From the NCBI RefSeq assembly GCF_003426815.1, contig NZ_QKYK01000034.1, positions 1-60,194 on the forward strand: DNA of 60,194 nt, read 5' to 3'. The position numbers and the translations under genes are program-made. The first letter of the stretch is position 1; each line of letters begins with the position of its first letter. Below are positions 1 to 60,194 of this stretch, in pieces. The notes under the pieces were generated by a model. That model saw only the letters and a list, made by a program, of their open reading frames with translations, ran no database searches and was not told where the DNA came from. The stretch is from Desertimonas flava. Lineage in GTDB: Bacteria; Actinomycetota; Acidimicrobiia; Acidimicrobiales; Ilumatobacteraceae.

Positions 1-101
1 TCGCCGCCAAGCTCAACCGCCGACCCCGCAAACGCCACGGCTGGAAGACCCCTACCATGATCCTCGACAACCACGTGTTGCAGTGACCACTGGAATCCAG
101 G
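1..101 (+). mobile_element. Right end of an IS30-family insertion sequence
   Basis: The window opens inside an insertion sequence. The last codons of a transposase run to 86, and positions 76-98 read as the terminal inverted repeat: TGTTGC, then TGACCA, then GAATC with the spacing of the right end of IS30 itself as I recall it. The repeat overlaps the transposase stop codon, as is common in this family. The outer border is placed near 101 by analogy. The left part of the element lies outside the window, so whether it is intact is unknown. Confidence 0.65.
3..86 (+). CDS. IS30-family transposase, C-terminal fragment (5' end outside window)
   Basis: Twenty-seven residues remain, in the frame beginning at base 3 and ending in TGA at 84-86. 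The segment NRRPRKRHGWKTP matches the conserved C-terminal signature of IS30 DDE transposases (LN.RPRK.LG.KTP), which follows the catalytic Glu. The catalytic residues themselves are outside the window. The fragment is cut by the window edge rather than by a visible mutation. No alternative reading is obvious. Confidence 0.7.
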   Translation, partial: AAKLNRRPRKRHGWKTPTMILDNHVLQ

Positions 102-120
102 CAGGCACCATCTGTTACTG
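102..120. repeat. Half of a dispersed palindromic repeat, cut at its centre by the IS
   Basis: After CA at 102-103, positions 104-120 (GGCACCATCTGTTACTG) are identical to the right arm of the complete palindrome at 29584-29600. The matching left arm is absent; the IS end sits in its place. CA is what a 2-bp target duplication would leave if the original centre read GTGCCAGGCAC, as in the copies at 5294 and 17284. Confidence 0.65.
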
Positions 121-124
121 AACG

Positions 125-859
125 TCAGGGGACGAGGTTGCCGACGCCGGTGGACGTGAGGTCGAGGGCGGCGACGGGGCCGATCACCATCGTCGCCGGC
201 GGCTCGATCGCGGCCGCGGCGAGTTGATCGAGGCGGCCGCGCACGACCGTCTCGGCGTCGGTGGTGGCCTTGACGATCGCCGCGAACGGAGTGGCGGGGT
301 GGAGGCCGCCGGCGATCAGCTCGGCGGCGATGGTCGCCCGCTGCGACACGCCCATCAGCACCACGACGGTGCCGCCGACGCGGGCGAGCGAACCCCAGTC
401 GACCGGCGGCTCGCCGTTGCGGCGGTGTCCGGTGACCACCGTGACCGCCGCCGAGACACCGCGGTGGGTCACGGGGATGCCCGCTACCGCGGGTGCGGCG
501 ACGGCCGACGAGATGCCCGGGACGATCTCGAAGTCGACGCCCGCCTCGAGCAGGGCGAGGGCTTCCTCGCCGCCTCGGCCGAAGACGAACGGGTCGCCGC
601 CCTTGAGGCGCACGACCCGGCGACCGGCGCGAGCGAGATCGACGAGCAGCGTGTTGGTCAGCTCTTGGGGCACGGCCTTGCCCGGCCGCTTGCCGACGTC
701 GATCACTTCCACGCCGTCGGGCACGAGATCGAGGACACCCGAGCCGACGAGGGCGTCGTGCACGACGACGTCGGCCTCGGCGATCAGGCGGGCGGCGCGG
801 ATCGTCAGCAGGTCGGGATCGCCGGGTCCGGCGCCGACGAGCGCGACCCGCGCTGTCAT
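125..859 (-). CDS. cobA: Uroporphyrinogen-III C-methyltransferase (SUMT)
   Basis: Makes precorrin-2 from uroporphyrinogen III with two S-adenosylmethionine, the first step toward siroheme. The 244-residue protein has the single-domain SUMT layout: VGAGPGDPDLLT at the N-terminus, the RLKGGDPFVFGRGGEE signature in the middle, then VPGISSAVAAPA. The start was chosen at ATG 859-857 because it overlaps the TGA of the upstream sulfite reductase gene (ATGA) and leaves the family-standard N-terminus; a longer frame would only add an Arg-rich tail inside that gene. Translational coupling to the siroheme enzyme upstream fits a role in supplying its cofactor. It is the single-domain form, not the CysG fusion; the dehydrogenase is separate at 3499. 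Confidence 0.93.
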   Translation of the reverse strand: MTARVALVGAGPGDPDLLTIRAARLIAEADVVVHDALVGSGVLDLVPDGVEVIDVGKRPGKAVPQELTNTLLVDLARAGRRVVRLKGGDPFVFGRGGEEALALLEAGVDFEIVPGISSAVAAPAVAGIPVTHRGVSAAVTVVTGHRRNGEPPVDWGSLARVGGTVVVLMGVSQRATIAAELIAGGLHPATPFAAIVKATTDAETVVRGRLDQLAAAAIEPPATMVIGPVAALDLTSTGVGNLVP

Positions 860-2613
860 GGCGCGTCGGTGGTGGCGGTGCGGGCGCCGCGCCGGCGTAC
901 GACCGGTGCGGGGAGCCACGTCTCGATCGTCTCGGCGCCCACGCCGTCGGCCCAGTCGCCGAACGTGCCGTCACGGGCGTAGCGCTCGAAGACGGGCTTG
1001 AGCGTGGCGGCGATCTGGTCGAACGGCACGTCGGCGCGGATCCGCGTGCCCATGCGGCCATACGTGGCCGACCCGCCGACGTAGATGTCGTAGTTCTTCT
1101 TCGTCCGCCCGACGATGCCGATCTCGGCGTTGTAGGGGCGGGCGCACCCGTTCGGGCAACCGGTCATGTTGATCCGCACGGGGAGGTCGGCGTGTCCGGT
1201 GTCGGACAGCACCTTCTCCAGCTCGTCGACGAGCGTCGGCAGTATGCGTTCGGCCTCGCCCAGCGCCTGGCCGCAGGTCGGCAGCGCCGGGCAGGCGATC
1301 GCCAGGCGGCGGATGGCGCTGACGTCGCCGACGAGCCGCACGCCGTGGTCGCGCAGGCGCTGCTCGACCTCGGCGATCCGGTCGGGGGTAATGCCGTGCA
1401 GCAGCAGGTCCTGCCGGGCGGTGACGCGGATCTGGGTGACGGTGCCGTCGCCGACGAGCTCACGCAGCACGGTGCGCAGCAGCACGCCGTCGCGGTCGGC
1501 CACCTTGCCCGACGGCACAGGGATGGGCACCACGCCGTCGCGGGCGTGGTGGTGCTCCTCGGGCTGGAACGGCGGCAGCTCGACGGGCTCGCCGAGCGGT
1601 GCGCCGAGACGCTGCTCGACCTCGGCCCGGAACCACGGTGTGCCCCGCTTGTCGACGAGGTACTTGAGGCGAGCCTGCTGACGATCCTCGCGGTTGCCGT
1701 GGTCCCGCTGCGTCGTGACGATCGCCTCGATCGCATCGACGACCCGATCGGGGGTGGCGACGCCGAGCACCGAGGCGAGGCGGGGATACGTGTCGTCCTC
1801 GCGGGCGTGGGACATGCCCATGCCGCCGCCGACGTAGATCTGGTAGCCGGTGATGTCGCCGGCCGTGATCGGTCCCTCGTGGCCGTCGGCCACGATCGGC
1901 ACGATGCCGACGTCGTTGGAGAAGATGTCGACGCAGTTGTCGCCGGGCCAGGCGACGGCGATCTTGAACTTCCGCGGCAGGTAGACGTCGCGGTAGATCG
2001 GCTCGGGCTCGTCGCCCTCGAGCGGCGTGGCGTGCACGCCGAGCGGGAGCTCCGCCGGTGCCGGTTCGCTGGTGACGGCCTTGTCGCCGTCGATCCAGAG
2101 TTCCCAGTAGGCGGTGGTGCGGGGCTTGAATCGGGCGACGATGTCGCGCACGAGCGGCCTGAGCACCGCCTGGCGATCGTCGGGCCACGGGCAGGCCATC
2201 GTGTTGCGGACCACGTCACCACAGGCGGCGAGCGTGGTGAGCAGGCACGCGTTGATGCCGTGCACCAGCTCGCGCAGCTCGCCCTTGTGCACCACGTGGA
2301 ACTGCACGCCCTGGCGCGTGGTGAGGCGCATCGTGCCGTCGGCGAGATCGCTGAGGCGATCGAGCGCCAGCCACTGCTCGGCGCTCAGCTCGCCGCCGGG
2401 AACGCCGGCGCGCACCATGCACGAGTAGTCGAGACCGAGCTTCTTCATCGTCCGCTCGCGGCGGACGTCGCGGTCGTCCTGCTGGTAGATGCCGTGGAAC
2501 TTGAGCAGGGCGTGACTCGACTCGAGCTCGAAGGCACCGGAGTCGGCCGCCAGCTCGTCGGCCAGCGACCCACGCAGATGCCCGCTCTCGCGCTTGATGT
2601 CTTCTGCGCTCAT
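856..2613 (-). CDS. sir: Siroheme-dependent sulfite (or nitrite) reductase
   Basis: Reduces sulfite to sulfide in the cytoplasm using a coupled siroheme-4Fe4S centre. The 585-residue protein has the two-fold nitrite/sulfite reductase layout. The N-terminal segment LLKFHGIYQQDDRDVR is typical of the sulfite branch. The cluster/siroheme cysteines occur as C-x5-C (CPALPTC, about residues 442-448) and C-x3-C (TGCPNGC, about 485-489). It sits between cysH and cobA on the same strand, and this is the main argument for sulfite rather than nitrite as substrate. No flavoprotein partner is encoded here, so the electron donor is probably ferredoxin; that is inference. Confidence 0.88.
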   Translation of the reverse strand: MSAEDIKRESGHLRGSLADELAADSGAFELESSHALLKFHGIYQQDDRDVRRERTMKKLGLDYSCMVRAGVPGGELSAEQWLALDRLSDLADGTMRLTTRQGVQFHVVHKGELRELVHGINACLLTTLAACGDVVRNTMACPWPDDRQAVLRPLVRDIVARFKPRTTAYWELWIDGDKAVTSEPAPAELPLGVHATPLEGDEPEPIYRDVYLPRKFKIAVAWPGDNCVDIFSNDVGIVPIVADGHEGPITAGDITGYQIYVGGGMGMSHAREDDTYPRLASVLGVATPDRVVDAIEAIVTTQRDHGNREDRQQARLKYLVDKRGTPWFRAEVEQRLGAPLGEPVELPPFQPEEHHHARDGVVPIPVPSGKVADRDGVLLRTVLRELVGDGTVTQIRVTARQDLLLHGITPDRIAEVEQRLRDHGVRLVGDVSAIRRLAIACPALPTCGQALGEAERILPTLVDELEKVLSDTGHADLPVRINMTGCPNGCARPYNAEIGIVGRTKKNYDIYVGGSATYGRMGTRIRADVPFDQIAATLKPVFERYARDGTFGDWADGVGAETIETWLPAPVVRRRGARTATTDAP

Positions 2614-2701
2614 CGCGAGTTTCCTTCTCGTTCAGCGAGCGCAGCGAGCGTCCCGGGGTTCGAGCGGGCAGGGCAGCGGACTGCGTGGCCGGGGAACGCA
2701 G

Positions 2702-3409
2702 TCATAGATGCAGTCCGCATTCGGTCTTGTCGGAGCCTGCCCAGCGCCCGGCTCGGGCGTCCTCGCCGTCCTTCACGGGACGGGTGCACGGCCAGCACCC
2801 GATCGAGGCATAGCCCCGCTCGGTGAGGGGGTTGGCGGGCAGCAGCTCCATCGCCGCGTAGTGGTCGACGTCGGCGTCGGTCCAGGTGGCGATGGGGTTG
2901 ATCTTGACGATGTCCTTGAACGGGTCGTAGTGCACGATCGGGGCGTCGGCGCGGCTCGGCGAGTCGGCCCGCCGCAGGCCGGTGATCCAGGCCCGGCGCT
3001 CGGCCAGCACGGCGACGAGCGGGTCGACCTTGCGGGCGGCGCAGCACGCCGTGGTGTCGCGCTGCCAGAGGTTGGGTTCGGCGTCGGCCGGCGGCGAGAT
3101 GATCCGCAGGTTGAGGCCGAAGTCGTTGCGCAGCTGCTCGGCGTACCAGAGCGTCTCGGCGAACAGGTAGCCGGTGTCGAGCAGCACGACCTCGGCGTCG
3201 GGGAGCGCCCGGCTGACGAGGTGGGGGAGCAGGGCGTCACCGAAGCTGGCCGTCACGACGAGGTCTGCTCCGAACCGCTCGCCGGCCCAGCGCAGGATGT
3301 CGAGCGGATGGGCGCTCTCGAACGCGGCCAACTCGTCGGCGGTCGGCACGAACTGCTCGGATCGAGTGTCGGGCGGGGTGACGGGCGTCGCAGCCACCCC
3401 GCTAGTCAA
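2702..3409 (-). CDS. cysH: APS/PAPS reductase, 4Fe-4S type
   Basis: Thioredoxin-dependent reduction of activated sulfate to sulfite. It has the ATP-pyrophosphatase-like fold signature TASFGDALLPH near residue 52. The pair CC (about 121-122) together with GCWPC (about 206-209) are the four cysteines of the 4Fe-4S centre that marks the adenylyl-sulfate form. The C-terminal ECGLHL carries the catalytic cysteine. Start is uncertain: TTG at 3409 has a GGAAG ribosome site at good spacing, and GTG at 3397 is the alternative. It is followed by sulfite reductase after an 88-bp gap and is divergent from the precorrin-2 dehydrogenase gene. The sulfate-activating enzymes are not in the window. Confidence 0.9.
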   Translation of the reverse strand: MTSGVAATPVTPPDTRSEQFVPTADELAAFESAHPLDILRWAGERFGADLVVTASFGDALLPHLVSRALPDAEVVLLDTGYLFAETLWYAEQLRNDFGLNLRIISPPADAEPNLWQRDTTACCAARKVDPLVAVLAERRAWITGLRRADSPSRADAPIVHYDPFKDIVKINPIATWTDADVDHYAAMELLPANPLTERGYASIGCWPCTRPVKDGEDARAGRWAGSDKTECGLHL

Positions 3410-3498
3410 CCATCTTCCGAACCAATTCCCGACATTTCAGGTCATCTTTATCGTGCATGTGGCGACGGGGCTCGCCCGCCTGTGGCACGCTCGGACCG

Positions 3499-4113
3499 AT
3501 GACTGAGGACACAGCCCGCTTCGGCTACCCGATCGTCCTCGATCTGCACGGCGTCGACGTCCTGGTGGTCGGGGCGGGTCCCGTCGCCGCACGTAAGGTG
3601 GCCGGGCTGGCCGCCGCTGGCGCCGTGGTCCGGGTCATCGCTCCGGACGTGTCGGCGGCGATGGACGCCGAGGTGGTGGCCGGGAACGTCGCCACGCTGA
3701 GTCGTCGGCGGTACGCCGTCGCCGACGTGGCCGGGGCACGGCTCGTCGTCGCCGCAACGGGCGACGAGGCCGTGGACGCCGCCGTCGCCGCCGATGCGAC
3801 GGCGGCCGGCGTCTGGGTCAACGCCGCCGACCAGCGCGGCGACTGCAGCTTCATCCTGCCGGCGATCGCCCGTCGCGGGCCGCTGTCCATCGCCGTCAGC
3901 ACCGACGGGACGAGCCCGGCCCTGGCCCGCCGTCTCCGCGATCGCGCCGGCGAACTGCTCACCGACGACGTGGTCGCCCTCGCCGTTCGCCTCGAGGCCG
4001 AGCGGGCGGCCATCCGGTCGGCCGGCGGGTCGACCGAGACGGTCGATTGGGCGAGCCACATCGATCCCGTCGTCGCCCCGCCCCGTGCTGAGAACGCTGC
4101 CGAGGGGCACTAG
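3499..4113 (+). CDS. Precorrin-2 dehydrogenase / sirohydrochlorin-ferrochelatase-like protein
   Basis: Oxidises precorrin-2 to sirohydrochlorin with NAD+, and possibly inserts iron. The 204-residue protein begins with a Rossmann nucleotide site, VVGAGPVAARK (about residues 21-31), and continues with the CysG N-terminal/Met8 pattern, including the NAADQRGDCSFILPA and GPLSIAVSTDGTSPALARRLR segments. Start ATG 3499 places the Rossmann strand at the expected distance; an upstream in-frame start would add a poorly supported extension. It is transcribed away from the cysH-sir-cobA group across about 90 bp, so the siroheme and sulfur genes probably share control. The chelatase function cannot be settled from sequence alone. 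Confidence 0.85.
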   Translation: MTEDTARFGYPIVLDLHGVDVLVVGAGPVAARKVAGLAAAGAVVRVIAPDVSAAMDAEVVAGNVATLSRRRYAVADVAGARLVVAATGDEAVDAAVAADATAAGVWVNAADQRGDCSFILPAIARRGPLSIAVSTDGTSPALARRLRDRAGELLTDDVVALAVRLEAERAAIRSAGGSTETVDWASHIDPVVAPPRAENAAEGH

Positions 4114-4172
4114 GTTCGGGCATCGCTGTCGGGCAAATCGGTCGCCCGACTCGAACACTTCGGGGGTTCACG

Positions 4173-5285
4173 ATGAAGACGAAGGCGGCGATCCTCTGGG
4201 ACGTCAACAAGGAGTGGAGCGTCGAGGAGATCGAGCTCGACCCGCCCGGCCCCGGCGAAGTGCTGGTGAAGCTCGCCGCCTCGGGCATGTGCCATTCCGA
4301 CGAGCACCTCGTCACCGGCGACCTGCCCTTCGCCCTGCCGATCATCGGTGGTCACGAGGGCGCCGGTGTGGTGCAGGAGGTCGGTGCCGGCGTGAGCTGG
4401 CTGGAGCCCGGCGACCACGTCGTGTTCGGCTTCATCCCGTCGTGCGGCCGCTGCGAGAGCTGCTCCACCGGCCACCAGAACCTGTGTGACCTCGGGGCCA
4501 TCCTCGGCCTGGGTCGCCAGGTCGACGGCACCGCCCGCCACCACGCCGCCGACGGCACCGACCTCGGCCTGATGTGCATGCTCGGCACGTTCGCCCACCA
4601 CACCGTGGTCAACGAGGCGAGCTGCATCAAGATCGACAAGGACGCCCCGCTCGACCGGGCCTGCCTGCTCGGTTGTGGCGTCGTCACCGGTTGGGGTTCC
4701 AGTGTGTACGCCGCCGAGGTGAGCCCCGGCGACGTGGTCGCCGTCGTCGGCATCGGCGGCATCGGCGCCAACGCCATCCAGGGCGCCCGCCTCGCCGGCG
4801 CCAAGCAGATCTGGGCCATCGATCCCATCGAGTTCAAGCGCGAGAAGGCGATGGAGTTCGGCGCCACCCACACGGCGGCGTCGCTCGAAGAGGCCCTCCC
4901 GCTGATCCAGGAAGCGTCGTGGGGCAAGATGGCCAACAAGGTCATCATGACGATGGGCGTCGGCGACGGCTCGGTGCTCGCCTCGGCACTGGCCCTCACC
5001 GCCAAGCGTGGGCGGGTCGTGGTGACGAACATCCACCCGGCCGCCGAGATGACCGCCAACGTCAGCCTGCTCGACGTCACGCTGATGGAGAAGCAGGTCG
5101 TCGGCTCGCTCTTCGGCTCGGCCAACCCCCGGGCCGACATCCCCAAGCTGCTCGAGCTCTACGGCAAGGCCCAGATCGACCTCGACGGCCTGGTGACCAA
5201 GACGTACACGCTCGATCAGGTCAACGAGGGCTACCAGGACATGCGCGACGGTAAGAACATCCGTGGCGTCTTGATCTACGACTGA
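4173..5285 (+). CDS. Zinc-dependent NDMA-type alcohol dehydrogenase
   Basis: Medium-chain dehydrogenase of 370 residues. Catalytic zinc ligands lie in GMCHSDEH (Cys39) and GGHEGAG (His60-Glu61). A four-cysteine structural zinc site (CGRCESCSTGHQNLC) lies near residues 90-104. The NAD-binding loop is VGIGGIGANAIQGA. Overall wording matches the NDMA-dependent alcohol dehydrogenase group of actinobacteria, which carry tightly bound cofactor and are linked to mycofactocin; that cofactor link is family knowledge, and no mycofactocin genes are in view. It is a single gene closed by a perfect palindrome at 5294-5330. The natural alcohol is unknown. Confidence 0.88.
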   Translation: MKTKAAILWDVNKEWSVEEIELDPPGPGEVLVKLAASGMCHSDEHLVTGDLPFALPIIGGHEGAGVVQEVGAGVSWLEPGDHVVFGFIPSCGRCESCSTGHQNLCDLGAILGLGRQVDGTARHHAADGTDLGLMCMLGTFAHHTVVNEASCIKIDKDAPLDRACLLGCGVVTGWGSSVYAAEVSPGDVVAVVGIGGIGANAIQGARLAGAKQIWAIDPIEFKREKAMEFGATHTAASLEEALPLIQEASWGKMANKVIMTMGVGDGSVLASALALTAKRGRVVVTNIHPAAEMTANVSLLDVTLMEKQVVGSLFGSANPRADIPKLLELYGKAQIDLDGLVTKTYTLDQVNEGYQDMRDGKNIRGVLIYD

Positions 5286-5293
5286 GGTCTGCG

Positions 5294-5330
5294 GACCTCA
5301 CGGTTGGTGCCAGGCACCAACCGTGAGGTC
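5294..5330. repeat. Dispersed palindromic repeat, perfect 18-bp arms; likely terminator
   Basis: Arms at 5294-5311 and 5313-5330 are exact reverse complements around a single A; the core is GGTGCC-A-GGCACC. It begins 8 bp after the alcohol dehydrogenase stop and would form a very stable hairpin, so it probably also terminates that transcript. The core is shared with copies at 17284 and 29566 and the half copy at 102. Confidence 0.85.
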
Positions 5331-5414
5331 GCCGCCATCGCGAGGCCGGTCGAAACGGAGGTGATCCGGACAGGCTCGCAGCTTCGAAGAACTTCCATGC
5401 CGAGGGCTTGCCTC

Positions 5415-5990
5415 ATGGACGGAACACACCGGGCGCCCTGGGCCGAACGGGTCTTGGTCGAGCGTCTCACGCGAGGGGACGAGACGGCGCTGACCGACCT
5501 GTACGACCGGTACGCCGGGTTCGTGTACGGGCTCGCCCTGCGTACCGTCGTCGACCGGCAGGCGGCCGAGGACGTCACGCAGGAGGTGTTCGTCTCCTTG
5601 TGGGAGAACCCGCAGCGCATCGATTCCGGGCGTGGCACGTTCCGGGGGTTCCTGGCCACGCTCACGCACCGGCGGGCGGTGGACGCCGTGCGGCGCGAGG
5701 AGGCCCGGCGGCGCCGGGAGAGCAGAGCGGCCCAGGGCCAGCCCGACGTGCCCGACATCGCCGACGCGGCGGTGAGGTCCGACACGTCGGATCGCGTCCG
5801 TGCCGCGCTCCGGGAGCTGTCGGAGCCGCAGCGCCAGGCGCTCGAGCTCGCCTACTTCCGGGGGTACACCTACCGGCAGGTCGCCGACGCCCTGGACATC
5901 CCCGAAGGCACGGCGAAGTCCCGGCTGCGTCTGGCTCTGGAACGTATCGCGATCCATCTCCGGCGGGAGAACATCGAAAGTGAGCGATGA
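5415..5990 (+). CDS. ECF-type RNA polymerase sigma factor
   Basis: A 191-residue group IV sigma factor. Region 2 is GDETALTDLYDRYAGFVYGLALRTV...EDVTQEVFVSLWENP with HRRAVDAVR. Region 4 is LRELSEPQRQALELAYFRGYTYRQVADALDIPEGTAKSRLRLAL, a clear helix-turn-helix. ATG 5415 was chosen because upstream in-frame starts would translate the palindrome at 5294-5330. The anti-sigma gene follows with its start overlapping or 1 bp after the stop. This is the SigK/RskA arrangement, in which the sigma factor is held inactive until the anti-sigma releases it. The target promoters and signal are unknown. Confidence 0.9.
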   Translation: MDGTHRAPWAERVLVERLTRGDETALTDLYDRYAGFVYGLALRTVVDRQAAEDVTQEVFVSLWENPQRIDSGRGTFRGFLATLTHRRAVDAVRREEARRRRESRAAQGQPDVPDIADAAVRSDTSDRVRAALRELSEPQRQALELAYFRGYTYRQVADALDIPEGTAKSRLRLALERIAIHLRRENIESER

Positions 5991-5991
5991 G

Positions 5992-7071
5992 ATGACCAAC
6001 GACTCCGACGACACCCCGATCACCACCGACGACCTGGCTGCGTACGCCCTCGACGCCCACGGCGCCGATGAGACGGCGGCCATCGTCGCCCACCTCGAGG
6101 CCACGTCCGCCTCGGACCGTCTCGAGAAGCGCCTGCGGGTCGCGGCCGGCGAGTTCGCGGCCGAGGTCGTCGCCGAGACCGCCCCTCGTCCGGATCTGCG
6201 GGCGCGGGTGATCGGCGAAGCACGCCGGCGCCGGGAACCCGCGCGGGTCGTCGCCGGCTGGTCGCCGATCGACGTGCACCGGGTGGAGGCGGCCCGAGCC
6301 GTCATGCTCCTGCGCGATCTCACGGCCGATGACTGGACCCGTCCGGTCGATCCGCCAGAGATGCCCGGCTGGAGCGTCCACGACGTGGCCATGCACCTCG
6401 CGGCCAACGAGTCGATGCTGGCCGACGCACTGGGCGTGCCCGTCACCGGCATTCCCGAGACGGTGACCGACAACGTCGAACGCACGGCCCAGACGCGCGC
6501 GCGCCTTGCATCGCGGCCTCCCGCCGCGGCGGTCGCCGAGTTGGAGGCCAGCGCCGAGATCGGATCCGCCCAGGCGTCGTCGCGGGGCGAGGCCCGACTC
6601 CGCGAGCCGATCACGTGGTGGGGGCGGGCCACTCCGACCGGTGCCGCCCTCGTGATCCGCGCCGTCGAGACGTGGACCCACGCCGACGACATCCGTCGCG
6701 CCGTCGGCATCGACATGGCGAGCCCGCCGCCGGCGTCGATGTTGAGCATGGCCCATCTCGCCTGCAGCCTCGTCCCGGCTGCGCTGGCGGCCACGCATCG
6801 CCACGGGGAGCTCGGCACCGACAGCAAGCTGATCCGCTTCCGGTTCGACGACCTCGATGGCACGGCGTGGGATGTCGACCTCGGCCGTCGTGTGGGCGTC
6901 CGGCCTGCCGGCACACACGCCGTCGATGCCGAGATCACCACCGACGCCGTGACCTTCTGCCGGGGCTTCGCCGCCCGCGTCTCGCCCGGGGACATCGAGC
7001 ACGAGTTCACCGGCGACGGTGGCCTCGTGAGCGACGTCATCGCCTCGCTCCCTGCGCTCGCCGAGCTCTGA
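5992..7071 (+). CDS. Anti-sigma-like domain fused to a DinB/mycothiol-dependent isomerase-like domain
   Basis: A 359-residue protein. Residues 1-65 resemble an anti-sigma domain (DDLAAYALDA..., then HLEATSAS at 34-41). The zinc-binding pattern H-x3-C-x2-C is present in spacing, but both cysteines are replaced (Thr38, Ser41). From about residue 100 it follows the mycothiol-dependent maleylpyruvate isomerase / DinB fold: LLRDLTADDWTRPVDPPEMPGWSVHDVAMHLAANE, with metal-ligand-type histidines, then a C-terminal lobe with RFRFDDLDGTAWDV. No transmembrane segment is evident, so it is probably cytoplasmic, unlike RskA. Start could also be GTG 5980, overlapping the sigma gene. Role inferred: regulator of the ECF factor at 5415, perhaps sensing a thiol or metal. 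Confidence 0.75.
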   Translation: MTNDSDDTPITTDDLAAYALDAHGADETAAIVAHLEATSASDRLEKRLRVAAGEFAAEVVAETAPRPDLRARVIGEARRRREPARVVAGWSPIDVHRVEAARAVMLLRDLTADDWTRPVDPPEMPGWSVHDVAMHLAANESMLADALGVPVTGIPETVTDNVERTAQTRARLASRPPAAAVAELEASAEIGSAQASSRGEARLREPITWWGRATPTGAALVIRAVETWTHADDIRRAVGIDMASPPPASMLSMAHLACSLVPAALAATHRHGELGTDSKLIRFRFDDLDGTAWDVDLGRRVGVRPAGTHAVDAEITTDAVTFCRGFAARVSPGDIEHEFTGDGGLVSDVIASLPALAEL

Positions 7072-7077
7072 GCTGCC

Positions 7078-7111
7078 CGCGTGCGCGGCCCGCTCGGCTG
7101 ACCCGCACGCG
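7078..7111 (+). terminator. Candidate hairpin after the sigma/anti-sigma pair
   Basis: Eight-base GC-only arms (7078-7085 and 7104-7111) lie just after the anti-sigma stop, separated by 18 bases. There is no T-run. In this base composition such short repeats arise easily, so confidence is low. Confidence 0.35.
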
Positions 7112-7151
7112 TCGCTGATCCGGGGCGTTCGCTGGGAGCGAATACAGCGCC

Positions 7152-7544
7152 GTGAGGAGCACGCTCGAGCCATCGGGGTCAGACAACGGTCCGAGGCGCG
7201 AGGTCGTGCCCCCTGACCTCGCCGCCCTGATCCGGCGCGCAGGTGCCGGCGACCAGCCGGCGTTCGCCGCCCTGTACGACGAGTTGGCCCCGACCGTCTA
7301 CGGCGTCGTGCGCCGGTTCGTCGCCAGTCCGACGGCCGCGGCCGCGGTGTCGACCGATGTCTTTCTCGAGCTCTGGCGGAACGCCGCGCGCTTCAACACC
7401 GATTGCGGCGACGTACGGGCATGGGCGGCGGTGGTCGCGTACCGCCACGGGAGCCGAGCCGCCGATTCACCGCCTGGCCCGGCGCCCGGTCGACGCCGTG
7501 CGGGCCGCGACCGCGCCCGTGGTCACGGCCCGCACGGGGCGTGA
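7152..7544 (+). pseudogene. Truncated ECF sigma factor, region 2 only
   Basis: Residues 24-90 are a good sigma region 2 (DLAALIRRAGAGDQPAFAALYDELAPTVYGVVRR...STDVFLELWRNAARF). After GDVRAWAAVVAYRH the sequence loses similarity and ends in a Pro/Arg/Gly-rich tail. Region 4, needed to bind the -35 element, is missing. Just downstream another frame reads RRPVDAVRAATAPVVTA, like the missing end of region 2, which suggests a frameshift near 7450 plus deletion of region 4. It lies directly after a complete sigma/anti-sigma pair and may be the relic of a duplicate. GTG 7152 is assumed as start. A functional region-2-only protein cannot be excluded. Confidence 0.55.
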
Positions 7545-7579
7545 TGCCGGACTCGCCGACCGGTGATCCGGCCGCCGGC

Positions 7580-8179
7580 TCAGCGCCTCTCGGCGAATCC
7601 GTAGGGAACGGACGTCATGTCCGGCGGCGGGCCGTCGTGCACGTTCGCCAGCTGGCCACGGATGGCGCCGTCAGGGAACTCGCCCGTGTGCACGTTGACG
7701 TAGTAGCTCGTCGGATTGGCGAGGATGTCGGCGACGATGCTCTCGGGCTCGCCCTCCTCGCCGATGAGCGGGAACTTGTCCTCCTCACCCTCGGTGAGGC
7801 AGTCGGCCGCGTCTCCCTCGAGCGGGAAGGCGAGGGCGGCGACGACCGGGCCGTTCTCGCCCTCGGCGGCGCGATGGATGTGGGCCATCCCGGTGGCGCC
7901 CGGCTCGAACGTCGGGTCGATACCCGCGGCGGTGATGACGTAGCACAGCGTCGTCGGGTCGCCGTCGATGCCGAACACGTAGGCGGTCCCGGCTCCGTCG
8001 GGATCACCGACGCCCGTCGCACCGTCCGGCCCGACCTCGTTGGCCCCCGAGAGCACGGTGGTGAGCACGGCGTTCTCGTGGCCTGCACCGGCCATCGAGG
8101 ACGACAGCAGCGAGAGTGCGGCGACGCCGGCGCCGGCTGCCCCGGCGATGGCGATGACGCGGGTTCGATCGATGGACAT
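7580..8179 (-). CDS. Secreted CHRD-domain protein
   Basis: A 199-residue protein. ATG 8179-8177 is preceded by a strong GGAGG site and gives a signal peptide (RTRVIAIAGAAGAGVAALSLLSSSMAGAGHE). The mature part is one CHRD domain: LSGANEVGPDGATGVGDPDGAGTAYVFG, then AHIHRAAEGENGPVV, with the diagnostic HIH, and YYVNVHTGEFPDGAIRGQL at the end. CHRD domains are beta-sandwich modules of extracellular proteins; no enzymatic role is established. It is convergent with the broken sigma gene and divergent from the secreted peptidase at 8372. Confidence 0.85.
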   Translation of the reverse strand: MSIDRTRVIAIAGAAGAGVAALSLLSSSMAGAGHENAVLTTVLSGANEVGPDGATGVGDPDGAGTAYVFGIDGDPTTLCYVITAAGIDPTFEPGATGMAHIHRAAEGENGPVVAALAFPLEGDAADCLTEGEEDKFPLIGEEGEPESIVADILANPTSYYVNVHTGEFPDGAIRGQLANVHDGPPPDMTSVPYGFAERR

Positions 8180-8371
8180 GGTGGACCTCCGTGAGAGTGG
8201 GTTGCTCGTTGATGCACGGTGTGTTCGAAGCCGCCCCCCACGGCGGATGCCGCCGCGTGAGCACGAGTCGGCGACGGTGAGTGATCCGGCTGCTGCTCGT
8301 GCTCCGAACGGAGCCACTACGACACCTCGGCTCGCCACGCACGTTCGGCGGGGCGACGGAAGGAGAGAACC

Positions 8372-11317
8372 ATGAACCGGATCTCGGCGATCATCGCCGC
8401 GGTTGCACTGCTCGCCGGCATGGCGACCCCTGCGTTGTCCGCACCGGACCTCCCGTCGTCAGCCGCGCGATCGGCGGCGCCGGTGGAGGGCGACGGCGTC
8501 TTTCGGCCGTACGGTGCACCGGGCGGTCTGATGGACGAGTTCGCCACGTTGGCGCACGACCACCCGGACATCACCAAGCTCGTCACGATCGGCGAGACCG
8601 TGAACGGCGACGACATCGTGGCGCTCAAGGTGTCGTCACAGGCCCGGCTCGTCGAAGACGGCGACCGGCCGGCCACGCTGTTCCTCGCCGCCCAGCACGC
8701 TCGCGAGTGGATCACGCCGGAGATGGTCCGCCGTTTCGCCCAACACGTGCTCGACGGCTACGGGAGCGACCCCACGCTCACCGACCTGGTGGACAGCACC
8801 GAGTTGTGGTTCGTGCCGGTCGCCAACCCCGACGGCTACGACTACACGTTCACACCGGGCAACCGGATGTGGCGCAAGAACCTGCGCGACAACGACGGCG
8901 ACGGCCTGATCACGGGAGCGGACGGCGTCGACCTCAACCGCAACTATCCGACCCGCTGGGGCTACGACGACGAGGGCTCGTCGCCGGACGCCGGCAGCGA
9001 CAACTACCGGGGGAGTGCACCGGCGTCCGAACCCGAGACGCAGGCCGTGGACTCCCTGATGGCGAGGGTCGGCTTCGAGTTCGTCATCAACTACCACTCC
9101 GCGTCGGAGGACGTGTTCTACGGCACGGCATGGCAGGGGTCCACGCCGACGCCCGACGACGCCGTGTACGACGCATTGGCCGGCGGTGACGCCGTCCCCG
9201 GCTATCGACACGGCCTGACCGGTGATCTCTACATCGCCAACGGCGTCACCGACGAGCACGCCCACGTCGCCTACGGCTCGCTGTCGTTCCTGGTGGAGAT
9301 GAGCACGTGTGCGGCGGCGGCGTCGAGCGACTCGACCGACGACTGGGAGCCCGCCGGCTGCAGCAATCCACTGGCCTTTCCGGACGACGAGGCGCTCATC
9401 GAGGCCGAGTTCCGCCGGAACCTGCCCTTCGCCCTCGCCGTGGCCCGATCCGCTCCGGACCCCGACGACCCGGTGACCGTGTCGGGGCGCGAGACGCCCG
9501 AGTTCGTCGTCGACGCCTTCGACATGTCGTATGGGGTCGATCAGCCGGTGGCCGTCGTCGCCCGGCGCGATCAGGACGACCGACGGCTGGAGTTCAGCGT
9601 GAACGGCGGCCCCGTTCGGCACGTCGCCGTCAGCGAGTGGGAGGGCGGCGAGCGCTACGGAGACGAGCGCGACCGCTACTACGCCGAGTTCCGTGGCGAG
9701 ATCACCGGGACCCGGCCCGGCGACTCGGTCGAGGTGTGGTTCACAGCCCGCCGCGACGGCCGTGCGGTGACGAGCGAGCATTTCACCTACAGCGTCTCCA
9801 CCGAGATCGGCGCCACCGCGCTCGTCGTGGCGAACGAGGACTACCTCGGCGTGAATCCCGAGTACCCGGCGGGCACCGACGGACCGAAGTACGTCGACGA
9901 GTACGCCGCCGCCCTCGACGCCAACGGCATCAGCCACGCCACCTGGGATGTCGACAGGCAGGGCGTCCCGCACCCGTTGGGCGTGCTCGCCCACTTCGGT
10001 GTCGTCGTGTGGGAGACCGGTGACGACCGGCTGCCCCAGGACGCCGAGGACGCGCTCACCGACACCTTCCTACTCGGGCCGGTTCCCGACATCGCCGTCG
10101 CCGAGCGGCAGTACGAGCTCACGATCGCCATGCGCGACTACCTCAACGAGGGCGGCAAGCTCCTCCAGGCGGGCGAGAACGCCCAGTACTTCGGGCTGCT
10201 CGGTCGGTCGCTCGGTGGGGTCTACGCAGGGCTCGCCGGTGCACCCGATCAGGACTGCGTCGTGTCGGCCGACTTCCTCGCCGACTGCCTCCTGCTCTCC
10301 GACGACTTCGCGCAGTACTACCTCGGGGCCAACCACCGCGCTCCGGTCGTCGACCCGGTCGGCATCGACGGCGCCGGACCGCTCGATGGGCTGACGGCCG
10401 ACATCGGCGGTGCTGCACTGGCCGACAACCCGCTCGACGAGGCGGGCGGCTTCTCGCTCACCAGCGACGTGTTACCGGCTGCGGACCACCCGCAGTTCGC
10501 AGGCGAGGCGGCGGGCACGTACCACGGCGAGAGCAGCGTGAATCCGTTCGGCCCGGTGGAAGGATCCCGCTATGCCGGTGCGCTGCGGGGACCGGCGTCG
10601 TACCGGCGGATCGGTCGCACCATCGACCTTGCCGATGTCGCCGCGTCCGACGTACCGACGTTGCAGATGCAACTGTCATACAGCACGCTGCAGACGTTCC
10701 ATGGTGTGATCGTCGAAGCGGCCCCGGCCGGCACGGATGACTGGACGACGCTGCCCGACCTCGAGGGCCGCACGGTGCCGCTGCCGCCGTCCACGTGCGC
10801 GGACGGCTCGCTGCTCCGGCTCCATCCCTTCCTCAGCCACTACCTGTCCGGCGGGAACCCGTGCGAGCCGACCGGCACGACAGGGTCGTGGAACATGTTC
10901 ACCGGCGAGTCGAACGGCTGGGTCGAGGCCGCGTTCGACCTGTCCGCCTACGCCGGCGGGCCGGTCGCGATCAAGGTCAGCTACGTGACCGACATCGTCG
11001 ATCTCGGCGTGGGCGGTGGCATCGGTGTGTTCGTCGACGACACCCGGCTCGTCGTTGGAGGCGCAGTCGTCGAGTCCGACGGGTTCGAGCAGGACGGTGG
11101 CGCCTGGGCCGTCGAAGACCCTCCGGTGGGCAGTCCGCCCGTCGAGGGGGACTTCGTCGTGGCGGGCGAGCTGATCGCGCTGTCCTCCGCGGTCACCACC
11201 GAGGACACGGCGCTGCTCGGGTTCGGCCTCGAGTCGTTGGCCACGCCGACCGAACGAGCGGACGTGCTGGGCCGCTTGATCGAGCCGCTCGTGGGCGAGT
11301 CGCGGTCGACCGGCTGA
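8372..11317 (+). CDS. Large secreted M14 zinc carboxypeptidase
   Basis: A 981-residue exported metallopeptidase. Residues 1-23 are a signal peptide. The catalytic domain spans about 45-360: zinc ligands His109 and Glu112 (QHAREW) and His242 (INYHSASE), substrate-binding DLNRNYP near 188-193, and general base Glu309 (SFLVEMST). A long C-terminal region (about 370-981) contains a beta-sandwich-like segment, a GATase/ThuA-like stretch (ALVVANEDYLG...VVVWETGDD), and a lectin-like module near 850-940 (WVEAAFDLSAYAGGPVAIKVSYVTD) resembling C-terminal domains of secreted M6/M14 peptidases. A good AAGGAG site precedes ATG 8372. It probably digests extracellular protein. The stop is 2 bp from the convergent LysR gene. 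Confidence 0.88.
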   Translation: MNRISAIIAAVALLAGMATPALSAPDLPSSAARSAAPVEGDGVFRPYGAPGGLMDEFATLAHDHPDITKLVTIGETVNGDDIVALKVSSQARLVEDGDRPATLFLAAQHAREWITPEMVRRFAQHVLDGYGSDPTLTDLVDSTELWFVPVANPDGYDYTFTPGNRMWRKNLRDNDGDGLITGADGVDLNRNYPTRWGYDDEGSSPDAGSDNYRGSAPASEPETQAVDSLMARVGFEFVINYHSASEDVFYGTAWQGSTPTPDDAVYDALAGGDAVPGYRHGLTGDLYIANGVTDEHAHVAYGSLSFLVEMSTCAAAASSDSTDDWEPAGCSNPLAFPDDEALIEAEFRRNLPFALAVARSAPDPDDPVTVSGRETPEFVVDAFDMSYGVDQPVAVVARRDQDDRRLEFSVNGGPVRHVAVSEWEGGERYGDERDRYYAEFRGEITGTRPGDSVEVWFTARRDGRAVTSEHFTYSVSTEIGATALVVANEDYLGVNPEYPAGTDGPKYVDEYAAALDANGISHATWDVDRQGVPHPLGVLAHFGVVVWETGDDRLPQDAEDALTDTFLLGPVPDIAVAERQYELTIAMRDYLNEGGKLLQAGENAQYFGLLGRSLGGVYAGLAGAPDQDCVVSADFLADCLLLSDDFAQYYLGANHRAPVVDPVGIDGAGPLDGLTADIGGAALADNPLDEAGGFSLTSDVLPAADHPQFAGEAAGTYHGESSVNPFGPVEGSRYAGALRGPASYRRIGRTIDLADVAASDVPTLQMQLSYSTLQTFHGVIVEAAPAGTDDWTTLPDLEGRTVPLPPSTCADGSLLRLHPFLSHYLSGGNPCEPTGTTGSWNMFTGESNGWVEAAFDLSAYAGGPVAIKVSYVTDIVDLGVGGGIGVFVDDTRLVVGGAVVESDGFEQDGGAWAVEDPPVGSPPVEGDFVVAGELIALSSAVTTEDTALLGFGLESLATPTERADVLGRLIEPLVGESRSTG

Positions 11318-11319
11318 TG

Positions 11320-12243
11320 TCAGGCGGTTTGCAGCGACGGCACGGGCGGCCGACGGCCGAGGTGGGTGTGAAGCAGCGAGACGAAGTCGTCGACGAGGTC
11401 GCTGCGATCGTGGCGTGTCGCGGTGTACCACGTGCGGCGTTGGGGCGGATCGCCGATGGCGACGGTGGCGATGTCGGAGGTGTCGACATGCGGCGCCACG
11501 AGCCACGACGGCATCACCGTGACGTCACGGCTCGTGGCGACCATCTCGATCAGCAGGTCGGTACCGACGGCGGCGGTCGTCAGGCGGGCCGGCCGAGCGC
11601 CGGCCGGGATCGGCAGGGGAACGGGGGGCAGCCTCGTCTGGTCGTACGTGTCGCACAGCACGACGTGCACGTCGTCGAAGTCGTCGGCGGTGACCCGCTT
11701 GCGGCTCGCCCAGGGGTGCGATGCGCTGACGACGGCGCGCAGCTCGTCGTCGAACAGCCGGTCGAGCCGGACCCGGTTGACGTCGCCGTCGAGCTTGGTG
11801 ACGAGGGCGACGTCGATCCGCTCGTCGAGCAGCGCGGCGAGCGGGTCGTCGTCGGGCAGCTGCTCGATGCGCAGCTGCGTGCCCGGGAGACGCTCGCGCA
11901 TCGAACGGACCACGGCGGGCATCCACTGGTAGTTGGTGGAGCACTGCGACGCGATGCGCAGCGGACGCCGGCGGCCGTCGGCGAGCTCGACGAGATCGTG
12001 CCGGGCCGCTCGGATCTCGGCCAGGGCGAGACGGGCGGCGCGCAGCATGCGCCGGCCGGCGGCGTTGGGGACGAGGCGCCGGCCGCGCCGCTCGAACAGC
12101 GGCGTGGCCAGTCGCTCTTCGAGGCGCAGCAACCGCTGGCTGAGCGCCGGCTGGCTGACGTGGAGATGGCCGGAGGCGGCGGTCAGCGTGGCGTGCTCGG
12201 CGAGGGCATCGAGGAGCTCGAGGTCACGCACGTCGATATCCAT
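11320..12243 (-). CDS. LysR-family transcriptional regulator
   Basis: A 307-residue LysR protein. The N-terminal winged helix (LELLDALAEHATLTAASGHLHVSQPALSQRLLRLEERL) is followed by a periplasmic-binding-like effector domain (RPLRIASQCSTNYQWMPAVVRSMRERLPG...). The wording of the effector domain leans to the MetR/CysB side of the family, though the ligand cannot be named. It is divergent from the four-gene redox operon starting at 12315, with 71 bp between. This is the classic arrangement for a LysR protein that controls its neighbour and itself; the candidate operator is at 12279-12297. Confidence 0.88.
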   Translation of the reverse strand: MDIDVRDLELLDALAEHATLTAASGHLHVSQPALSQRLLRLEERLATPLFERRGRRLVPNAAGRRMLRAARLALAEIRAARHDLVELADGRRRPLRIASQCSTNYQWMPAVVRSMRERLPGTQLRIEQLPDDDPLAALLDERIDVALVTKLDGDVNRVRLDRLFDDELRAVVSASHPWASRKRVTADDFDDVHVVLCDTYDQTRLPPVPLPIPAGARPARLTTAAVGTDLLIEMVATSRDVTVMPSWLVAPHVDTSDIATVAIGDPPQRRTWYTATRHDRSDLVDDFVSLLHTHLGRRPPVPSLQTA

Positions 12244-12278
12244 AACGAGAGGTTAGAGCAATGATCAAACATCCGTCG

Positions 12279-12297
12279 TGGACGAATACATCGTCCA
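12279..12297. promoter_or_regulatory. Candidate LysR operator
   Basis: Perfect 7-bp arms TGGACGA and TCGTCCA around ATACA, in the 71-bp gap between the LysR gene and the operon it is divergent from. The size and dyad fit LysR binding sites, which have T and A at the ends of a short dyad. Confidence 0.5.
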
Positions 12298-12314
12298 TCC
12301 CTACCGTGGCGCCC

Positions 12315-12929
12315 ATGACCTCTTGCTCGATCGCCGTCGTGTACCACAGCGGATCCGGCCACACCCGCGTCCAGGCCGAGGCCGCCTTCGACGGCGCCGC
12401 GTCCGTCGAGGACGCCAGCGCCCACCTCATCTCCGTCGACGCCGCCGGGCAGGTCGACGATGTCGGGTGGGATCTGCTCGACGCGGCCGACGCCATCATC
12501 CTCGGCGCCCCGACGTACATGGCCGGCCCATCGGCGCCGTTCAAGACGTTCCTCGACGCGACGTCGGCGCGCTGGGCCGAGCAACGCTGGTGCGACAAGC
12601 TGGCCGCGGGGTTCACCAACTCGGCGGGGCTGTCCGGCGACAAGTTGGCCACCCTGCAGCAGCTCGCCCTGTTCGCCATGCAGCACGGGATGATCTGGAT
12701 CGGCCTCGGGCTGCTTCCGGGCAACCACACGAGCGGGGGGTCGCCCGACGACCTCAATCGGCTGGCCGCCTTCCTCGGCGCGATGGCCCAGTCGAATGCC
12801 GACGAGGGCCCGCAGCTCGTGCCTCCGCCGGCCGACCGGCGCACCGCTCAACACCTCGGTCGCCGCGTCGCCCTGCTCGCCGCTGAGCTGCGCACCGCCC
12901 GGGCCGTCGTCGCCGAGGTGGGTTCGTGA
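12315..12929 (+). CDS. Flavodoxin-like NAD(P)H:quinone oxidoreductase
   Basis: A 204-residue flavoprotein of the WrbA/flavodoxin type. The FMN phosphate loop is VVYHSGSGHTRVQAEA at residues 7-22, the second flavin loop is GAPTYMAGPSAPFKTFLD, and the third is GFTNSAGLSGDK. ATG 12315 places the phosphate loop directly at the N-terminus, as the family requires. It is the first gene of an operon in which every next start overlaps the previous stop (12926, 13324, 13520). Probable role: two-electron reduction of quinones or related electrophiles, induced by the LysR protein. Confidence 0.85.
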   Translation: MTSCSIAVVYHSGSGHTRVQAEAAFDGAASVEDASAHLISVDAAGQVDDVGWDLLDAADAIILGAPTYMAGPSAPFKTFLDATSARWAEQRWCDKLAAGFTNSAGLSGDKLATLQQLALFAMQHGMIWIGLGLLPGNHTSGGSPDDLNRLAAFLGAMAQSNADEGPQLVPPPADRRTAQHLGRRVALLAAELRTARAVVAEVGS

Positions 12930-13324
12930 GCGACCGGGTCGACACGGTCGACCCGGTCGATCCGATCGACTCGGTGCTGCAGGCGTACTTCGACGGCCTC
13001 TACCACAGCGACACAGAGCGGCTTCGGGGGGTGTTCCACCAGCGGGCGATCTACGCATCGGCGACCGGCGGAGCGCTGATCGCGCTGGCGATGGACGACT
13101 ACCTCCCGATCGTGGACGCCCGCCCGTCGCCCGCGTCACGTGACGAGCCGCGGCGCGACCGCGTCGTGTCGATCGAACGCGTCGGCCCGGTGACAGCGGT
13201 CGCGCGTGTCGAATGCTCGATCGGGCCGAAGCGGTTCGATGACGTGCTCACGCTCATCCAGGTCGACGGCCGATGGCAGATCATCGCCAAGGTCTTCCAC
13301 TACGAGCTCGCCGAGGAGGCGTGA
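12926..13324 (+). CDS. SnoaL/NTF2-like (putative lumazine-binding) protein
   Basis: A 132-residue protein with the alpha+beta cone pattern of the NTF2-like superfamily: an N-terminal helix (VLQAYFDGLYHSDTERLRGVF), the FHQRAIYA strand, and terminal strands DVLTLIQVDGRWQIIAKVFHYEL. GTG 12926 overlaps the upstream TGA. Members are often small enzymes or binding proteins of unknown substrate; nothing here fixes a reaction. A perfect 12-bp palindrome (13134-13145) falls inside the gene. Confidence 0.75.
   Translation: MSDRVDTVDPVDPIDSVLQAYFDGLYHSDTERLRGVFHQRAIYASATGGALIALAMDDYLPIVDARPSPASRDEPRRDRVVSIERVGPVTAVARVECSIGPKRFDDVLTLIQVDGRWQIIAKVFHYELAEEA
13134..13145. repeat. 12-bp palindrome, CGTCACGTGACG, copy 1
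   Basis: Exact self-complementary 12-mer, inside the NTF2-like gene. Identical copies occur at 37241 and 58215. Confidence 0.6.
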
Positions 13325-13527
13325 TGCCCTACGTACGGATCGAGGTCACGGACGAGGGCGTGTCGGACGACGCCAAGGCCGACCTGATCGCCGGCACCAC
13401 CGAGCTCCTGCAACGCGTACTCGGCAAGGATCCGGCGACGACGTTCGTCGTGATCGACGAGGTCCCGCTGGCCAACTGGGGGATCGGCGGAGTCCCCGTG
13501 GCCGAGTGGCGCGCCCGGCGTGCGTGA
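13324..13527 (+). CDS. 4-oxalocrotonate tautomerase-family protein
   Basis: A 67-residue tautomerase. ATG 13324 overlaps the previous TGA and gives MPYVRIEVTDEG, so removal of Met exposes the N-terminal proline that is the catalytic base of this superfamily. The length and the GTTELLQRVLGKDPATTFVVIDEV helix-strand match the short hexameric 4-OT subunits. It is followed by nitronate monooxygenase with an 8-bp overlap. In the operon it may isomerise an enol or unsaturated ketone; the substrate is unknown. Confidence 0.85.
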   Translation: MPYVRIEVTDEGVSDDAKADLIAGTTELLQRVLGKDPATTFVVIDEVPLANWGIGGVPVAEWRARRA

Positions 13528-14497
13528 ACTGCCCCCGGTGGTCAACGCGCCGATGGCCCGAATCGCCGGTGGCGCGTTGGCAGCAGCGGTGACTCTCGCC
13601 GGCGGACTGGGATTCATCGGCGGCGGCTACGGCGATGCCACGTGGGTCGACGAGCAGCTCGACGTCGCGGCGGGGGTCGAGGTCGGGGTCGGCTTCATCA
13701 CGTGGGCGCTCGCCGATCGGGTGGCGGTGGTCGGGCGCGTGCTCGATCGTGGGGTGCGCTGGCTGTGGTTGTCGTTCGGCGACCCGTCGGTGTTCGTGCG
13801 AGCCGCACACGACCGCGGCGGGGCGGTCGTGATCTGCCAGGTGACATCCGTGGCCGAGGCGCGCCGAGTTGTCGACGCCGGTGCCGACGTCGTGGTGGCT
13901 CAGGGGCACGAGTCGGGCGGTCACGGCCGTGACGGATTGCCGATGTCCGAACTCGTCCCCGCGGTGGTCGCTGCCGTCGACCCGGTCCCCGTGCTCGCCG
14001 CGGGCGGGATCGGCACCGCCGCCGATCGGGAGCGGGCGACCGGACTGGGCGCGGCCGGCGTCGTGGTCGGCACCCGCCTGTACGCCAGCCACGAGGCGCT
14101 CGACTCGGACCCCGCCAAGCACCGCCTCGTCTCCAGCTCGATGACGCGGCGGACCACCGTCTTCGATCTCCTGAGGGGTCCGGAGTGGCCGGCCGGCCAC
14201 ACCGGGCGGGCTCTCGTCAACGGTGCCGTCGAGCGGTGGCACGGGCGTGAGCACGAGCTGCGCGCCGGCCTCGAGGTCCAGCGATCTCGATACCGGCAGT
14301 CGGCACAGGTCGACGACATGGACGTGCGCGTCGTCTGGGCGGGCACGGGCGTCTCCGACATCCACGAGATCCTTCCGGCCGGCGACATCGTCCGGGCGAT
14401 CGCGGCGCCGGCTGCTCCGGAGCAGCGGGCGGTCCCCGCCTCGGCGCGGACCGTGCCGGGCACGAGGCCGGGCTCATCACGAAGCGTCCGGCCGTGA
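13520..14497 (+). CDS. Nitronate monooxygenase-family flavoprotein
   Basis: A 325-residue FMN-dependent TIM-barrel protein of the 2-nitropropane dioxygenase / nitronate monooxygenase family. It begins PVVNAPMARIAGGALAAAVTLAGGLGFIGGG and has the active-site loop AQGHESGGHGR (His135 at the position of the catalytic His) and the flavin-phosphate segments VLAAGGIGTA and GVVVGTRLYAS. The canonical loop reads GxEAGGH; here it is GHESGGH, a mild variation. GTG 13520 overlaps the tautomerase gene. It is the last gene of the LysR-linked operon. Substrate may be a nitronate or another oxidised carbon acid. Confidence 0.85.
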   Translation: MRELPPVVNAPMARIAGGALAAAVTLAGGLGFIGGGYGDATWVDEQLDVAAGVEVGVGFITWALADRVAVVGRVLDRGVRWLWLSFGDPSVFVRAAHDRGGAVVICQVTSVAEARRVVDAGADVVVAQGHESGGHGRDGLPMSELVPAVVAAVDPVPVLAAGGIGTAADRERATGLGAAGVVVGTRLYASHEALDSDPAKHRLVSSSMTRRTTVFDLLRGPEWPAGHTGRALVNGAVERWHGREHELRAGLEVQRSRYRQSAQVDDMDVRVVWAGTGVSDIHEILPAGDIVRAIAAPAAPEQRAVPASARTVPGTRPGSSRSVRP

Positions 14498-14620
14498 TGA
14501 CGGGCGTCCACACCCGGACTCCAGGAACCGCCCATCCGCGTGGCGGTCCACGGCGAACAAGAGGTGACGGCCGCAGGTCCTGCGGTCGTCTGGGCGAGAG
14601 CCCCGAACAAGGAGTGAGAG

Positions 14621-14977
14621 ATGAGACAACTTCGAAGGTCCGTCCTGGTGGGAGCGGTCGCCCTGGGCGCAGCGGCCACCGCATCGGTCGCCGCGTCGCC
14701 GGCCTCTGCGGCCAGCACGGTCGGCGGCTGCACGACGACCCTGAGGGTCAACGCCGCCGGGGCCAGCGAGGCGAGTGTCCTGTGCACCCAAGGCTCGGGC
14801 ACGTACCGGGCCATCGTGGTGCTCCCGACCTTCTCGCTGTCGTCGCCCTCGGCGTTCGTGCCGCGGACCGGGCCCATCGTCCAGGTCGGACAGGCGTCCA
14901 CCTTCGCCTACGCCGGCGGCAACATCGGCGGCGCCCCCGTGCGCGTCCTCGCCGCCGGACCGGAGATCCTGTCGTAG
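14621..14977 (+). CDS. Small secreted protein of unknown function
   Basis: A 118-residue protein, strongly initiated (AAGGAG seven bases before ATG). Residues 1-30 form a signal peptide ending ASPASAAS. The roughly 88-residue mature part is rich in Ser, Thr, Ala and Val with two cysteines (GGC and VLC) that could form a disulfide. I recognise no family. It is followed by a strong hairpin at 14997, so it is monocistronic. Another secreted protein of the same length lies at 16840, but I see no convincing similarity between the two mature sequences. Confidence 0.75.
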   Translation: MRQLRRSVLVGAVALGAAATASVAASPASAASTVGGCTTTLRVNAAGASEASVLCTQGSGTYRAIVVLPTFSLSSPSAFVPRTGPIVQVGQASTFAYAGGNIGGAPVRVLAAGPEILS

Positions 14978-14996
14978 CCGCACTCCGGCGCGAGCT

Positions 14997-15040
14997 CCCG
15001 AGTGTCGGCGCACACCCTTCGAGGGTCGCCGACACTCGGG
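14997..15040 (+). terminator. Strong hairpin terminator after the small secreted protein
   Basis: Perfect 14-base arms, CCCGAGTGTCGGCG (14997-15010) and its complement (15027-15040). A smaller CCC-TTCG-AGGG-like hairpin lies in the loop. Nothing else explains the repeat. Confidence 0.8.
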
Positions 15041-15217
15041 TGATGCTCCGGCTTGCCGCATCACGCTGGCCAAGTCGTACCACGGAGGAGCCCACGCGTG
15101 ACGTCGATCCGAGGATCCGCGGGACGCTTCACGACGCCCGCCGATGCACGTCCCGCCGTCGCCGAGCTGCTCGCCATCGCCACGGCGGGAACGGCGAGAA
15201 CGGCGGATCGGAGGTTC

Positions 15218-15250
15218 GGAGGAGAGCGGCCGGACCGGTCGCTCTCCTCC
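15218..15250 (-). terminator. Hairpin terminator for the carboxymuconolactone-decarboxylase-like gene
   Basis: Perfect 11-base arms GGAGGAGAGCG (15218-15228) and its complement (15240-15250), 12 bp past the stop of the minus-strand gene ending at 15263. Confidence 0.7.
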
Positions 15251-15262
15251 CATCCAGCATCG

Positions 15263-15811
15263 TCAACTCGTCCAGGCCCGAGGGGTCAAGAAGGAGTCGA
15301 GCTCGACGCGTCCGGCGAGGTTGTCGATGGTGCCGACGAGACCGGCGAACGTGCACTCGGTGACGAGTTCGAGGATCGCCTCATCCGTCAGCCCGGCGGC
15401 GCGGACGCGGGCGACGGTCTCGGGTGCCACGCGGCCCCGGCCGGTGACGAGGGCGGTCGCGAAGGCGAACACCGCGCCAGCGGCGCCGTCGGACGGTTCG
15501 GCGCCCGCGCGCATCGCGTCGACGTCGCTCCTGGCGACGCCGAGACCGTCCAGCACCGTCGAGTGGAACGCGACGCCGTATGCGTTGTCAACGGCGACGC
15601 CGGTGGCGAGTCCGGCGATCTCACGGTGAACCGGGTCGAGTCCGGTGCGGCCGGCCGCCCGCCGGAGACCGTCGAACGCCTCGAGGAGGACGGGCGACTC
15701 GGCGGCGGCGGCCGCCAGGTTGGGGACGAATCCGAGCTCGCCGGCGATGCCGTCGAGCGTCGCCCGCGATCCCTCTGGTGCGGTGTCGATGGTGTGGATG
15801 TTGAGCTTCAT
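15263..15811 (-). CDS. Carboxymuconolactone decarboxylase/AhpD-like protein lacking the CxxC
   Basis: A 182-residue, all-helical protein. ELGFVPNLAAAAAESPVLLEAFDGLRRAAGRTGLDPVHREIAGLATGVAVDNAYGVAFHSTVL matches the CMD domain of peroxidase-type members such as AhpD. There the motif is E-x11-C-x2-C-x3-H; here Glu64 and His83 are kept, but the cysteines are Asn76 and Gly79. Thiol redox chemistry is therefore impossible by the usual route. ATG 15811 is supported by the start of similarity. It is divergent from the Xre regulator at 15899 with 87 bp between, so probably controlled by it. Confidence 0.85.
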   Translation of the reverse strand: MKLNIHTIDTAPEGSRATLDGIAGELGFVPNLAAAAAESPVLLEAFDGLRRAAGRTGLDPVHREIAGLATGVAVDNAYGVAFHSTVLDGLGVARSDVDAMRAGAEPSDGAAGAVFAFATALVTGRGRVAPETVARVRAAGLTDEAILELVTECTFAGLVGTIDNLAGRVELDSFLTPRAWTS

Positions 15812-15898
15812 GGGGTCCACGATGAGCCTCCCGGGGAGCCGAGGCGATTCCCCGGCGGGGAAGTGATCCCGCGTTCGGGTCGTCGTAGAGTCGGCTCG

Positions 15899-16723
15899 AT
15901 GTCGGTCGCCGGACTGGAGACGTTGACGACGCGGGGCTCGCGGCCGGACGTCGGCACCTTGCTCAAGCACTGGCGAGCGGTGCGCCGGACGAGCCAGCTC
16001 GGCCTGGCGTCGACTGCCGGCACGACGCCCCGCTACCTCAGCTTCGTCGAGACCGGGCGGGCACAGCCGAGCCGGACGATGATCGTCCGGCTTGCGGCGG
16101 CCCTCGAGCTCCCCCTTCGGGAGCGCAACGAGCTCCTGCTCGCCGCCGGGTACGCACCGGTCCACCGTCAGGAGGCGTTGAGCAGCGAATCGCTGGAGCA
16201 ACTCGACAGGGCGCTGACGGCGATGCTCGCCCAGCACGAACCGTTCCCCGCGGTGGTCATGGACCGGGCCTGGAACCTGATCCGGGCCAACGACGGCGCC
16301 GGTCGCCTGTTCCGGGCGTTATCGGCGCCCGAGCCGCTCCCCGCCGACGCCAACGTGCTCAGGCTGATGATCGAACCGGGCCGCGTCCGTGACCGCGTCG
16401 TCAACTGGGCCGAGGTCGTGCCGGCGCTGCTCGAACGGGCGGCGCGCGAGGCCGTCGAGCGACTCGTCGACGGCACGACCGCAACGCTCGTCGCGGAGCT
16501 CCGGGCGCAGCCCGATGTCGCCGCCGTGCTCGAGCGAGACCGACCGCCGACGATGACCCCCGTCGTCGACGTGCGCTTCGACGTCGACGGCGACGAGCTG
16601 GCGTTCTTCTCGGTCGTGTCGACGGTCGGTTCCCCGCTCGACGTGACGGCGCAGGAGCTCCGGGTCGAGTCGTTCTTCCCCTCCGATCCGGCGACGGCGG
16701 ACATCTGGGCGCGATTCGCGTAG
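15899..16723 (+). CDS. Xre-family regulator with MmyB-like ligand domain
   Basis: A 274-residue protein. Residues 15-75 are a Cro/CI helix-turn-helix (VGTLLKHWRAVRRTSQLGLASTAGTTPRYLSFVETGRAQPSRTMIVRLAAALELPLRERNELLLAAGYAP). The rest is the MmyB-type ligand-binding domain (FPAVVMDRAWNLIRANDGAGRLF, then NVLRLMIEPGRVRDRVVNWAEV, ending FFPSDPATADIWARF). Such proteins often repress an adjacent oxidoreductase gene and bind fatty-acid-like ligands. ATG 15899 was chosen because it opens the conserved domain; the frame is open much further upstream only through base composition. Confidence 0.9.
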   Translation: MSVAGLETLTTRGSRPDVGTLLKHWRAVRRTSQLGLASTAGTTPRYLSFVETGRAQPSRTMIVRLAAALELPLRERNELLLAAGYAPVHRQEALSSESLEQLDRALTAMLAQHEPFPAVVMDRAWNLIRANDGAGRLFRALSAPEPLPADANVLRLMIEPGRVRDRVVNWAEVVPALLERAAREAVERLVDGTTATLVAELRAQPDVAAVLERDRPPTMTPVVDVRFDVDGDELAFFSVVSTVGSPLDVTAQELRVESFFPSDPATADIWARFA

Positions 16724-16743
16724 CCAGCATCCATTCAGACGCG

Positions 16744-16780
16744 CCCCCCGCGTGCCGTCTCGTCGACGGCACGCCGGGGG
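16744..16780. terminator. Bidirectional hairpin between convergent genes
   Basis: Sixteen-base arms (16744-16759 and 16765-16780) with one mismatch and a 5-base loop, between the Xre gene and the minus-strand secreted protein ending at 16840. Confidence 0.75.
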
Positions 16781-16839
16781 TCGCGGGAAGTTGCGGGGTG
16801 GCGGGGCACGACTCGCCACCCCGCGTCCGGACCGGGCGT

Positions 16840-17196
16840 CTAGCCCGGCAGCCCGGCGAGCCAACGCACGAAGGCGTCGCTGAAGTCCGTCGTCTGGACG
16901 GGCTGGTTGTTGAGGGTGACGAACGAGCCGAAGATGCCGAAGTCGACCCGTTGGGCCACACCGTTGGGGCCGCTGCACGTGAACGTCGACGAGAAGAAGA
17001 AGAACGACGGCTCGCTGCTGTTGTACGGGGCCGGGTTGCCGGTGCTCGTCGACGTGCATCCGTTGGCCGTCGCCGGGGCGACGCTCGGACTCTCGCTGCC
17101 GGGGCTCCAGGCGCTGGCGCTCGCACCTGCGGCGCCGAGGCCGATACCGACCACGATGGCGGCGGGGGCGATACGGCGGATGAGACGTGACTTCAT
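16840..17196 (-). CDS. Small secreted protein with FFFF segment, unknown function
   Basis: A 118-residue protein. ATG 17196-17194 starts a signal peptide (KSRLIRRIAPAAIVVGIGLGAAGASASA); an upstream in-frame extension lacks signal-peptide character. The mature part has two cysteines (NGC, FTC), a run SSEPSFFFFSSTFTC, and a C-terminal helix DAFVRWLAGL. I do not recognise the family. It is convergent with the Xre gene and monocistronic. Upstream, 17197-17363 holds its promoter region and a copy of the dispersed palindrome. Confidence 0.7.
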   Translation of the reverse strand: MKSRLIRRIAPAAIVVGIGLGAAGASASAWSPGSESPSVAPATANGCTSTSTGNPAPYNSSEPSFFFFSSTFTCSGPNGVAQRVDFGIFGSFVTLNNQPVQTTDFSDAFVRWLAGLPG

Positions 17197-17283
17197 GGGG
17201 CTTTCCTTGCTGTAGCTGACGTGTGCAAGTCGTTCGCAGCCACGTCCCCCGCGGATTGCCCGGCCCACGATCCTCACCTCCGG

Positions 17284-17324
17284 CGGGCGTTACGGTTGGT
17301 GCCAGGCACCTTCCGTAACGCCCG
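17284..17324. repeat. Dispersed palindromic repeat, 20-bp arms with two mismatches
   Basis: Arms 17284-17303 and 17305-17324 around a central A, core GGTGCC-A-GGCACC. The inner core is identical to the copy at 5294, while the outer arms differ but remain complementary to each other. It lies in the divergent gap before the MoxR-type gene, so it is not a terminator for either neighbour. Confidence 0.8.
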
Positions 17325-17363
17325 GCAACGGTTGCCGGCGGCGGTTGGTGTAGTGATAGTCGG

Positions 17364-18317
17364 GTGGCGAACGGGGAATCACTGCACGACGTCGTCGAAC
17401 GGGTCGCCAAGCGGCTCGTCGGTCGGTCCGACGAGATCGAGGTGGTGCTCGCCGCCCTCGACGCCGACCGCCACCTCGTGCTCGAGGGTCCTCCGGGGAC
17501 CGGCAAGTCGACGCTCTTGCGGGCCGTCGCCGACTGTCTCGGCGTGGGCTTCGTGTTCGTCGAAGGCAACGCCGAGCTCACCCCGGCGCGCCTCGTCGGC
17601 CACTTCGACCCGTCCCGGGTGCTGGCCGACGGCTACGACCCCGACGTGTTCGTGGCCGGCCCGCTGGTCGAGGCGCTGAGCGACGGCTCGCTGCTCTACA
17701 TCGAAGAGCTCAACCGCATTCCGGAGGAGACGCTCAACGTGCTCATCACCGTGATGAGCGAGCGGTCGTTACACGTGCCGCGCTACGGCGAGGTCGCCGC
17801 CGCACCGGGCTTCCGGCTCGTCGCCGCGATGAATCCGTTCGACGTCGTCGGCACCGGCCGCATCTCCGGTGCCATGTACGACCGCGTGTGCCGCGTGCGC
17901 GTCGACTACCAGACCGCCGCCGACGAGGCAGCGATCGTCACCCGCGACGCCCCCGAGCTCGACGCCGCGTGGGTCGCCCGTGTCGTCGAGGTCGTCCGGC
18001 GCACGAGGAGCCATCCCGACCTCACCGTCGGCTCCTCGGTCCGCGGCGCGCTCGACACCGCTGCGGTCGTGTCGTCGCTCCTGCGCCTGCGTGGCCAGAC
18101 GCTGGCCGAGGCCGGCGAGTCGACCGGCCTCGACGCCGCCCTCGTCGCCCTGTCGGGACGGGTCCGGGTACGTGACGGCTCCACCCGCCGCGCCGAGGAC
18201 GTGATCGCCGAGCTGTGGACCGCGGTGTTTGCCGGACCGGCACCGGATCACGAGCCGGGCGACCGGAGCGACGCGGGAAAAGCCCACCCCGCTCCGGCGG
18301 GGCCAACCAACGGCTGA
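17364..18317 (+). CDS. MoxR-type AAA+ ATPase
   Basis: A 317-residue ATPase. Walker A is EGPPGTGKST (41-50), Walker B is LLYIEELNRIPEET, sensor 1 is RLVAAMNPFD, and the arginine finger region is SGAMYDRVCRVRV. The pattern follows the MoxR/CoxD branch, chaperone-like ATPases that insert cofactors or remodel partner enzymes together with a VWA protein. GTG 17364 is the start. The last 30 residues are Pro/Gly-rich, and the following VWA gene overlaps them by about 100 bp. The client enzyme is not in the neighbourhood. Confidence 0.88.
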   Translation: MANGESLHDVVERVAKRLVGRSDEIEVVLAALDADRHLVLEGPPGTGKSTLLRAVADCLGVGFVFVEGNAELTPARLVGHFDPSRVLADGYDPDVFVAGPLVEALSDGSLLYIEELNRIPEETLNVLITVMSERSLHVPRYGEVAAAPGFRLVAAMNPFDVVGTGRISGAMYDRVCRVRVDYQTAADEAAIVTRDAPELDAAWVARVVEVVRRTRSHPDLTVGSSVRGALDTAAVVSSLLRLRGQTLAEAGESTGLDAALVALSGRVRVRDGSTRRAEDVIAELWTAVFAGPAPDHEPGDRSDAGKAHPAPAGPTNG

Positions 18318-19264
18318 ACGACCCGCCGGCGCGTGGCTCCGACGTCGAGGGCGACGACGCCGAGGCGGCCGTCAACGAAGCGCGGCGTTCGTCGGTGAGC
18401 CGGGCCGAGCTGGCCCGCAACGCTTCGTTCGAGCAGCTGTCCCCGGAGGTCGGAACGCTCGACGAGGAAGCTCTGGCCGAGCTGCTCGACGAGGACGCCG
18501 ACGAGGCCCTGGCGATGCTGGCGTCGATGACCGGGGCGATGGATCGTGAGCTGCGCGCGGCCGCCCGCCGGCTGGCCGGACGGCTGATGCTCGAGGTCGC
18601 CCGCCGCGGGCCGGTGCGGTCGCGGCGGGTCGGACGGATCGTGACGACGCGGTGGCGGCCCGACGCCGGCGACCTCGACGTCGACGCCAGCCTCGACGCC
18701 ATCGTGGCCGCCAAGGCCCGCCGCGACGCGGTGGAGGCCGACGACCTTCGCGTGCGTGACTGGAGCCGCCCCGACACCGCCCTCTGTCTCCTGCTCGATC
18801 GCTCGGGCTCGATGGGCGGCCGGCCGCTCGCCACCAACGCCGTCGCCGCGGCGGCGGTCGCCTGGCGCAATCCCGACGACTACAGCGTGGTGTCGTTCGC
18901 CCGCCAGGCGATCGTCGTCAAGCCGCAGGCGACACCGGCCGGATCGGTGGAGACGGTGGTCGACTCGGTGCTGGCGCTGCGAGGCCACGGCACGACCGAC
19001 CTCGCCAACGCCCTCGGTGCTGCCGGCCGGCAGCTCCGCCGCTCGCGGGCGGGCCGCAAGGTCACCGTGCTGCTGTCGGACTGCCGGTCCAACGAGCCGG
19101 GCGACACCCACGCCGCTGCGGCGGCGCTCGACGAACTGGTGGTGGTCGCACCGGCGGCCGATGCCGACGAGGCGACGGCGTTCGCCTCGGCGGTGGGCGC
19201 CCGCCTGTCGACGATCGACGGCCCCAGCGATGTCCCCGCCGCCCTCGCCGCCCTCCTCATGTGA
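18215..19264 (+). CDS. CoxE-like VWA-domain protein
   Basis: A 349-residue protein. About 65 variable residues are followed by an acidic segment (TLDEEALAELLDEDADEALAML), a basic linker, and a VWA domain from about residue 185. Its MIDAS metal site is LLLDRSGSMGGRP, followed by conserved DDYSVVSFA and RGHGTTDLANAL, the latter contributing the metal-binding Thr. It pairs with the MoxR ATPase upstream. The start is uncertain: GTG 18215 gives the usual CoxE length but overlaps the ATPase gene by 103 bp; no convincing ATG follows before the conserved part. Confidence 0.82.
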   Translation: MDRGVCRTGTGSRAGRPERRGKSPPRSGGANQRLNDPPARGSDVEGDDAEAAVNEARRSSVSRAELARNASFEQLSPEVGTLDEEALAELLDEDADEALAMLASMTGAMDRELRAAARRLAGRLMLEVARRGPVRSRRVGRIVTTRWRPDAGDLDVDASLDAIVAAKARRDAVEADDLRVRDWSRPDTALCLLLDRSGSMGGRPLATNAVAAAAVAWRNPDDYSVVSFARQAIVVKPQATPAGSVETVVDSVLALRGHGTTDLANALGAAGRQLRRSRAGRKVTVLLSDCRSNEPGDTHAAAAALDELVVVAPAADADEATAFASAVGARLSTIDGPSDVPAALAALLM

Positions 19265-19296
19265 GCATCTGGGCGCGGATCGTGCCGTTCACGCTT

Positions 19297-19339
19297 CTGG
19301 GTGCGATGCGTGACGCTCAGCGTCACGCATCGCGCCCAG
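19297..19339. terminator. Bidirectional hairpin between convergent genes
   Basis: Twenty-one-base arms (19297-19317 and 19319-19339) with one mismatch and a single-base centre, exactly between the VWA gene and the convergent LCP gene. It differs in sequence from the dispersed GGTGCC repeat. Confidence 0.8.
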
Positions 19340-19369
19340 TTCGAGCGTCGGTCCGGGCGACTCGACCCG

Positions 19370-20941
19370 TCAGCACTGCAGGTCGCGGGGCGGGACGATG
19401 CCGAACTGGTTCTCCTGCGGCTCGCCGTTCGGCACCGAGCTCGACACGGCCGAGTCAGCCGTCGTCTCGTCGGTCACGTCGGTGGCGGGGGCGGTCTCGA
19501 CGACCTCGCCACCGCTGTCGCCGGGAACGCTGGAGCCTGGCACCGTGGTCGTGCCGATCGTCGGCCGCGTCGTCGTGTCGTCGAACTCCTGCACCGGGGC
19601 CTCGGACAGCGACGTCTCACCCCGGAACAGGGCGAGCACCGCCTGCATGTTGTCGCCCTCGATGGTGGGGATGAGCACCGAGTTGCCGTTGATCGTGCGG
19701 CCCGTGGCCTCGATCTGATAGGTGGTGATCGAGTCGGGATCGACGTCGCTCATGACGCCGGCGAACTCGAGCATCTTGGCGATGGTGAGGTCACGGTCGG
19801 TGACGATGTCCTCGGTGCCGGCCTCGATGAGGCCGCGGGCCACGCTCGGGTCGAGCGGCCCCTTGTCGAGGAGCGCCGACAGCACGCGGCGCAGGAAGTC
19901 CTGCTGGCGGGAGATGCGGCCGAGGTCGCTCGTCCCGTCGGTCGACCATTCGCCGCTGCCCGGCGGATCCTCGTACTGGTAGTGCCGCGAGCGCACGTAG
20001 GCCAGCGCCATGTCGCCGTCGAGGTTCACGCAGCCCGGCTCCTCGATGAGCAGGCCGGTGTTCTCGTCCCGGGCGGGGAACTCGAACGGCACGGTCACGC
20101 CGCCGACGGCGTCGACCAGCGTCTTGAAGGCGCAGAAGTCGACCTGGATGAAGTGGTCGGTCGACACGCCGAAGTTCTCGTAGATCGTGTCGATGAGGAC
20201 CTGCGGGTTGCCCGCCTCGTACGCCGAGTTGATGCGGGACGTGCCACGGCCGGCGATCTCCACCCACAGGTCGCGGGGGAACGACAGCACGGCGACGCGC
20301 TTGGCGCCGGGGTCGACACGGATGATCATCACCGTGTCGCTGCGCTCGCCCATGCCCTCGCGGTCGCCGAAGCCACCGGCGGTCGGCGAGTTCGGGTCGA
20401 CGCAGTCGCCGTTGTCCGAACCGGTGATCAAGAAGTTCTGCGCATCGGGATCGGCGTCGGGAAACGTGTCCGCTGGCGCGTCCGTCTCGGGCGAGGTGAT
20501 CTCCACGGTGGTCACCACCGACGGTCGGGTGGCACCGGCGCCGCTGGTGGTCGTCGGCGCGTCGGCCGCGACCGTCTCGTCGGCCCCGGCGATCGCCTCG
20601 GTGACGTCGACGCCCTCGGTCTCATCCGTCCCGTCGGTGACCGGCGACAGGGCCGACGGCTCGGTCACCTCCGTGGGAGCCGCCGCAGATGTCGTCGTGG
20701 TCGCGGCGACCGTCGACGGGAGAGTGGCGACGGCGGTGTTCGCCGCCGCCTCGGCGGCCGCGGCCTCGGCCGGGTTGGTGATGTCGACGACGTTGCGTTG
20801 GCGGGCGATCTGGTAGCCCACGATCAACGCCGCGGCGACGGTGAGGCAGACGAAGGCCGACACGAACGTCGTGCCGATCGTCAGCCGCTCCGGCCACGTG
20901 CGGTGTGGGCGCCGCCGGGGCGCGTCCTCGTCGGCGTTCAC
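19370..20941 (-). CDS. LytR-CpsA-Psr (LCP) family protein
   Basis: A 523-residue membrane-anchored protein. A short basic cytoplasmic N-terminus is followed by one transmembrane helix (about residues 22-45), then a Thr/Ala/Glu-rich linker to about 165. The LCP domain begins at NFLITGSDN; it has the conserved GERSDTVMIIRVDP, VAVLSFPRDLWVEI, INSAYEAG and DGDMALAYVRSRHY elements, the last two carrying the arginines and acidic residues that bind polyprenyl pyrophosphate. LCP enzymes attach glycopolymers to peptidoglycan at the outer membrane face. A second Thr/Ser/Pro-rich tail ends the protein. It lies 64 bp downstream of valS on the same strand. Confidence 0.9.
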   Translation of the reverse strand: MNADEDAPRRRPHRTWPERLTIGTTFVSAFVCLTVAAALIVGYQIARQRNVVDITNPAEAAAAEAAANTAVATLPSTVAATTTTSAAAPTEVTEPSALSPVTDGTDETEGVDVTEAIAGADETVAADAPTTTSGAGATRPSVVTTVEITSPETDAPADTFPDADPDAQNFLITGSDNGDCVDPNSPTAGGFGDREGMGERSDTVMIIRVDPGAKRVAVLSFPRDLWVEIAGRGTSRINSAYEAGNPQVLIDTIYENFGVSTDHFIQVDFCAFKTLVDAVGGVTVPFEFPARDENTGLLIEEPGCVNLDGDMALAYVRSRHYQYEDPPGSGEWSTDGTSDLGRISRQQDFLRRVLSALLDKGPLDPSVARGLIEAGTEDIVTDRDLTIAKMLEFAGVMSDVDPDSITTYQIEATGRTINGNSVLIPTIEGDNMQAVLALFRGETSLSEAPVQEFDDTTTRPTIGTTTVPGSSVPGDSGGEVVETAPATDVTDETTADSAVSSSVPNGEPQENQFGIVPPRDLQC

Positions 20942-21005
20942 GGCCGTGAGATTAACGAGCGACGGTGCTGAATGCGGGGCAGATGATGACGGTCACGTGG
21001 GCCGT

Positions 21006-23570
21006 TCACGCCTCGTCGGGCACGAGCTCCACGGCGATACCGACCGCCGCGTCCTCGGCACCGGCCGACAGCTCGAAGTCGGCGATGGTCAGGGCGTCGA
21101 CGAGGTCCCGCCGGCACGGCTCGAGCTGGGCGATCCAGCCGGCCGGTCCGGTGACGACGAGCCGGGCCACCCCGGCCCGCTGGCTGCGCTTGGCCTCGGT
21201 CTTGGCGCGACGGACCCGGGCGAGCACCTCGCTCGCCGCGTCGAGCGACAGCTCGCTCGTGACGGCTGGAGCGGCAGGCCACGCCTCGGCGTGCACGCTG
21301 GCGTCGTGCCACCAGCTCCACACTTCATCGGTGACGAAGGGGAGGGCCGGGGCGAACATCCGCTGCACCGTGCCGAGCGCCGTGCGGAGGGCGTGCCGGG
21401 CCGACTCGGCGGCCCCCGCCTCGCCGGCGTAGGCGCGCTGCTTCACGAGCTCCACGTAGTCGTCGCAGAACCACCAGAAGAACGACTCGGTGTGCTCGAG
21501 GGCGCGGGCGTAGTCGAAGCCCTCGAACGCCGTCGTCGCTTCGGCGACCGTCTGGCCGAGCCGGGCCAGCATCGCCGCGTCGACCGGGTCGATCTCGACG
21601 TCGCCGCCGGACGGGTCGGGGGTGGACAGCACGAACTTCGAGGCGTTGAGCAGCTTGGTGGCGAGGCGGCGGCCGACCTTCATCTGGTCCTCGCTGAAGG
21701 CCGTGTCGACGCCCGGCCGGGCGGCGAGCGCCCAGTAGCGGACGGCGTCGGTGCCGTACTGCTCGAACAGGCCCATCGGCGTGACGACGTTGCCCTTCGA
21801 CTTCGACATCTTCTTGCGGTCGGGGTCGAGGATCCATCCGTTGATGGCGGTCGACGTCCATGGCAGCGATCCGTGCTCGTAGTGGGCGCGCACCACGGTG
21901 GAGAACAGCCAGGTGCGGATGATCTCGGGACCCTGCGGGCGCAGATCCATCGGGAACACGTTCCCGAACAGCGATCCGCCGCTCAGTACCGAGTCGACCC
22001 ACTGCCCGGCGATCTGCGGCGTGAGCGACGACGTGGCCCACGTGTCCATCACGTCGGGATCGCCGGCGAAGCCACCGGGCCGGCCCCGCTGATCGGCGGT
22101 GTAACCGGGCGGCACGTCGGTGGACGGGTCGATGGGCAGCGTGTCGTCGGCGGGGACGATCGGCGAGTCGTAGCGCGGCTCGCCGTCGTCGTCGAGCGGG
22201 TACCACAGGGGGATCGGCACGCCGAAGAAGCGCTGGCGGCTCACCAGCCAGTCGCCGTTCAAGCCCTCCACCCAGTGGTCGTAGCGGTGACGCATGTGGT
22301 CGGGGTACCAGTCGAGCTCCTTGCCGCGCGCGAGGAAGGCGTTGCGGCGGTCCTCGTCGCGGCCGCCGTTGCGGAGGTACCACTGACGGCTGGTGACGAT
22401 CTCGAGCGGACGGGAGCCGCGCTCGTAGAACTTCACGGGGTGCATCAGCGGCCGGGGATCGCCGTGCATCTCGCCCGACGCGGTGAGCGCCTCGACGGTG
22501 GCCGCCTGGGCCTGCTTGACCGTCTTGCCGGCGATCGCCTCGTAGGCGGCCAGCGCCTCGGGGGTCTCCAGCCACTCGGGTGGGGTGGCGACGATGCGCC
22601 CGTCGCGACCGATCACGCTGCGCGTCGGCAGGTCGAGCTCGCGCCACCACGTGACGTCGGTGGTGTCGCCGAACGTGCAGACCATGGCGATGCCCGTGCC
22701 CTTGTCGGGCTGGGCCAGCGGGTGAGCGACGACGGGCACCTCGACGCCGAACAGCGGCGTGCGCACCGTGGAGCCGAACAGCGGCTGGTAGCGCTCGTCG
22801 TCGGGGTGGGCGACGAGGGCCACGCAGCTGACGATCAGCTCGGGGCGGGTGGTGTCGATCATCACGTCGCCGGCGTTGTCGCCCGTGCCGTGGAAGGCGA
22901 GCAGGTGGTAGGCGCCGGGGCGCTCGCGGTCCTCGATCTCGGCCTGGGCGACGGCGGTGCGGTCGTCCACGTCCCACACGGTGGGGGCATCGGCGCTGTA
23001 GGCCTCGCCGCGTGCGAGGTTGCGCAGGAACGCCAGCTGGCTCGTGCGCCGGCTGCCGGCGTCGATCGTGGTGTAGAGCAGCGTCCAGTCGAACGACATG
23101 CCGAGGCGGCGGAAGATCTCCTCGAACACCGCCTCGTCGATGGCCGTCAGCTCCTCGCACAGGGCGACGAAGTTGGGCCGTGAAACGGGCACTTCGTGGT
23201 GCTTGGCCGGCACGTCGCCGCGGAACGGCGGCTCGAAGTCGGGCTCGTACTGCTTGGTCGGGTCGCAGCGCACGCCGAAGTAGTTCTGGGTCCGGCGCTC
23301 GGTGGCGAGGCCGTTGTCGTCCCACCCGATGGGGAAGAACACCTGCTTGCCGGCCATGCGCTGGTAGCGGGCAACCGAGTCGAACTGGGTGTAGCCGAAG
23401 ATCGTGCCCATGTGAATCGACCCCGACACGGTGGGCGGCGGCGTGTCCACCGAGAACACCTGGTCGCGATCGGCGCCGCGGTCGAAGCGGTACACACCGT
23501 CGGCCTCCCAACGCTCGGCCCAGCGGGCCTCGATCCCGTCCAACGTCGGCTTCTCGGGAATGGAATTCAC
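21006..23570 (-). CDS. valS: Valyl-tRNA synthetase, HMGT variant
   Basis: An 854-residue class I synthetase charging tRNA-Val. It follows the archaeal-type ValS used by several actinobacteria (GWDDNGLATERRTQNYFGVRCDP, SRQRFFGVPIPLWY, DVMDTWATSSLTPQIAGQW). The KMSKS loop is intact (RKKMSKSKGN). The HIGH box at residues 53-56 reads H-M-G-T instead of H-x-G-H, confirmed from the bases at 23399-23414. The editing domain is present (TRPELIVSCVALVAHPDD). A tRNA-binding C-terminal coil is short. ATG 23570 is divergent from cysS across 70 bp. Confidence 0.93.
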   Translation of the reverse strand: MNSIPEKPTLDGIEARWAERWEADGVYRFDRGADRDQVFSVDTPPPTVSGSIHMGTIFGYTQFDSVARYQRMAGKQVFFPIGWDDNGLATERRTQNYFGVRCDPTKQYEPDFEPPFRGDVPAKHHEVPVSRPNFVALCEELTAIDEAVFEEIFRRLGMSFDWTLLYTTIDAGSRRTSQLAFLRNLARGEAYSADAPTVWDVDDRTAVAQAEIEDRERPGAYHLLAFHGTGDNAGDVMIDTTRPELIVSCVALVAHPDDERYQPLFGSTVRTPLFGVEVPVVAHPLAQPDKGTGIAMVCTFGDTTDVTWWRELDLPTRSVIGRDGRIVATPPEWLETPEALAAYEAIAGKTVKQAQAATVEALTASGEMHGDPRPLMHPVKFYERGSRPLEIVTSRQWYLRNGGRDEDRRNAFLARGKELDWYPDHMRHRYDHWVEGLNGDWLVSRQRFFGVPIPLWYPLDDDGEPRYDSPIVPADDTLPIDPSTDVPPGYTADQRGRPGGFAGDPDVMDTWATSSLTPQIAGQWVDSVLSGGSLFGNVFPMDLRPQGPEIIRTWLFSTVVRAHYEHGSLPWTSTAINGWILDPDRKKMSKSKGNVVTPMGLFEQYGTDAVRYWALAARPGVDTAFSEDQMKVGRRLATKLLNASKFVLSTPDPSGGDVEIDPVDAAMLARLGQTVAEATTAFEGFDYARALEHTESFFWWFCDDYVELVKQRAYAGEAGAAESARHALRTALGTVQRMFAPALPFVTDEVWSWWHDASVHAEAWPAAPAVTSELSLDAASEVLARVRRAKTEAKRSQRAGVARLVVTGPAGWIAQLEPCRRDLVDALTIADFELSAGAEDAAVGIAVELVPDEA

Positions 23571-23640
23571 GGGGGCACAATCTACGGCCGGGCGGTCAAA
23601 GTGCCCTGGTGCGTACCGCCGCGGGCCCTAGCCTGGTTCC

Positions 23641-24999
23641 GTGCTTCGCCTCTACGACACCGCCACGCGACAGGTGCGTGAGCTCGCTCTGCGCGAGCCC
23701 GGAAAGGTGAGCATCTACCTGTGCGGCCCCACGGTGTACGGGCCGCCGCACCTCGGGCACGGCCGGGCGACGCTCGAGTACGACGTGCTCGTCCGCTACC
23801 TGCGCTGGTCCGGCCTCGACGTCACGTTCGTCTCCAACGTCACCGACATCGACGACAAGATCATCAATCGTGCCGTCAACGAAGGACGCGATTGGCACGA
23901 CATCGCCCACAAGTGCGAGGACGTCTGGTTCCGCGCCATGGAGGGCATCGGCAACGCCCGGCCCGACGACGTGCCGCATGCCACCCAGTACGTCGAGCAG
24001 ATGGTCGAGATGATCGGCCAGCTCGTCGAGCTCGGCCGTGCCTACGCCACGGACGACGGCGTCTACCTCTCGGTCGAGACCGTCGAGGACTACGGCCTGC
24101 TCGCCCACCAGTCGCTCGACGAGATGCTCGCCGGCGGGGGCGAGCGCGACATCTACGGCGCCGAGCTCAAGCGGCATCCGGCCGACTTCGTGCTGTGGAA
24201 GTTGGCCAAGCCCGGCGAACCGTCCTGGGACTCGCCGTGGGGTCCCGGCCGGCCCGGCTGGCACAGCGAGTGCGTCGTGATGAGCCTCGACATCCTCGGC
24301 GAGGGGTTCGACCTCCACGCCGGCGGCCAGGACCTGCGGTTCCCCCATCACGAGAACGAGCGGGCTCAAGCGGTGGCCCTCGGCCGGCGCTTCGCCAACC
24401 ACTGGATGCACCACGGCATGGTCGTCGACGCGACGGGCGAGAAGATGTCGAAGAGCCTCGGCAACTTCGACAACCTCCTCGACATCCTCGAGAAGTACGA
24501 CGGTCGGGCCTATCGCATGGTGCTGCTGCAGAGCCACTACCGCAGCCCGGTGCAGGTGGGTGAGACGACGCTGACCAACGCCGCCAAGGCCCTCGCCGGT
24601 CTCGACGCGTTCGCGGCCCGCACGTCGTCGGTGGCCGGCGCCACGCCCGATGCCGCGGTGCTCGACGCCTTCCGGGCGGCGATGGACGACGACCTCGACA
24701 CGCCCAAGGCGATGGCGTTGTTGTTCGACACGGTCCGCCAGGCGAACAAGCTGCTCGACGCCGACGATCCCGACCGGGCGGCGCCGCTGGTGGCCGCCGT
24801 GCGCGAGATCTCCGTCGCCGTGGGGCTGGAGCTCGGCGGAGCGGCCGACGTGCCCGACGACGCACTGCGTCGGGCCGCCGAGCTCGATGCGGCGAGGGCG
24901 GCGAAGGACTATGCGCTCGCCGACTCGATCCGTGCCGAGCTCACCGGTGCGGGGTGGATCGTCGAGACCACGCCGACCGGGACGACGCTTCGCCGATGA
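23641..24999 (+). CDS. cysS: Cysteinyl-tRNA synthetase
   Basis: A 452-residue class I synthetase. Zinc ligand Cys28 is in YLCGPTVYGPPHLGHGRA, which also holds a normal HLGH box (37-40). Other zinc ligands are in GWHSECVVMS and FPHHENERAQA, and the KMSKS loop is GEKMSKSLGN. The length and C-terminal helical domain match CysRS rather than the shorter mycothiol ligase MshC, which ends soon after the KMSKS loop and lacks this domain. GTG 23641 is the start. The TGA overlaps the ATG of the acyltransferase gene, so the two are co-translated. Confidence 0.93.
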   Translation: MLRLYDTATRQVRELALREPGKVSIYLCGPTVYGPPHLGHGRATLEYDVLVRYLRWSGLDVTFVSNVTDIDDKIINRAVNEGRDWHDIAHKCEDVWFRAMEGIGNARPDDVPHATQYVEQMVEMIGQLVELGRAYATDDGVYLSVETVEDYGLLAHQSLDEMLAGGGERDIYGAELKRHPADFVLWKLAKPGEPSWDSPWGPGRPGWHSECVVMSLDILGEGFDLHAGGQDLRFPHHENERAQAVALGRRFANHWMHHGMVVDATGEKMSKSLGNFDNLLDILEKYDGRAYRMVLLQSHYRSPVQVGETTLTNAAKALAGLDAFAARTSSVAGATPDAAVLDAFRAAMDDDLDTPKAMALLFDTVRQANKLLDADDPDRAAPLVAAVREISVAVGLELGGAADVPDDALRRAAELDAARAAKDYALADSIRAELTGAGWIVETTPTGTTLRR

Positions 25000-27110
25000 G
25001 CGACCGGCCTCGCTCGGGCGCGCCGCCGAGGGCGGGCAAGCGGGGCTTCGGCTACCAGCCCGCCCTCGACGGGCTGCGAGCGCTGTCGGTGATCGCCGTC
25101 ATTCTCTATCACGCCGGGTTCTCGTGGATGACCGGCGGCTTCTTCGGCGTCGAGGTGTTCTTCGTCGTCTCGGGATTCCTGATCACCTCGCTGCTGATCG
25201 AGGAGCGCAACAAGTCGTTGGCCCGCATCGCTCGCCGGGCGGCCGGCGGCCACGAGGACGCCCACGCGGCGCTGGGCCTCACCGGTGGCATCGATCTGCG
25301 CCAGTTCTGGCTGCGGCGGGCCCGCCGCCTGCTGCCGGCCCTGGCCGTCGTGCTGGTGGCCGTGTCGTTGTGGGCGATGGTGGGCGGCAACGACGCCCAG
25401 CGCTCGCAGCTGCGGCGCGACCTGCCGTGGGCCGTGTTCTACGCCGGCAACTGGGGCCAGGTGCTCGGCGACATCCCCTACTACTCCGCCGACCCGCCGC
25501 TGCTGCGCCATCTGTGGAGCCTCGCCGTCGAGGAGCAGTGGTACCTGGTCTGGCCGCTGCTGTTCATCGGCATCGTCCTGCTGCGCTGGCGCGACGTCAC
25601 CGCGGCCAAAGTGCTCGCCGGCCTCGCGCTGGTGTCGATGATCGCCACGTTCTGGCTGCACCGCGGCGGGCCCGGTCCGATCTCCTCGTCGATCTCGGCG
25701 TTCGACGGGGTCGATCGCACCAACTTCATGTACCTGTCGACGTTCACGCGGGCGTCGGGTCTGCTGCTCGGCGCCGCCGCGGCGTTCGTGTGGCGCCCGT
25801 GGCGCACGGTGAAGAGCAACGCGACGATCCCCGCCGTCGACGCCGCCGGCGGCGCGGCGGTGGCCGGCCTGGGCGTGATCGCCGCCTCGGCCACGCTGAT
25901 CGACGGCTACGTGTACCAGTGGCTGCTGCCGATGGTGTCGATCCTGTCGGCGGTGGCGGTGATGGCCGCCGTGCACCCCGGTGCCACGTGGTTCCGCATC
26001 GCCCTGTCGTGGAAGCCGCTGGTCGAGATCGGTCGCCGCAGCTACGGCCTCTACCTCTGGCACTGGCCGATCTTCGTGTTCGCCGAGGCCTACCACGGGT
26101 CGGTGGCACGGTTCGTCGCCGCGTCGCTCGTCACCGTCGTCGTCTCCGAGGCCTGCTACCGCTACGTCGAGACGCCGGTGCGCCACGGCGCCCTGTCCAC
26201 GTGGTGGCGATCCGGCGGGGGCACGCGGGGCCGGCTCGTGCCGACCGCCGTCGCCGGATGTGTCGGCCTGGGCATCGTCGGCTTCTACGCCAGCGTCGAG
26301 CCGTTCGACCGGGCCGAGGGCGGCGAGGCCATCGAGTTCGTCGCGCCCCCGACGACGGGAGCGCCGACGACCGTCGCCACCGTCGCCGCCGGGATCGGCG
26401 CGCCACCCACCACCGCCGTGCCGACCACGGTGGTCGACAACGTGCCCGACCTCGTCGTCGTCGGCGACTCCACGGCCGACGCCCTCGTGAAGAACGCCCC
26501 CGACGGGTTGGAGGAGACGTTCGACGTGACCAACGGGGCCGTCCCCGGCTGCAGCGTCTACGACAGCGGGTCGGTGCGCAGCGCCCGGGCCGGGTTCCGC
26601 AACTCGTTCACCGTGTGCGAGGGCTGGGCCGACGAATGGCGGTCGGCGGCCGAGGACGCCGGGGCCGAGATCGCCCTCGTCGTGCTCGGCGCGTGGGACG
26701 TGTTCGACCTCACCACGTCCGACGGTGACCTGCTCCAGTTCGGCACGTCGGACTGGGACTACTACGTCGCCGCCCGCCTGCAGGAGGGCATCGACGCGCT
26801 CGTCAGCACGGGCGCCCACGTCGGCCTGCTCGAGGTGCCGTGCATGCGCCCCAAGGACGTCAACGGGGCGGCCGTGCCGGCGCTGCCCGAACGTGCCGAC
26901 GACGCTCGCGTGGCGCACCTCAACGAACTGTGGCGCTGGGTGGCCAGCCAGAACCCCGACACCGTCTCGTTCGTTCCCGGCCCCGACGAGTGGTGCGGCG
27001 ACGAGAGGATCTCCGCCGACCTCGCCTACCGCTGGGACGGCGTCCACGTCTACACCCCCGGCGCCAACCTCATCTTCCAAACCATCGTCCCCGAGTTACT
27101 CGCTCTCTGA
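24996..27110 (+). CDS. OafA/YrhL-type acyltransferase with SGNH domain
   Basis: A 704-residue membrane O-acyltransferase. The N-terminal acyltransferase-3 domain has about ten helices: YQPALDGLRALSVIAVILYHAG with the catalytic-type His, FFGVEVFFVVSGFLIT, and LWSLAVEEQWYLVWPLL. A Thr/Pro linker (about 450-490) leads to an extracytoplasmic SGNH domain, with block I VVVGDSTADALVK and block V YRWDGVHV supplying Ser and Asp/His. Such proteins O-acetylate cell-surface glycans. ATG 24996 overlaps the cysS stop. A strong hairpin follows at 27175. Confidence 0.9.
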   Translation: MSDRPRSGAPPRAGKRGFGYQPALDGLRALSVIAVILYHAGFSWMTGGFFGVEVFFVVSGFLITSLLIEERNKSLARIARRAAGGHEDAHAALGLTGGIDLRQFWLRRARRLLPALAVVLVAVSLWAMVGGNDAQRSQLRRDLPWAVFYAGNWGQVLGDIPYYSADPPLLRHLWSLAVEEQWYLVWPLLFIGIVLLRWRDVTAAKVLAGLALVSMIATFWLHRGGPGPISSSISAFDGVDRTNFMYLSTFTRASGLLLGAAAAFVWRPWRTVKSNATIPAVDAAGGAAVAGLGVIAASATLIDGYVYQWLLPMVSILSAVAVMAAVHPGATWFRIALSWKPLVEIGRRSYGLYLWHWPIFVFAEAYHGSVARFVAASLVTVVVSEACYRYVETPVRHGALSTWWRSGGGTRGRLVPTAVAGCVGLGIVGFYASVEPFDRAEGGEAIEFVAPPTTGAPTTVATVAAGIGAPPTTAVPTTVVDNVPDLVVVGDSTADALVKNAPDGLEETFDVTNGAVPGCSVYDSGSVRSARAGFRNSFTVCEGWADEWRSAAEDAGAEIALVVLGAWDVFDLTTSDGDLLQFGTSDWDYYVAARLQEGIDALVSTGAHVGLLEVPCMRPKDVNGAAVPALPERADDARVAHLNELWRWVASQNPDTVSFVPGPDEWCGDERISADLAYRWDGVHVYTPGANLIFQTIVPELLAL

Positions 27111-27174
27111 GTTTCGTCCTCGCTCCGCATCGGTCGCTGCGCTCCCTCGCTGCGCTGCGGCGAGTTGTTCTGCG

Positions 27175-27210
27175 GCCGCCGGCGCCCGGCAAAGCCCGGG
27201 CGCCGGCGGC
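27175..27210. terminator. Bidirectional hairpin between convergent genes
   Basis: Perfect 15-base GC-rich arms (27175-27189 and 27196-27210) with loop CAAAGC, in the 212-bp gap between the acyltransferase and the convergent secreted protein. I see nothing else in that gap. Confidence 0.8.
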
Positions 27211-27322
27211 GCCGAAGAGTTGCTGTGGCGTCATCTTCACTCCCGGCCCTCTCGGGGCCTTACATCCCCACTGCCCACCTGGTCCGCTCGTTGGTCGTTT
27301 CGCGACGGCTCGAACGCGGTGG

Positions 27323-29383
27323 CTAGTCCGTTGGGTCGGCGAGGCAGGGGGCGGCGGCGCAGACGTCGATCAGTTCGCCGTCGAAGAGGAAGGTGTTGAT
27401 CTGCAACTGGGCGTCGGGGTCGGCGCGCGGGTCCTCGTGGGGATCACGGGTGGTGCTGGGCGCGACGTCGGCGAGCGGGATCGGGTCGGACCCGGAGTCC
27501 CACACCACCAGCCCCGATCCGTTGCTCGGGTACTCCAGCGTCTCGAGTCCCCAGCCGGGTTCCACCTCGCCGCTGCGCCCCGGTTCGGTGACCGGCCGGT
27601 GCACCGGCATGGCCATCGCCCGGGCGGCGATGAACGCCGTCAGCTCGCTCACCTGCCAGTCGCCGAACGCCACGTGCATCAGGACGTCCTTGGCGGGCGT
27701 GCCGGGTAGCGGGTCGGCGGTGACGTGGCTCACGTAGCCGGCCCCCTCGCCGCGATCCCACAGCATCTGCACCATCGCCAGGATGAGCGCCCGATCGGCG
27801 ACGTTGGGGTAGGCGGGTACGAAGATCGCCTCGTAGTCGTGGAAGTCGACCGAGCGGGGGAGCAGCAGGCCGTAGTTCATGCCGGCCACGCCGACGACGA
27901 AGCGGTCGATGTCGGTCGACACGCCCGCGAGCATCAGGCCCATGATCGCCCCCTGGCTGTTGCCGTTGTAGGCGACCACGGACGCGTCGGCGATCGGCGT
28001 GCCGTCGGCCCGCTGGAATGACGGGTCGGCAGTCAACCCGTCGTCGGCGAGCAGCAGCCGGGTCAGTACGAGCTGGTTGAGCACGCCCTGCTGGAGGCGG
28101 TCGGCCATCGACGGGAAGTTGGAGAAGTCGCCGAGCGTCTCGATCGCGTTGCCGATGTCGTCGGTGCTCATGCCCGCCCAGCGCGTCGCGCAGATCACCG
28201 AGTTGCCGGCGTTGGCGAGGCGGATCTGGTTGCCGGCGTTGATCTCGCCCTCGGTGCCGAGGAGCCCGTGGCCGTACTGCACGAGGTGGGCCGGATCCGC
28301 GCCGGTCATCGCGCCCTCGGGGATGTTGCACTGGAACGTGGCCGTCAGCGTGCCGTTGGCGGCGGGGAGGGCGTCGGGCTCGGCGGCGGTGTCGGCGTCG
28401 TAGTGGAAGCGCTCGCCGGGAGCGCCGTCGCCGGTGAGCCAGTTGGTCACGTTGTACGTGCCGATGACCGTGCGGGCCAGGCCCTCGCGCGGCGTGCCGT
28501 CGTCGTGGGTCGGGTCGTCGATCACCTCGCTGACGGTGAACTCGGGGGCGGCGTCACCCAGCTCGGCGAGCGTGGCGTCGCGGATGTGCACCATCCGCCC
28601 CGTCGTGTTCGTGGTGCTGGCGACAGTGAAGTCCCACGCCAGCACGAGCGACTCGCGCGCCACGCCCGCCGCCTCGAGGGCATCCAGCGCCGGCGCCAGC
28701 TCGGCGGCCCGATCGGCGAGCGATCCGTCGGCCGTGCCGTCGAGGATGGCGGAGAATGCCTCGCCGGCGGCGATCGGGGAGCCGTCGGTGGCGACGAGGT
28801 CGCGCAGCGCCACGGCGTAGGTGTGCCCCTCGGTGAGGACGACGGCCGGGTGGATGACCAGCAGTTGATCGTCGGGCAGGCCGTCGCCCCGGGTGTCGAG
28901 CTCGGCCCACAGCGGGACCCGCTCGCCCGAGTCGACGTCGATGATCACGACCGGCGCGTCAGCGTCGAGCGATCCGCCGAGGTCGGTCCACGACGGCAGC
29001 GCTGACGCCTCGGCGTCGAGACCGGGTACATGCGTGAGCAGCGTGCTGTTGGGGCTGAAGCCGTCGTTGCGGTTCCACTCGGTCACGTCGATCTGAACTC
29101 CCGCGGCGTTCACCGGCGCGCCCTCGGAGGGGAAGGCGACCCGGCGCCCCGTCGCCGACGCCGGATCGTCAGCGGTGTAGTGGTTGCTCGGGAACGGCAG
29201 GTAGCAGAGCCGCGGGTCGATCGGGTCGCAGCCCTCTGCCGTGGCGTCGGCAGTGGCGACGATGCCGCTCGAGTCGTCCGGCGGTGTCGTCGCCGAGGCC
29301 GGCGGCGAGCTCGCCCCGATCGCAGCCACCGCCGAGACCATCGAGATCGCCAACGCCGTCGTCCGTGTCGCCCATCGCCCCAT
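27323..29383 (-). CDS. Large secreted alpha/beta-hydrolase-like protein
   Basis: A 686-residue exported protein. A signal peptide (to about residue 32, ending PPASATT) is followed by a region beginning CDPIDPRLCYLPFPSNHYT. The middle carries beta-rich segments (VVLTEGHTYAVALRDLV resembles the Ig-like pre-domain of secreted lipases). A hydrolase core from about residue 335 has HLVQYGHGLLGT, the nucleophile elbow VAYNGNSQGAIMG (G-x-S-x-G), and DVLMHVAFGDWQVS in the position of an acid/His region. Esterase or lipase activity is inferred; the substrate is unknown. A dyad lies upstream at 29493. Confidence 0.75.
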   Translation of the reverse strand: MGRWATRTTALAISMVSAVAAIGASSPPASATTPPDDSSGIVATADATAEGCDPIDPRLCYLPFPSNHYTADDPASATGRRVAFPSEGAPVNAAGVQIDVTEWNRNDGFSPNSTLLTHVPGLDAEASALPSWTDLGGSLDADAPVVIIDVDSGERVPLWAELDTRGDGLPDDQLLVIHPAVVLTEGHTYAVALRDLVATDGSPIAAGEAFSAILDGTADGSLADRAAELAPALDALEAAGVARESLVLAWDFTVASTTNTTGRMVHIRDATLAELGDAAPEFTVSEVIDDPTHDDGTPREGLARTVIGTYNVTNWLTGDGAPGERFHYDADTAAEPDALPAANGTLTATFQCNIPEGAMTGADPAHLVQYGHGLLGTEGEINAGNQIRLANAGNSVICATRWAGMSTDDIGNAIETLGDFSNFPSMADRLQQGVLNQLVLTRLLLADDGLTADPSFQRADGTPIADASVVAYNGNSQGAIMGLMLAGVSTDIDRFVVGVAGMNYGLLLPRSVDFHDYEAIFVPAYPNVADRALILAMVQMLWDRGEGAGYVSHVTADPLPGTPAKDVLMHVAFGDWQVSELTAFIAARAMAMPVHRPVTEPGRSGEVEPGWGLETLEYPSNGSGLVVWDSGSDPIPLADVAPSTTRDPHEDPRADPDAQLQINTFLFDGELIDVCAAAPCLADPTD

Positions 29384-29492
29384 GTGCCGACCCTACGCCG
29401 CCGCCGACGCCCACCCCGAGGTGTCCCCGACGGGATGTGCGAGGGCGATGCTGCGGCTGGGTGGCGTATGACCTGCCCACCTCGAACCGGCA

Positions 29493-29540
29493 ACCGGAGG
29501 GTACGTACCCCACCGAAGCGTCGGGTATTTACCCTCCGGT
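29493..29540. promoter_or_regulatory. Extended inverted repeat upstream of the secreted hydrolase-like gene
   Basis: Perfect 11-base arms ACCGGAGGGTA (29493-29503) and TACCCTCCGGT (29530-29540), enclosing an inner GTACCC...GGGTAT pair. It lies about 110 bp before the start of the minus-strand gene at 29383. It could be an operator or a leader hairpin; neither is proven. Confidence 0.45.
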
Positions 29541-29565
29541 CCCTGGCGACGGTGTCCGAACCCGG

Positions 29566-29600
29566 CAGTAACGGATGGTGCCTGGCACCATCTGTTACTG
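29566..29600. repeat. Dispersed palindromic repeat, 17-bp arms with one mismatch
   Basis: Arms 29566-29582 and 29584-29600 around a central T; core GGTGCC-T-GGCACC. Its right arm is identical to the half copy next to the IS30 end at 104-120. It sits between the divergent promoter region of the 27323 gene and the end of the 29628 gene. Confidence 0.8.
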
Positions 29601-29627
29601 CAGCGCCGGAGCGCACGCTGCATCCGG

Positions 29628-30374
29628 TCAGGTGGTGGGGCGAGCGGTGTCGGTGGGTGGTGACGGGGTGCCGAAGTCCTGCCACGGGACGCCGACACGG
29701 GTGAAGCAGAGCGAGATCTCGGCGGCGTCTTCGGGGGTGGCGCCGAGGAACGCCAGGTCCACCTGCACCTCGTCGATGTACACCCCGTCGACCGACGTGT
29801 CGGTGGTGATGTCGTCGGGCACCTCGCGGGCGACGCCGGGGTCGATCGCCTCGACGCACGCCACGATGCTGTCGTGCTGGCGGGCCTGCAGGTCGTCGGG
29901 ACGCTCGACGGTGGCGAAGTAGCGGTTGGCGATGTTGCCGAGGTAGCTCTCCGAACAACCGCGATCGAGCGTGTTCGACGCCCGCCCGAGGCCGTCGTCG
30001 CCGGCGAGCTGCCAGTCGATCGTCAGGCCCACCTGCAGATCGATGTCGTAGGCGTAGCGACCGCCGGCCCCGCCGTCGGCGAGGCAACCGAGGTAGCGCT
30101 GGTACGCCTCGTCCAACTCCTCGGCGGTCACCACATCGTCGGCGAGCACGCCGGGCACGAACCCGGTGTCGTCGACGACCACCGAGCCGACCGGTGCCTC
30201 CACCGCCTCCGGAGGAACGGCCTCCGAGTCCACCACGAGCACGGGGGTGGTGTCATCGGGGACCGTCTCCTCCGAACGGTCGTCGTCGCCCGAACACGCC
30301 GCACCGACCAGGCACATGGTCACGACCGCCAGCACCCCCGCCGGCCTCGGGACGCGGGGTCGGGGGCGCAGCAC
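29628..30374 (-). CDS. Putative lipoprotein of unknown function
   Basis: A 248-residue protein. The signal peptide ends in a lipobox (MCLVGAAC), so it is predicted to be anchored to the membrane outer face by Cys27. The mature part starts with an acidic Asp/Glu/Thr linker. It contains five further cysteines spread through a mostly helical region (RYLGCLADGG, LDRGCSESYLGNI, SIVACVEAI, SLCFTRVG), suggesting two disulfides. I do not recognise the family. It is followed 37 bp upstream by the DUF1772/NmrA pair on the same strand. Confidence 0.7.
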   Translation of the reverse strand: MLRPRPRVPRPAGVLAVVTMCLVGAACSGDDDRSEETVPDDTTPVLVVDSEAVPPEAVEAPVGSVVVDDTGFVPGVLADDVVTAEELDEAYQRYLGCLADGGAGGRYAYDIDLQVGLTIDWQLAGDDGLGRASNTLDRGCSESYLGNIANRYFATVERPDDLQARQHDSIVACVEAIDPGVAREVPDDITTDTSVDGVYIDEVQVDLAFLGATPEDAAEISLCFTRVGVPWQDFGTPSPPTDTARPTT

Positions 30375-30410
30375 GCGGTCACGGTACCAAGCACCTCCGC
30401 CGGCACCGGG

Positions 30411-30899
30411 TCACGTGGTCCGCAGCGACAGCGTGTAGAGCACCGTCGACACGAGCGGCAGCACGGTGCGCACGTGGTTCCATGCCGTCCACGTCGATGC
30501 GTAGTGGCGCCAGGCGTCGATCGAGGCCGGAGCGTCGGGGTCGAGCCGCAAGAGAGCGTTGTTGCGGGGCACGTGGTACACCATCGTCAGCACGATGGCA
30601 CCGACGATGTAGAGGATGCCGGCGACGAGTTGCAGCACGGCGGCCGTCTCGTCGAGACGTCCGAGCGCCCGCACGCCGAGGATGATCGCCACGACCATCG
30701 TGCCGAACAGACCGAGCATCAGCAGCGGCGAGCGATCGGCCGCTCGGTTGATGTCCTGCATCGCCCGCAACCCGACGGCACCCGGCGCGGCCCTGAGGCC
30801 CGACATGGTGATCGTGGAGTAGGCGAAGAAGAATCCGGCCATCAGTCCCGTGGCGGCGATCGCCGTGACGGTCGCCCAGCGGTCGAAGCCCTCGATCAC
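30411..30899 (-). CDS. DUF1772 (anthrone-oxygenase-like) membrane protein
   Basis: A 162-residue protein with about four transmembrane helices: VTAIAATGLMAGFFFAYSTITM, LLMLGLFGTMVVAIILGVRAL, LVAGILYIVGAIVLTMVYHV and the C-terminal VLPLVSTVLYTLSL. The segment YHVPRNNAL is the DUF1772 signature. GTG 30899 overlaps the TGA of the upstream NAD(P)-binding gene. Members are small membrane proteins, some named anthrone oxygenase, without a settled role in bacteria. Confidence 0.8.
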   Translation of the reverse strand: MIEGFDRWATVTAIAATGLMAGFFFAYSTITMSGLRAAPGAVGLRAMQDINRAADRSPLLMLGLFGTMVVAIILGVRALGRLDETAAVLQLVAGILYIVGAIVLTMVYHVPRNNALLRLDPDAPASIDAWRHYASTWTAWNHVRTVLPLVSTVLYTLSLRTT

Positions 30900-31777
30900 G
30901 CCGCCCCCTCCGCCGGATCGGCCGCAGTAGCCCAGGCGCCGGCATCGGCGGCGTCGGCGGCGAACGCAGCGAACGACCGCGCCGGCCGGCCCAGCGCCCG
31001 CTGCACGCCGTCGGCGAGCGTGGCGTTGTGCCCGGCGAAGATGTGGGCGAACAGCGACGCCAGCATGTCGGCCTCGTCGGCGGGGACGCCGGCGGCGATC
31101 GCCTCGGTGGCGTAGGCGTCGACGGACACCGGCAGGTACACCACCTCGTTGCCGATGGCGGCCGACAGGGCGGCGGCCATCTCGTGGAACGACAGAAGCG
31201 TCGGGCCGGTCAGTTCGTACACCTCGCCGGTGTGGCCATCGGTCGTCAGCGCCAGCACGGCCACATCGGCCACGTCGTCGGCGTCGACGACGGGCTCGAG
31301 CACGTCGCCCGCGGGCAGAGCGATGACACCGTCGAGGACCGGGCCCTGCAAGAAGTGTTCGCTGAAGTTCTGGGCGAAGAAGCTGCACCGCAGCACGGTG
31401 GTGGGGATCGGGCCGTCGAGGAGGATCCGCTCGCACGCCTGGGCATCGGGCTCGCCGCGACCGGACAGCAGCACGAGCCGTTCGAGACCCGCCTGCTCGG
31501 CGGCCTTGCCGAACGCAGTGATGGCGTCGATCGAACCGGGGGCAGCGAGGTCGGGCTGGTAGGTGATATAGGCCGACGTCGCCCCGTCGAGAGCTGCCGG
31601 CCAGGTGGTGTGGTCCTCCCAGTCGAAGGAGACGGGGGTCGATCTCGACACCGGGCGCACGGGCCTCCCCATCGCGGTGAGGCGCTCGACGACGCGACGA
31701 CCGGTCTTGCCGTTGCCGCCGACGACGACGGTGAGGGAGTGGGTGGGATGGATGTGGTCGGAACTCATGGGTTCCAT
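30896..31777 (-). CDS. NmrA-like NAD(P)H-binding protein
   Basis: A 293-residue atypical short-chain dehydrogenase. The nucleotide loop VVVGGNGKTGRRVVERL is near residues 17-33, then the middle strand GLERLVLLSGRGE and CSFFAQNFSEHFLQG match the NmrA/HSCARG branch, which binds NADP(H) as redox sensor or quinone reductase. The usual YxxxK pair is not evident. ATG 31777 or 31768 could be the start. It is divergent from the AraC regulator at 31850 and co-transcribed with the DUF1772 gene. Confidence 0.85.
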   Translation of the reverse strand: MEPMSSDHIHPTHSLTVVVGGNGKTGRRVVERLTAMGRPVRPVSRSTPVSFDWEDHTTWPAALDGATSAYITYQPDLAAPGSIDAITAFGKAAEQAGLERLVLLSGRGEPDAQACERILLDGPIPTTVLRCSFFAQNFSEHFLQGPVLDGVIALPAGDVLEPVVDADDVADVAVLALTTDGHTGEVYELTGPTLLSFHEMAAALSAAIGNEVVYLPVSVDAYATEAIAAGVPADEADMLASLFAHIFAGHNATLADGVQRALGRPARSFAAFAADAADAGAWATAADPAEGAA

Positions 31778-31849
31778 CGAGCCAGGAATCGCTGAGACGA
31801 TCCATAGTCTCTCCGCTCGCTTTCATTCGTTTCCGTCTACGGTGAGTCC

Positions 31850-32830
31850 ATGGATGCGCTCTCGAGCTTCCTCGACGGCCCCCGGGCCCGGGCGGCGTTC
31901 ATGGTGCGTGTTGTCATGGAGTCGCCGTGGTCGATCTCGGTGGAGGACCGGGCGCCGATCGCCGTGCTGCCGATGCTCTCCGGCGAGGCGTGGCTCGATC
32001 CGCTCGACGGGTCGGACCCGATGCACTTCGTCGCCGGCGATCTGGTGATCGTCCGCGGCCCCGACGACTACGTGATGTCCGGCCGGCCCGGCGAGGCACC
32101 CAACGTCGCCATCATCGACCCCGGCGTGTGTCGGCCGCTCGACGACACCGTAATCGTCGAGCGCATGGACCTCGGGGTCCGCACGTGGGGCAACTGCGCC
32201 GACGGGCCCGACCAGTTCCTCGTCGGCAACTACCGCACCGACGGCGAGGTGAGCCGCTGGCTGCTCGACTCGTTGCCGCGGTTCGTCGTGCTGCGCCACG
32301 ACGAGTGGGCGTCGCCGTTGCTGCCGTTGCTCGCCGACGAGATGCGCCGTGACCAGACCGGCCAGCAGGTCGTGCTCGACCGTCTGCTCGACCTGCTGTT
32401 CGTATCGGCGCTGCGGGAGGTGTTCGCCGGCGCCGATGCCAACGCCCCGGCGTGGTTCGGGGCCAACGCCGACCCGGTCGTCGGCAAGGTGGTGCGGATG
32501 ATGCAGGACGAGCCCGAGCAGCCGTGGACGGTCGCCAACCTGGCCTCAGCCGTCGGCGTGTCGCGGGCGTTGCTCGCCCGGCGCTTCCACGAGGTCACCG
32601 GCGAGCCGCCGATGACGTTCCTCACCCGCTGGCGCATGGCGCTTGCCGCCGACCTCATGCTCGAGCGGGACGCCACGGTCACGTCGGTCGCCGCGGCCGT
32701 CGGCTACAGCAGCCCCTTCACGTTCTCCACGGCGTTCAAGCGGGCCCACGGCTTGAGCCCGCGCGACTACCGGATCGCCCGCACCGCCGCTGCCGACGTC
32801 CCGGATGACGCCGTCACGCTCGACGCCTGA
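31850..32830 (+). CDS. AraC-family transcriptional regulator (cupin sensor)
   Basis: A 326-residue regulator. The N-terminal half is a cupin-type sensor (WLDPLDGSDPMHFVAGDLVIVRGPDDYVM). The C-terminal two helix-turn-helix DNA-binding domain is EQPWTVANLASAVGVSRALLARRFHEVTGEPPMTFLTRWRMALAADLML...VTSVAAAVGYSSPFTFSTAFKRAHGLSPRDYR. It is divergent from the NmrA/DUF1772 pair with 72 bp between, so it likely controls that pair. Confidence 0.9.
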   Translation: MDALSSFLDGPRARAAFMVRVVMESPWSISVEDRAPIAVLPMLSGEAWLDPLDGSDPMHFVAGDLVIVRGPDDYVMSGRPGEAPNVAIIDPGVCRPLDDTVIVERMDLGVRTWGNCADGPDQFLVGNYRTDGEVSRWLLDSLPRFVVLRHDEWASPLLPLLADEMRRDQTGQQVVLDRLLDLLFVSALREVFAGADANAPAWFGANADPVVGKVVRMMQDEPEQPWTVANLASAVGVSRALLARRFHEVTGEPPMTFLTRWRMALAADLMLERDATVTSVAAAVGYSSPFTFSTAFKRAHGLSPRDYRIARTAAADVPDDAVTLDA

Positions 32831-32918
32831 GCGAGAAGCTCGTCGGACGGCTGCGCGATCGGCGAAGGAGGCGTCCAGACGGCCGGTGCAGGCTGCATGC
32901 CGGGCGTCCGCGTGCGAC

Positions 32919-32956
32919 GTTACCGGGGGTAGACAAGCTTGTTACCCGCTGGTAAC
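32919..32956. promoter_or_regulatory. Candidate operator for acyl-CoA dehydrogenase, GTTACC/GGTAAC
   Basis: GTTACC-CGCT-GGTAAC at 32941-32956 is a perfect 6-4-6 dyad immediately before the start at 32965. A third GTTACC half-site lies at 32919-32924. The dyad is of the kind bound by TetR-type fatty-acid regulators. No TetR gene is in the window. Confidence 0.55.
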
Positions 32957-32964
32957 TTGATGGC

Positions 32965-34179
32965 ATGAGCGAGTTCTCTCTGTCCCTCAGCGAAGATCAG
33001 CTGCAGATCCAGAAGTGGGTGCACGACTTCGCCGAGACCCTCGTGCGTCCGGCCGGCAGCGAGTGGGACGAGCGGGAGGAGTTCCCGTACCCGATCGTCG
33101 AGGAGGCCGCGCAGATCGGCCTCTACGGCGTGGACTTCATGCTCAACGCGATCTCCGACCCGTCGGGGCTCACCCTGCCCGTCGCCGTCGAGGAGCTGTT
33201 CTGGGGTGACGCCGGCATCGGCATGGCCATCATGGGCTCCGGCCTCGCCGCCGCCGGCATCTCCGGCAACGGCACGCCCGAGCAGGTGATGGAGTGGGTG
33301 CCGCAGTGCTACGGCACGCCCGACAAGATCGCCCTCGGCGCCTTCTGCGTGAGCGAGCCCGACGCCGGCTCCGACGTGTCCAGCCTCCGCACGCGCGCCG
33401 TCTACGACGAGGCCACCGGCGACTGGATCCTCAACGGGACCAAGGCGTGGATCACCAACGGCGGCATCGCCGACGTCCACGTGGTCGTCGCTGCCGTCGA
33501 TCCCGAGCTCAAGGGCCGCGGCCAGGCGAGCTTCGTCATCGGCCCGAACACCCCCGGCCTCAGCCAGGGGCAGAAGTACAAGAAGCACGGCATCCGCGCC
33601 TCGCACACCGCCGAGGTGGTGCTCGACGACGTGCGCATCCCCGGCAGCCAGCTGCTCGGCGGCAAGGAGAAGCTCGACGCGAAGCTCGCCCGCGCCCGTG
33701 AGCGCGGCACATCCGGCGCCAAGCAGCCGGCGATGGCCACGTTCGAGGCCACCCGCCCCACCGTCGGTGCCCAGGCGCTCGGCATCGCCCGTGCCGCCTA
33801 CGAGTACGCGCTCGAGTACGCCAAGGAGCGCCACGCCTTCGGCAAGCCGATCATCATGAACCAGGCGATCGCCTTCAAGCTCGCCAACATGATCACCGAG
33901 ATCGACGCCAGCCGCCTGCTCATCTGGCGGGCCGCCTGGCTCGCCCGCAACGGCGGCTACAAGAACGCCGAGGGTTCGATGAGCAAGTACAAGGCGTCGG
34001 AGGTCTCAGTCCGGGTCACCGAGGAAGCCATCCAGATCCTCGGTGGCTACGGCTACACCCGCGAGTACCCCGTCGAGCGCTGGCACCGCGACGCCAAGAT
34101 CCACACGATCTTCGAAGGCACGAGCGAGATCCAACAACTCGTCATCAGCCGGGCCATCTCCGGCCTCCGCATCGAGTGA
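32965..34179 (+). CDS. Acyl-CoA dehydrogenase
   Basis: A 404-residue flavoprotein performing alpha,beta-desaturation of an acyl-CoA. Signatures are LGAFCVSEPDAGSDVSSLRTRA, WILNGTKAWITNGG, the C-terminal ILGGYGYTREYPVERWHRDAK, and IFEGTSEIQQLVISR, whose Glu sits at the position of the catalytic base of short/medium-chain members. ATG 32965 lies 9 bp after the dyad at 32941-32956, so repressor binding would block initiation. It stands alone, with the convergent iron-uptake gene after 72 bp. Chain-length preference cannot be read off. Confidence 0.9.
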   Translation: MSEFSLSLSEDQLQIQKWVHDFAETLVRPAGSEWDEREEFPYPIVEEAAQIGLYGVDFMLNAISDPSGLTLPVAVEELFWGDAGIGMAIMGSGLAAAGISGNGTPEQVMEWVPQCYGTPDKIALGAFCVSEPDAGSDVSSLRTRAVYDEATGDWILNGTKAWITNGGIADVHVVVAAVDPELKGRGQASFVIGPNTPGLSQGQKYKKHGIRASHTAEVVLDDVRIPGSQLLGGKEKLDAKLARARERGTSGAKQPAMATFEATRPTVGAQALGIARAAYEYALEYAKERHAFGKPIIMNQAIAFKLANMITEIDASRLLIWRAAWLARNGGYKNAEGSMSKYKASEVSVRVTEEAIQILGGYGYTREYPVERWHRDAKIHTIFEGTSEIQQLVISRAISGLRIE

Positions 34180-34251
34180 TGAAAGTCCAGGTCAGCGGTC
34201 GCTTCTTAGCGTGCGGGCACCCGCTCACGATGGATGCCCGCGTCCACGAGG

Positions 34252-35316
34252 TCATGTGCTGAACGCGGTGGCGATGTCGTCGAGCACGCGGTGGGCGGCG
34301 TAATAGTTCGACGATCCCCAGTACGTGAAGTCGGCCTCGATGACGTTGCCGGCCTGGACCGCCGGGAGTGCTTGCCACAGCGGGCTGGTGCTGATCTGGT
34401 CCCACGCGGCCGAGGTGTCGTCATCGCCGACGTAGTAGAGGGCGATGATCGATGGGGCGTCGACGTCGGGGATGCGTTCGAGGCTGAGTGAGATGTAGTC
34501 GGCGCCGGCGTCGGGCGTCTGCTGGTTGCCGGGGCGGGTGAACCCGACGTCGGCGATGATCTGGCCGGAGAAGCTCTCGGGGGTCTCGACGCGGATCTCT
34601 TCGGGACTCTGTATCCGCACGACCGACACCTCGATCGCATTGTCGTCCAGCCCGACGACTTCGCGGACCTCGGCCACATGGGTCTCGTACTCGTCGACGG
34701 CGGCCTCGGCACGCTCGGGGACGCCGAGGACGTCGGCGACATCGGTCAACATCGTCCGCCACGACATGGTGCCGTCCCACGTCAGCAGCACGGTCGGCGC
34801 GATCGCCGAGAGGTTGTCGTAGCTGTCGACCAAGTGCGGTACCTCGCCGCCCAGAATCAAGTCGGGGTCGACGGCGGCGACCGCTTCGAAGTTCACCTCA
34901 CGGGGTGCGGCGACGATCTCGAGTGTGTCGAGCGGGTAGTCGTCCGGGAGGTACGGCGCCAGGTTGGAGTTGTTGCCCTCGACACCGAACGCGGCGACCG
35001 GTTCGAACCCGAGTTGCACGACCGATGACAGCGTCGCGCCCCACAGCACCACGATCCGTTGCGGGTCGGTCGGGACCTCGACCTCGCCCAGCGGTGTGTC
35101 GACGACCCGCGTCGCCGCATCGCCTGGGTCTGAGGTGCCGGGGCCGGGCGTTGTCGATGACGGCTCGGTCGAGGCCGTGGTGTTGTCGGTTGTGGCGGTC
35201 GTCGATGCGGCGGATCTGGTGGTGGATGCGTCGGCGTCACCGCCGCCGCACGCGGCGGCGGTCAGCCCGAGTGCCGCTACCGCCAGCAGTCCTGCTGTTC
35301 GTGGCCGTCTGTTCAT
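34252..35316 (-). CDS. Ferric-siderophore-type ABC substrate-binding lipoprotein
   Basis: A 354-residue lipoprotein of the FecB/FepB cluster. The lipobox is LGLTAAAC; a Thr/Ser/Pro-rich linker precedes the domain, which runs RVVDTPLGEVEVPTDPQRIVVLWGATLSSVVQLGFEPVAAFG...LIL GGEVPHLVDSYDNLSAIAPTVLL in the usual two-lobe layout. ATG 35316 is the start that gives a proper signal peptide. It is divergent from the AraC-FhuF pair across an iron-box-like dyad (35377). No permease or ATPase gene is nearby, so it must work with a transporter encoded elsewhere. Confidence 0.88.
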   Translation of the reverse strand: MNRRPRTAGLLAVAALGLTAAACGGGDADASTTRSAASTTATTDNTTASTEPSSTTPGPGTSDPGDAATRVVDTPLGEVEVPTDPQRIVVLWGATLSSVVQLGFEPVAAFGVEGNNSNLAPYLPDDYPLDTLEIVAAPREVNFEAVAAVDPDLILGGEVPHLVDSYDNLSAIAPTVLLTWDGTMSWRTMLTDVADVLGVPERAEAAVDEYETHVAEVREVVGLDDNAIEVSVVRIQSPEEIRVETPESFSGQIIADVGFTRPGNQQTPDAGADYISLSLERIPDVDAPSIIALYYVGDDDTSAAWDQISTSPLWQALPAVQAGNVIEADFTYWGSSNYYAAHRVLDDIATAFST

Positions 35317-35376
35317 GGTGCCTCTCCCTTGGTTCGCCCGCGCCCGTCCCACGACCAGACCCGGATCTCAACGGTT

Positions 35377-35398
35377 TACCTAAGAGTAGGTATTAGGT
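35377..35398. promoter_or_regulatory. Iron-box-like dyad (DtxR/IdeR type) between divergent iron genes
   Basis: TACCT-AAGAGT-AGGTA is at 35377-35392, followed by TTAGGT at 35393-35398. The half-sites resemble the TTAGGT/ACCTAA elements of DtxR/IdeR operators, though the full 19-bp consensus is imperfect. The position between two iron genes is the stronger argument. Confidence 0.5.
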
Positions 35399-35431
35399 CT
35401 GCCAGATACCGCGGGTCTAGGGTGACAATGT

Positions 35432-36292
35432 ATGGTCCAAACTCGCCACCCCGTCCGCACCACTGGGGCCGTGGATGATGTCGGGCCGGTGGGTTGGCGG
35501 ATCTGGACGAACGACCTCGTCGGCCGGGAACGTCGCGCGATTCGTCAGCACAGCCACGAGGTTCACGAGGTGGTGTGGGGAGCGACCGGTACGCGCACCG
35601 TCGAGATCGGCCCGGACACGTGGATCATCCCTCCCACGATCGGGGTGCTCATCCCTGCGGGGACCCCGCACGGGGGGACCGTCGCGGCCGGGGCGGCCTA
35701 TCGGTGCACGCTTATCGACCCTGCGCTCGCCGACCCCGGCGTCGTCGAGCCGGTTGCGATCGCGATCACGCCGGCGTGGCGTGAGGTCATACTCCGCCTG
35801 CGCGACGAACAGTTGCCTGAGACACGACGCCGGCGCATCGAAGACGCAGCAATTGATCTCACCGAGGTGGTCGACACGCCGTCGATCATCCTGCCGCTGC
35901 CCCGCGACCCGCGGCTGCGGGAGATCGCCGAGCAGCTCATCGTCAATCCGGCCGCGGCTGACGACCTCGTCTCGTGGGGGCGACACGCCGGTGCCAGCGC
36001 CCGCACCATCACCCGGCGGTTCACCGCCGAGACCGGTCTCACGTTCGCCGAATGGCGCACCCACGCCCGCATCCGCGCCGCGCTCGTCCACCTCGCCGCG
36101 GGCACTTCGGTCGCCCACGTCGCCCGGCTCGTCGGTTACCAGACCACCGGGGCGTTCGTGAAAGCGTTCCGCCTCACCACCGGACAAGCCCCCGGCGCGT
36201 TCGCCAAGGGCACCTCGCCCTACGCGATGCACCTCGACCACACCGACAACGATGTCCCGCGCCGCTGCACACACGAGCTGGCGCCGGCATGA
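35432..36292 (+). CDS. AraC-family regulator with cupin domain
   Basis: A 286-residue regulator. The N-terminal cupin has QHSHEVHEVVWGATGTRTVEIG and PPTIGVLIPAGTPHGG. The C-terminal double helix-turn-helix is ASARTITRRFTAETGLTFAEWRTHARIRAALVHLAAGTSVAHVARLVGYQTTGAFVKAFRLTTGQAPGAF. It is co-translated with the FhuF-like gene (ATGA at 36289) and divergent from the FecB-like gene, so it probably activates siderophore uptake when a ferric siderophore is sensed. That role is inferred from context. Confidence 0.88.
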   Translation: MVQTRHPVRTTGAVDDVGPVGWRIWTNDLVGRERRAIRQHSHEVHEVVWGATGTRTVEIGPDTWIIPPTIGVLIPAGTPHGGTVAAGAAYRCTLIDPALADPGVVEPVAIAITPAWREVILRLRDEQLPETRRRRIEDAAIDLTEVVDTPSIILPLPRDPRLREIAEQLIVNPAAADDLVSWGRHAGASARTITRRFTAETGLTFAEWRTHARIRAALVHLAAGTSVAHVARLVGYQTTGAFVKAFRLTTGQAPGAFAKGTSPYAMHLDHTDNDVPRRCTHELAPA

Positions 36293-37143
36293 ACCCTGCC
36301 CCGCTCGAGGGCACGCGCCAGCGGATCGCCCAGACCTTCCGCGGGTTCACCTTCGACCTCGACCACGACCACGAACGCTGGATATCGGTCGCTGCGGCGA
36401 CTGCACCGGACCGGCTCGCCTCCCGCGTCGAACATCTCACTCGTCGCTACGGCGGCCAGCGCGACGTCGCCGCCGCCTACCTCGCGATGCGGGTCGCAGC
36501 CGTCGTCGCCGGCCCCCTCGTCGGCCCCTACCTCCTCGAACGCCGGGTCCCGCTCGTCGAACCGCCCATCACATGGCTGCGCACCCACCCACAACTCGAG
36601 TTCGACCGGCTCGCCGCCGGCACATCCCACTTCGCCGCCCTCGCCGATGACCCCGACGCCGGCCACCCCGACGTCACTGTGGTCGATGCCGACGAACTCA
36701 CCGCGGTCATCGTCGGCGCGTTCGCCGAGCTGTTGGGTCCGTTGCTCGACAACCTCCGCGTCGTGGCCCCGTTCGGCCGCCGGGGCATGTGGGGACTCGT
36801 CGCCGACTCCATCGGAGGCTGCGCGCTCGCCGCGGCCCGCGAGACCGGGACCGACCACCGACCAGCCTGGACCGCCGCCAACGACATCCTCGACCGCCTC
36901 CGAGCACGCGGACTCCCGATCGGCAACCGCCCCCGACCCCTCGTCGCCACGTGCGGCGGCCGAGAGTTCCCGTTCAACATCCGCGGCACCTGCTGCCTGC
37001 GTTACAAAGCCGGCGAACCGCCCGCTCATCACGACCCGGACTTCGGCGCATACTGCCACAGCTGCCCGCTCGTCGACGACGACACCCTGCAACGCCACTA
37101 CCTCGACAACGCCCGCGAACGCCTCCAGGGCGAATCGGTCTGA
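36289..37143 (+). CDS. FhuF-like siderophore-iron reductase, 2Fe-2S
   Basis: A 284-residue protein that would release iron from imported ferric siderophores by reduction in the cytoplasm. The C-terminal cluster motif is complete: Cys235-Cys236 (RGTCCLRYKAG), Cys256 and Cys259 (YCHSCPL), matching the FhuF pattern C-C-x~19-C-x2-C. The N-terminal part is helical and variable. ATG 36289 overlaps the AraC stop. The 99 bp after it hold no gene I can support; a short frame tail (ending at 37211) has no start. Confidence 0.87.
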   Translation: MNPAPLEGTRQRIAQTFRGFTFDLDHDHERWISVAAATAPDRLASRVEHLTRRYGGQRDVAAAYLAMRVAAVVAGPLVGPYLLERRVPLVEPPITWLRTHPQLEFDRLAAGTSHFAALADDPDAGHPDVTVVDADELTAVIVGAFAELLGPLLDNLRVVAPFGRRGMWGLVADSIGGCALAAARETGTDHRPAWTAANDILDRLRARGLPIGNRPRPLVATCGGREFPFNIRGTCCLRYKAGEPPAHHDPDFGAYCHSCPLVDDDTLQRHYLDNARERLQGESV

Positions 37144-37240
37144 ACACAGACCCGCTGGCCGAGAAGTACGGCACCGGCCGCTACCGAGAAGTCTCTAGCG
37201 ACGGTTGCTGACAGCTCGTGGCTGGGAGCGCGTTCGACGT

Positions 37241-37252
37241 CGTCACGTGACG
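37241..37252. repeat. 12-bp palindrome, CGTCACGTGACG, copy 2
   Basis: Identical to copies at 13134 and 58215. It overlaps the stop codon of the minus-strand gene ending at 37243, between convergent genes. Confidence 0.6.
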
Positions 37253-37581
37253 GTGTCGGACCGCTTGTGGGCAAGGGTTCCGAGCAACGTGGCCACGACG
37301 CCGAGCATCACCGCGGCACTCGACCCGACCACCCCGTTCCCGGTACCGGGCCCGCCGTCGGCGAGCAGGAGGAACACCACTCCGGCGATCGCCGTCGCCG
37401 CACCGGCCCCGATGACGGTGCTCGGTCGAGACGCATAGCGGTCGCGGCGGCGGAAGGTCCTCCAGCCGATGACCACCACGGCGAGCCCGACGAGGGCGGC
37501 AACGGTTGGGCCAAAGCGTCCACCGGGGACCGAGACGCCGACGACGGAGTGGATGGGCAACATCGCGTCATGAACTTGCAT
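37243..37581 (-). CDS. Small three-helix membrane protein, DUF6223-like
   Basis: A 112-residue protein (ATG 37581; ATG 37563 is possible). Three hydrophobic segments are visible: VGPTVAALVGLAVVVIGW-like near residue 24, STVIGAGAATAIAGVVFLLLA, and VVGSSAAVMLGVVATLLGTL. A short basic loop (RTFRRRDRYASRP) lies between the first two. The pattern resembles small DUF6223 proteins of actinobacteria, whose role is unknown; I hold that name loosely. It is divergent from the two-component system at 37727. Confidence 0.65.
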   Translation of the reverse strand: MQVHDAMLPIHSVVGVSVPGGRFGPTVAALVGLAVVVIGWRTFRRRDRYASRPSTVIGAGAATAIAGVVFLLLADGGPGTGNGVVGSSAAVMLGVVATLLGTLAHKRSDTVT

Positions 37582-37726
37582 GCCACCGAGGGTCGTCTCG
37601 GATCGTGAACCGATGGTGAAGGTCGCGCGCACTTGCTGAGAACGCGCCGCCCCGAGATCCAGGCGCGTTCACGGCAGGTTCACAACCCGGGACGATCGTG
37701 ACGGGATGCGGTGTGAGAATCGCGAC

Positions 37727-38413
37727 GTGAGCAAGCTCGTTCTCGTGGTGGACGACGAGTCCAAGATCACCGACGTCGTCGCCGACTACTTGCGGGCGTC
37801 CGGGTTCGCCGTCGAGACCGCCGCCGATGGACCGTCGGCGTTGGCGCGTTCCCGCGCCCGGCCGCCCGACCTCGTGGTGCTCGATCTCGGCCTGCCTGGA
37901 GCGGATGGCCTGGACGTTGCCCGTGAACTCCGCCGGGGCTCGTCGGTGCCGATCATCATGCTGACGGCCCGCGGGGCGGAGACCGACCGGATCGTCGGAC
38001 TGGAAATCGGGGCCGACGACTACATCGTCAAGCCGTTCAGTCCCCGTGAGCTGGTCGCCCGCGTCCGAGCGGTGCTCCGGCGGGTCGACGGTGTGCCCAC
38101 CAAGGCCGAGCGGTTCACGGTGGGGGACGCGGTGTTCGACCTCGCCCGTCGCGAGGTCACGATCGCCGGCCGCGTTGTCGGCCTCACGGCAACCGAGTTC
38201 GACCTCCTCGTCGAGTTCGCTCGGCAGCCGGGGCGTGTGTTCACCCGTGCGCAGCTGATGGATGCGCTGCACGGCGTGGATGTCGACTCCTACGACCGCA
38301 CCATCGACGCTCACGTGAAGAACATCCGGCGCAAGCTTGAGCCGCAGCCGCGTACGCCCCGCTACCTACTGACCGTTCACGGCGTCGGCTATCGCTTCGT
38401 CGAGGGCACATGA
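37727..38413 (+). CDS. OmpR/PhoB-type response regulator
   Basis: A 228-residue regulator. The receiver has acidic pair VVDDE (9-11), phosphoacceptor Asp53 (LVVLDLGLPG), Thr80 (IIMLTARG) and Lys102 (DDYIVKPFSP). The winged-helix domain follows: VVGLTATEFDLLVEFARQPGRVFTRAQLMDALHG...YDRTIDAHVKNIRRKLE...YLLTVHGVGYRF. GTG 37727 was chosen because it sits directly before the first strand; ATG 37706 would add seven residues. It is co-translated with the kinase (overlap at 38410). Confidence 0.92.
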   Translation: MSKLVLVVDDESKITDVVADYLRASGFAVETAADGPSALARSRARPPDLVVLDLGLPGADGLDVARELRRGSSVPIIMLTARGAETDRIVGLEIGADDYIVKPFSPRELVARVRAVLRRVDGVPTKAERFTVGDAVFDLARREVTIAGRVVGLTATEFDLLVEFARQPGRVFTRAQLMDALHGVDVDSYDRTIDAHVKNIRRKLEPQPRTPRYLLTVHGVGYRFVEGT

Positions 38414-39459
38414 TGTCGGCATCCAACGCCCGGCGCGAGCACCGCCGACGGCTCCGTCGTGTCGCGATCGGGCTCGTCCTGCTGTGGGGGGTCGGCATCG
38501 CACTGGCCGTCAGCGTCGCAACAGGGCGGTTCGGCGATCTGGGAATGCCGACCGACAGCGAGGGGCGTCCCCGCGGCCTCCTCGTCATCGGCGTGGCGGT
38601 CGCAGCGGCAGCGCTGGCGGTGGCCGTCCTGTACCGGCGGGTGAGCGGCCCTGCAGGCGACCTGCTGCACGCGGCGGAGAGGATCAGCGCTGGGGAGTTG
38701 CACGACGTCGACGTCGCGGTTCGAGGACCATCGGAGCTGCGCCTGCTCGCCGCCGCGTTCAACGAGATGGCGTCCCGGCTTGCCGCCAGCCAAGAGCAGC
38801 GTCGGCGGTTCCTCGCCGACATCACCCACGAGCTCCGCAACCCGCTCGCCATCCTGCAGAGCGAGATCGAAGCGCAGCTCGACGGGGTTCGGCCGCGAAC
38901 CGACGAGCAGCTCGCGTCGCTGCTCGACGAAGCTCACAGACTCGGCCACCTCATCGATGACCTGCACACCCTGGCCCTGTCGGAGGCCGGCCAGCTCGTG
39001 CTCACCGTCGAGGCGGTGCACGTCGGCCAACTCGTCGCCGATGTCGTGCCCCGCCACACAGCAGTTGCCGCCCGGCGCGGCGTCAGCCTGAGCACGGTGG
39101 TGGCGCCCGATCTCCCGAAGGTGTGGATCGACCCCGTGCGAATTCGTCAGGTACTCGACAATCTTCTGGCCAACGCCATTCGCCACAGTCCCACGGGGAC
39201 TGAAGTTGGTGTGACGGTCGCTTCGTCCGGGGACGCCATCCTGTGCCGCATCACCGATGCCGGGCCGGGCTTTCCCGAGTGCGACCTCGAGACGGTCTTC
39301 GACCGGTTCACCAAGTCGGCTGACTCCGGCGGGAGCGGCCTGGGCCTGTCCATCGCACGTGATCTCGTCGTCGCCCACGGTGGCACGATCGAGGCGCACA
39401 ACAATCGTGGCCGCTGCGGAGCAGAAGTCTCGTTCACGTTGCCTGGCGGACATCGCTGA
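38410..39459 (+). CDS. Membrane sensor histidine kinase
   Basis: A 349-residue kinase. Two transmembrane helices (about 18-37 and 57-75) flank a very short extracytoplasmic loop of about 20 residues, so it may sense within the membrane. A HAMP-like linker follows, then phosphoacceptor His140 (FLADITHELRNPL). ATP-binding boxes are N (QVLDNLLANAIRHSP), G1 (ITDAGPGFP), F (VFDRFTKS) and G2 (GSGLGLSIARDLV). ATG 38410 overlaps the regulator stop. The divergent small membrane protein at 37243 may be its accessory or target. Confidence 0.92.
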   Translation: MMSASNARREHRRRLRRVAIGLVLLWGVGIALAVSVATGRFGDLGMPTDSEGRPRGLLVIGVAVAAAALAVAVLYRRVSGPAGDLLHAAERISAGELHDVDVAVRGPSELRLLAAAFNEMASRLAASQEQRRRFLADITHELRNPLAILQSEIEAQLDGVRPRTDEQLASLLDEAHRLGHLIDDLHTLALSEAGQLVLTVEAVHVGQLVADVVPRHTAVAARRGVSLSTVVAPDLPKVWIDPVRIRQVLDNLLANAIRHSPTGTEVGVTVASSGDAILCRITDAGPGFPECDLETVFDRFTKSADSGGSGLGLSIARDLVVAHGGTIEAHNNRGRCGAEVSFTLPGGHR

Positions 39460-39573
39460 GGCTGCATCGAGGCTGCGGCCGGCCTGCCTGCGCGGTGTGT
39501 CCACGGCGTGGGCCAGCGCGTGTCGATGACGAGTGCCGCCGTCGGACGTGGGAACCGCGGACGAGACCGGCAT

Positions 39574-39589
39574 GATTGCAGCCAATGTG
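39574..39589. promoter_or_regulatory. Candidate GntR operator, site 1 (autoregulation)
   Basis: GATTGCAGCCAATGTG contains the imperfect dyad ATTG-CAGC-CAAT (39575-39586). The same 16 bases occur again at 42736-42751. It lies about 90 bp upstream of the GntR gene and overlaps a possible -10 (CATGAT, 39571-39576). Confidence 0.6.
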
Positions 39590-39679
39590 TGAGTCATCCA
39601 TGTCGAGTCGTCGTGTCGCGCGAGGCAAACGTGACGGAGCTGGACGCGCTTCCGCTGATAGGTGTCGAGAGGGCGACCG

Positions 39680-40306
39680 ATGAGCACCCGTGACGGGGCT
39701 GCGGTCACCAAGACCGTGGAGGAGATCCGCTACAGGATCATCACCGGGTCACTGAATCCGGGTGAGGCCGTGCGGCAAGAGGACATGGCGCGGGAACTCG
39801 ACGTGAGTCGCGCGCCGGTGCGTGAGGCGCTGCGCGTGCTCGTCGACCAGGGGATGCTCGAACACCGCGTCCACACCGGCTACTTCGTCAAGAAGCGTTC
39901 GGCGACCGAGCTGCGGCAGATCTACATGATGCTCGAGTTCCTCGAGTCGCATGTCATGGCAACGATCGAGCAGCCGAGTGACGCCGCCATCGTCAGGATG
40001 CGCGCGATCAACGAGGAGATGCGGTCGTGCGTGGACTCCGATGACTGGTCACGAATGATCGACCTCAACCGGCGCTTCCACTTCGAGATCTTCCGGCTCT
40101 CGCCGCTCACCGTCGTCCTCGAGGAGCTTGAGCGACTGTGGACGATCGCCGCCCCGTACATCGCGCAGAAGTACGTGACCGTCGAGATGCGCCGGCGCAC
40201 CGTCAGTGAGCACGACGGGCTGATCACGAGTCTCGATCCATTCGATCGTGAGCGGACGAGTGCCCTGCTTGCGACGCACCGGATGCGTCGCTCCGACCTC
40301 GGCTGA
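39680..40306 (+). CDS. GntR-family regulator (FadR/FCD type)
   Basis: A 208-residue repressor. The winged helix is VEEIRYRIITGSLNPGEAVRQEDMARELDVSRAPVREALRVLVDQGMLEHRVHTGYFVKKRS. The all-helical FCD ligand domain has Asp/His metal-site residues in MIDLNRRFHFEIFRLS and VSEHDGLITSL. ATG 39680 was preferred to an upstream start that adds six residues. It opens the catabolic island; its likely operators are at 39574, 40346 and 42736. FCD regulators commonly bind organic acids, so the inducer may be a pathway intermediate. Confidence 0.88.
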   Translation: MSTRDGAAVTKTVEEIRYRIITGSLNPGEAVRQEDMARELDVSRAPVREALRVLVDQGMLEHRVHTGYFVKKRSATELRQIYMMLEFLESHVMATIEQPSDAAIVRMRAINEEMRSCVDSDDWSRMIDLNRRFHFEIFRLSPLTVVLEELERLWTIAAPYIAQKYVTVEMRRRTVSEHDGLITSLDPFDRERTSALLATHRMRRSDLG

Positions 40307-40340
40307 CCCTCAGCCTTGTCGCTCGGTGCCAACGATCGAC

Positions 40341-40371
40341 TTGCTTTGGCTCCAATCCTGGCTTCTATGAT
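40341..40371 (+). promoter_or_regulatory. Promoter with GntR operator site 2, before the RidA-RraA operon
   Basis: TTGGCTCCAA (40346-40355) is a perfect dyad; read on the other strand, the longer TTGGCTCCAATC matches TTGGCTGCAATC of sites 1 and 3 at 11 of 12 positions. It lies between a possible -35 (TTGCTT, 40341) and -10 (TATGAT, 40366-40371), where a bound repressor would block polymerase. Confidence 0.55.
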
Positions 40372-40400
40372 GGCGACGATCACGGCCGAGGAGGTAGAGC

Positions 40401-40790
40401 GTGGCGACGTCGATCGAAGTTCAGGGGCTCCATCATGGGGGGATGCCGATCCCATCGGCGGCACGGCGCGGGCCGCTGGTTGCAACGGGCGGTATCCCGG
40501 GGCTGGACCCCACCGACGGGTCGTTGCCGGGGAGGCTTGAAGCACAGGTCGCGCGAGTTTTCGCGAACATCGAGGCGATCATCGCCGCGGCCGGAGGGAC
40601 GGTCGGCGACATCGTCAAGATCACATTCCATGTGGCTGACCGATCCGCCCGGGACCTGATCAACCAGCACTGGGTGGACATGTTCCCGGACGAGGCGGCC
40701 CGCCCCGCGCGGCACACGATCGCCCGGGAGCTCGGCGGCGCGCAGCTCGTGCAGGCCGACTTCATCGCCTTCGTCGGCAGCGACGCATGA
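40401..40790 (+). CDS. RidA (YjgF)-family protein
   Basis: A 129-residue protein of the RidA fold, which hydrolyses reactive enamines/imines or deaminates aminoacrylate and aminomuconate. Signatures are PLVATGGIPGLDPTDGS, QVARVFANIEAIIAAAGGTVGDIVKITFHVADRS and the terminal strand ADFIAFVGSDA. GTG 40401 has a GGAGG site. It is the first gene of a tightly coupled operon with three RraA-like genes (next ATG overlaps its TGA). A RidA protein in a ring-cleavage cluster is reminiscent of 2-aminomuconate deaminase; this is suggestive only. Confidence 0.87.
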   Translation: MATSIEVQGLHHGGMPIPSAARRGPLVATGGIPGLDPTDGSLPGRLEAQVARVFANIEAIIAAAGGTVGDIVKITFHVADRSARDLINQHWVDMFPDEAARPARHTIARELGGAQLVQADFIAFVGSDA

Positions 40791-41446
40791 GCGACGAAAT
40801 CCGCAGGCGTTTGGAGCGGCTCGACTCCTGTGCGGTTGCCGACGCCGGAGACGCGCTCGGAATCACCACGTGGGTGCCCGGACTCGCGCCCCGATCCGGC
40901 CAGCCACGAATGGTCGGGCGCTGCGTCACGGTGCAGTTGGGAGCGCCGACCGAGGTCGGTGCCTCACGCCATCTCGGAACGGGCGCGGTCGAGGCCTCCG
41001 GGCCCGGGGACGTCATCGTCGTGGCCCACCAGGCACGCACCGACTGCGCAGGGTGGGGTGGCAACCTCTCACGGGCGGCCAAACAGCTCGGCCTGGAGGG
41101 CACCATCGTGCACGGCGCGGTGCGCGACGTCGACGAGGCGGAAGCGATCGGCTACTCGGTCTTCGCCAGTGCGGTGACGCCGGTGACAGCGAGAGGGCGC
41201 GCCCACGAACATGCCTGGGGCCAGGCGGTCGAGCTCGGTGGCGTCGTCGTCGCCAACGGTGACTGGGTGCTCGCCGATCGTTCGGGCGTGGTGTTTCTGG
41301 CAGCCGACCGGGTCGATGAGTTGCTCGGCCGAGCCGAGGTCATCGCAGAGCGAGAGGCGGCCATGGCAGCCGAGATCGATGCCGGCGCCCCCGTGAGTTC
41401 GGTGATGGGAGCCTCCTACGAGACGATGCTGGAGAAGACGTCGTGA
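40787..41446 (+). CDS. RraA/HMG-CHA aldolase-family protein, paralogue 1
   Basis: A 219-residue protein of the RraA fold, a family that includes 4-hydroxy-4-methyl-2-oxoglutarate / 4-carboxy-4-hydroxy-2-oxoadipate aldolase as well as the RNase E regulator. The Arg-Asp pair needed for metal and substrate binding is present in GTIVHGAVRDVDEAEAIGYSVFA. Unlike the other two paralogues, the position usually occupied by an acidic residue about 20 residues earlier reads WGGNL, and the GFP-type loop reads GYS. It may therefore have a different substrate. Start and stop overlap its neighbours. Confidence 0.82.
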   Translation: MSDEIRRRLERLDSCAVADAGDALGITTWVPGLAPRSGQPRMVGRCVTVQLGAPTEVGASRHLGTGAVEASGPGDVIVVAHQARTDCAGWGGNLSRAAKQLGLEGTIVHGAVRDVDEAEAIGYSVFASAVTPVTARGRAHEHAWGQAVELGGVVVANGDWVLADRSGVVFLAADRVDELLGRAEVIAEREAAMAAEIDAGAPVSSVMGASYETMLEKTS

Positions 41447-42096
41447 GCCTCCGTGAGCGACTCTCCCGGCTCGATACCCCTGCGCTCTCCGATGCCCTGG
41501 ACCGTCTGGGCATCGACGGGCAGGTCGTGGGCATCGCGCCCCTCGATCGGTCGTTTCGTCTCGTCGGTCAGGCATTCACCGTGCGGATGCTTCCCGTGGG
41601 TACCACCGGAAGGAACGTCGGCGACTACATCGACGACGTCAGGTCCGGCGACGTCGTGGTGATCGACAACGGCGGGCGACGGGACGCGACCGTGTGGGGC
41701 GACATCTTGACGACGGTTGCCCACCGCGACGGCGTCGCCGGGACGGTGATCGACGGGGTGTGCCGCGACGTCGGACGAAGCCTCGACCTCGGATATCCGA
41801 TCTACGCACGCGATGTCACGATGCGCACCGGGAAGGACCGTGTGTGTGCCGAGGCGTTCAACGAGGCGGTCCAGCTTGCCGGCGTGCGGGTGGAGCCGGG
41901 GGACTGGCTGCGGGGCGATGCCGACGGCATCGTCGTGCTCCCGCTCTCGCTCGCCGAGCGCATCGTGGACGTCGCCGAGGAGATCGACGCGACGGAGGAA
42001 GCCATTCGAGTCGCGGTCGGCGAGGGCGGCGCGCTGCTCGATGCCCGTCGCCGCTCCGGCTATCACGCGCTTCAGACCCGGAGGGCGACGCCGTGA
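41443..42096 (+). CDS. RraA/HMG-CHA aldolase-family protein, paralogue 2
   Basis: A 217-residue RraA-fold protein. The motif is complete: acidic residue in VWGDILTTVAHRDGVAGTVIDGVCRDVGRSLDLGYPIYARD, with Arg-Asp and the following GYP. C-terminal PGDWLRGDADGIVVLP is also family-typical. Of the three paralogues this is closest to the aldolase consensus, so it is the best candidate for cleaving a 4-hydroxy-2-oxo acid to pyruvate after ring opening. GTG 41443 overlaps the previous stop. Confidence 0.84.
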   Translation: MSLRERLSRLDTPALSDALDRLGIDGQVVGIAPLDRSFRLVGQAFTVRMLPVGTTGRNVGDYIDDVRSGDVVVIDNGGRRDATVWGDILTTVAHRDGVAGTVIDGVCRDVGRSLDLGYPIYARDVTMRTGKDRVCAEAFNEAVQLAGVRVEPGDWLRGDADGIVVLPLSLAERIVDVAEEIDATEEAIRVAVGEGGALLDARRRSGYHALQTRRATP

Positions 42097-42716
42097 CCGA
42101 CGGCCTCGACCTCACGCAGGCGGCGGCGCTGGGGAGCGCGACGGTCCATGAGGCGGCGGGACGAGTCGGGGCGCTGCGCGCCGACATGCTTCCGGCGGCG
42201 CACGCGGTGTCGGCCGCGGGGCCGGCGTTCACCGTGCAGTGTCCCAGTGGCGACAATCTCTGGCTGCATCGGGCGATCGCGGCCGCGTCGCCGGGTGATG
42301 TGCTGGTCGTCGCCACCGGAGACGACCGGGCTCGGTGGGGATACTGGGGTGAGATCATGTCCGTCGCCGCCCGCGAACGTGGCCTCGCCGGTCTCGTGCT
42401 CGAAGGTGGGAGTCGCGATCACGGTGAACTCGCCCATGTCGGATTCCCGGTCTGGTCACTCGGTCGATGCATCACAGGCACCGTGAAGGATCCCGATCGC
42501 GACGGTGGCGCCCTCTGCGGGCCGATCCGTGTCGGTGACGTCTCGGTCCGCCCCGGCGACTTGATCGTGGCCGACGTCGACGGCGTGGTGGTGATCGAGC
42601 GCGCGGGCGCGAGCGACGTCATCGCGGCGGCCGCGAGGCGACGGATCGACGAGACGCGAATCATCGCCGAGTTGGTCGCCGGGCGGACGACGCTCGATCT
42701 GCTCGGCTTGCAGTAG
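42093..42716 (+). CDS. RraA/HMG-CHA aldolase-family protein, paralogue 3
   Basis: A 207-residue RraA-fold protein. YWGEIMSVAARERGLAGLVLEGGSRDHGELAHVGFPVW retains the acidic residue, Arg-Asp and GFP. PGDLIVADVDGVVVIE matches the family end motif. GTG 42093 overlaps the previous TGA; translation further upstream in the same frame would run inside paralogue 2. It is the last gene of the RidA-RraA unit; a GntR site follows at 42736. Confidence 0.84.
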   Translation: MTDGLDLTQAAALGSATVHEAAGRVGALRADMLPAAHAVSAAGPAFTVQCPSGDNLWLHRAIAAASPGDVLVVATGDDRARWGYWGEIMSVAARERGLAGLVLEGGSRDHGELAHVGFPVWSLGRCITGTVKDPDRDGGALCGPIRVGDVSVRPGDLIVADVDGVVVIERAGASDVIAAAARRRIDETRIIAELVAGRTTLDLLGLQ

Positions 42717-42724
42717 CCCACACG

Positions 42725-42751
42725 ATTGGATGTAAGATTGCAGCCAATGTG
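42725..42751 (+). promoter_or_regulatory. Candidate GntR operator, site 3, before the dioxygenase-transport unit
   Basis: GATTGCAGCCAATGTG (42736-42751) is identical to site 1. An extra ATTGG at 42725-42729 pairs with CCAAT at 42744-42748. A possible -10 TAAGAT (42733-42738) overlaps the site, with TTGCAG at 42708 as -35. Confidence 0.6.
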
Positions 42752-42819
42752 GGGGATGAGATGAACCAACGGTTTGACTTCGAGCGGCACGACGGGCGAC
42801 ATGACGGAAGGCGGAGCTG

Positions 42820-43797
42820 ATGGCCCACCTCGTTGGGGCCGGCGCATCCAGCCACAGCCCTCTCCTGCTCGCCAACCCGTCCCTCTGGCGCGAACGCGCT
42901 CACCAAGATCGCAGCAACACGCAGCTCTACGACTCGTCGGGACGCCTGCGGACCTATGACGAACTCGAGGCGGAGGCGGGCGATCGGTTCGCAGCCGAGC
43001 TGAGCGACGACGTGTGGGCGGCGCGCTTCGAGGCCTGTCAGCAGGGCATCCGCCGAGTCGGACAGACGTTGCGCGATCTCGAGCTCGACGCCGTGATCGT
43101 GGTCGGTGACGACCAGGCCGAGCTGTTCGACGAGAGCAACCAGCCGGCCCTCGCTCTCTACTGGGGCGAAACGTGGGAGACCGCAGAGCTCCCGTTCCAC
43201 GGATCGGACTTCTTCGATGCCGTGAAGGCCGGCTACGCCATGGACGCTGTCCATCGGTTCCAGGGGGCGGGCGACCTGGCGCGATCCATCCTGGCCAGCC
43301 TCTGCGATGCCGGATTCGACGCGACGAGTGTCGCGTCACAGCCGCCCGGAAAGGGATTCGGCCACGCGTTCGGCTACGTGGGCGAGCGTCTCCTCGGAAC
43401 GCGGGAGCTGCCGATCGTGCCGCTGCTCCTGAACACGTACTTCCCGCCCAACCAGCCGACGCCACGTCGCTGTGTGCAGCTCGGCGATGCATTGCGCAAC
43501 GCGATCGAGGCGGCGCCGGGCGACGCTCGTGTCGCCATCGTCGCATCGGGTGGTCTCAGCCACTTCGTCGTCGACGAGGCGCTGGACGAGCGCGTGCTCG
43601 ACGGTGTCCGGACCGGCAAGACGGAGGACCTTGCGGAGATTCCCACGGCGCTGCTCCGGGCCGGTTCGTCGGAGATTCGCAACTGGATCACGGTCGTGGC
43701 AGCGATGCAGAACGGAGCGAGCTGGCACGACTACGCCCCCTGCTACCGCTCTCCGGCCGGCACCGGGTGCGGTATGGGGTTCGCCGTCTGGACGTAG
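42820..43797 (+). CDS. LigB-type class III extradiol ring-cleavage dioxygenase
   Basis: A 325-residue protein. HLVGAGASSHSPLL places His12 exactly where protocatechuate 4,5-dioxygenase LigB has its first iron ligand. VIVVGDDQAELFDESNQPALALYWGE and VAIVASGGLSHFVVDEALDE supply the conserved active-site His and later elements. The family opens catecholic or aminophenolic rings with O2 and Fe(II). There is no separate LigA-type small subunit in the island, so it is a single-subunit member. The ring substrate is unknown. GGAG precedes ATG 42820; GntR site 3 is immediately upstream. Confidence 0.85.
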   Translation: MAHLVGAGASSHSPLLLANPSLWRERAHQDRSNTQLYDSSGRLRTYDELEAEAGDRFAAELSDDVWAARFEACQQGIRRVGQTLRDLELDAVIVVGDDQAELFDESNQPALALYWGETWETAELPFHGSDFFDAVKAGYAMDAVHRFQGAGDLARSILASLCDAGFDATSVASQPPGKGFGHAFGYVGERLLGTRELPIVPLLLNTYFPPNQPTPRRCVQLGDALRNAIEAAPGDARVAIVASGGLSHFVVDEALDERVLDGVRTGKTEDLAEIPTALLRAGSSEIRNWITVVAAMQNGASWHDYAPCYRSPAGTGCGMGFAVWT

Positions 43798-43886
43798 CCG
43801 GACCATTCGCGCCGAGGGAGCGCGACCGCTCACCACAAGTTCTCACAACTACGTCGCGCGAGCGACTCGATAGAGGGGGTTATCCG

Positions 43887-45395
43887 ATGAATCGAAGGTC
43901 TGCGATCGCAGCCTTAGCCGTAGCGAGCATGACGCTCGCGGCGTTCGGCAGCGATGTCCGGGCGAGTATCGCGCCCGACGAGCCGACCGGGGAGTTGCGT
44001 GTCGGCGAAGCGCTGGCATGGATGTCCTGGGATCCACTCCAGGTCATTCGCGCCGGCTACGACATGGCCTGGTTCCGGCCCGTGTACGAGCCGCTGTTCG
44101 AGGTGGGCCCCGATCTCAGCCTGGAATCAACGCTGCTCGCCGGCTGGGACCTCACCTCCGAGTATCTCGACCTGACCTTGATCGACGGCATCACGTTCCA
44201 GGACGGGACGGCGCTCGATGCCGAGGCACTCAAGTTCAACCTGCTGCGTGCCCGTGACACCGAAGGCCCGAGCCAGTCACTCTTCGCGTCCGTCGCCGAC
44301 GTCGAGATCGTCGACCCGCTCAGCGTTCGCGTCGTGCTGGCCACACCGACCCCCCACCTGCCGTATGTGCTCGCCAAGGATGCCGGGATGATGGTGAGCC
44401 CGGCCGCGGCCGAAGCCGGCACACTCGAGACCGAGCCCGTGGGCACCGGGCCCTGGGTCCTCAACACCGACGAGACGCAGGCCGACGCTCAGGCCGTCTA
44501 TGACGCCTGGGACGGCTATCGCGACCCGAGTCAGCAGCGCATCGCTCGGATCGTGATCTATCCCGGCGTCTTCGGGCCGGAGCCGTTCGCCGCCGGAGAT
44601 CTGGACATCTCGTACTTCGCCGATCCCCAGCGATCGGCGATGGAGGGCGCCAACGGCGCCATCGCGTCGGAACCGTACGGCGGCGGCACCCTGCTGTCGT
44701 TCATCGATCGCGGATCCGGCGGTGTGTTCGAGGATGTCCGAGTCCGCGAAGCGGTCGCCGCGGCGATCGATCGCGAGGCGCTGAACGCGGCTGTTGGCAA
44801 CGGCGGCGATCCCCGCGCCGTTCCAGTCGCCGGTGACGACTACGCCGCGTCCGAAGAGCTGACGGGGCACCCGTTCGAACCAGATCGCGCCGAATCGCTG
44901 CTCGCCGACGCCGGGGTCGAGGGACTCTCCTTCTCGATCCCGGTCTATCCGCCGGTGCAGGCGATCGGCGAGGCGCTCCAGGCGCTCCTTCGTGAGCAGG
45001 GCATCGAGATGGAGCTGGTCCCGATCACCGGGAGCATTTTCGCCGAGTGCTCATCGGGCAAGTACGAGGCGTGCATGTTCACCGACTCGGCGAGTCACCC
45101 CGCGCAGATGTACGACCTGATGGTGAGCGCTGAGACGTTCCTCAATCCGTCTGGCGTCGAATCCGAGGAGGTAGCCGCAGCCGCCCAGGCGGCGTTCGCC
45201 GAGCCCGACCTCGCCACCGCCGAGCCGCTGTGGAACGCCTGGTACCAGGCGGTGTTCAACGACGACGTCGCCTTGACCTATCTCGTCCGCTCGCCGGTCG
45301 AGATGGCGTACCACCCCGATCGCGTCGAGACGCCGAACCTCACGTTCGTCGCTCCGACGGCCATCGACTTCCGCGGGCTCGCGCTCGTCGACTGA
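43887..45395 (+). CDS. Peptide/nickel-type ABC substrate-binding protein without lipobox Cys
   Basis: A 502-residue family 5 binding protein (DppA/OppA/NikA type): ESTLLAGWDLTSEYLDLTLIDGITFQDGTALDAEALKFNLLRARD, then VGTGPWVL and the C-terminal lobe with FEDVRVREAVAAAIDREALN. The export signal is MNRRSAIAALAVASMTLAAFGSD. It has the shape of a lipoprotein signal (LAACGSD expected), but the lipobox cysteine is Phe (TTC rather than TGC). It would thus be secreted free or cut by signal peptidase I near RAS. It is followed by a perfect hairpin and then the importer genes. Confidence 0.88.
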   Translation: MNRRSAIAALAVASMTLAAFGSDVRASIAPDEPTGELRVGEALAWMSWDPLQVIRAGYDMAWFRPVYEPLFEVGPDLSLESTLLAGWDLTSEYLDLTLIDGITFQDGTALDAEALKFNLLRARDTEGPSQSLFASVADVEIVDPLSVRVVLATPTPHLPYVLAKDAGMMVSPAAAEAGTLETEPVGTGPWVLNTDETQADAQAVYDAWDGYRDPSQQRIARIVIYPGVFGPEPFAAGDLDISYFADPQRSAMEGANGAIASEPYGGGTLLSFIDRGSGGVFEDVRVREAVAAAIDREALNAAVGNGGDPRAVPVAGDDYAASEELTGHPFEPDRAESLLADAGVEGLSFSIPVYPPVQAIGEALQALLREQGIEMELVPITGSIFAECSSGKYEACMFTDSASHPAQMYDLMVSAETFLNPSGVESEEVAAAAQAAFAEPDLATAEPLWNAWYQAVFNDDVALTYLVRSPVEMAYHPDRVETPNLTFVAPTAIDFRGLALVD

Positions 45396-45403
45396 CCCCC
45401 GTG

Positions 45404-45436
45404 CGGTGGGGCGCCGGACTGTCCGGCGCCCCACCG
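45404..45436 (+). terminator. Intercistronic hairpin between binding protein and permease genes
   Basis: Perfect 15-base arms (45404-45418 and 45422-45436) with loop CTG, 8 bp after the binding-protein stop. In importer operons such hairpins partly terminate transcription or stabilise the upstream mRNA so that the binding protein outnumbers the channel. Confidence 0.75.
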
Positions 45437-45462
45437 TTCCGTTCGCCTGAAAGGTCGTCCTT

Positions 45463-46410
45463 GTGCTGAGGCTCCTGCGGTTCCGACTGCTCGCCGTGAT
45501 CCCGACCATCGTCCTCGTCTCGCTGCTCACCTTCGCGCTCAGCCACCTCTTGCCCGGCAGCGTGGGTGAGACGATCCTCGGTGCCCAGGCCTCGCCCGAG
45601 GCCGTCGCCGAGATCGAGACGTCGATGGGCCTGGACAAGCCGCTCCCGACGCAGTACATGAGTTGGGCAGGCGACGCACTGCGGGGCGATTTCGGTGAGT
45701 CGATCGCTGTCGAGCGGGGCCAGGAGGTGCGGTCGATGATCACGTCCCGACTGCCGACCACACTCTCGCTCGCCGGCTTCGCACTGCTGCTCGCCGTGTG
45801 CCTCGGTATCCCCGCCGGTGCGCTGGCCGCGTTCCGCTCCAGCAGCCTGACCGATCGGGTGATCACGGTCGTGGCGTCCATCGGTCTGGCGGTGCCCAGC
45901 TTCTGGCTGGCGATCGTTCTCGTCCGATGGCTGGCGTCGGAGCTGGGCTGGTTCCCGTCATTCGGATACTCACCGTTGGGCGACGGCGTCGGATCGTGGC
46001 TCCACTCGCTCGTCCTCCCAGCGCTCGCCCTCGGCCTGCCGTCCGCGGCGCTGATCGCGCGTCAGTCCCGGGCGGCGCTGCTCGAGGTACTGCAACAGGA
46101 CTACATCCGCACGGCGCTCGCTGTCGGACTTCGTACTCGCACCGTGCTGTTCCGCTACGCGCTCAAGAACGCAATGGTCCCGATCATCACGATCATCGGG
46201 TTCCAGGCCGCGTTCGTGCTCGGTGGCAGCGTCGTCATCGAGCGGGTCTTCGGCCTCCCCGGCTTCGGGAGTCTCGCCCTCAAGGCCGTGCTCGCCCAGG
46301 ACATTCCCGTGGTCCAGGCGTACGTCTTGTTCATCGCACTCCTGGTGATCCTGATCAACCTCGTGGTCGACGTCAGCTACGGCTGGTTCAACCCGAAGGT
46401 GCGCCAATGA
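45463..46410 (+). CDS. ABC transporter permease, DppB type
   Basis: A 315-residue inner-membrane permease with six helices. LLAVIPTIVLVSLLTFALSHLLPGS is the conserved N-terminal helix. The cytoplasmic coupling loop is ARQSRAALLEVLQQDYIRTALAVGLRTRTVLFRYALKNAMVP, containing the EAA-type motif; GGSVVIERVFGLPGFGSL follows. GTG 45463 is the start; the stop overlaps the ATG of the next gene. It pairs with the permease half of the fusion at 46407. Confidence 0.92.
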   Translation: MLRLLRFRLLAVIPTIVLVSLLTFALSHLLPGSVGETILGAQASPEAVAEIETSMGLDKPLPTQYMSWAGDALRGDFGESIAVERGQEVRSMITSRLPTTLSLAGFALLLAVCLGIPAGALAAFRSSSLTDRVITVVASIGLAVPSFWLAIVLVRWLASELGWFPSFGYSPLGDGVGSWLHSLVLPALALGLPSAALIARQSRAALLEVLQQDYIRTALAVGLRTRTVLFRYALKNAMVPIITIIGFQAAFVLGGSVVIERVFGLPGFGSLALKAVLAQDIPVVQAYVLFIALLVILINLVVDVSYGWFNPKVRQ

Positions 46411-48452
46411 TGCCGGCGACACGCGAGCCGGCGATCGTCGAGGCATCCCCGACGTCGTCCGTCGAGCGCGCGGCGGTGACGCCCTCGCCGGAGTCCACCG
46501 AGGCTTCCCCGGCCGGCCGCCAGGGCACCGTGGGGAAGTTGATGCGTCAGCGAGTGACCGTCGTCGCGAGCGCGATCATCGTCGTGTTCCTGCTCGCTGC
46601 AGTCCTCGCTCCGTGGATCGCGCCCCACGGCGAGCTCGAGACGGACTTCTCCGCCACGCTGCAAGGCCCGAGCTCCGACCACTGGCTCGGCACGGACCAG
46701 CTCGGACGCGACACGCTCAGCCGGACGCTGTTCGGCGCCCGTGTCGCGCTGGAGTCGGTCGTCAAGGCGCTCCTCCTCGCGATTGCCTCCGGCGTGACCA
46801 TCGGCGTCCTCCTCGGCTACGTCGGTGGCCGCCTCGATCGGTATGCCATGCGCCTGGTCGATGTGCTGTACTCGATTCCCGGGCTCGTCATCGCCCTCGC
46901 CGTCATCGCCATCCTCGGCCCCAGCCTGACGAACGCGATGATCGCGGTCGGCATCATCTTCGCGACCTACTACGTGCGTCTCGCCCGCGGCGCCACCCTC
47001 GCCGTTCGCGAGGAGTTGTACATCGACGCGGCAAGAGTGAGTGGCACACCGTTCGTCGCGCTCCTGCGCCGCCACGTGCTCCCCAACATCGCCAGTCCGC
47101 TCGTCATCCAGACGGCGATCATCGCCGGGCAGATCATCTTGATCGAGGCGGCGCTCAGCTTCCTCGGCCTCGGACGCGACATCGAGCGCGCGAGTTGGGG
47201 TGGCATGCTGGCGACGGCACTGGAGAACCAGTACGTCCAGCCGTTCCTTGCCGTTCCTCCGGGCGTCGCGATCGTCGTGACCGTCCTCGCGTTCAACCTC
47301 TTCGGCGACGGGCTGCGCGACGCGTTGGGCCGCGACGTGGGACGTCACCACCTCACCCGCCGGAGCCACGTCCCGGTCACGTATCTCGACGCGACGCCGA
47401 CCGCGGCCGCCCCGACCGTGTTGTCGTCGATGAGCGACGTGTCGATGTCCGGGCGCGACGAGCGAGCACCTGCCGGCGATGCCAGGTTCCCCGTCGTGTT
47501 CGGCATCCGCGACCTCGAGGTTGCCTTCGCCAACCCTCACGGCGGCATCTCGAGCGTCGTCCGTGAGGTGTCGTTGGACCTCGAGCGGGGCCGGACGCTC
47601 GCTCTCGTCGGCGAATCGGGGTCAGGAAAGACGATGACCGCGCTCGCTGCGATCGACCTACTCCCGGCGGGCGCCACGCTGGTCAGCGGGACGGTGACCT
47701 GGTCGGAGTCCACCGAGAAACCGGTGCGGGGGCGCGACCTCGCCATGGTCTTCCAGGAACCGATGACCGCGCTCAACCCGGCGTTCACGATCGGCCAGCA
47801 GATCGCCGCTCCGGCGCGCCGTCACCTGGGCTTGTCGCGGCGCGCGGCACGTGAGCGGGCGGTCGACCTGCTCGCCCGGGTCGGGGTGCCCGACCCGGGG
47901 CGGCGGGTCGACGACTATCCCCATCAGTTCTCCGGAGGGATGGCGCAGCGGGCGATGATCGCGATGGCACTCGTCTGTGAGCCCAGCGTGCTGATCGCCG
48001 ACGAGCCGACGACTGCACTCGACGTGACCGTCCAGGGGCAGATCGTCGACCTCCTCCTCGACCTCCAGGACGAGATGGGCATGGCGATGCTCTTCGTGAC
48101 GCACGACCTGGGTCTCGTGGCCGACGTCGCCCACCGGGTCGCCGTGATGTATGCCGGGCAGATCGTCGAGGAGGCCGACGCGAGCGCTCTCTTCGCTCGG
48201 CCCGCACATCCCTACACCGAGGCCTTGCTCGATGCGATGCCGGCGCGCTCTCTCGCTGGCAGAGCGCTGCCGACGATTCCTGGCCGCGTTCCCGCGCCGT
48301 GGGGTCGCCCCTCGGGCTGCGTGTTCGCCGAGCGCTGCCGGTACACGGTCGACGCCTGCCGGCTCGAGACGGTCGAGCTCGTGCCGGTGGGTGACGGCCG
48401 CCGATCGCGTTGCGTTCGCGTCGCCTCGATCTTCGAGGACGTGACGCTGTGA
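46407..48452 (+). CDS. DppC permease fused to DppD ATPase
   Basis: A 681-residue fusion. Residues 1-45 form a cytoplasmic tail; about 46-310 are a DppC-type permease (LGTDQLGRDTLSRTLFGARVALE, coupling loop YIDAARVSGTPFVALLRRHVLPN). A linker of about 50 residues leads to an ATPase: Walker A GESGSGKT, Q-loop VFQEPMTALNP, signature FSGGMAQRAMIAMAL, Walker B VLIADEPTTALDV, and a C-terminal oligopeptide-transporter domain with cysteines (GCVFAERCRYTVDAC). There is no stop between the halves. ATG 46407 overlaps the DppB stop, and the next GTG overlaps its own. Confidence 0.92.
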   Translation: MMPATREPAIVEASPTSSVERAAVTPSPESTEASPAGRQGTVGKLMRQRVTVVASAIIVVFLLAAVLAPWIAPHGELETDFSATLQGPSSDHWLGTDQLGRDTLSRTLFGARVALESVVKALLLAIASGVTIGVLLGYVGGRLDRYAMRLVDVLYSIPGLVIALAVIAILGPSLTNAMIAVGIIFATYYVRLARGATLAVREELYIDAARVSGTPFVALLRRHVLPNIASPLVIQTAIIAGQIILIEAALSFLGLGRDIERASWGGMLATALENQYVQPFLAVPPGVAIVVTVLAFNLFGDGLRDALGRDVGRHHLTRRSHVPVTYLDATPTAAAPTVLSSMSDVSMSGRDERAPAGDARFPVVFGIRDLEVAFANPHGGISSVVREVSLDLERGRTLALVGESGSGKTMTALAAIDLLPAGATLVSGTVTWSESTEKPVRGRDLAMVFQEPMTALNPAFTIGQQIAAPARRHLGLSRRAARERAVDLLARVGVPDPGRRVDDYPHQFSGGMAQRAMIAMALVCEPSVLIADEPTTALDVTVQGQIVDLLLDLQDEMGMAMLFVTHDLGLVADVAHRVAVMYAGQIVEEADASALFARPAHPYTEALLDAMPARSLAGRALPTIPGRVPAPWGRPSGCVFAERCRYTVDACRLETVELVPVGDGRRSRCVRVASIFEDVTL

Positions 48453-49528
48453 GCACGATTCTCGCCATCGAGGACCTTCAGGTGCACTTCACGGTGCGGC
48501 GCGGCGGCCAACGGCTCGTCGCGCGCGCCGTCGACGGTGTGGACCTCGAGATTGCTCCTTCCGAAACGCTCGGCCTCGTGGGTGAGTCGGGGTCCGGGAA
48601 GTCGACAACGGGTCGGGCGGTCCTCCGCCTGGTGGACATCACCGCTGGTTCCATCCGGTTCGGAGGCGTCGAGCTCGACCGTCGCCGCCGCCGGGTCCCG
48701 AGCGACTACCGCAAGCGTGTCCAGGTGGTGTTCCAGGACCCGTACTCGTCGCTGAACCCGCGAATGACGGTCGGCTCAGCGGTCGCCGACCCGGCGCGAC
48801 GGCACCTCGGACTGTCGAAGGCGGACTCGATGCAGCGGGCGCGGGAGCTCTTCGACGTGGTCGGGCTCGACACACGACATGTCGACCGGCTGCCCCACGA
48901 GTTCTCCGGAGGGCAGCGCCAGCGGATCGCCATCGCCCGGGCGCTCTCCAGCGAACCCGAGCTGATCGTTTGCGATGAGGCAGTGTCGGCGCTCGACGTC
49001 TCGACGCAGGCACAAGTCCTCAACCTGTTGCGCGACCTGCGCGTGCAGACCGGCGTCGCCTACCTCTTCATCGCCCATGACCTCGACGTGGTCCGGCACG
49101 TCTCCGACCGGATCTCGGTGATGTACCTCGGCCGGATCGTCGAAACCGGACCCGCCGAGGCCGTGGCCACCGCGCCTCGGCATCCCTACACGGAACTGCT
49201 TCACGACGCGATCCCGCTACCCGACCCTGCCGCCCAGGCGGAGCGGCGCACAGCGCGGCGCCAGCTTCGCTCGTCAGCGGACCCGCCGAGTCCGCTGGCC
49301 CCGCCGACCGGATGCAGCTACCACCCTCGTTGCCCGTTCGCGATGGACATCTGCCGGCAGGAGGCTCCGACGCCGACTCCCGTCGACACAGCGACCGGCG
49401 CATGGGTGCGCTGCCACCTCCACACGCACGGTCCGGTGTTGGCGGGTGCCCCTGTCGCCGAGCTGATCGGCTGGCGGCGGGACACGCCAGCTGGTGACAC
49501 CGCCCGAGGCGCAAGGCCGACCGGATGA
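48449..49528 (+). CDS. ABC transporter ATP-binding protein, DppF type
   Basis: A 359-residue ATPase. Walker A is [10 protein letters not shown]-loop [17 protein letters not shown], signature [15 protein letters not shown], Walker [19 protein letters not shown]-loop [12 protein letters not shown], and the oligopeptide C-terminal domain with cysteines ([15 protein letters not shown]). With genes 43887-48452 it completes a DppABCDF-like importer. Given its place in a catabolic cluster, the cargo is more likely the pathway substrate than a peptide. The last 25 residues are unconserved. Confidence 0.92.
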
Positions 49529-49565
49529 CTGTTCACGACCCAGCACCAAACCATCTGGAGGAACG

Positions 49566-50870
49566 ATGAACCAGAACGAGAACGAGCGGATGTGCCGCGT
49601 GGGGCCGGGTACGGCCATGGGGTCGGCGCTGCGACGTCGGTGGGTCGCGGCCTGCCTGTCCACCGACGTGTCGGAGCCCGGCGGTGCGCCGGTGCGGATC
49701 AAGCTGCTCGGTGAGTGGTTCGTCGTCTTCCGCGACTCCGAAGGTGTTGTCGGAATGCTCGACGAACGCTGCCCCCACCGAGGCGCGTCGCTTGCGTTCG
49801 GCCGCAACGAAGACTGTGGGCTCCGCTGCCTCTGGCACGGGTGGAAGATCGGCGTCGACGGTGTGCTCCAGGAGACGCCGAACATCGCCGACGACCACTT
49901 CCGTCAACGGGTCAAGGCGCGGTCGTACGACGTCGTCGAGCTCGGTGGCTTCGTGTGGGCCCACCTTGCGGGAGGGGAGCGACCGCCACTGCCCGACTAC
50001 CAGTGGGCTCACGTGCCCGACGAGCACCGGCTGATCGTCGCCGCCGACCTCGACAGCAACTTCACCCAACCGCTCGAAGGGCTGGCCGACTCCTCCCACG
50101 TCGGGATCCTCCACAGCAACCTGGTCGCCAAGATGTCCGGAGGGGCCAAGGATCTGTCCGCCCTGCGCCGCGACCAGGCGCCGCGCTTGCTCGTCGAACC
50201 GACCGACTTCGGCTTCCACTACGCAGCACTCCGCAAGGTCGACGAGCCCACCGGTGGCCACCACGTGCGGATCACCGCCTACGCGGCTCCACTGCTCTTC
50301 TTCATCGCCCCTGGGGGTCAGGCGTTCATGAGCGTCCCCCAAGACGACACTCACTCTCGCTTCTACAACATCTTCTGGTCCGCCACCGAGCCGCTGAGCG
50401 ATGGGCCGGCGCGGCAGTTCCGACTGGACATGTTCGGGCTCCACCGCGAGCAGCTCGCCGAGTACGGCATGCTTCCCGAGCACCCGCTGGTCGGGGACCT
50501 CGGACGGCGGAATCACTTCACCCAAGACCGTGCGGGCATGCGCGCCGGCTCCACCTTCAGCGGTCTCAACGGGCTCACCTCGGAAGACGCCGCGATGACC
50601 GCATCGATGGGCGACCTCTACGACCGCGCGGCCGAGCATCTCGTTCCTGCGGATCTGGCAGTGATCCGACTCCGTCGCATCCTCCGGTCGATCGCCGACG
50701 AGGATGCCGACCGGCCCGCGCGGATGACCACAGAGACGTCGCGGATCACCGCGGCCGAGGCCGTGCTCGGTCCCAACGCCGATTGGCATGCGCTCGTTCC
50801 CCACCACAACGTCGTGGGCCGTGCTGTCGCCGCCGATGACGCCGCGACCGACGACGAGCAGCTCGTGTGA
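49566..50870 (+). CDS. Rieske non-heme iron oxygenase, alpha subunit (A)
   Basis: A 434-residue aromatic-ring oxygenase of the phthalate-dioxygenase/O-demethylase branch. Rieske ligands are Cys69, His71, Cys88 and His91 (CPHRG ... CLWHGW). The mononuclear iron site is in LADSSHVGILHS, giving two histidines after the bridging Asp. ATG 49566 has a GGAGG site; an upstream frame extension lacks family similarity. It needs a reductase (VanB or ferredoxin/reductase), and none is encoded nearby. Likely reaction: dihydroxylation or oxidative demethylation of an aromatic acid. Confidence 0.88.
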   Translation: MNQNENERMCRVGPGTAMGSALRRRWVAACLSTDVSEPGGAPVRIKLLGEWFVVFRDSEGVVGMLDERCPHRGASLAFGRNEDCGLRCLWHGWKIGVDGVLQETPNIADDHFRQRVKARSYDVVELGGFVWAHLAGGERPPLPDYQWAHVPDEHRLIVAADLDSNFTQPLEGLADSSHVGILHSNLVAKMSGGAKDLSALRRDQAPRLLVEPTDFGFHYAALRKVDEPTGGHHVRITAYAAPLLFFIAPGGQAFMSVPQDDTHSRFYNIFWSATEPLSDGPARQFRLDMFGLHREQLAEYGMLPEHPLVGDLGRRNHFTQDRAGMRAGSTFSGLNGLTSEDAAMTASMGDLYDRAAEHLVPADLAVIRLRRILRSIADEDADRPARMTTETSRITAAEAVLGPNADWHALVPHHNVVGRAVAADDAATDDEQLV

Positions 50871-50916
50871 TCCGGCCGCACAACACCATCCCCCAACTCA
50901 CGTCAACAGGAGCAAC

Positions 50917-51936
50917 ATGATCAACGACACCAAGGTCCTCGACGTCCACTCGCACGTCAGCCATCCGATGGACGGCATGGGGCGGATGCTCATGCTCATG
51001 CTGGCGACGAACATGAAGCTCGGCAGCCCGATCGGCACGCCCGCCGCCGAGGAAGCCGGACTCGGCGAGGAGGCCTTCGCCACGGCGGTCGAGCAACACA
51101 TCCGCTACATCGACGAGCGCAACATCGACGCCCAGGTGCTCGGCCCGCGGCCCTTCTTGATGCTCGGTTGGATGGAGCCACACCTCCTGCCGATGTGGAC
51201 CCGCCTGGTCAACGACGCGATCCACCATCAGTGCCAGCTCCGTCCCGATCGCTTCGTCGGCGCATGTCAGCTCCCGCAGGACGCCACGGCGCCCGACTCG
51301 ACGCACATGCTCGACGAGCTGCGACGCACCGTCGACGACTACGGCTTCGTCGGCGTCTACGTCAGTCCCGACCCCGACGGTCACCGTACGAGTCCAGGAC
51401 TCGCCGACCGCTACTGGTACCCGCTGTACGAGGAGTGCTCAGCTCGGTCCTTGCCGATCATCATTCACGGGACCAACACCCTGGATCGTCGCTTCAACCA
51501 CGTGCCCCACAACTACCAGCTCGGCTTCGTCGCCGAGCAGTACTGGGCCGGGCAGATCCTGTCTCACAGCGATGTGTTCGATCACTTCCCCGATCTCCGC
51601 TTCGTCATCTGCCATTGCGGCGGCGCGCTCGACCGGTGGATCCCCACCGACCCCCATCTCGCTCAGAAGGACCTGTCGGAGAACATCCTCTATGACACCT
51701 GCGCCCACGACGTGCACTACCTGGAAGCAGCGATCAAGCAACGGGGAGTCGCCCGACTCTGCTTCGGGACCGAAGCCCCCGGGTCCGGTCGCGCCATTCG
51801 CCCGGAGACCGGCCGTTCCGCCGACGACCTCGTCCCGGTGATCGACGCCTACGACTTTCTCAGCGATGCCGACAAGGTGACGATCTTCCACGACAACCCC
51901 GCGAAGCTGTTCCCCCAGCTCGCCAAGATCGCCTGA
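50917..51936 (+). CDS. Amidohydrolase 2-family protein (ACMSD/LigJ-like)
   Basis: A 339-residue metal-dependent TIM barrel of the amidohydrolase-2 family. The metal-binding H-x-H is in VLDVHSHVSHP (His11, His13). Further likely ligands are in LPIIIHGTN and FVICHCGGALDRW, and RLCFGTEAPG contains the late acidic position. This family includes aminocarboxymuconate-semialdehyde decarboxylase, 4-oxalomesaconate hydratase and carboxyvanillate decarboxylase, all in ring-cleavage routes. Between two Rieske genes it probably acts on an intermediate; decarboxylation or hydration cannot be told apart here. AGGAG precedes ATG 50917. Confidence 0.82.
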   Translation: MINDTKVLDVHSHVSHPMDGMGRMLMLMLATNMKLGSPIGTPAAEEAGLGEEAFATAVEQHIRYIDERNIDAQVLGPRPFLMLGWMEPHLLPMWTRLVNDAIHHQCQLRPDRFVGACQLPQDATAPDSTHMLDELRRTVDDYGFVGVYVSPDPDGHRTSPGLADRYWYPLYEECSARSLPIIIHGTNTLDRRFNHVPHNYQLGFVAEQYWAGQILSHSDVFDHFPDLRFVICHCGGALDRWIPTDPHLAQKDLSENILYDTCAHDVHYLEAAIKQRGVARLCFGTEAPGSGRAIRPETGRSADDLVPVIDAYDFLSDADKVTIFHDNPAKLFPQLAKIA

Positions 51937-51965
51937 TCAGGCACGACGAACGGAGGGGATTCGCA

Positions 51966-53255
51966 GTGTTGACTGCCGAAGAGAACGAGCTGCTCACCCG
52001 CGTCGGGCCGGGCACGCCGATGGGGAACCTGCTGCGCCGGTATTGGTGGCCGGTCCTTGCTGCCGATGAGCTCGGCCGGACGCCGACGAAGGCGATCCGC
52101 GTGTTGGGTGAGGACCTCGTCGCCTATCGCGACCTCTCGGGCAACCTCGGGTTGATCGAGCGTCACTGCCCTCACCGCCGGGCCGATCTGTCGCTCGGCA
52201 TCCTCGAGCCGGACGGCATCCGCTGCTCGTACCACGGATGGTGTTTCGACGCCTCTGGCCGCTGCACGGATCAGCCCTACGAGCAGACGGCGAACCCGAA
52301 CTCGCGCTTTCGCGACAACGTCCGCGCAACCGCCTACCAGCTCCGCGAGCGAGCCGGGATCCTCTGGGCCTACATGGGGCCCGACCCGGCACCTGCGCTG
52401 TGGAACTGGGAGCCCTACGGCTGGGAGAACTGCTTCCGGCAGATCGTGACGGCGGAGGTGCCGTGCAACTGGCTGCAGGCCCAAGAGAACTCGATCGATC
52501 CCGTGCACTTCGAGTGGCTCCACGACAACTGGACCGCAGTGCGATCGGGCCGGCCGGAGCGCGCGGCGAAGCATCTGAAGTTGGGTTTCGACGAGTTCGA
52601 GTTCGGGTTCACCTACCGGCGAATCCGTGAAGGCGGTACCGAGGACGACGAACTGTGGACCGTCGGTCGGGTCTGCTTGTGGCCCAACTGCCTGTTCACC
52701 ACCGATCACTTCGAATGGCGTACGCCGATCGACGACGAGAACATGTTGAGCATCACGCTGGCGACCGAGCGGGTCCCGGTGGACCGAGAACCGTTCACCC
52801 AGGAGACGATCCCCTCCTGGCGGGGGCCCATCTTCGATGACGACGGACAGTGGATCCTGACCCACGTGATGAACCAGGACTTTGCCGCCTGGGTCGGCCA
52901 GGGACGGATCGCCGACAGGACCAGGGAGAATATCGGGCCGTCGGACAGAGGCATCGTGATGATTCGGCGTCAGCTGCTCGCCGATGTGGAGCGGGTCGCG
53001 CGAGGCGAGGATCCCAAAGGCATCGTGCGCGGCGAGGAGACGCCGATCCCGCTGCCGCTCGTCAACGCCGCCACCTTCACCAGACCTCGCTCTCGCTCCG
53101 AGTACGAGGAATGGCACGCGCTCCTCGAACGCATGGGGTTCCCCTCCGACTATCCGTTCCAGGCTGGTCAGCCGGCGTGGGTGCGGAGCCTGTACCAGGA
53201 GGCGATGGCAGCTCCCGCCGGATCGCCGCGGGCGGAGGCCGGTGTTCTGGCGTGA
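51966..53255 (+). CDS. Rieske non-heme iron oxygenase, alpha subunit (B)
   Basis: A 429-residue oxygenase, clearly different from the one at 49566. Rieske ligands are Cys68, His70, Cys87 and His90 (HCPHRRADLSLG ... CSYHGW). The iron site region is QAQENSIDPVHFEWLHD, and the phthalate-4,5-dioxygenase-like architecture RVGPGTPMGNLLRRYWWPV is shared by both copies. GTG 51966 follows a GGAGGGG site. Its TGA overlaps the CoA-transferase start. Two alpha subunits with no partners suggests two sequential oxidations sharing an electron chain encoded elsewhere. Confidence 0.9.
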   Translation: MLTAEENELLTRVGPGTPMGNLLRRYWWPVLAADELGRTPTKAIRVLGEDLVAYRDLSGNLGLIERHCPHRRADLSLGILEPDGIRCSYHGWCFDASGRCTDQPYEQTANPNSRFRDNVRATAYQLRERAGILWAYMGPDPAPALWNWEPYGWENCFRQIVTAEVPCNWLQAQENSIDPVHFEWLHDNWTAVRSGRPERAAKHLKLGFDEFEFGFTYRRIREGGTEDDELWTVGRVCLWPNCLFTTDHFEWRTPIDDENMLSITLATERVPVDREPFTQETIPSWRGPIFDDDGQWILTHVMNQDFAAWVGQGRIADRTRENIGPSDRGIVMIRRQLLADVERVARGEDPKGIVRGEETPIPLPLVNAATFTRPRSRSEYEEWHALLERMGFPSDYPFQAGQPAWVRSLYQEAMAAPAGSPRAEAGVLA

Positions 53256-54448
53256 GCGTCTTGCCGCTCGAGGGCTACCGGGTGATCGACCTGACGTCGG
53301 TGGTCATGGGTCCACTGGCCACCCAGATGCTCGCCGACCAGGGTGCCGACGTCATCGTCGTCGAGCAGCCCGCCGGTGACGCCAACCGCCACATGGGGTT
53401 GGGTCCGCACCGTGACCTGTCCGGGCCGGCGCTCAACCTGATGCGCAACAAGCGCAGCATCGTCCTCGACATCCGGCACCCACGTGGCTACGAGGTACTC
53501 GTCGACCTGGTGCGCAGCGCCGACGTCTTCGTCACCAACCTGAGACCGGGCTCGCGGGCCCGTGCGCGTCTCACCGACGATGATCTCCGCCCCCACCGGC
53601 CGGATCTCGTCTATTGCAGCGTCGCCGGCTTCGCGGCCGACGACCCGCGGGCGGACCACGCCGCCTACGACGACATCGTGCAGGCGGCCGCGGGCTTCGT
53701 CGACATCCACGACCGCGCTGGCCTGACCTCGACGGCCGCGCCGACGATCCTTGTCGACAAGATCGTCGGGATGGCTGTCGCCAATGCGATCACCACAGCC
53801 CTCCTTCATCGAGAGCGCACCGGCTTGGGCTCGGAGATCGCCATGTCGATGCAGGAGATCGCCTCCGCGTGGTTGCTTGTCGAGCACGGCGCGGCCGCCA
53901 TCCCCGAGCCGCCCACCGGCCCTCCGGGCTACCCGCGACTACTGAGTCCCCAACGGCGACCACTGCGTACGAGTGACGGCGCGGTGGCGATCCTCACGTA
54001 CGAGCGGCACCACTTCGAAGGGCTGGCACGCCTGGCCGATCGCGACGACCTGCTCGCCGACCCGCGCTTCTTGACCAGGCTGGGGCGGCTCGAGCACATC
54101 GACGAGCTGTATCGCGAGTACCAGACGATCGCCGCTCGGTTCGACACCGCCACCTTCCTCGAGCGGTGCCGAGCTCACGGCGTCCCGGCCCACGAGGTCG
54201 TGACGCTGGACGACATCATCGCCGAGCTTCGCCTCGCCGATCACCCGCACGCGGGGCGTTACCGCGTCACCCCGTCGCTCGGACCGGCCACCGCCGCCTC
54301 GATCGCTCCGCGCCCGGCCCCGCTGATCGGCGAGCACGGACCGGACATCCTCCGCTCACTTGGCTACCCGGCCGACCAGATCGACGATCTCGTTGGGCTT
54401 CGAGTGCTCGGCTCGGACCCGTGCGAGCCCGCCGATCGACCGACGTGA
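53252..54448 (+). CDS. CaiB/BaiF-type (class III) CoA-transferase
   Basis: A 398-residue transferase moving CoA between acyl groups. The N-terminal PLEGYRVIDLTSVVMGPLATQMLADQGADVIVVEQPAGD and LNLMRNKRSIVLDIRHPRGYEVLVDLVRSADVFVTNLRPG are characteristic; the catalytic Asp should lie in the AAYDDIVQAAAGF region. GTG 53252 overlaps the Rieske B stop, and its own stop overlaps the sulfatase start. With the ligase at 56058 it offers two routes for CoA activation, pointing to CoA thioesters in the pathway. Confidence 0.9.
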   Translation: MSVLPLEGYRVIDLTSVVMGPLATQMLADQGADVIVVEQPAGDANRHMGLGPHRDLSGPALNLMRNKRSIVLDIRHPRGYEVLVDLVRSADVFVTNLRPGSRARARLTDDDLRPHRPDLVYCSVAGFAADDPRADHAAYDDIVQAAAGFVDIHDRAGLTSTAAPTILVDKIVGMAVANAITTALLHRERTGLGSEIAMSMQEIASAWLLVEHGAAAIPEPPTGPPGYPRLLSPQRRPLRTSDGAVAILTYERHHFEGLARLADRDDLLADPRFLTRLGRLEHIDELYREYQTIAARFDTATFLERCRAHGVPAHEVVTLDDIIAELRLADHPHAGRYRVTPSLGPATAASIAPRPAPLIGEHGPDILRSLGYPADQIDDLVGLRVLGSDPCEPADRPT

Positions 54449-56007
54449 CCCCGCCGGCGATGAACGTCCTCGTCCTGATCACCGACCAGCACCGCGCCGA
54501 CCACGTCGGCTACGCGGGAAACGAAGCGCTGTCGACACCGAACCTCGACCACCTCGCCGCCCGGGGAATGGTGTTCGACAACGCGTGGGTCGCCAACCCG
54601 GTGTGCATGCCGAACCGATCGACGATCATGACCGGCCGCATGCCCAGCGCCCACGGCGTGACGTTCAACGACCGCTCGCTCGAATGGGGCGCCGCCACTC
54701 ACGTGCGGCAGTTCCGGCGAGCCGGTTGGCGAACGGCGCTCATCGGCAAATCGCACCTCCAACACGGCATGAGCCGTGGCTCGGCGCACCCCGTCGACCT
54801 GGACCCGGCCGTCGACCACGGCTACGCCGCCGGCTGGGACACGCTCGAACATCCCGAGCGCTACGTCGCCGAGCCCCCGTGCTTCCCCGACGACTTCTAC
54901 GGCTTCGACACCGTCGAGCTCTCGATCGATCACGGCGGTCGCATGTCAGGGCATCATCTGCTCTGGGCGCTCGAGCACGGAGCGCGCTACGAAGACGTCG
55001 TCGTCCCGCTCACCGCCGAGTCGCCAGCGCTGCAGCGGTCCGATCGGTGGTGGCAGCTCTACCAGCCGCCGTACCCCGACGAACTTCACAGCACGAACTT
55101 CGTCGTCGAGCGGACGATCGAGTTCATCGAGTCGTGCGCGGCCGCTGACCAGCCGTGGTACGCGTGGGCGTCCTTCCCCGACCCTCATCATCCGATGGCT
55201 GCTCCCGGACGCTGGTATCGCCGGCACGACCCGGTCGACATCGAGATCCCGAGCTCCTTTGGCGATCGAGCCGTGTTCGATCATGCGCCGCAGTACCTTC
55301 GCGACACCCTTCGCACGACCCCACGGATGCAGACCCGATACGTCACGCCATGCGGGACCGACGATCCCGACCTGGTGCGTGAGTACCTCGCGGCGACATA
55401 CGACCTGATCGAATTCCTCGACGACGGCGTCGGCCGCATCCTGGAGGCGATCGAGAGGATGGGCCAGACCGATGACACGGTGGTCGTCTTCACCTCCGAC
55501 CACGGCGACCTCGGTGGCGATCACGGGATGCTGCTCAAGGGATTCAACCCATTCCGGGGTGTGCTCCAGGTGCCGATGGTGATCGCAGATCCGCGTCGGC
55601 TACCGGGGCGATCGCCGTCGCTCGCCGGGAGCATCGACATCGGTCCCACGTTGATGGACCTCTGCGGGGTGAGGCCGCACGACGGCATCCAGGGAGTTTC
55701 GCTGGCACCGGTCGTCGCAGACCCAGCGCGGGTGGTGCGAGACCACGTCCTCGTCGAGGACGACCTGCGCCGGTCCGACGCTGCCCGCCGGGGCATGCCG
55801 CACCGCCTCCGCACGATCGTCACGGGCGCTGCCAAGTACACGAGGTGGTGCGACGGTCACGAGTTGTTGTTCGATCTGGCGGCCGATCCCGACGAGACCG
55901 CCGATCTCGCCCATCGTGCCGACCCACGCCTCGACGCTGCGCGGGTGGCTCTGCTCGACTCACTCATGGCACACACCGACGACGCGCGCGGCGCCCCCGT
56001 CTCTTGA
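54445..56007 (+). CDS. Cytoplasmic sulfatase / phosphonate-monoester-hydrolase-type enzyme
   Basis: A 520-residue alkaline-phosphatase-fold hydrolase. The sulfatase signature C-x-P-x-R is intact (Cys54 in NPVCMPNRSTIMTGR), so the cysteine can be matured to formylglycine. Metal residues appear in LITDQHRADH and VFTSDHGDLGGDHGMLLKG. The wording resembles arylsulfatases and phosphonate monoester hydrolases. There is no signal peptide, so the ester must be imported before hydrolysis. GTG 54445 overlaps the CoA-transferase stop; ATG 54460 is the alternative. The maturation enzyme is not in the window. Confidence 0.87.
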   Translation: MTPPAMNVLVLITDQHRADHVGYAGNEALSTPNLDHLAARGMVFDNAWVANPVCMPNRSTIMTGRMPSAHGVTFNDRSLEWGAATHVRQFRRAGWRTALIGKSHLQHGMSRGSAHPVDLDPAVDHGYAAGWDTLEHPERYVAEPPCFPDDFYGFDTVELSIDHGGRMSGHHLLWALEHGARYEDVVVPLTAESPALQRSDRWWQLYQPPYPDELHSTNFVVERTIEFIESCAAADQPWYAWASFPDPHHPMAAPGRWYRRHDPVDIEIPSSFGDRAVFDHAPQYLRDTLRTTPRMQTRYVTPCGTDDPDLVREYLAATYDLIEFLDDGVGRILEAIERMGQTDDTVVVFTSDHGDLGGDHGMLLKGFNPFRGVLQVPMVIADPRRLPGRSPSLAGSIDIGPTLMDLCGVRPHDGIQGVSLAPVVADPARVVRDHVLVEDDLRRSDAARRGMPHRLRTIVTGAAKYTRWCDGHELLFDLAADPDETADLAHRADPRLDAARVALLDSLMAHTDDARGAPVS

Positions 56008-56057
56008 ACGCAGTGGCCGTGCTCGCCGAGATCGAACCCCCCAACGGAGGTAGACAG

Positions 56058-57632
56058 ATGAACGACCTCGTCAGCATCACTCACGCTCGACGTCACGGAA
56101 TCGCCGACCTGCTCGCACGTACGGCGGCCCGACGGCCTCACCACCGAGCGCTGATCTCGGATGGTGGGACGGACACCTTCGGCGAACTCGACCGGCTCGT
56201 CACGAGGGTGGCGCACGCGATGGCCGATCGCGGCATCGCCAAGGGTGATCGGGTCGTGATCTTCGGTCACAACTCCCGGGACTACATCGCCTACTACTTC
56301 GCCCTGGCCCGGATCGGTGCGATCTCGGTCCCTGCGAACTTCATGCTCAACGCCGAGGAGCTCGCCTACATCGTCGTCCACTCGCAGCCGGTCGGCTACA
56401 TCGTGGAGGACCAGCTCGCCGGCATCATGGATCGAGCGTGGCACCAGGCATCTTCGGGCCGCACGCCCCGACTGAGGGTATGGATCTCCACGGGCAGCGC
56501 TCGACCCGACGGCTTCGACGACCTCTCATGTCTCGAGTCCGAGGGGCGGGACGACGAGATCGCCGTGACGATCGACGACGACGATCCAGTTCAGATCATG
56601 TACACGAGCGGCACCGAGTCGAGGCCAAAGGGGGCGACGCTGACGAGCCGGTCGCTCATCGCCCAGTACGTCAGTTGCATCGTCGACGGCAACATGACGG
56701 CCGACGACATCGACATCCACTCGTTGCCGTTCTACCACTGCGCTCAGCTGCACTGCTTTCTGACGCCCGATGTCTACGTCGGTGCCACGAGCATCGTCCT
56801 CCCACGGCCTGATCCGGAGCTGATCTGCGCAGCGATCGAGCACGAGCGAGCCACCAAGCTGTTCTGCCCGCCGACGGTGTGGATCTCGATCTTGCGTTCC
56901 GACGCGTTCGATCGGTTTGACCTGTCGTCGTTGCGCAAGGGCTACTACGGGGCATCGATCATGCCCGTCGAGGTGCTCCGCGAGATCGGTCAGCGCCTTC
57001 CCCAGGTGGACCTGTGGAACTTCTACGGTCAGACCGAGATGTCTCCGGTGGCGACCATTCTGCAGCCACGCGATCAGGTGCAACGCGCCGGATCGGCCGG
57101 GGTGGCGACGCTCAACGTGGAGACCAGGATCGTCGACGACGCCGGTCGCTTCGTGGAGCCCGGAACGATCGGCGAGATCGTTCACCGCAGCCCGCAAGCC
57201 ATGGTGGGCTACTGGAACGATCCGGAGAAGACCGACGAGACCTTCCGCGACGGATGGTTCCACTCCGGCGATCTCGGCGTGATCGACAGCGACGGATATC
57301 TCACGGTCGTCGACCGCAAGAAGGACATGATCAAGTCGGGTGGCGAGAACGTGGCGAGCAAGGAAGTCGAGGAGTGCCTGTTCCAGCACCCGGCGGTCGC
57401 CGAGGCTGCTGTGTTCGGAGTCCCGGATCCCCACTGGATCGAGGCCGTCGTGGCGTGCGTCGTCCTCCGCGATGGCGCCGACGTGAGCGGCGACGAGCTC
57501 GTCGCGTACTCACGCCAACACCTCGCCGGCTTCAAGACGCCGAAGCGGATCTTCGTCGTCGACGCACTCCCCAAGAACCCGAGCGGGAAGATCCTCAAGC
57601 GCGATCTCCGTCTGCAGTTCGCCACCGAGTGA
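56058..57632 (+). CDS. AMP-forming acyl-CoA ligase
   Basis: A 524-residue adenylate-forming ligase. Motifs in order: IMYTSGTESRPKGA (phosphate loop, Glu in place of the usual Thr/Gly), FYGQTEMSP, DGWFHSGDLGVID, DRKKDMIKSGGENV and the catalytic lysine segment PKNPSGKILKRDLR. ATG 56058 has a strong GGAGG site and a 50-bp gap from the sulfatase. It would activate an aromatic or aliphatic acid with CoA and ATP; the substrate cannot be inferred. The next gene overlaps its stop. Confidence 0.9.
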   Translation: MNDLVSITHARRHGIADLLARTAARRPHHRALISDGGTDTFGELDRLVTRVAHAMADRGIAKGDRVVIFGHNSRDYIAYYFALARIGAISVPANFMLNAEELAYIVVHSQPVGYIVEDQLAGIMDRAWHQASSGRTPRLRVWISTGSARPDGFDDLSCLESEGRDDEIAVTIDDDDPVQIMYTSGTESRPKGATLTSRSLIAQYVSCIVDGNMTADDIDIHSLPFYHCAQLHCFLTPDVYVGATSIVLPRPDPELICAAIEHERATKLFCPPTVWISILRSDAFDRFDLSSLRKGYYGASIMPVEVLREIGQRLPQVDLWNFYGQTEMSPVATILQPRDQVQRAGSAGVATLNVETRIVDDAGRFVEPGTIGEIVHRSPQAMVGYWNDPEKTDETFRDGWFHSGDLGVIDSDGYLTVVDRKKDMIKSGGENVASKEVEECLFQHPAVAEAAVFGVPDPHWIEAVVACVVLRDGADVSGDELVAYSRQHLAGFKTPKRIFVVDALPKNPSGKILKRDLRLQFATE

Positions 57633-58105
57633 CCGCCGGACTCGCGGCGGCTGCTCGCGGACGGCTGGACGGCTGGCCGGATGACCCGACACGCGAGACT
57701 CGCGACGTGCTGGGACACATCGGAATCAACGTGCCCGACCTGGCTGTCGCGCGGGCGTACTACGCGGACCTGATGCCGCAGGTGGGGTTCGAGCCCTTCC
57801 TCGACGAACCTGACCAGTTCGCCTTTCGGCCAGCGCGGGGCAAGCCAGGGACGTACCTGTTCTTCTACCCCGGCGGTTCGCAGCTGCCGAACTCGCGTCA
57901 TGACACCACTGGGCTTCAACACCTCGCCTTCATGGTCGGCGCTCGAGCCGCAGTCACGGAGGTGCACCGCTGGGCGATCGCGAGCGGAAGCGAGGTCGTC
58001 CACGCGCCTCGCTCGTTCCCCGAGTACCCACCGCCGTACTTCGCGACGTTCTGGCTCGACCCGTTCGGAATCATGCTCGAGGCGGTCTGCCACTACGACC
58101 GATGA
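57629..58105 (+). CDS. VOC-family (glyoxalase/dioxygenase fold) protein
   Basis: A 158-residue metalloprotein of the vicinal-oxygen-chelate superfamily. LGHIGINVPDLAVARAYYADLMPQVGFEPF carries a first metal-ligand-type His, TGLQHLAFMVGARAAVTEVHRWAIASG a second, and DPFGIMLEAVCHYD the Glu. GTG 57629 is coupled to the ligase stop; GTG 57707 would remove a nonconserved 26-residue N-terminus and is equally plausible. It is too short for a two-domain type I extradiol dioxygenase, so it is more likely an isomerase, lyase or binding protein ending the island. Confidence 0.82.
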   Translation: MTAGLAAAARGRLDGWPDDPTRETRDVLGHIGINVPDLAVARAYYADLMPQVGFEPFLDEPDQFAFRPARGKPGTYLFFYPGGSQLPNSRHDTTGLQHLAFMVGARAAVTEVHRWAIASGSEVVHAPRSFPEYPPPYFATFWLDPFGIMLEAVCHYDR

Positions 58106-58214
58106 TCCTCGGGGATCCGCTCGAACTCAGCGATGACCTCGTGGAGGAGCGGCCGGTCACGCTGCGTATGTGTGCGAGCGGTCGACGTGTCCCTTGACCA
58201 GCTGCGAGGGCCCG

Positions 58215-58226
58215 CGTCACGTGACG
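58215..58226. repeat. 12-bp palindrome, CGTCACGTGACG, copy 3
   Basis: Identical to copies at 13134 and 37241; lies in the 211-bp gap between the convergent VOC and PhoX-like genes. The rest of that gap shows nothing I can support. Confidence 0.6.
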
Positions 58227-58316
58227 GGAACGCCGGGTCTCCGTACGGGGCCGGTGCACCCGCCCCGAACCCCGTCCGCCACGTTCCCCCGGCGGCGTCG
58301 GAGGTCGGTGCGTGGG

Positions 58317-59759
58317 TCAGCGGAGCTGGTCCCACGGTCCCCAGACGGCGAAGGACATTGCTGGCTCGAGGGGCGGGTCCTCGCCCATCAGGTTGAAGAA
58401 CAGAGTCGTTCCATCGGGGCTGAACGTCGGTCCGGTGGGGTCGTTCACCCCGTCCATCGCCTCGGCGATGGTGTATCTGTCGCCGCTGGGAGTAAAGGCG
58501 TTGAGCGTCGATGTACCGATGCCGTCATCGGCGATCAGCATCAGACCCGACTCATCGACGGTGACTGCGTCGGGGTAGTTGAGTACCCAGATGCCCGGTG
58601 CCTCGAGGAGCAGTTCGAGCATGCCGCCGTCTTCCGAGGCGTCGGGATGGTAGGCCCAGACCTGCCCGCATCCCGCGGCACCGCCGGCGGTGGCGAGGAA
58701 CACGGCTGAGTTCGTGGCGGTACTCCACACGCATCCTTCGAGGCCCGCGAAGGTCGCACCGCCTTGGGCCTCGACCTGTCGGAACACGCCATGGGCTGCG
58801 TCCTCGTAGGTCGTGCCGGGCGCCGGGTCGGGGTCCTCGATCACGACCCAGTCGACGTCGAAGCGAGTGCCCTGCTCGAACCCGCCGCGCATGTCTTTGC
58901 CTCGTTCACCTCTGATCCGCAGGCCGTACAGGGTGCCGCCGTCGGCCAATCGGTCACGCGTCGTGGGTCGGAACCGATAGAACCCGGCGGGTTCGGCGTC
59001 CTCGGTGAGGTAGCAGTCTCCGGTGCGGGGGTCGATCGCAACGGCTTCGTGAATGAATCGGCCCATCGCCACCAGCGGCTCGGGGTCGACGATGCCGTCG
59101 GCGTCTGCGGGGACCTCGAAGACGTAGCCGTGGCGTTGCTCGAAGCCATTCTGGAACTCGTCGTTGTCCTCGTTGACGACGAAGGGCCGGTCATCCTCGA
59201 TCGTCTCCTCACACGACAGCCACGATCCCCAAGGCGTGCGCCCACCGCTGCAATTGGTGTGAGTGCCGTTGAGGCTGAGGAAGTCGCGAATCACCTCAAC
59301 CGAACCGTCGGGCTTCACCTCGAGCTCCACGGTCGTGGTCGCGCCACCGGCACGGCGGTCATAAGCGCGCTCACCCGCGACCGCAGTCGTCTCGTTCGAT
59401 GGGCTGTCGACCTCGTGGTTGCGAATCAGGCGCAGGCGCCCGTCGGGCATCGCGAAGACAGCAGAGCCGTCGTGCGACGCGGGGCAGATGTTGCCGTCGG
59501 ACATCGTCTCGCCGGCGATGCCGAAGCTGCGGTAGTTGAACCCTTCGGGCAACAGCAGCCGCTCGACGCCGTCACGAGCGTCCGGGACTGCGCGCCGCTG
59601 GCCGATGGGGGATCCTGGACGCAGCAACCGCCATAGTTCATCGCTCCCCGCGCGCCGGGCTCGGGCAACTGCGACTCCACTGTCGAGCACCGACAGCGCA
59701 GCAGCGCTGCCGAGCACCCCGCGGACGAATGAACGACGAGACAACGAAGATGAAGTCAT
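58317..59759 (-). CDS. PhoX/DUF839-family phosphatase, Tat-exported
   Basis: A 480-residue protein. Start ATG 59759 gives a twin-arginine signal (SRRSFVRGVLGSAAALSVL). The mature beta-propeller shows PhoX family patterns: LRLIRNHEVDSPS, NGTHTNCSGGRTPWGSWLSCEE, GRFIHEAVAIDPRTGDCYLTEDAEPAGFYRFRP, and GLMLIADDGIGTSTLNAF. PhoX enzymes bind Fe/Ca and release phosphate from organic esters outside the membrane. The cysteine in TNCSGGRTPWGSWLSCEE is a known metal-cofactor region. It is convergent with the catabolic island. No Pho box is evident upstream. Confidence 0.85.
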   Translation of the reverse strand: MTSSSLSRRSFVRGVLGSAAALSVLDSGVAVARARRAGSDELWRLLRPGSPIGQRRAVPDARDGVERLLLPEGFNYRSFGIAGETMSDGNICPASHDGSAVFAMPDGRLRLIRNHEVDSPSNETTAVAGERAYDRRAGGATTTVELEVKPDGSVEVIRDFLSLNGTHTNCSGGRTPWGSWLSCEETIEDDRPFVVNEDNDEFQNGFEQRHGYVFEVPADADGIVDPEPLVAMGRFIHEAVAIDPRTGDCYLTEDAEPAGFYRFRPTTRDRLADGGTLYGLRIRGERGKDMRGGFEQGTRFDVDWVVIEDPDPAPGTTYEDAAHGVFRQVEAQGGATFAGLEGCVWSTATNSAVFLATAGGAAGCGQVWAYHPDASEDGGMLELLLEAPGIWVLNYPDAVTVDESGLMLIADDGIGTSTLNAFTPSGDRYTIAEAMDGVNDPTGPTFSPDGTTLFFNLMGEDPPLEPAMSFAVWGPWDQLR

Positions 59760-59921
59760 GGCGCGAGATGGTCGCAGCGCGACGTGACGCGGCGATTGCG
59801 CCGCCGTTGCGGGCAACTTGCCTCACGGTTGCATGCCTCGAACATGCGACCGCAGCTGCTTTCGCGCCATCCCGCGGCGCAATCTCGCCCGCGCGATGCA
59901 ACGACCGGGCCTCGCGGGATT

Positions 59922-59958
59922 CGCGGCATCGCGGCATCGCGGCATCGCGGCATCGCGG
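59922..59958. repeat. 8-bp tandem repeat, 4.6 copies
   Basis: Four perfect copies of CGCGGCAT (59922-59953) plus a partial fifth. A period of 8 shifts the reading frame, so copy-number change would not be tolerated inside a gene; this supports the stretch being noncoding. Confidence 0.85.
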
Positions 59959-60086
59959 GAGTACCCCAGCCGTTCTCGTCGCACCATCGAACTCATCGGC
60001 CTCACGATCGACGACTAGGACCGCACCGACCCGCTCCTGGCGAGGGCAAAGGCCAACAATCCGAGACCGGCGCCGAACTGTCGCCC

Positions 60087-60128
60087 GCCAGCGGGATGGG
60101 ACCACCCTTGCGCCAGTGTGATGGGACC
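60087..60128. mobile_element. Possible end of an insertion sequence (short direct repeats)
   Basis: GCCAGCGGGATGGGACC (60087-60103) and GCCAGTGTGATGGGACC (60112-60128) agree at 15 of 17 positions with 25-bp spacing. Repeated transposase-binding motifs of this kind occur at the ends of IS21-type elements. No transposase is visible before the window ends, so this is tentative. Confidence 0.3.
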
Positions 60129-60194
60129 GGGTCGGGGGTTGTCAGGCTCGGCGTGAGGATGATGCGTCGCCGGCGGGGTCTGGGTCAATGCCGG

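Follow-up and report, generated by a model that had tools for sequence, protein, structure and literature searches.

The locus described here raises the question of why three RraA-fold genes should stand in a row where a catabolic pathway seems to need only one aldolase of this kind. It lies on contig NZ_QKYK01000034.1 of Desertimonas flava, of which positions 1-60,194 of the forward strand were analysed (a stretch of 60,194 nucleotides, hereafter the window). The three genes (R1, R2 and R3) and their neighbours are arranged as follows.

39662-40306, + strand: GntR/FCD regulator, probable regulator of the operon (Pfam GntR and FCD)
40401-40790, + strand: RidA-family protein (PF01042, 52.4 bits)
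40787-41446, + strand: RraA1 (R1), 219 aa, ATG start, metal motif G-X20-R-D-X2-E (PF03737, 108.8 bits; predicted RraA fold)
41443-42096, + strand: RraA2 (R2), 217 aa, GTG start, metal motif D-X20-R-D (PF03737, 125.5 bits; predicted RraA fold)
42093-42716, + strand: RraA3 (R3), 207 aa, GTG start, predicted HMG/CHA (LigK-type) aldolase with E-X20-R-D (PF03737, 130.2 bits; 3NOJ, E 4e-32; PRK09262, 160.2 bits, below the cut-off of 179)
42820-43797, + strand: LigB-superfamily, LigZ-like ring-cleavage dioxygenase (PF02900)
43887-45395, + strand: ABC transporter solute-binding protein, family 5, start approximate (PF00496)
45463-46410, + strand: ABC permease (PF00528, PF19300)
46404-48452, + strand: ABC permease and ATPase in a single reading frame of 682 aa, start approximate (OppC_N, BPD_transp_1, ABC_tran, oligo_HPY)
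48410-49528, + strand: ABC ATPase (PF00005, PF08352)
49494-50870, + strand: Rieske oxygenase 1, LigXa_C family (PF00355, PF19301)
50911-51936, + strand: LigY-type C-C hydrolase of the amidohydrolase superfamily (LigY 5vn5/6e6i, E 4e-49)
51966-53255, + strand: Rieske oxygenase 2, LigXa-like (56% identity over 418 aa to the Rieske protein of the presumed SYK-6 DDVA cluster)

The first-pass annotation had recognised three consecutive, translationally coupled RraA-fold genes, and this description holds: all three exceed the PF03737 cut-off of 24.5 bits, and a 4-bp overlap is found at each of the junctions RidA/R1, R1/R2 and R2/R3. As the RidA gene also overlaps R1 in this way, four genes rather than three look coupled. 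Two GntR/FCD gene clusters recur around such genes, each in 7 surveyed loci. An operator candidate in the gap between R3 and the dioxygenase gene (42725-42745) was dropped, a second copy being absent from the window.

The arrangement is not a matter of chance. Among 79 of the 80 R1 loci (L064 was left out), R2 lies within 200 bp of R1 in 57, and the three genes follow each other in the order R1-R2-R3 in 17, whereas a survey of 60 genomes from the same family or order found no neighbouring PF03737 genes. The R1-R2 junctions are tight, with overlaps of 4 or 1 bp in 19 of 58 and distances under 30 bp in 51, counted from the start codon nearest the stop, a choice that favours short gaps.

R3 is probably the final cutting enzyme, a LigK-type aldolase predicted to act on HMG or CHA. 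Hand mapping of its alignment with 3NOJ matches R40, N71, H75, R123, D124, G144, T145 and K147, while R195 and E199 fit by an R-x3-E pattern that is shifted by one residue relative to the pairwise alignment. R3 falls short of the dedicated aldolase models (160.2 against 179 for PRK09262 and 143.2 against 304.5 for TIGR02798), and the other two score still lower on them (R1 53.8 and 44.4, R2 81.7 and 76.1). By the same hand mapping, equivalents of N71, H75 and R195 are absent from R1 and R2, which leaves R3 as the only one of the trio with the active-site residues of 3NOJ.

The Arg-Asp pair said to be kept by all three paralogues is indeed present in each, and the acidic residue reported ahead of it in the second and third is Asp in R2 and Glu in R3; 21 positions before the pair, R1 has Gly. 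The first-pass annotation implied that R1 was the odd one out, which could not be upheld. Each of the three carries one of the metal motifs D/E-X20-R-D or G-X20-R-D-X2-E/D; the latter is conserved in 90/90 R1 proteins and, judged by its sequence, R1 is not degenerate. With a simple first-match pattern, the motif position is Asp in 65/70 R2 and Asp or Glu in 33/38 R3. The GYS of R1 in the window is a local feature, since 8 of 11 aligned R1 rows have G-x-P there. The view that the paralogues are clearly diverged, and not the product of a recent duplication, agrees with the phylogeny, which separates three old subfamilies and joins R1 and R2 as sister groups (SH-aLRT 91, in a tree whose root is not known). 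The predicted structures of both adopt the RraA fold, with 3k4i nearest to each and 2c5q next for R1. Genes of the R1 and R2 types go by various annotations: RraA family, hypothetical, demethylmenaquinone methyltransferase and even diguanylate cyclase.

The neighbouring genes point to ring cleavage. By homology, the window encodes a LigY-type hydrolase, a LigZ-like dioxygenase and a LigXa-like Rieske oxygenase, and enzymes of the LigB-type dioxygenase and LigY-type hydrolase kinds often accompany the R1-R2 pair. A compared genome, which we take to be that of Sphingobium SYK-6, carries the order ligZ-R1-R2-ligY in what is presumably its DDVA cluster, and R1 and R2 also lie between LigZ- and LigY-type genes in a close relative. 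The presumed SYK-6 genome has the R1-R2 pair a second time, at another site. With the boundary between LigY- and LigJ-type proteins set at ~310 bits after the score list had been seen, a LigY-type gene occurs in 10 of 11 genomes of the genus of Sphingobium fuliginis that have R1 and R2 (in two of the ten, G756 and G777, the match covers only 240-250 of 335 positions) and in 1 of 83 that lack them. The exceptions are G761, with R1/R2 and without a LigY-type match, and G725, where the reverse holds. Neither a LigZ- nor a LigY-like gene was found in G066 and G290 over stretches of 19-20 kb, nor a LigZ-like gene in the plasmid stretches L028, L029 and L037. The hydrolase of the window is 34% identical to LigY of the presumed SYK-6, and its dioxygenase 31% to LigZ and 36% to the dioxygenase of a second module in that genome; such low values for LigY and LigZ suggest that the substrate may not be DDVA. 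In LigZ, a Gln occupies the His61 position and is a possible iron ligand.

Other pathways fit less well. A solved LigY structure matches the amidohydrolase ahead of LigJ (E 7e-39), and the module profile likewise scores LigY (476 bits) above LigJ (300), making a gallate-type route with a LigJ-type hydratase less likely. The same result, together with the presence of RidA in only 28 of 79 R1 loci, disfavours a 2-aminophenol-type route, in which RidA would be an aminomuconate deaminase and the amidohydrolase ACMSD-like. Riboflavin catabolism, which shows some resemblance in key words, was set aside by its described steps, the final ones involving, in the portion of the account consulted, a cobalt hydrolase, a cupin-annotated protein and LumX (PMC12746152).

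The gene order, subfamily identity and motifs of the trio, and the conserved linkage of its members, can be read directly from these loci. They are consistent with a reading to which we give about even credence, namely that the trio makes up the RraA-fold section of a ring-cleavage operon of the LigX-LigZ-LigY type, with R1 and R2 carrying out isomerisation and hydration between LigY and R3. The LigXa-like Rieske oxygenase would prepare a catechol, the LigZ-like dioxygenase would open its ring, and the LigY-type hydrolase would split the product, releasing an aromatic acid together with a 2-hydroxy-2,4-dienoate, for instance CHPD (4-carboxy-2-hydroxypenta-2,4-dienoate). R1 and R2 would then isomerise and hydrate the dienoate, with the 2-oxo acid bound as its enolate by a divalent metal, and R3 would cleave the resulting HMG (or CHA) to pyruvate. 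We infer these reactions, as well as the substrate and the way in which R1 and R2 share the work. Of the two possibilities first raised for the trio, a hetero-oligomer or action on successive intermediates, the second is thus favoured: the aldolase residues occur in R3 only, R1 and R2 form separate subfamilies with conserved metal motifs of their own, and the module often includes LigZ- and LigY-type enzymes, whose reactions are followed by a step with no assigned enzyme. The consulted text of a 2025 paper lists the alkene-hydration step of SYK-6 as not identified (PMC12673573), and CHPD is apparently used by SYK-6 cells according to an excerpt of an earlier one (PMC6874591). In favour of this reading, FAH-type hydratase-like reading frames were detected in no more than 4 of 91 loci (with a profile of three sequences); against it, some loci have other candidate hydratases, of the fumarase type in 7 and of the enoyl-CoA-hydratase type in 8.

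An alternative that we consider unlikely, yet worth weighing, is that R1 and R2 form a single obligate hetero-oligomeric enzyme, for example a mixed trimer, with R3 separate. In its support, the genomes with R1 and those with R2 coincide, both in the phylum of the window (6 of 396) and in the genus of S. fuliginis (11 of 94), where all 15 pairs are adjacent, and they are sister groups in the tree, subject to the placement of its root. However, each has a metal motif of its own, and 11 of the 16 examined R1 genomes whose R1 locus has no R2 also lack an R2-grade gene, suggesting that R2 is not always needed. The gene order varies as well, with R3 between R1 and R2 in G066 and some 68 kb between the pair in G393. 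The distance matrices of R1 and R2 correlate (r 0.82), but not above several other module pairs; as all 21 gene pairs correlate (r 0.44-0.88, without species-tree control), this shows co-inheritance only and was rejected as evidence of contact. No R1-R2 fusion was found in the surveyed loci, a 606-residue frame in L064 that matches both having been discarded because it runs through a stretch of N.

It is also rather doubtful that R1 and R2 serve as additional aldolases or oxaloacetate decarboxylases, isozymes that differ in side-chain preference, and not as an isomerase and a hydratase. Both metal motifs of the family have reportedly been tied to aldolase/decarboxylase activity in a 2014 abstract, which would favour such a role. 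According to the introduction of PMC5065237, one or the other of two such motifs is present in most homologues. Against it, R1 and R2 lack the three 3NOJ equivalents named above, R3 already supplies the aldolase signature, and redundancy would leave the pairing of R1 with R2 unexplained. Action upstream of LigY, for example as tautomerases of the ring-fission product, would suit the order ligZ-R1-R2-ligY of the presumed SYK-6 cluster, but is quite improbable because LigY needs no further protein to act in vitro on what LigZ produces. Finally, a non-catalytic role of the trio as RNase E regulators of the RraA type, with which they share fold and Pfam family, can be dismissed as next to negligible, since all three stay far under the cut-offs for that protein (at most 60.5 of 136 for PRK09372 and 44.1 of 241.25 for TIGR02998), conserve their metal motifs and lie among catabolic genes in loci that, by their record titles, come from five phyla.

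Action of R1 and R2 after LigY would matter beyond this locus. CHPD is the smaller part of DDVA, a lignin-type biphenyl, and in a well-studied degrader no hydratase has been assigned to it. Should R1 and R2 carry out the CHPD step, two poorly annotated genes would gain a function, a gap would be closed in a pathway that matters for lignin use, the RraA fold would be known for a wider range of reactions, and the presence of two further relatives beside the one aldolase would be explained. In any case, R1 and R2 are a widely conserved gene pair and may be the enzymes for steps lacking an identified one. More tentatively, three RraA-fold enzymes may run successive isomerisation, hydration and retro-aldol steps on one metal-bound 2-oxo acid after LigY in at least five phyla, replacing an unrelated tautomerase, hydratase and aldolase.

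Among known systems, the HMG/CHA aldolase LigK/GalC of Pseudomonas putida F1 (3NOJ) is the best solved match of R3, which shares its phosphate and substrate residues and the Arg-Asp pair, and differs in having Glu for Asp102. Chemistry other than aldol cleavage is known in the family from FlDet, a KDGR dehydratase/decarboxylase of an alginate pathway, likened here by its description in part of the source only (PMC8563752). The closest solved structure to R2 (42% identity) and R1 (25-26%) is PSPTO_3204 (3k4i), an uncharacterised RraA-fold protein. R1 further shares the motif G-X20-R-D-X2-E/D with Thermus thermophilus RraA (1j3l) and yeast Yer010Cp (2c5q), and the folds match (20-21% identity to 2c5q in the fold alignment); unlike these proteins, R1 belongs to a subfamily of its own, which frequently accompanies LigZ/LigY-type modules. 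The presumed DDVA cluster of Sphingobium SYK-6 (ligXa-ligZ-ligY) has the LigXa-like, LigZ-like and LigY-type enzymes and R1 and R2 in common with the window, at 31-56% identity and in a different gene order; R3, RidA and a peptide-type ABC transporter are extra in the window.

The operon region of the window encodes the three RraA-fold (PF03737) paralogues RraA1, RraA2 and RraA3 together with the following genes:

39662-40306, GntR
40401-40790, RidA
40787-41446, RraA1
41443-42096, RraA2
42093-42716, RraA3
42820-43797, LigB-superfamily dioxygenase
43887-49528, peptide-type ABC transporter
49494-50870, first Rieske oxygenase
50911-51936, amidohydrolase
51966-53255, second Rieske oxygenase

RidA, RraA1, RraA2 and RraA3 are connected by three 4-bp overlaps, and the cluster accounts for three of the seven PF03737 genes in the genome. 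A single ORF at 46404-48452, likely a natural fusion, encodes both an OppC-like peptide-type ABC permease and an ATPase. Downstream (52850-58105) lie a CoA-transferase frame, which ends at 54448, and frames for a sulfatase, an acyl-CoA synthetase and a protein weakly matching the glyoxalase family.

The first-pass annotation regarded the paralogues as diverged and not recently duplicated. This is borne out by a 98-row tree (SH-aLRT supports only, four long-branched outgroup rows), where RraA1 (30 rows) and RraA2 (26 rows) each form one side of a single branch (support 99 and 100) and RraA3 is found among LigK-like proteins. With the midpoint root, used for drawing purposes, RraA1 and RraA2 are sisters (support 91). 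Twenty of 21 RraA3 rows form one group (support 93), and the LigK-like proteins grouping with them include two further genes of the window's genome; the Aminobacter RraA3 falls outside the main group, beside these two genes. By this tree, each paralogue belongs to an old subfamily of its own.

Scanning genome contigs yielded 261 confirmed RraA1 candidates; among the best 80, of which 79 were usable, record titles span Actinomycetota, Pseudomonadota, Acidobacteriota, Chloroflexota and Bacillota. Neighbouring genes were labelled with home-made profiles, and as the loci were picked by RraA1, the counts describe its neighbours and not the converse frequency: RraA2 in 60 of 79 loci (57 of them at most 200 bp from RraA1), amidohydrolase in 64, dioxygenase in 50, RraA3 in 32, and RidA and Rieske genes in 28 each. 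RraA1, RraA2 and RraA3 are consecutive in 17/79. Where both flanks reach at least 4 kb (57 loci), the counts are RraA2 45, amidohydrolase 50, dioxygenase 37, RraA3 27 and RidA 21. Polymorphobacter and Aminobacter plasmids carry RraA1-RraA2-RraA3 with 4-bp overlaps, and the module is found, whole or partial, on plasmids of Rhodococcus koreensis, Bradyrhizobium, Sphingobium fuliginis and Novosphingobium (pLA1 and pNL1). The RraA2 orthologues on pLA1 (L028, 10649-11305) and pNL1 (L029, 1128-1796) are annotated as diguanylate cyclase; RraA1 orthologues in other places are annotated as dimethylmenaquinone methyltransferase, demethylmenaquinone methyltransferase or hypothetical protein.

The window's class was represented by 296 genomes, of which three had an RraA1 match above 160 bits: the window's own, G066 and G290. 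All three encode RraA2, and no RraA3-grade gene was found in G290. RraA1-grade and RraA2-grade genes (E ≤1e-60) occur in the same six of 396 sampled genomes of the phylum, which represent six families by code (Fisher p 2e-13, uncorrected for relatedness), and all six encode an RraA3-type gene (>200 bits). In the genus of S. fuliginis both are found in the same 11 of 94 genomes, as 15 pairs, each at most 43 bp apart between match edges. Genomes, of unreported completeness, were examined for 16 of the 19 loci without an RraA2 label (L076, L102 and L107 were left out): five carry RraA2 elsewhere (>300 bits), and eleven had nothing above 175 bits.

The amidohydrolase profile scores LigY (5vn5, 6e6i) at 476 bits, versus 300 for LigJ. 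Genome G730 is presumed to be Sphingobium SYK-6 in part because it encodes an exact match to LigY residues 1-103. Its gene order is dioxygenase-RraA1-RraA2-LigY with a Rieske gene further on, and a close relative, G731, shares this order and also the exactly matching LigY stretch. As ligZ and ligY are SLG_07720 and SLG_07750 in a table of PMC12997858, RraA1 and RraA2 should be SLG_07730 and SLG_07740. We found no mention of these two in the literature searched, including main text of PMC12997858 and PMC6874591, a search that papers giving only such a number would escape. LigY-type genes are present in 10 of the 11 RraA1/RraA2 genomes of the genus (with the matches in G756 and G777 limited to 240-250 of 335 positions) and in one of the remaining 83 (p 1e-11, the dividing score being set after the list was seen). 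Identities between the window and the G730 cluster are 43% for RraA1, 56% for RraA2, 31% for LigZ, 34% for LigY and 56% for the second Rieske oxygenase against the presumed LigXa. G730 also has a second module (L161, C1 2089500-2108500), with amidohydrolase-dioxygenase-RraA1-RraA2-RraA3 in line plus a Rieske gene.

Alignment to 1b4u places Gln, at residue 99 of the window dioxygenase (42820-43797), at the position of LigB His61. His61 of LigB is an iron ligand. The Gln, within D-Q-x-E, is found in all 61 aligned LigZ-like proteins (the window's and 60 other module-type or related ones), in which His12, His182, His248 and Glu285 are invariant. The replacement seems compatible with activity, since the presumed LigZ of G730 likewise has Gln (NDQRELF).

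Hand counting on a pairwise alignment and conserved columns gave RraA3 equivalents of R40, N71, H75, R123, D124, G144, T145 and K147 of 3NOJ, the HMG/CHA aldolase LigK/GalC, with Glu at the D102 position. R183 and E187, a conserved R-x3-E, fit R195 and E199 by pattern, the pairwise alignment being off by one residue. D102, D124 and E199 have roles in 3NOJ. What R123 and further residues do is described in passages of PMC5065237. Taking the first match of simple patterns, so that a few non-conforming RraA2 and RraA3 may be mis-hits, G-X20-R-D-X2-E/D was found in 90/90 RraA1 and D-X20-R-D in 65/70 RraA2, with Glu or Asp at the motif start in 33/38 RraA3. Mazurkewich et al. (2014) reportedly described the Gly motif as a second motif for metal binding, associated with aldolase activity in Thermus thermophilus and yeast proteins. 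The phrase "one of two motifs" occurs in a passage of PMC5065237. By hand mapping, RraA1 and RraA2 keep the Arg-Asp pair, the T145 position and, tentatively, E199; equivalents of N71, H75 and R195 are absent from both. Their AlphaFold models (pLDDT 93.8 and 92.3) resemble RraA-fold structures, 3k4i being the top match for both.

CHPD is the product of the DDVA route after LigY. A 2025 paper (PMC12673573) proposes its hydration to HMG, followed by aldol cleavage, and lists the enzyme for this hydration in SYK-6 as unidentified. RraA3 would catalyse the last step, aldol cleavage, leaving RraA1 and RraA2 as candidates for isomerisation and hydration. FAH-type hydratase-like ORFs occur in 4/91 loci. 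The RraA family is not confined to aldol cleavage, because FlDet is described as an RraA-family dehydratase/decarboxylase in part of PMC8563752. The literature searched, with most subscription journals outside it, described neither a function for RraA1/RraA2 nor operons of this kind with RraA genes in tandem.

Against this assignment, some RraA1 genomes are without RraA2, the profiles detected no LigZ- or LigY-like genes in 19-20 kb stretches of G066 and G290 and no LigZ-like gene in the plasmid stretches from pLA1, pNL1 and S. fuliginis (L028, L029, L037), and fumarase-type (7 loci) and enoyl-CoA-hydratase-type genes (8 loci) recur as possible alternatives. Because the window's LigZ and LigY are distantly related to their SYK-6 counterparts, the substrate here may be another biaryl or a substituted catechol.

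For RraA1 and RraA2 as putative isomerase and hydratase, the number of steps agrees with the number of enzymes, and we infer the assignment itself. LigU, LigJ and LigK are named for the protocatechuate route in part of PMC12997858. By our own analogy, the steps after LigY correspond to those of that route, in which LigU isomerises, LigJ hydrates and LigK performs the aldol cleavage.
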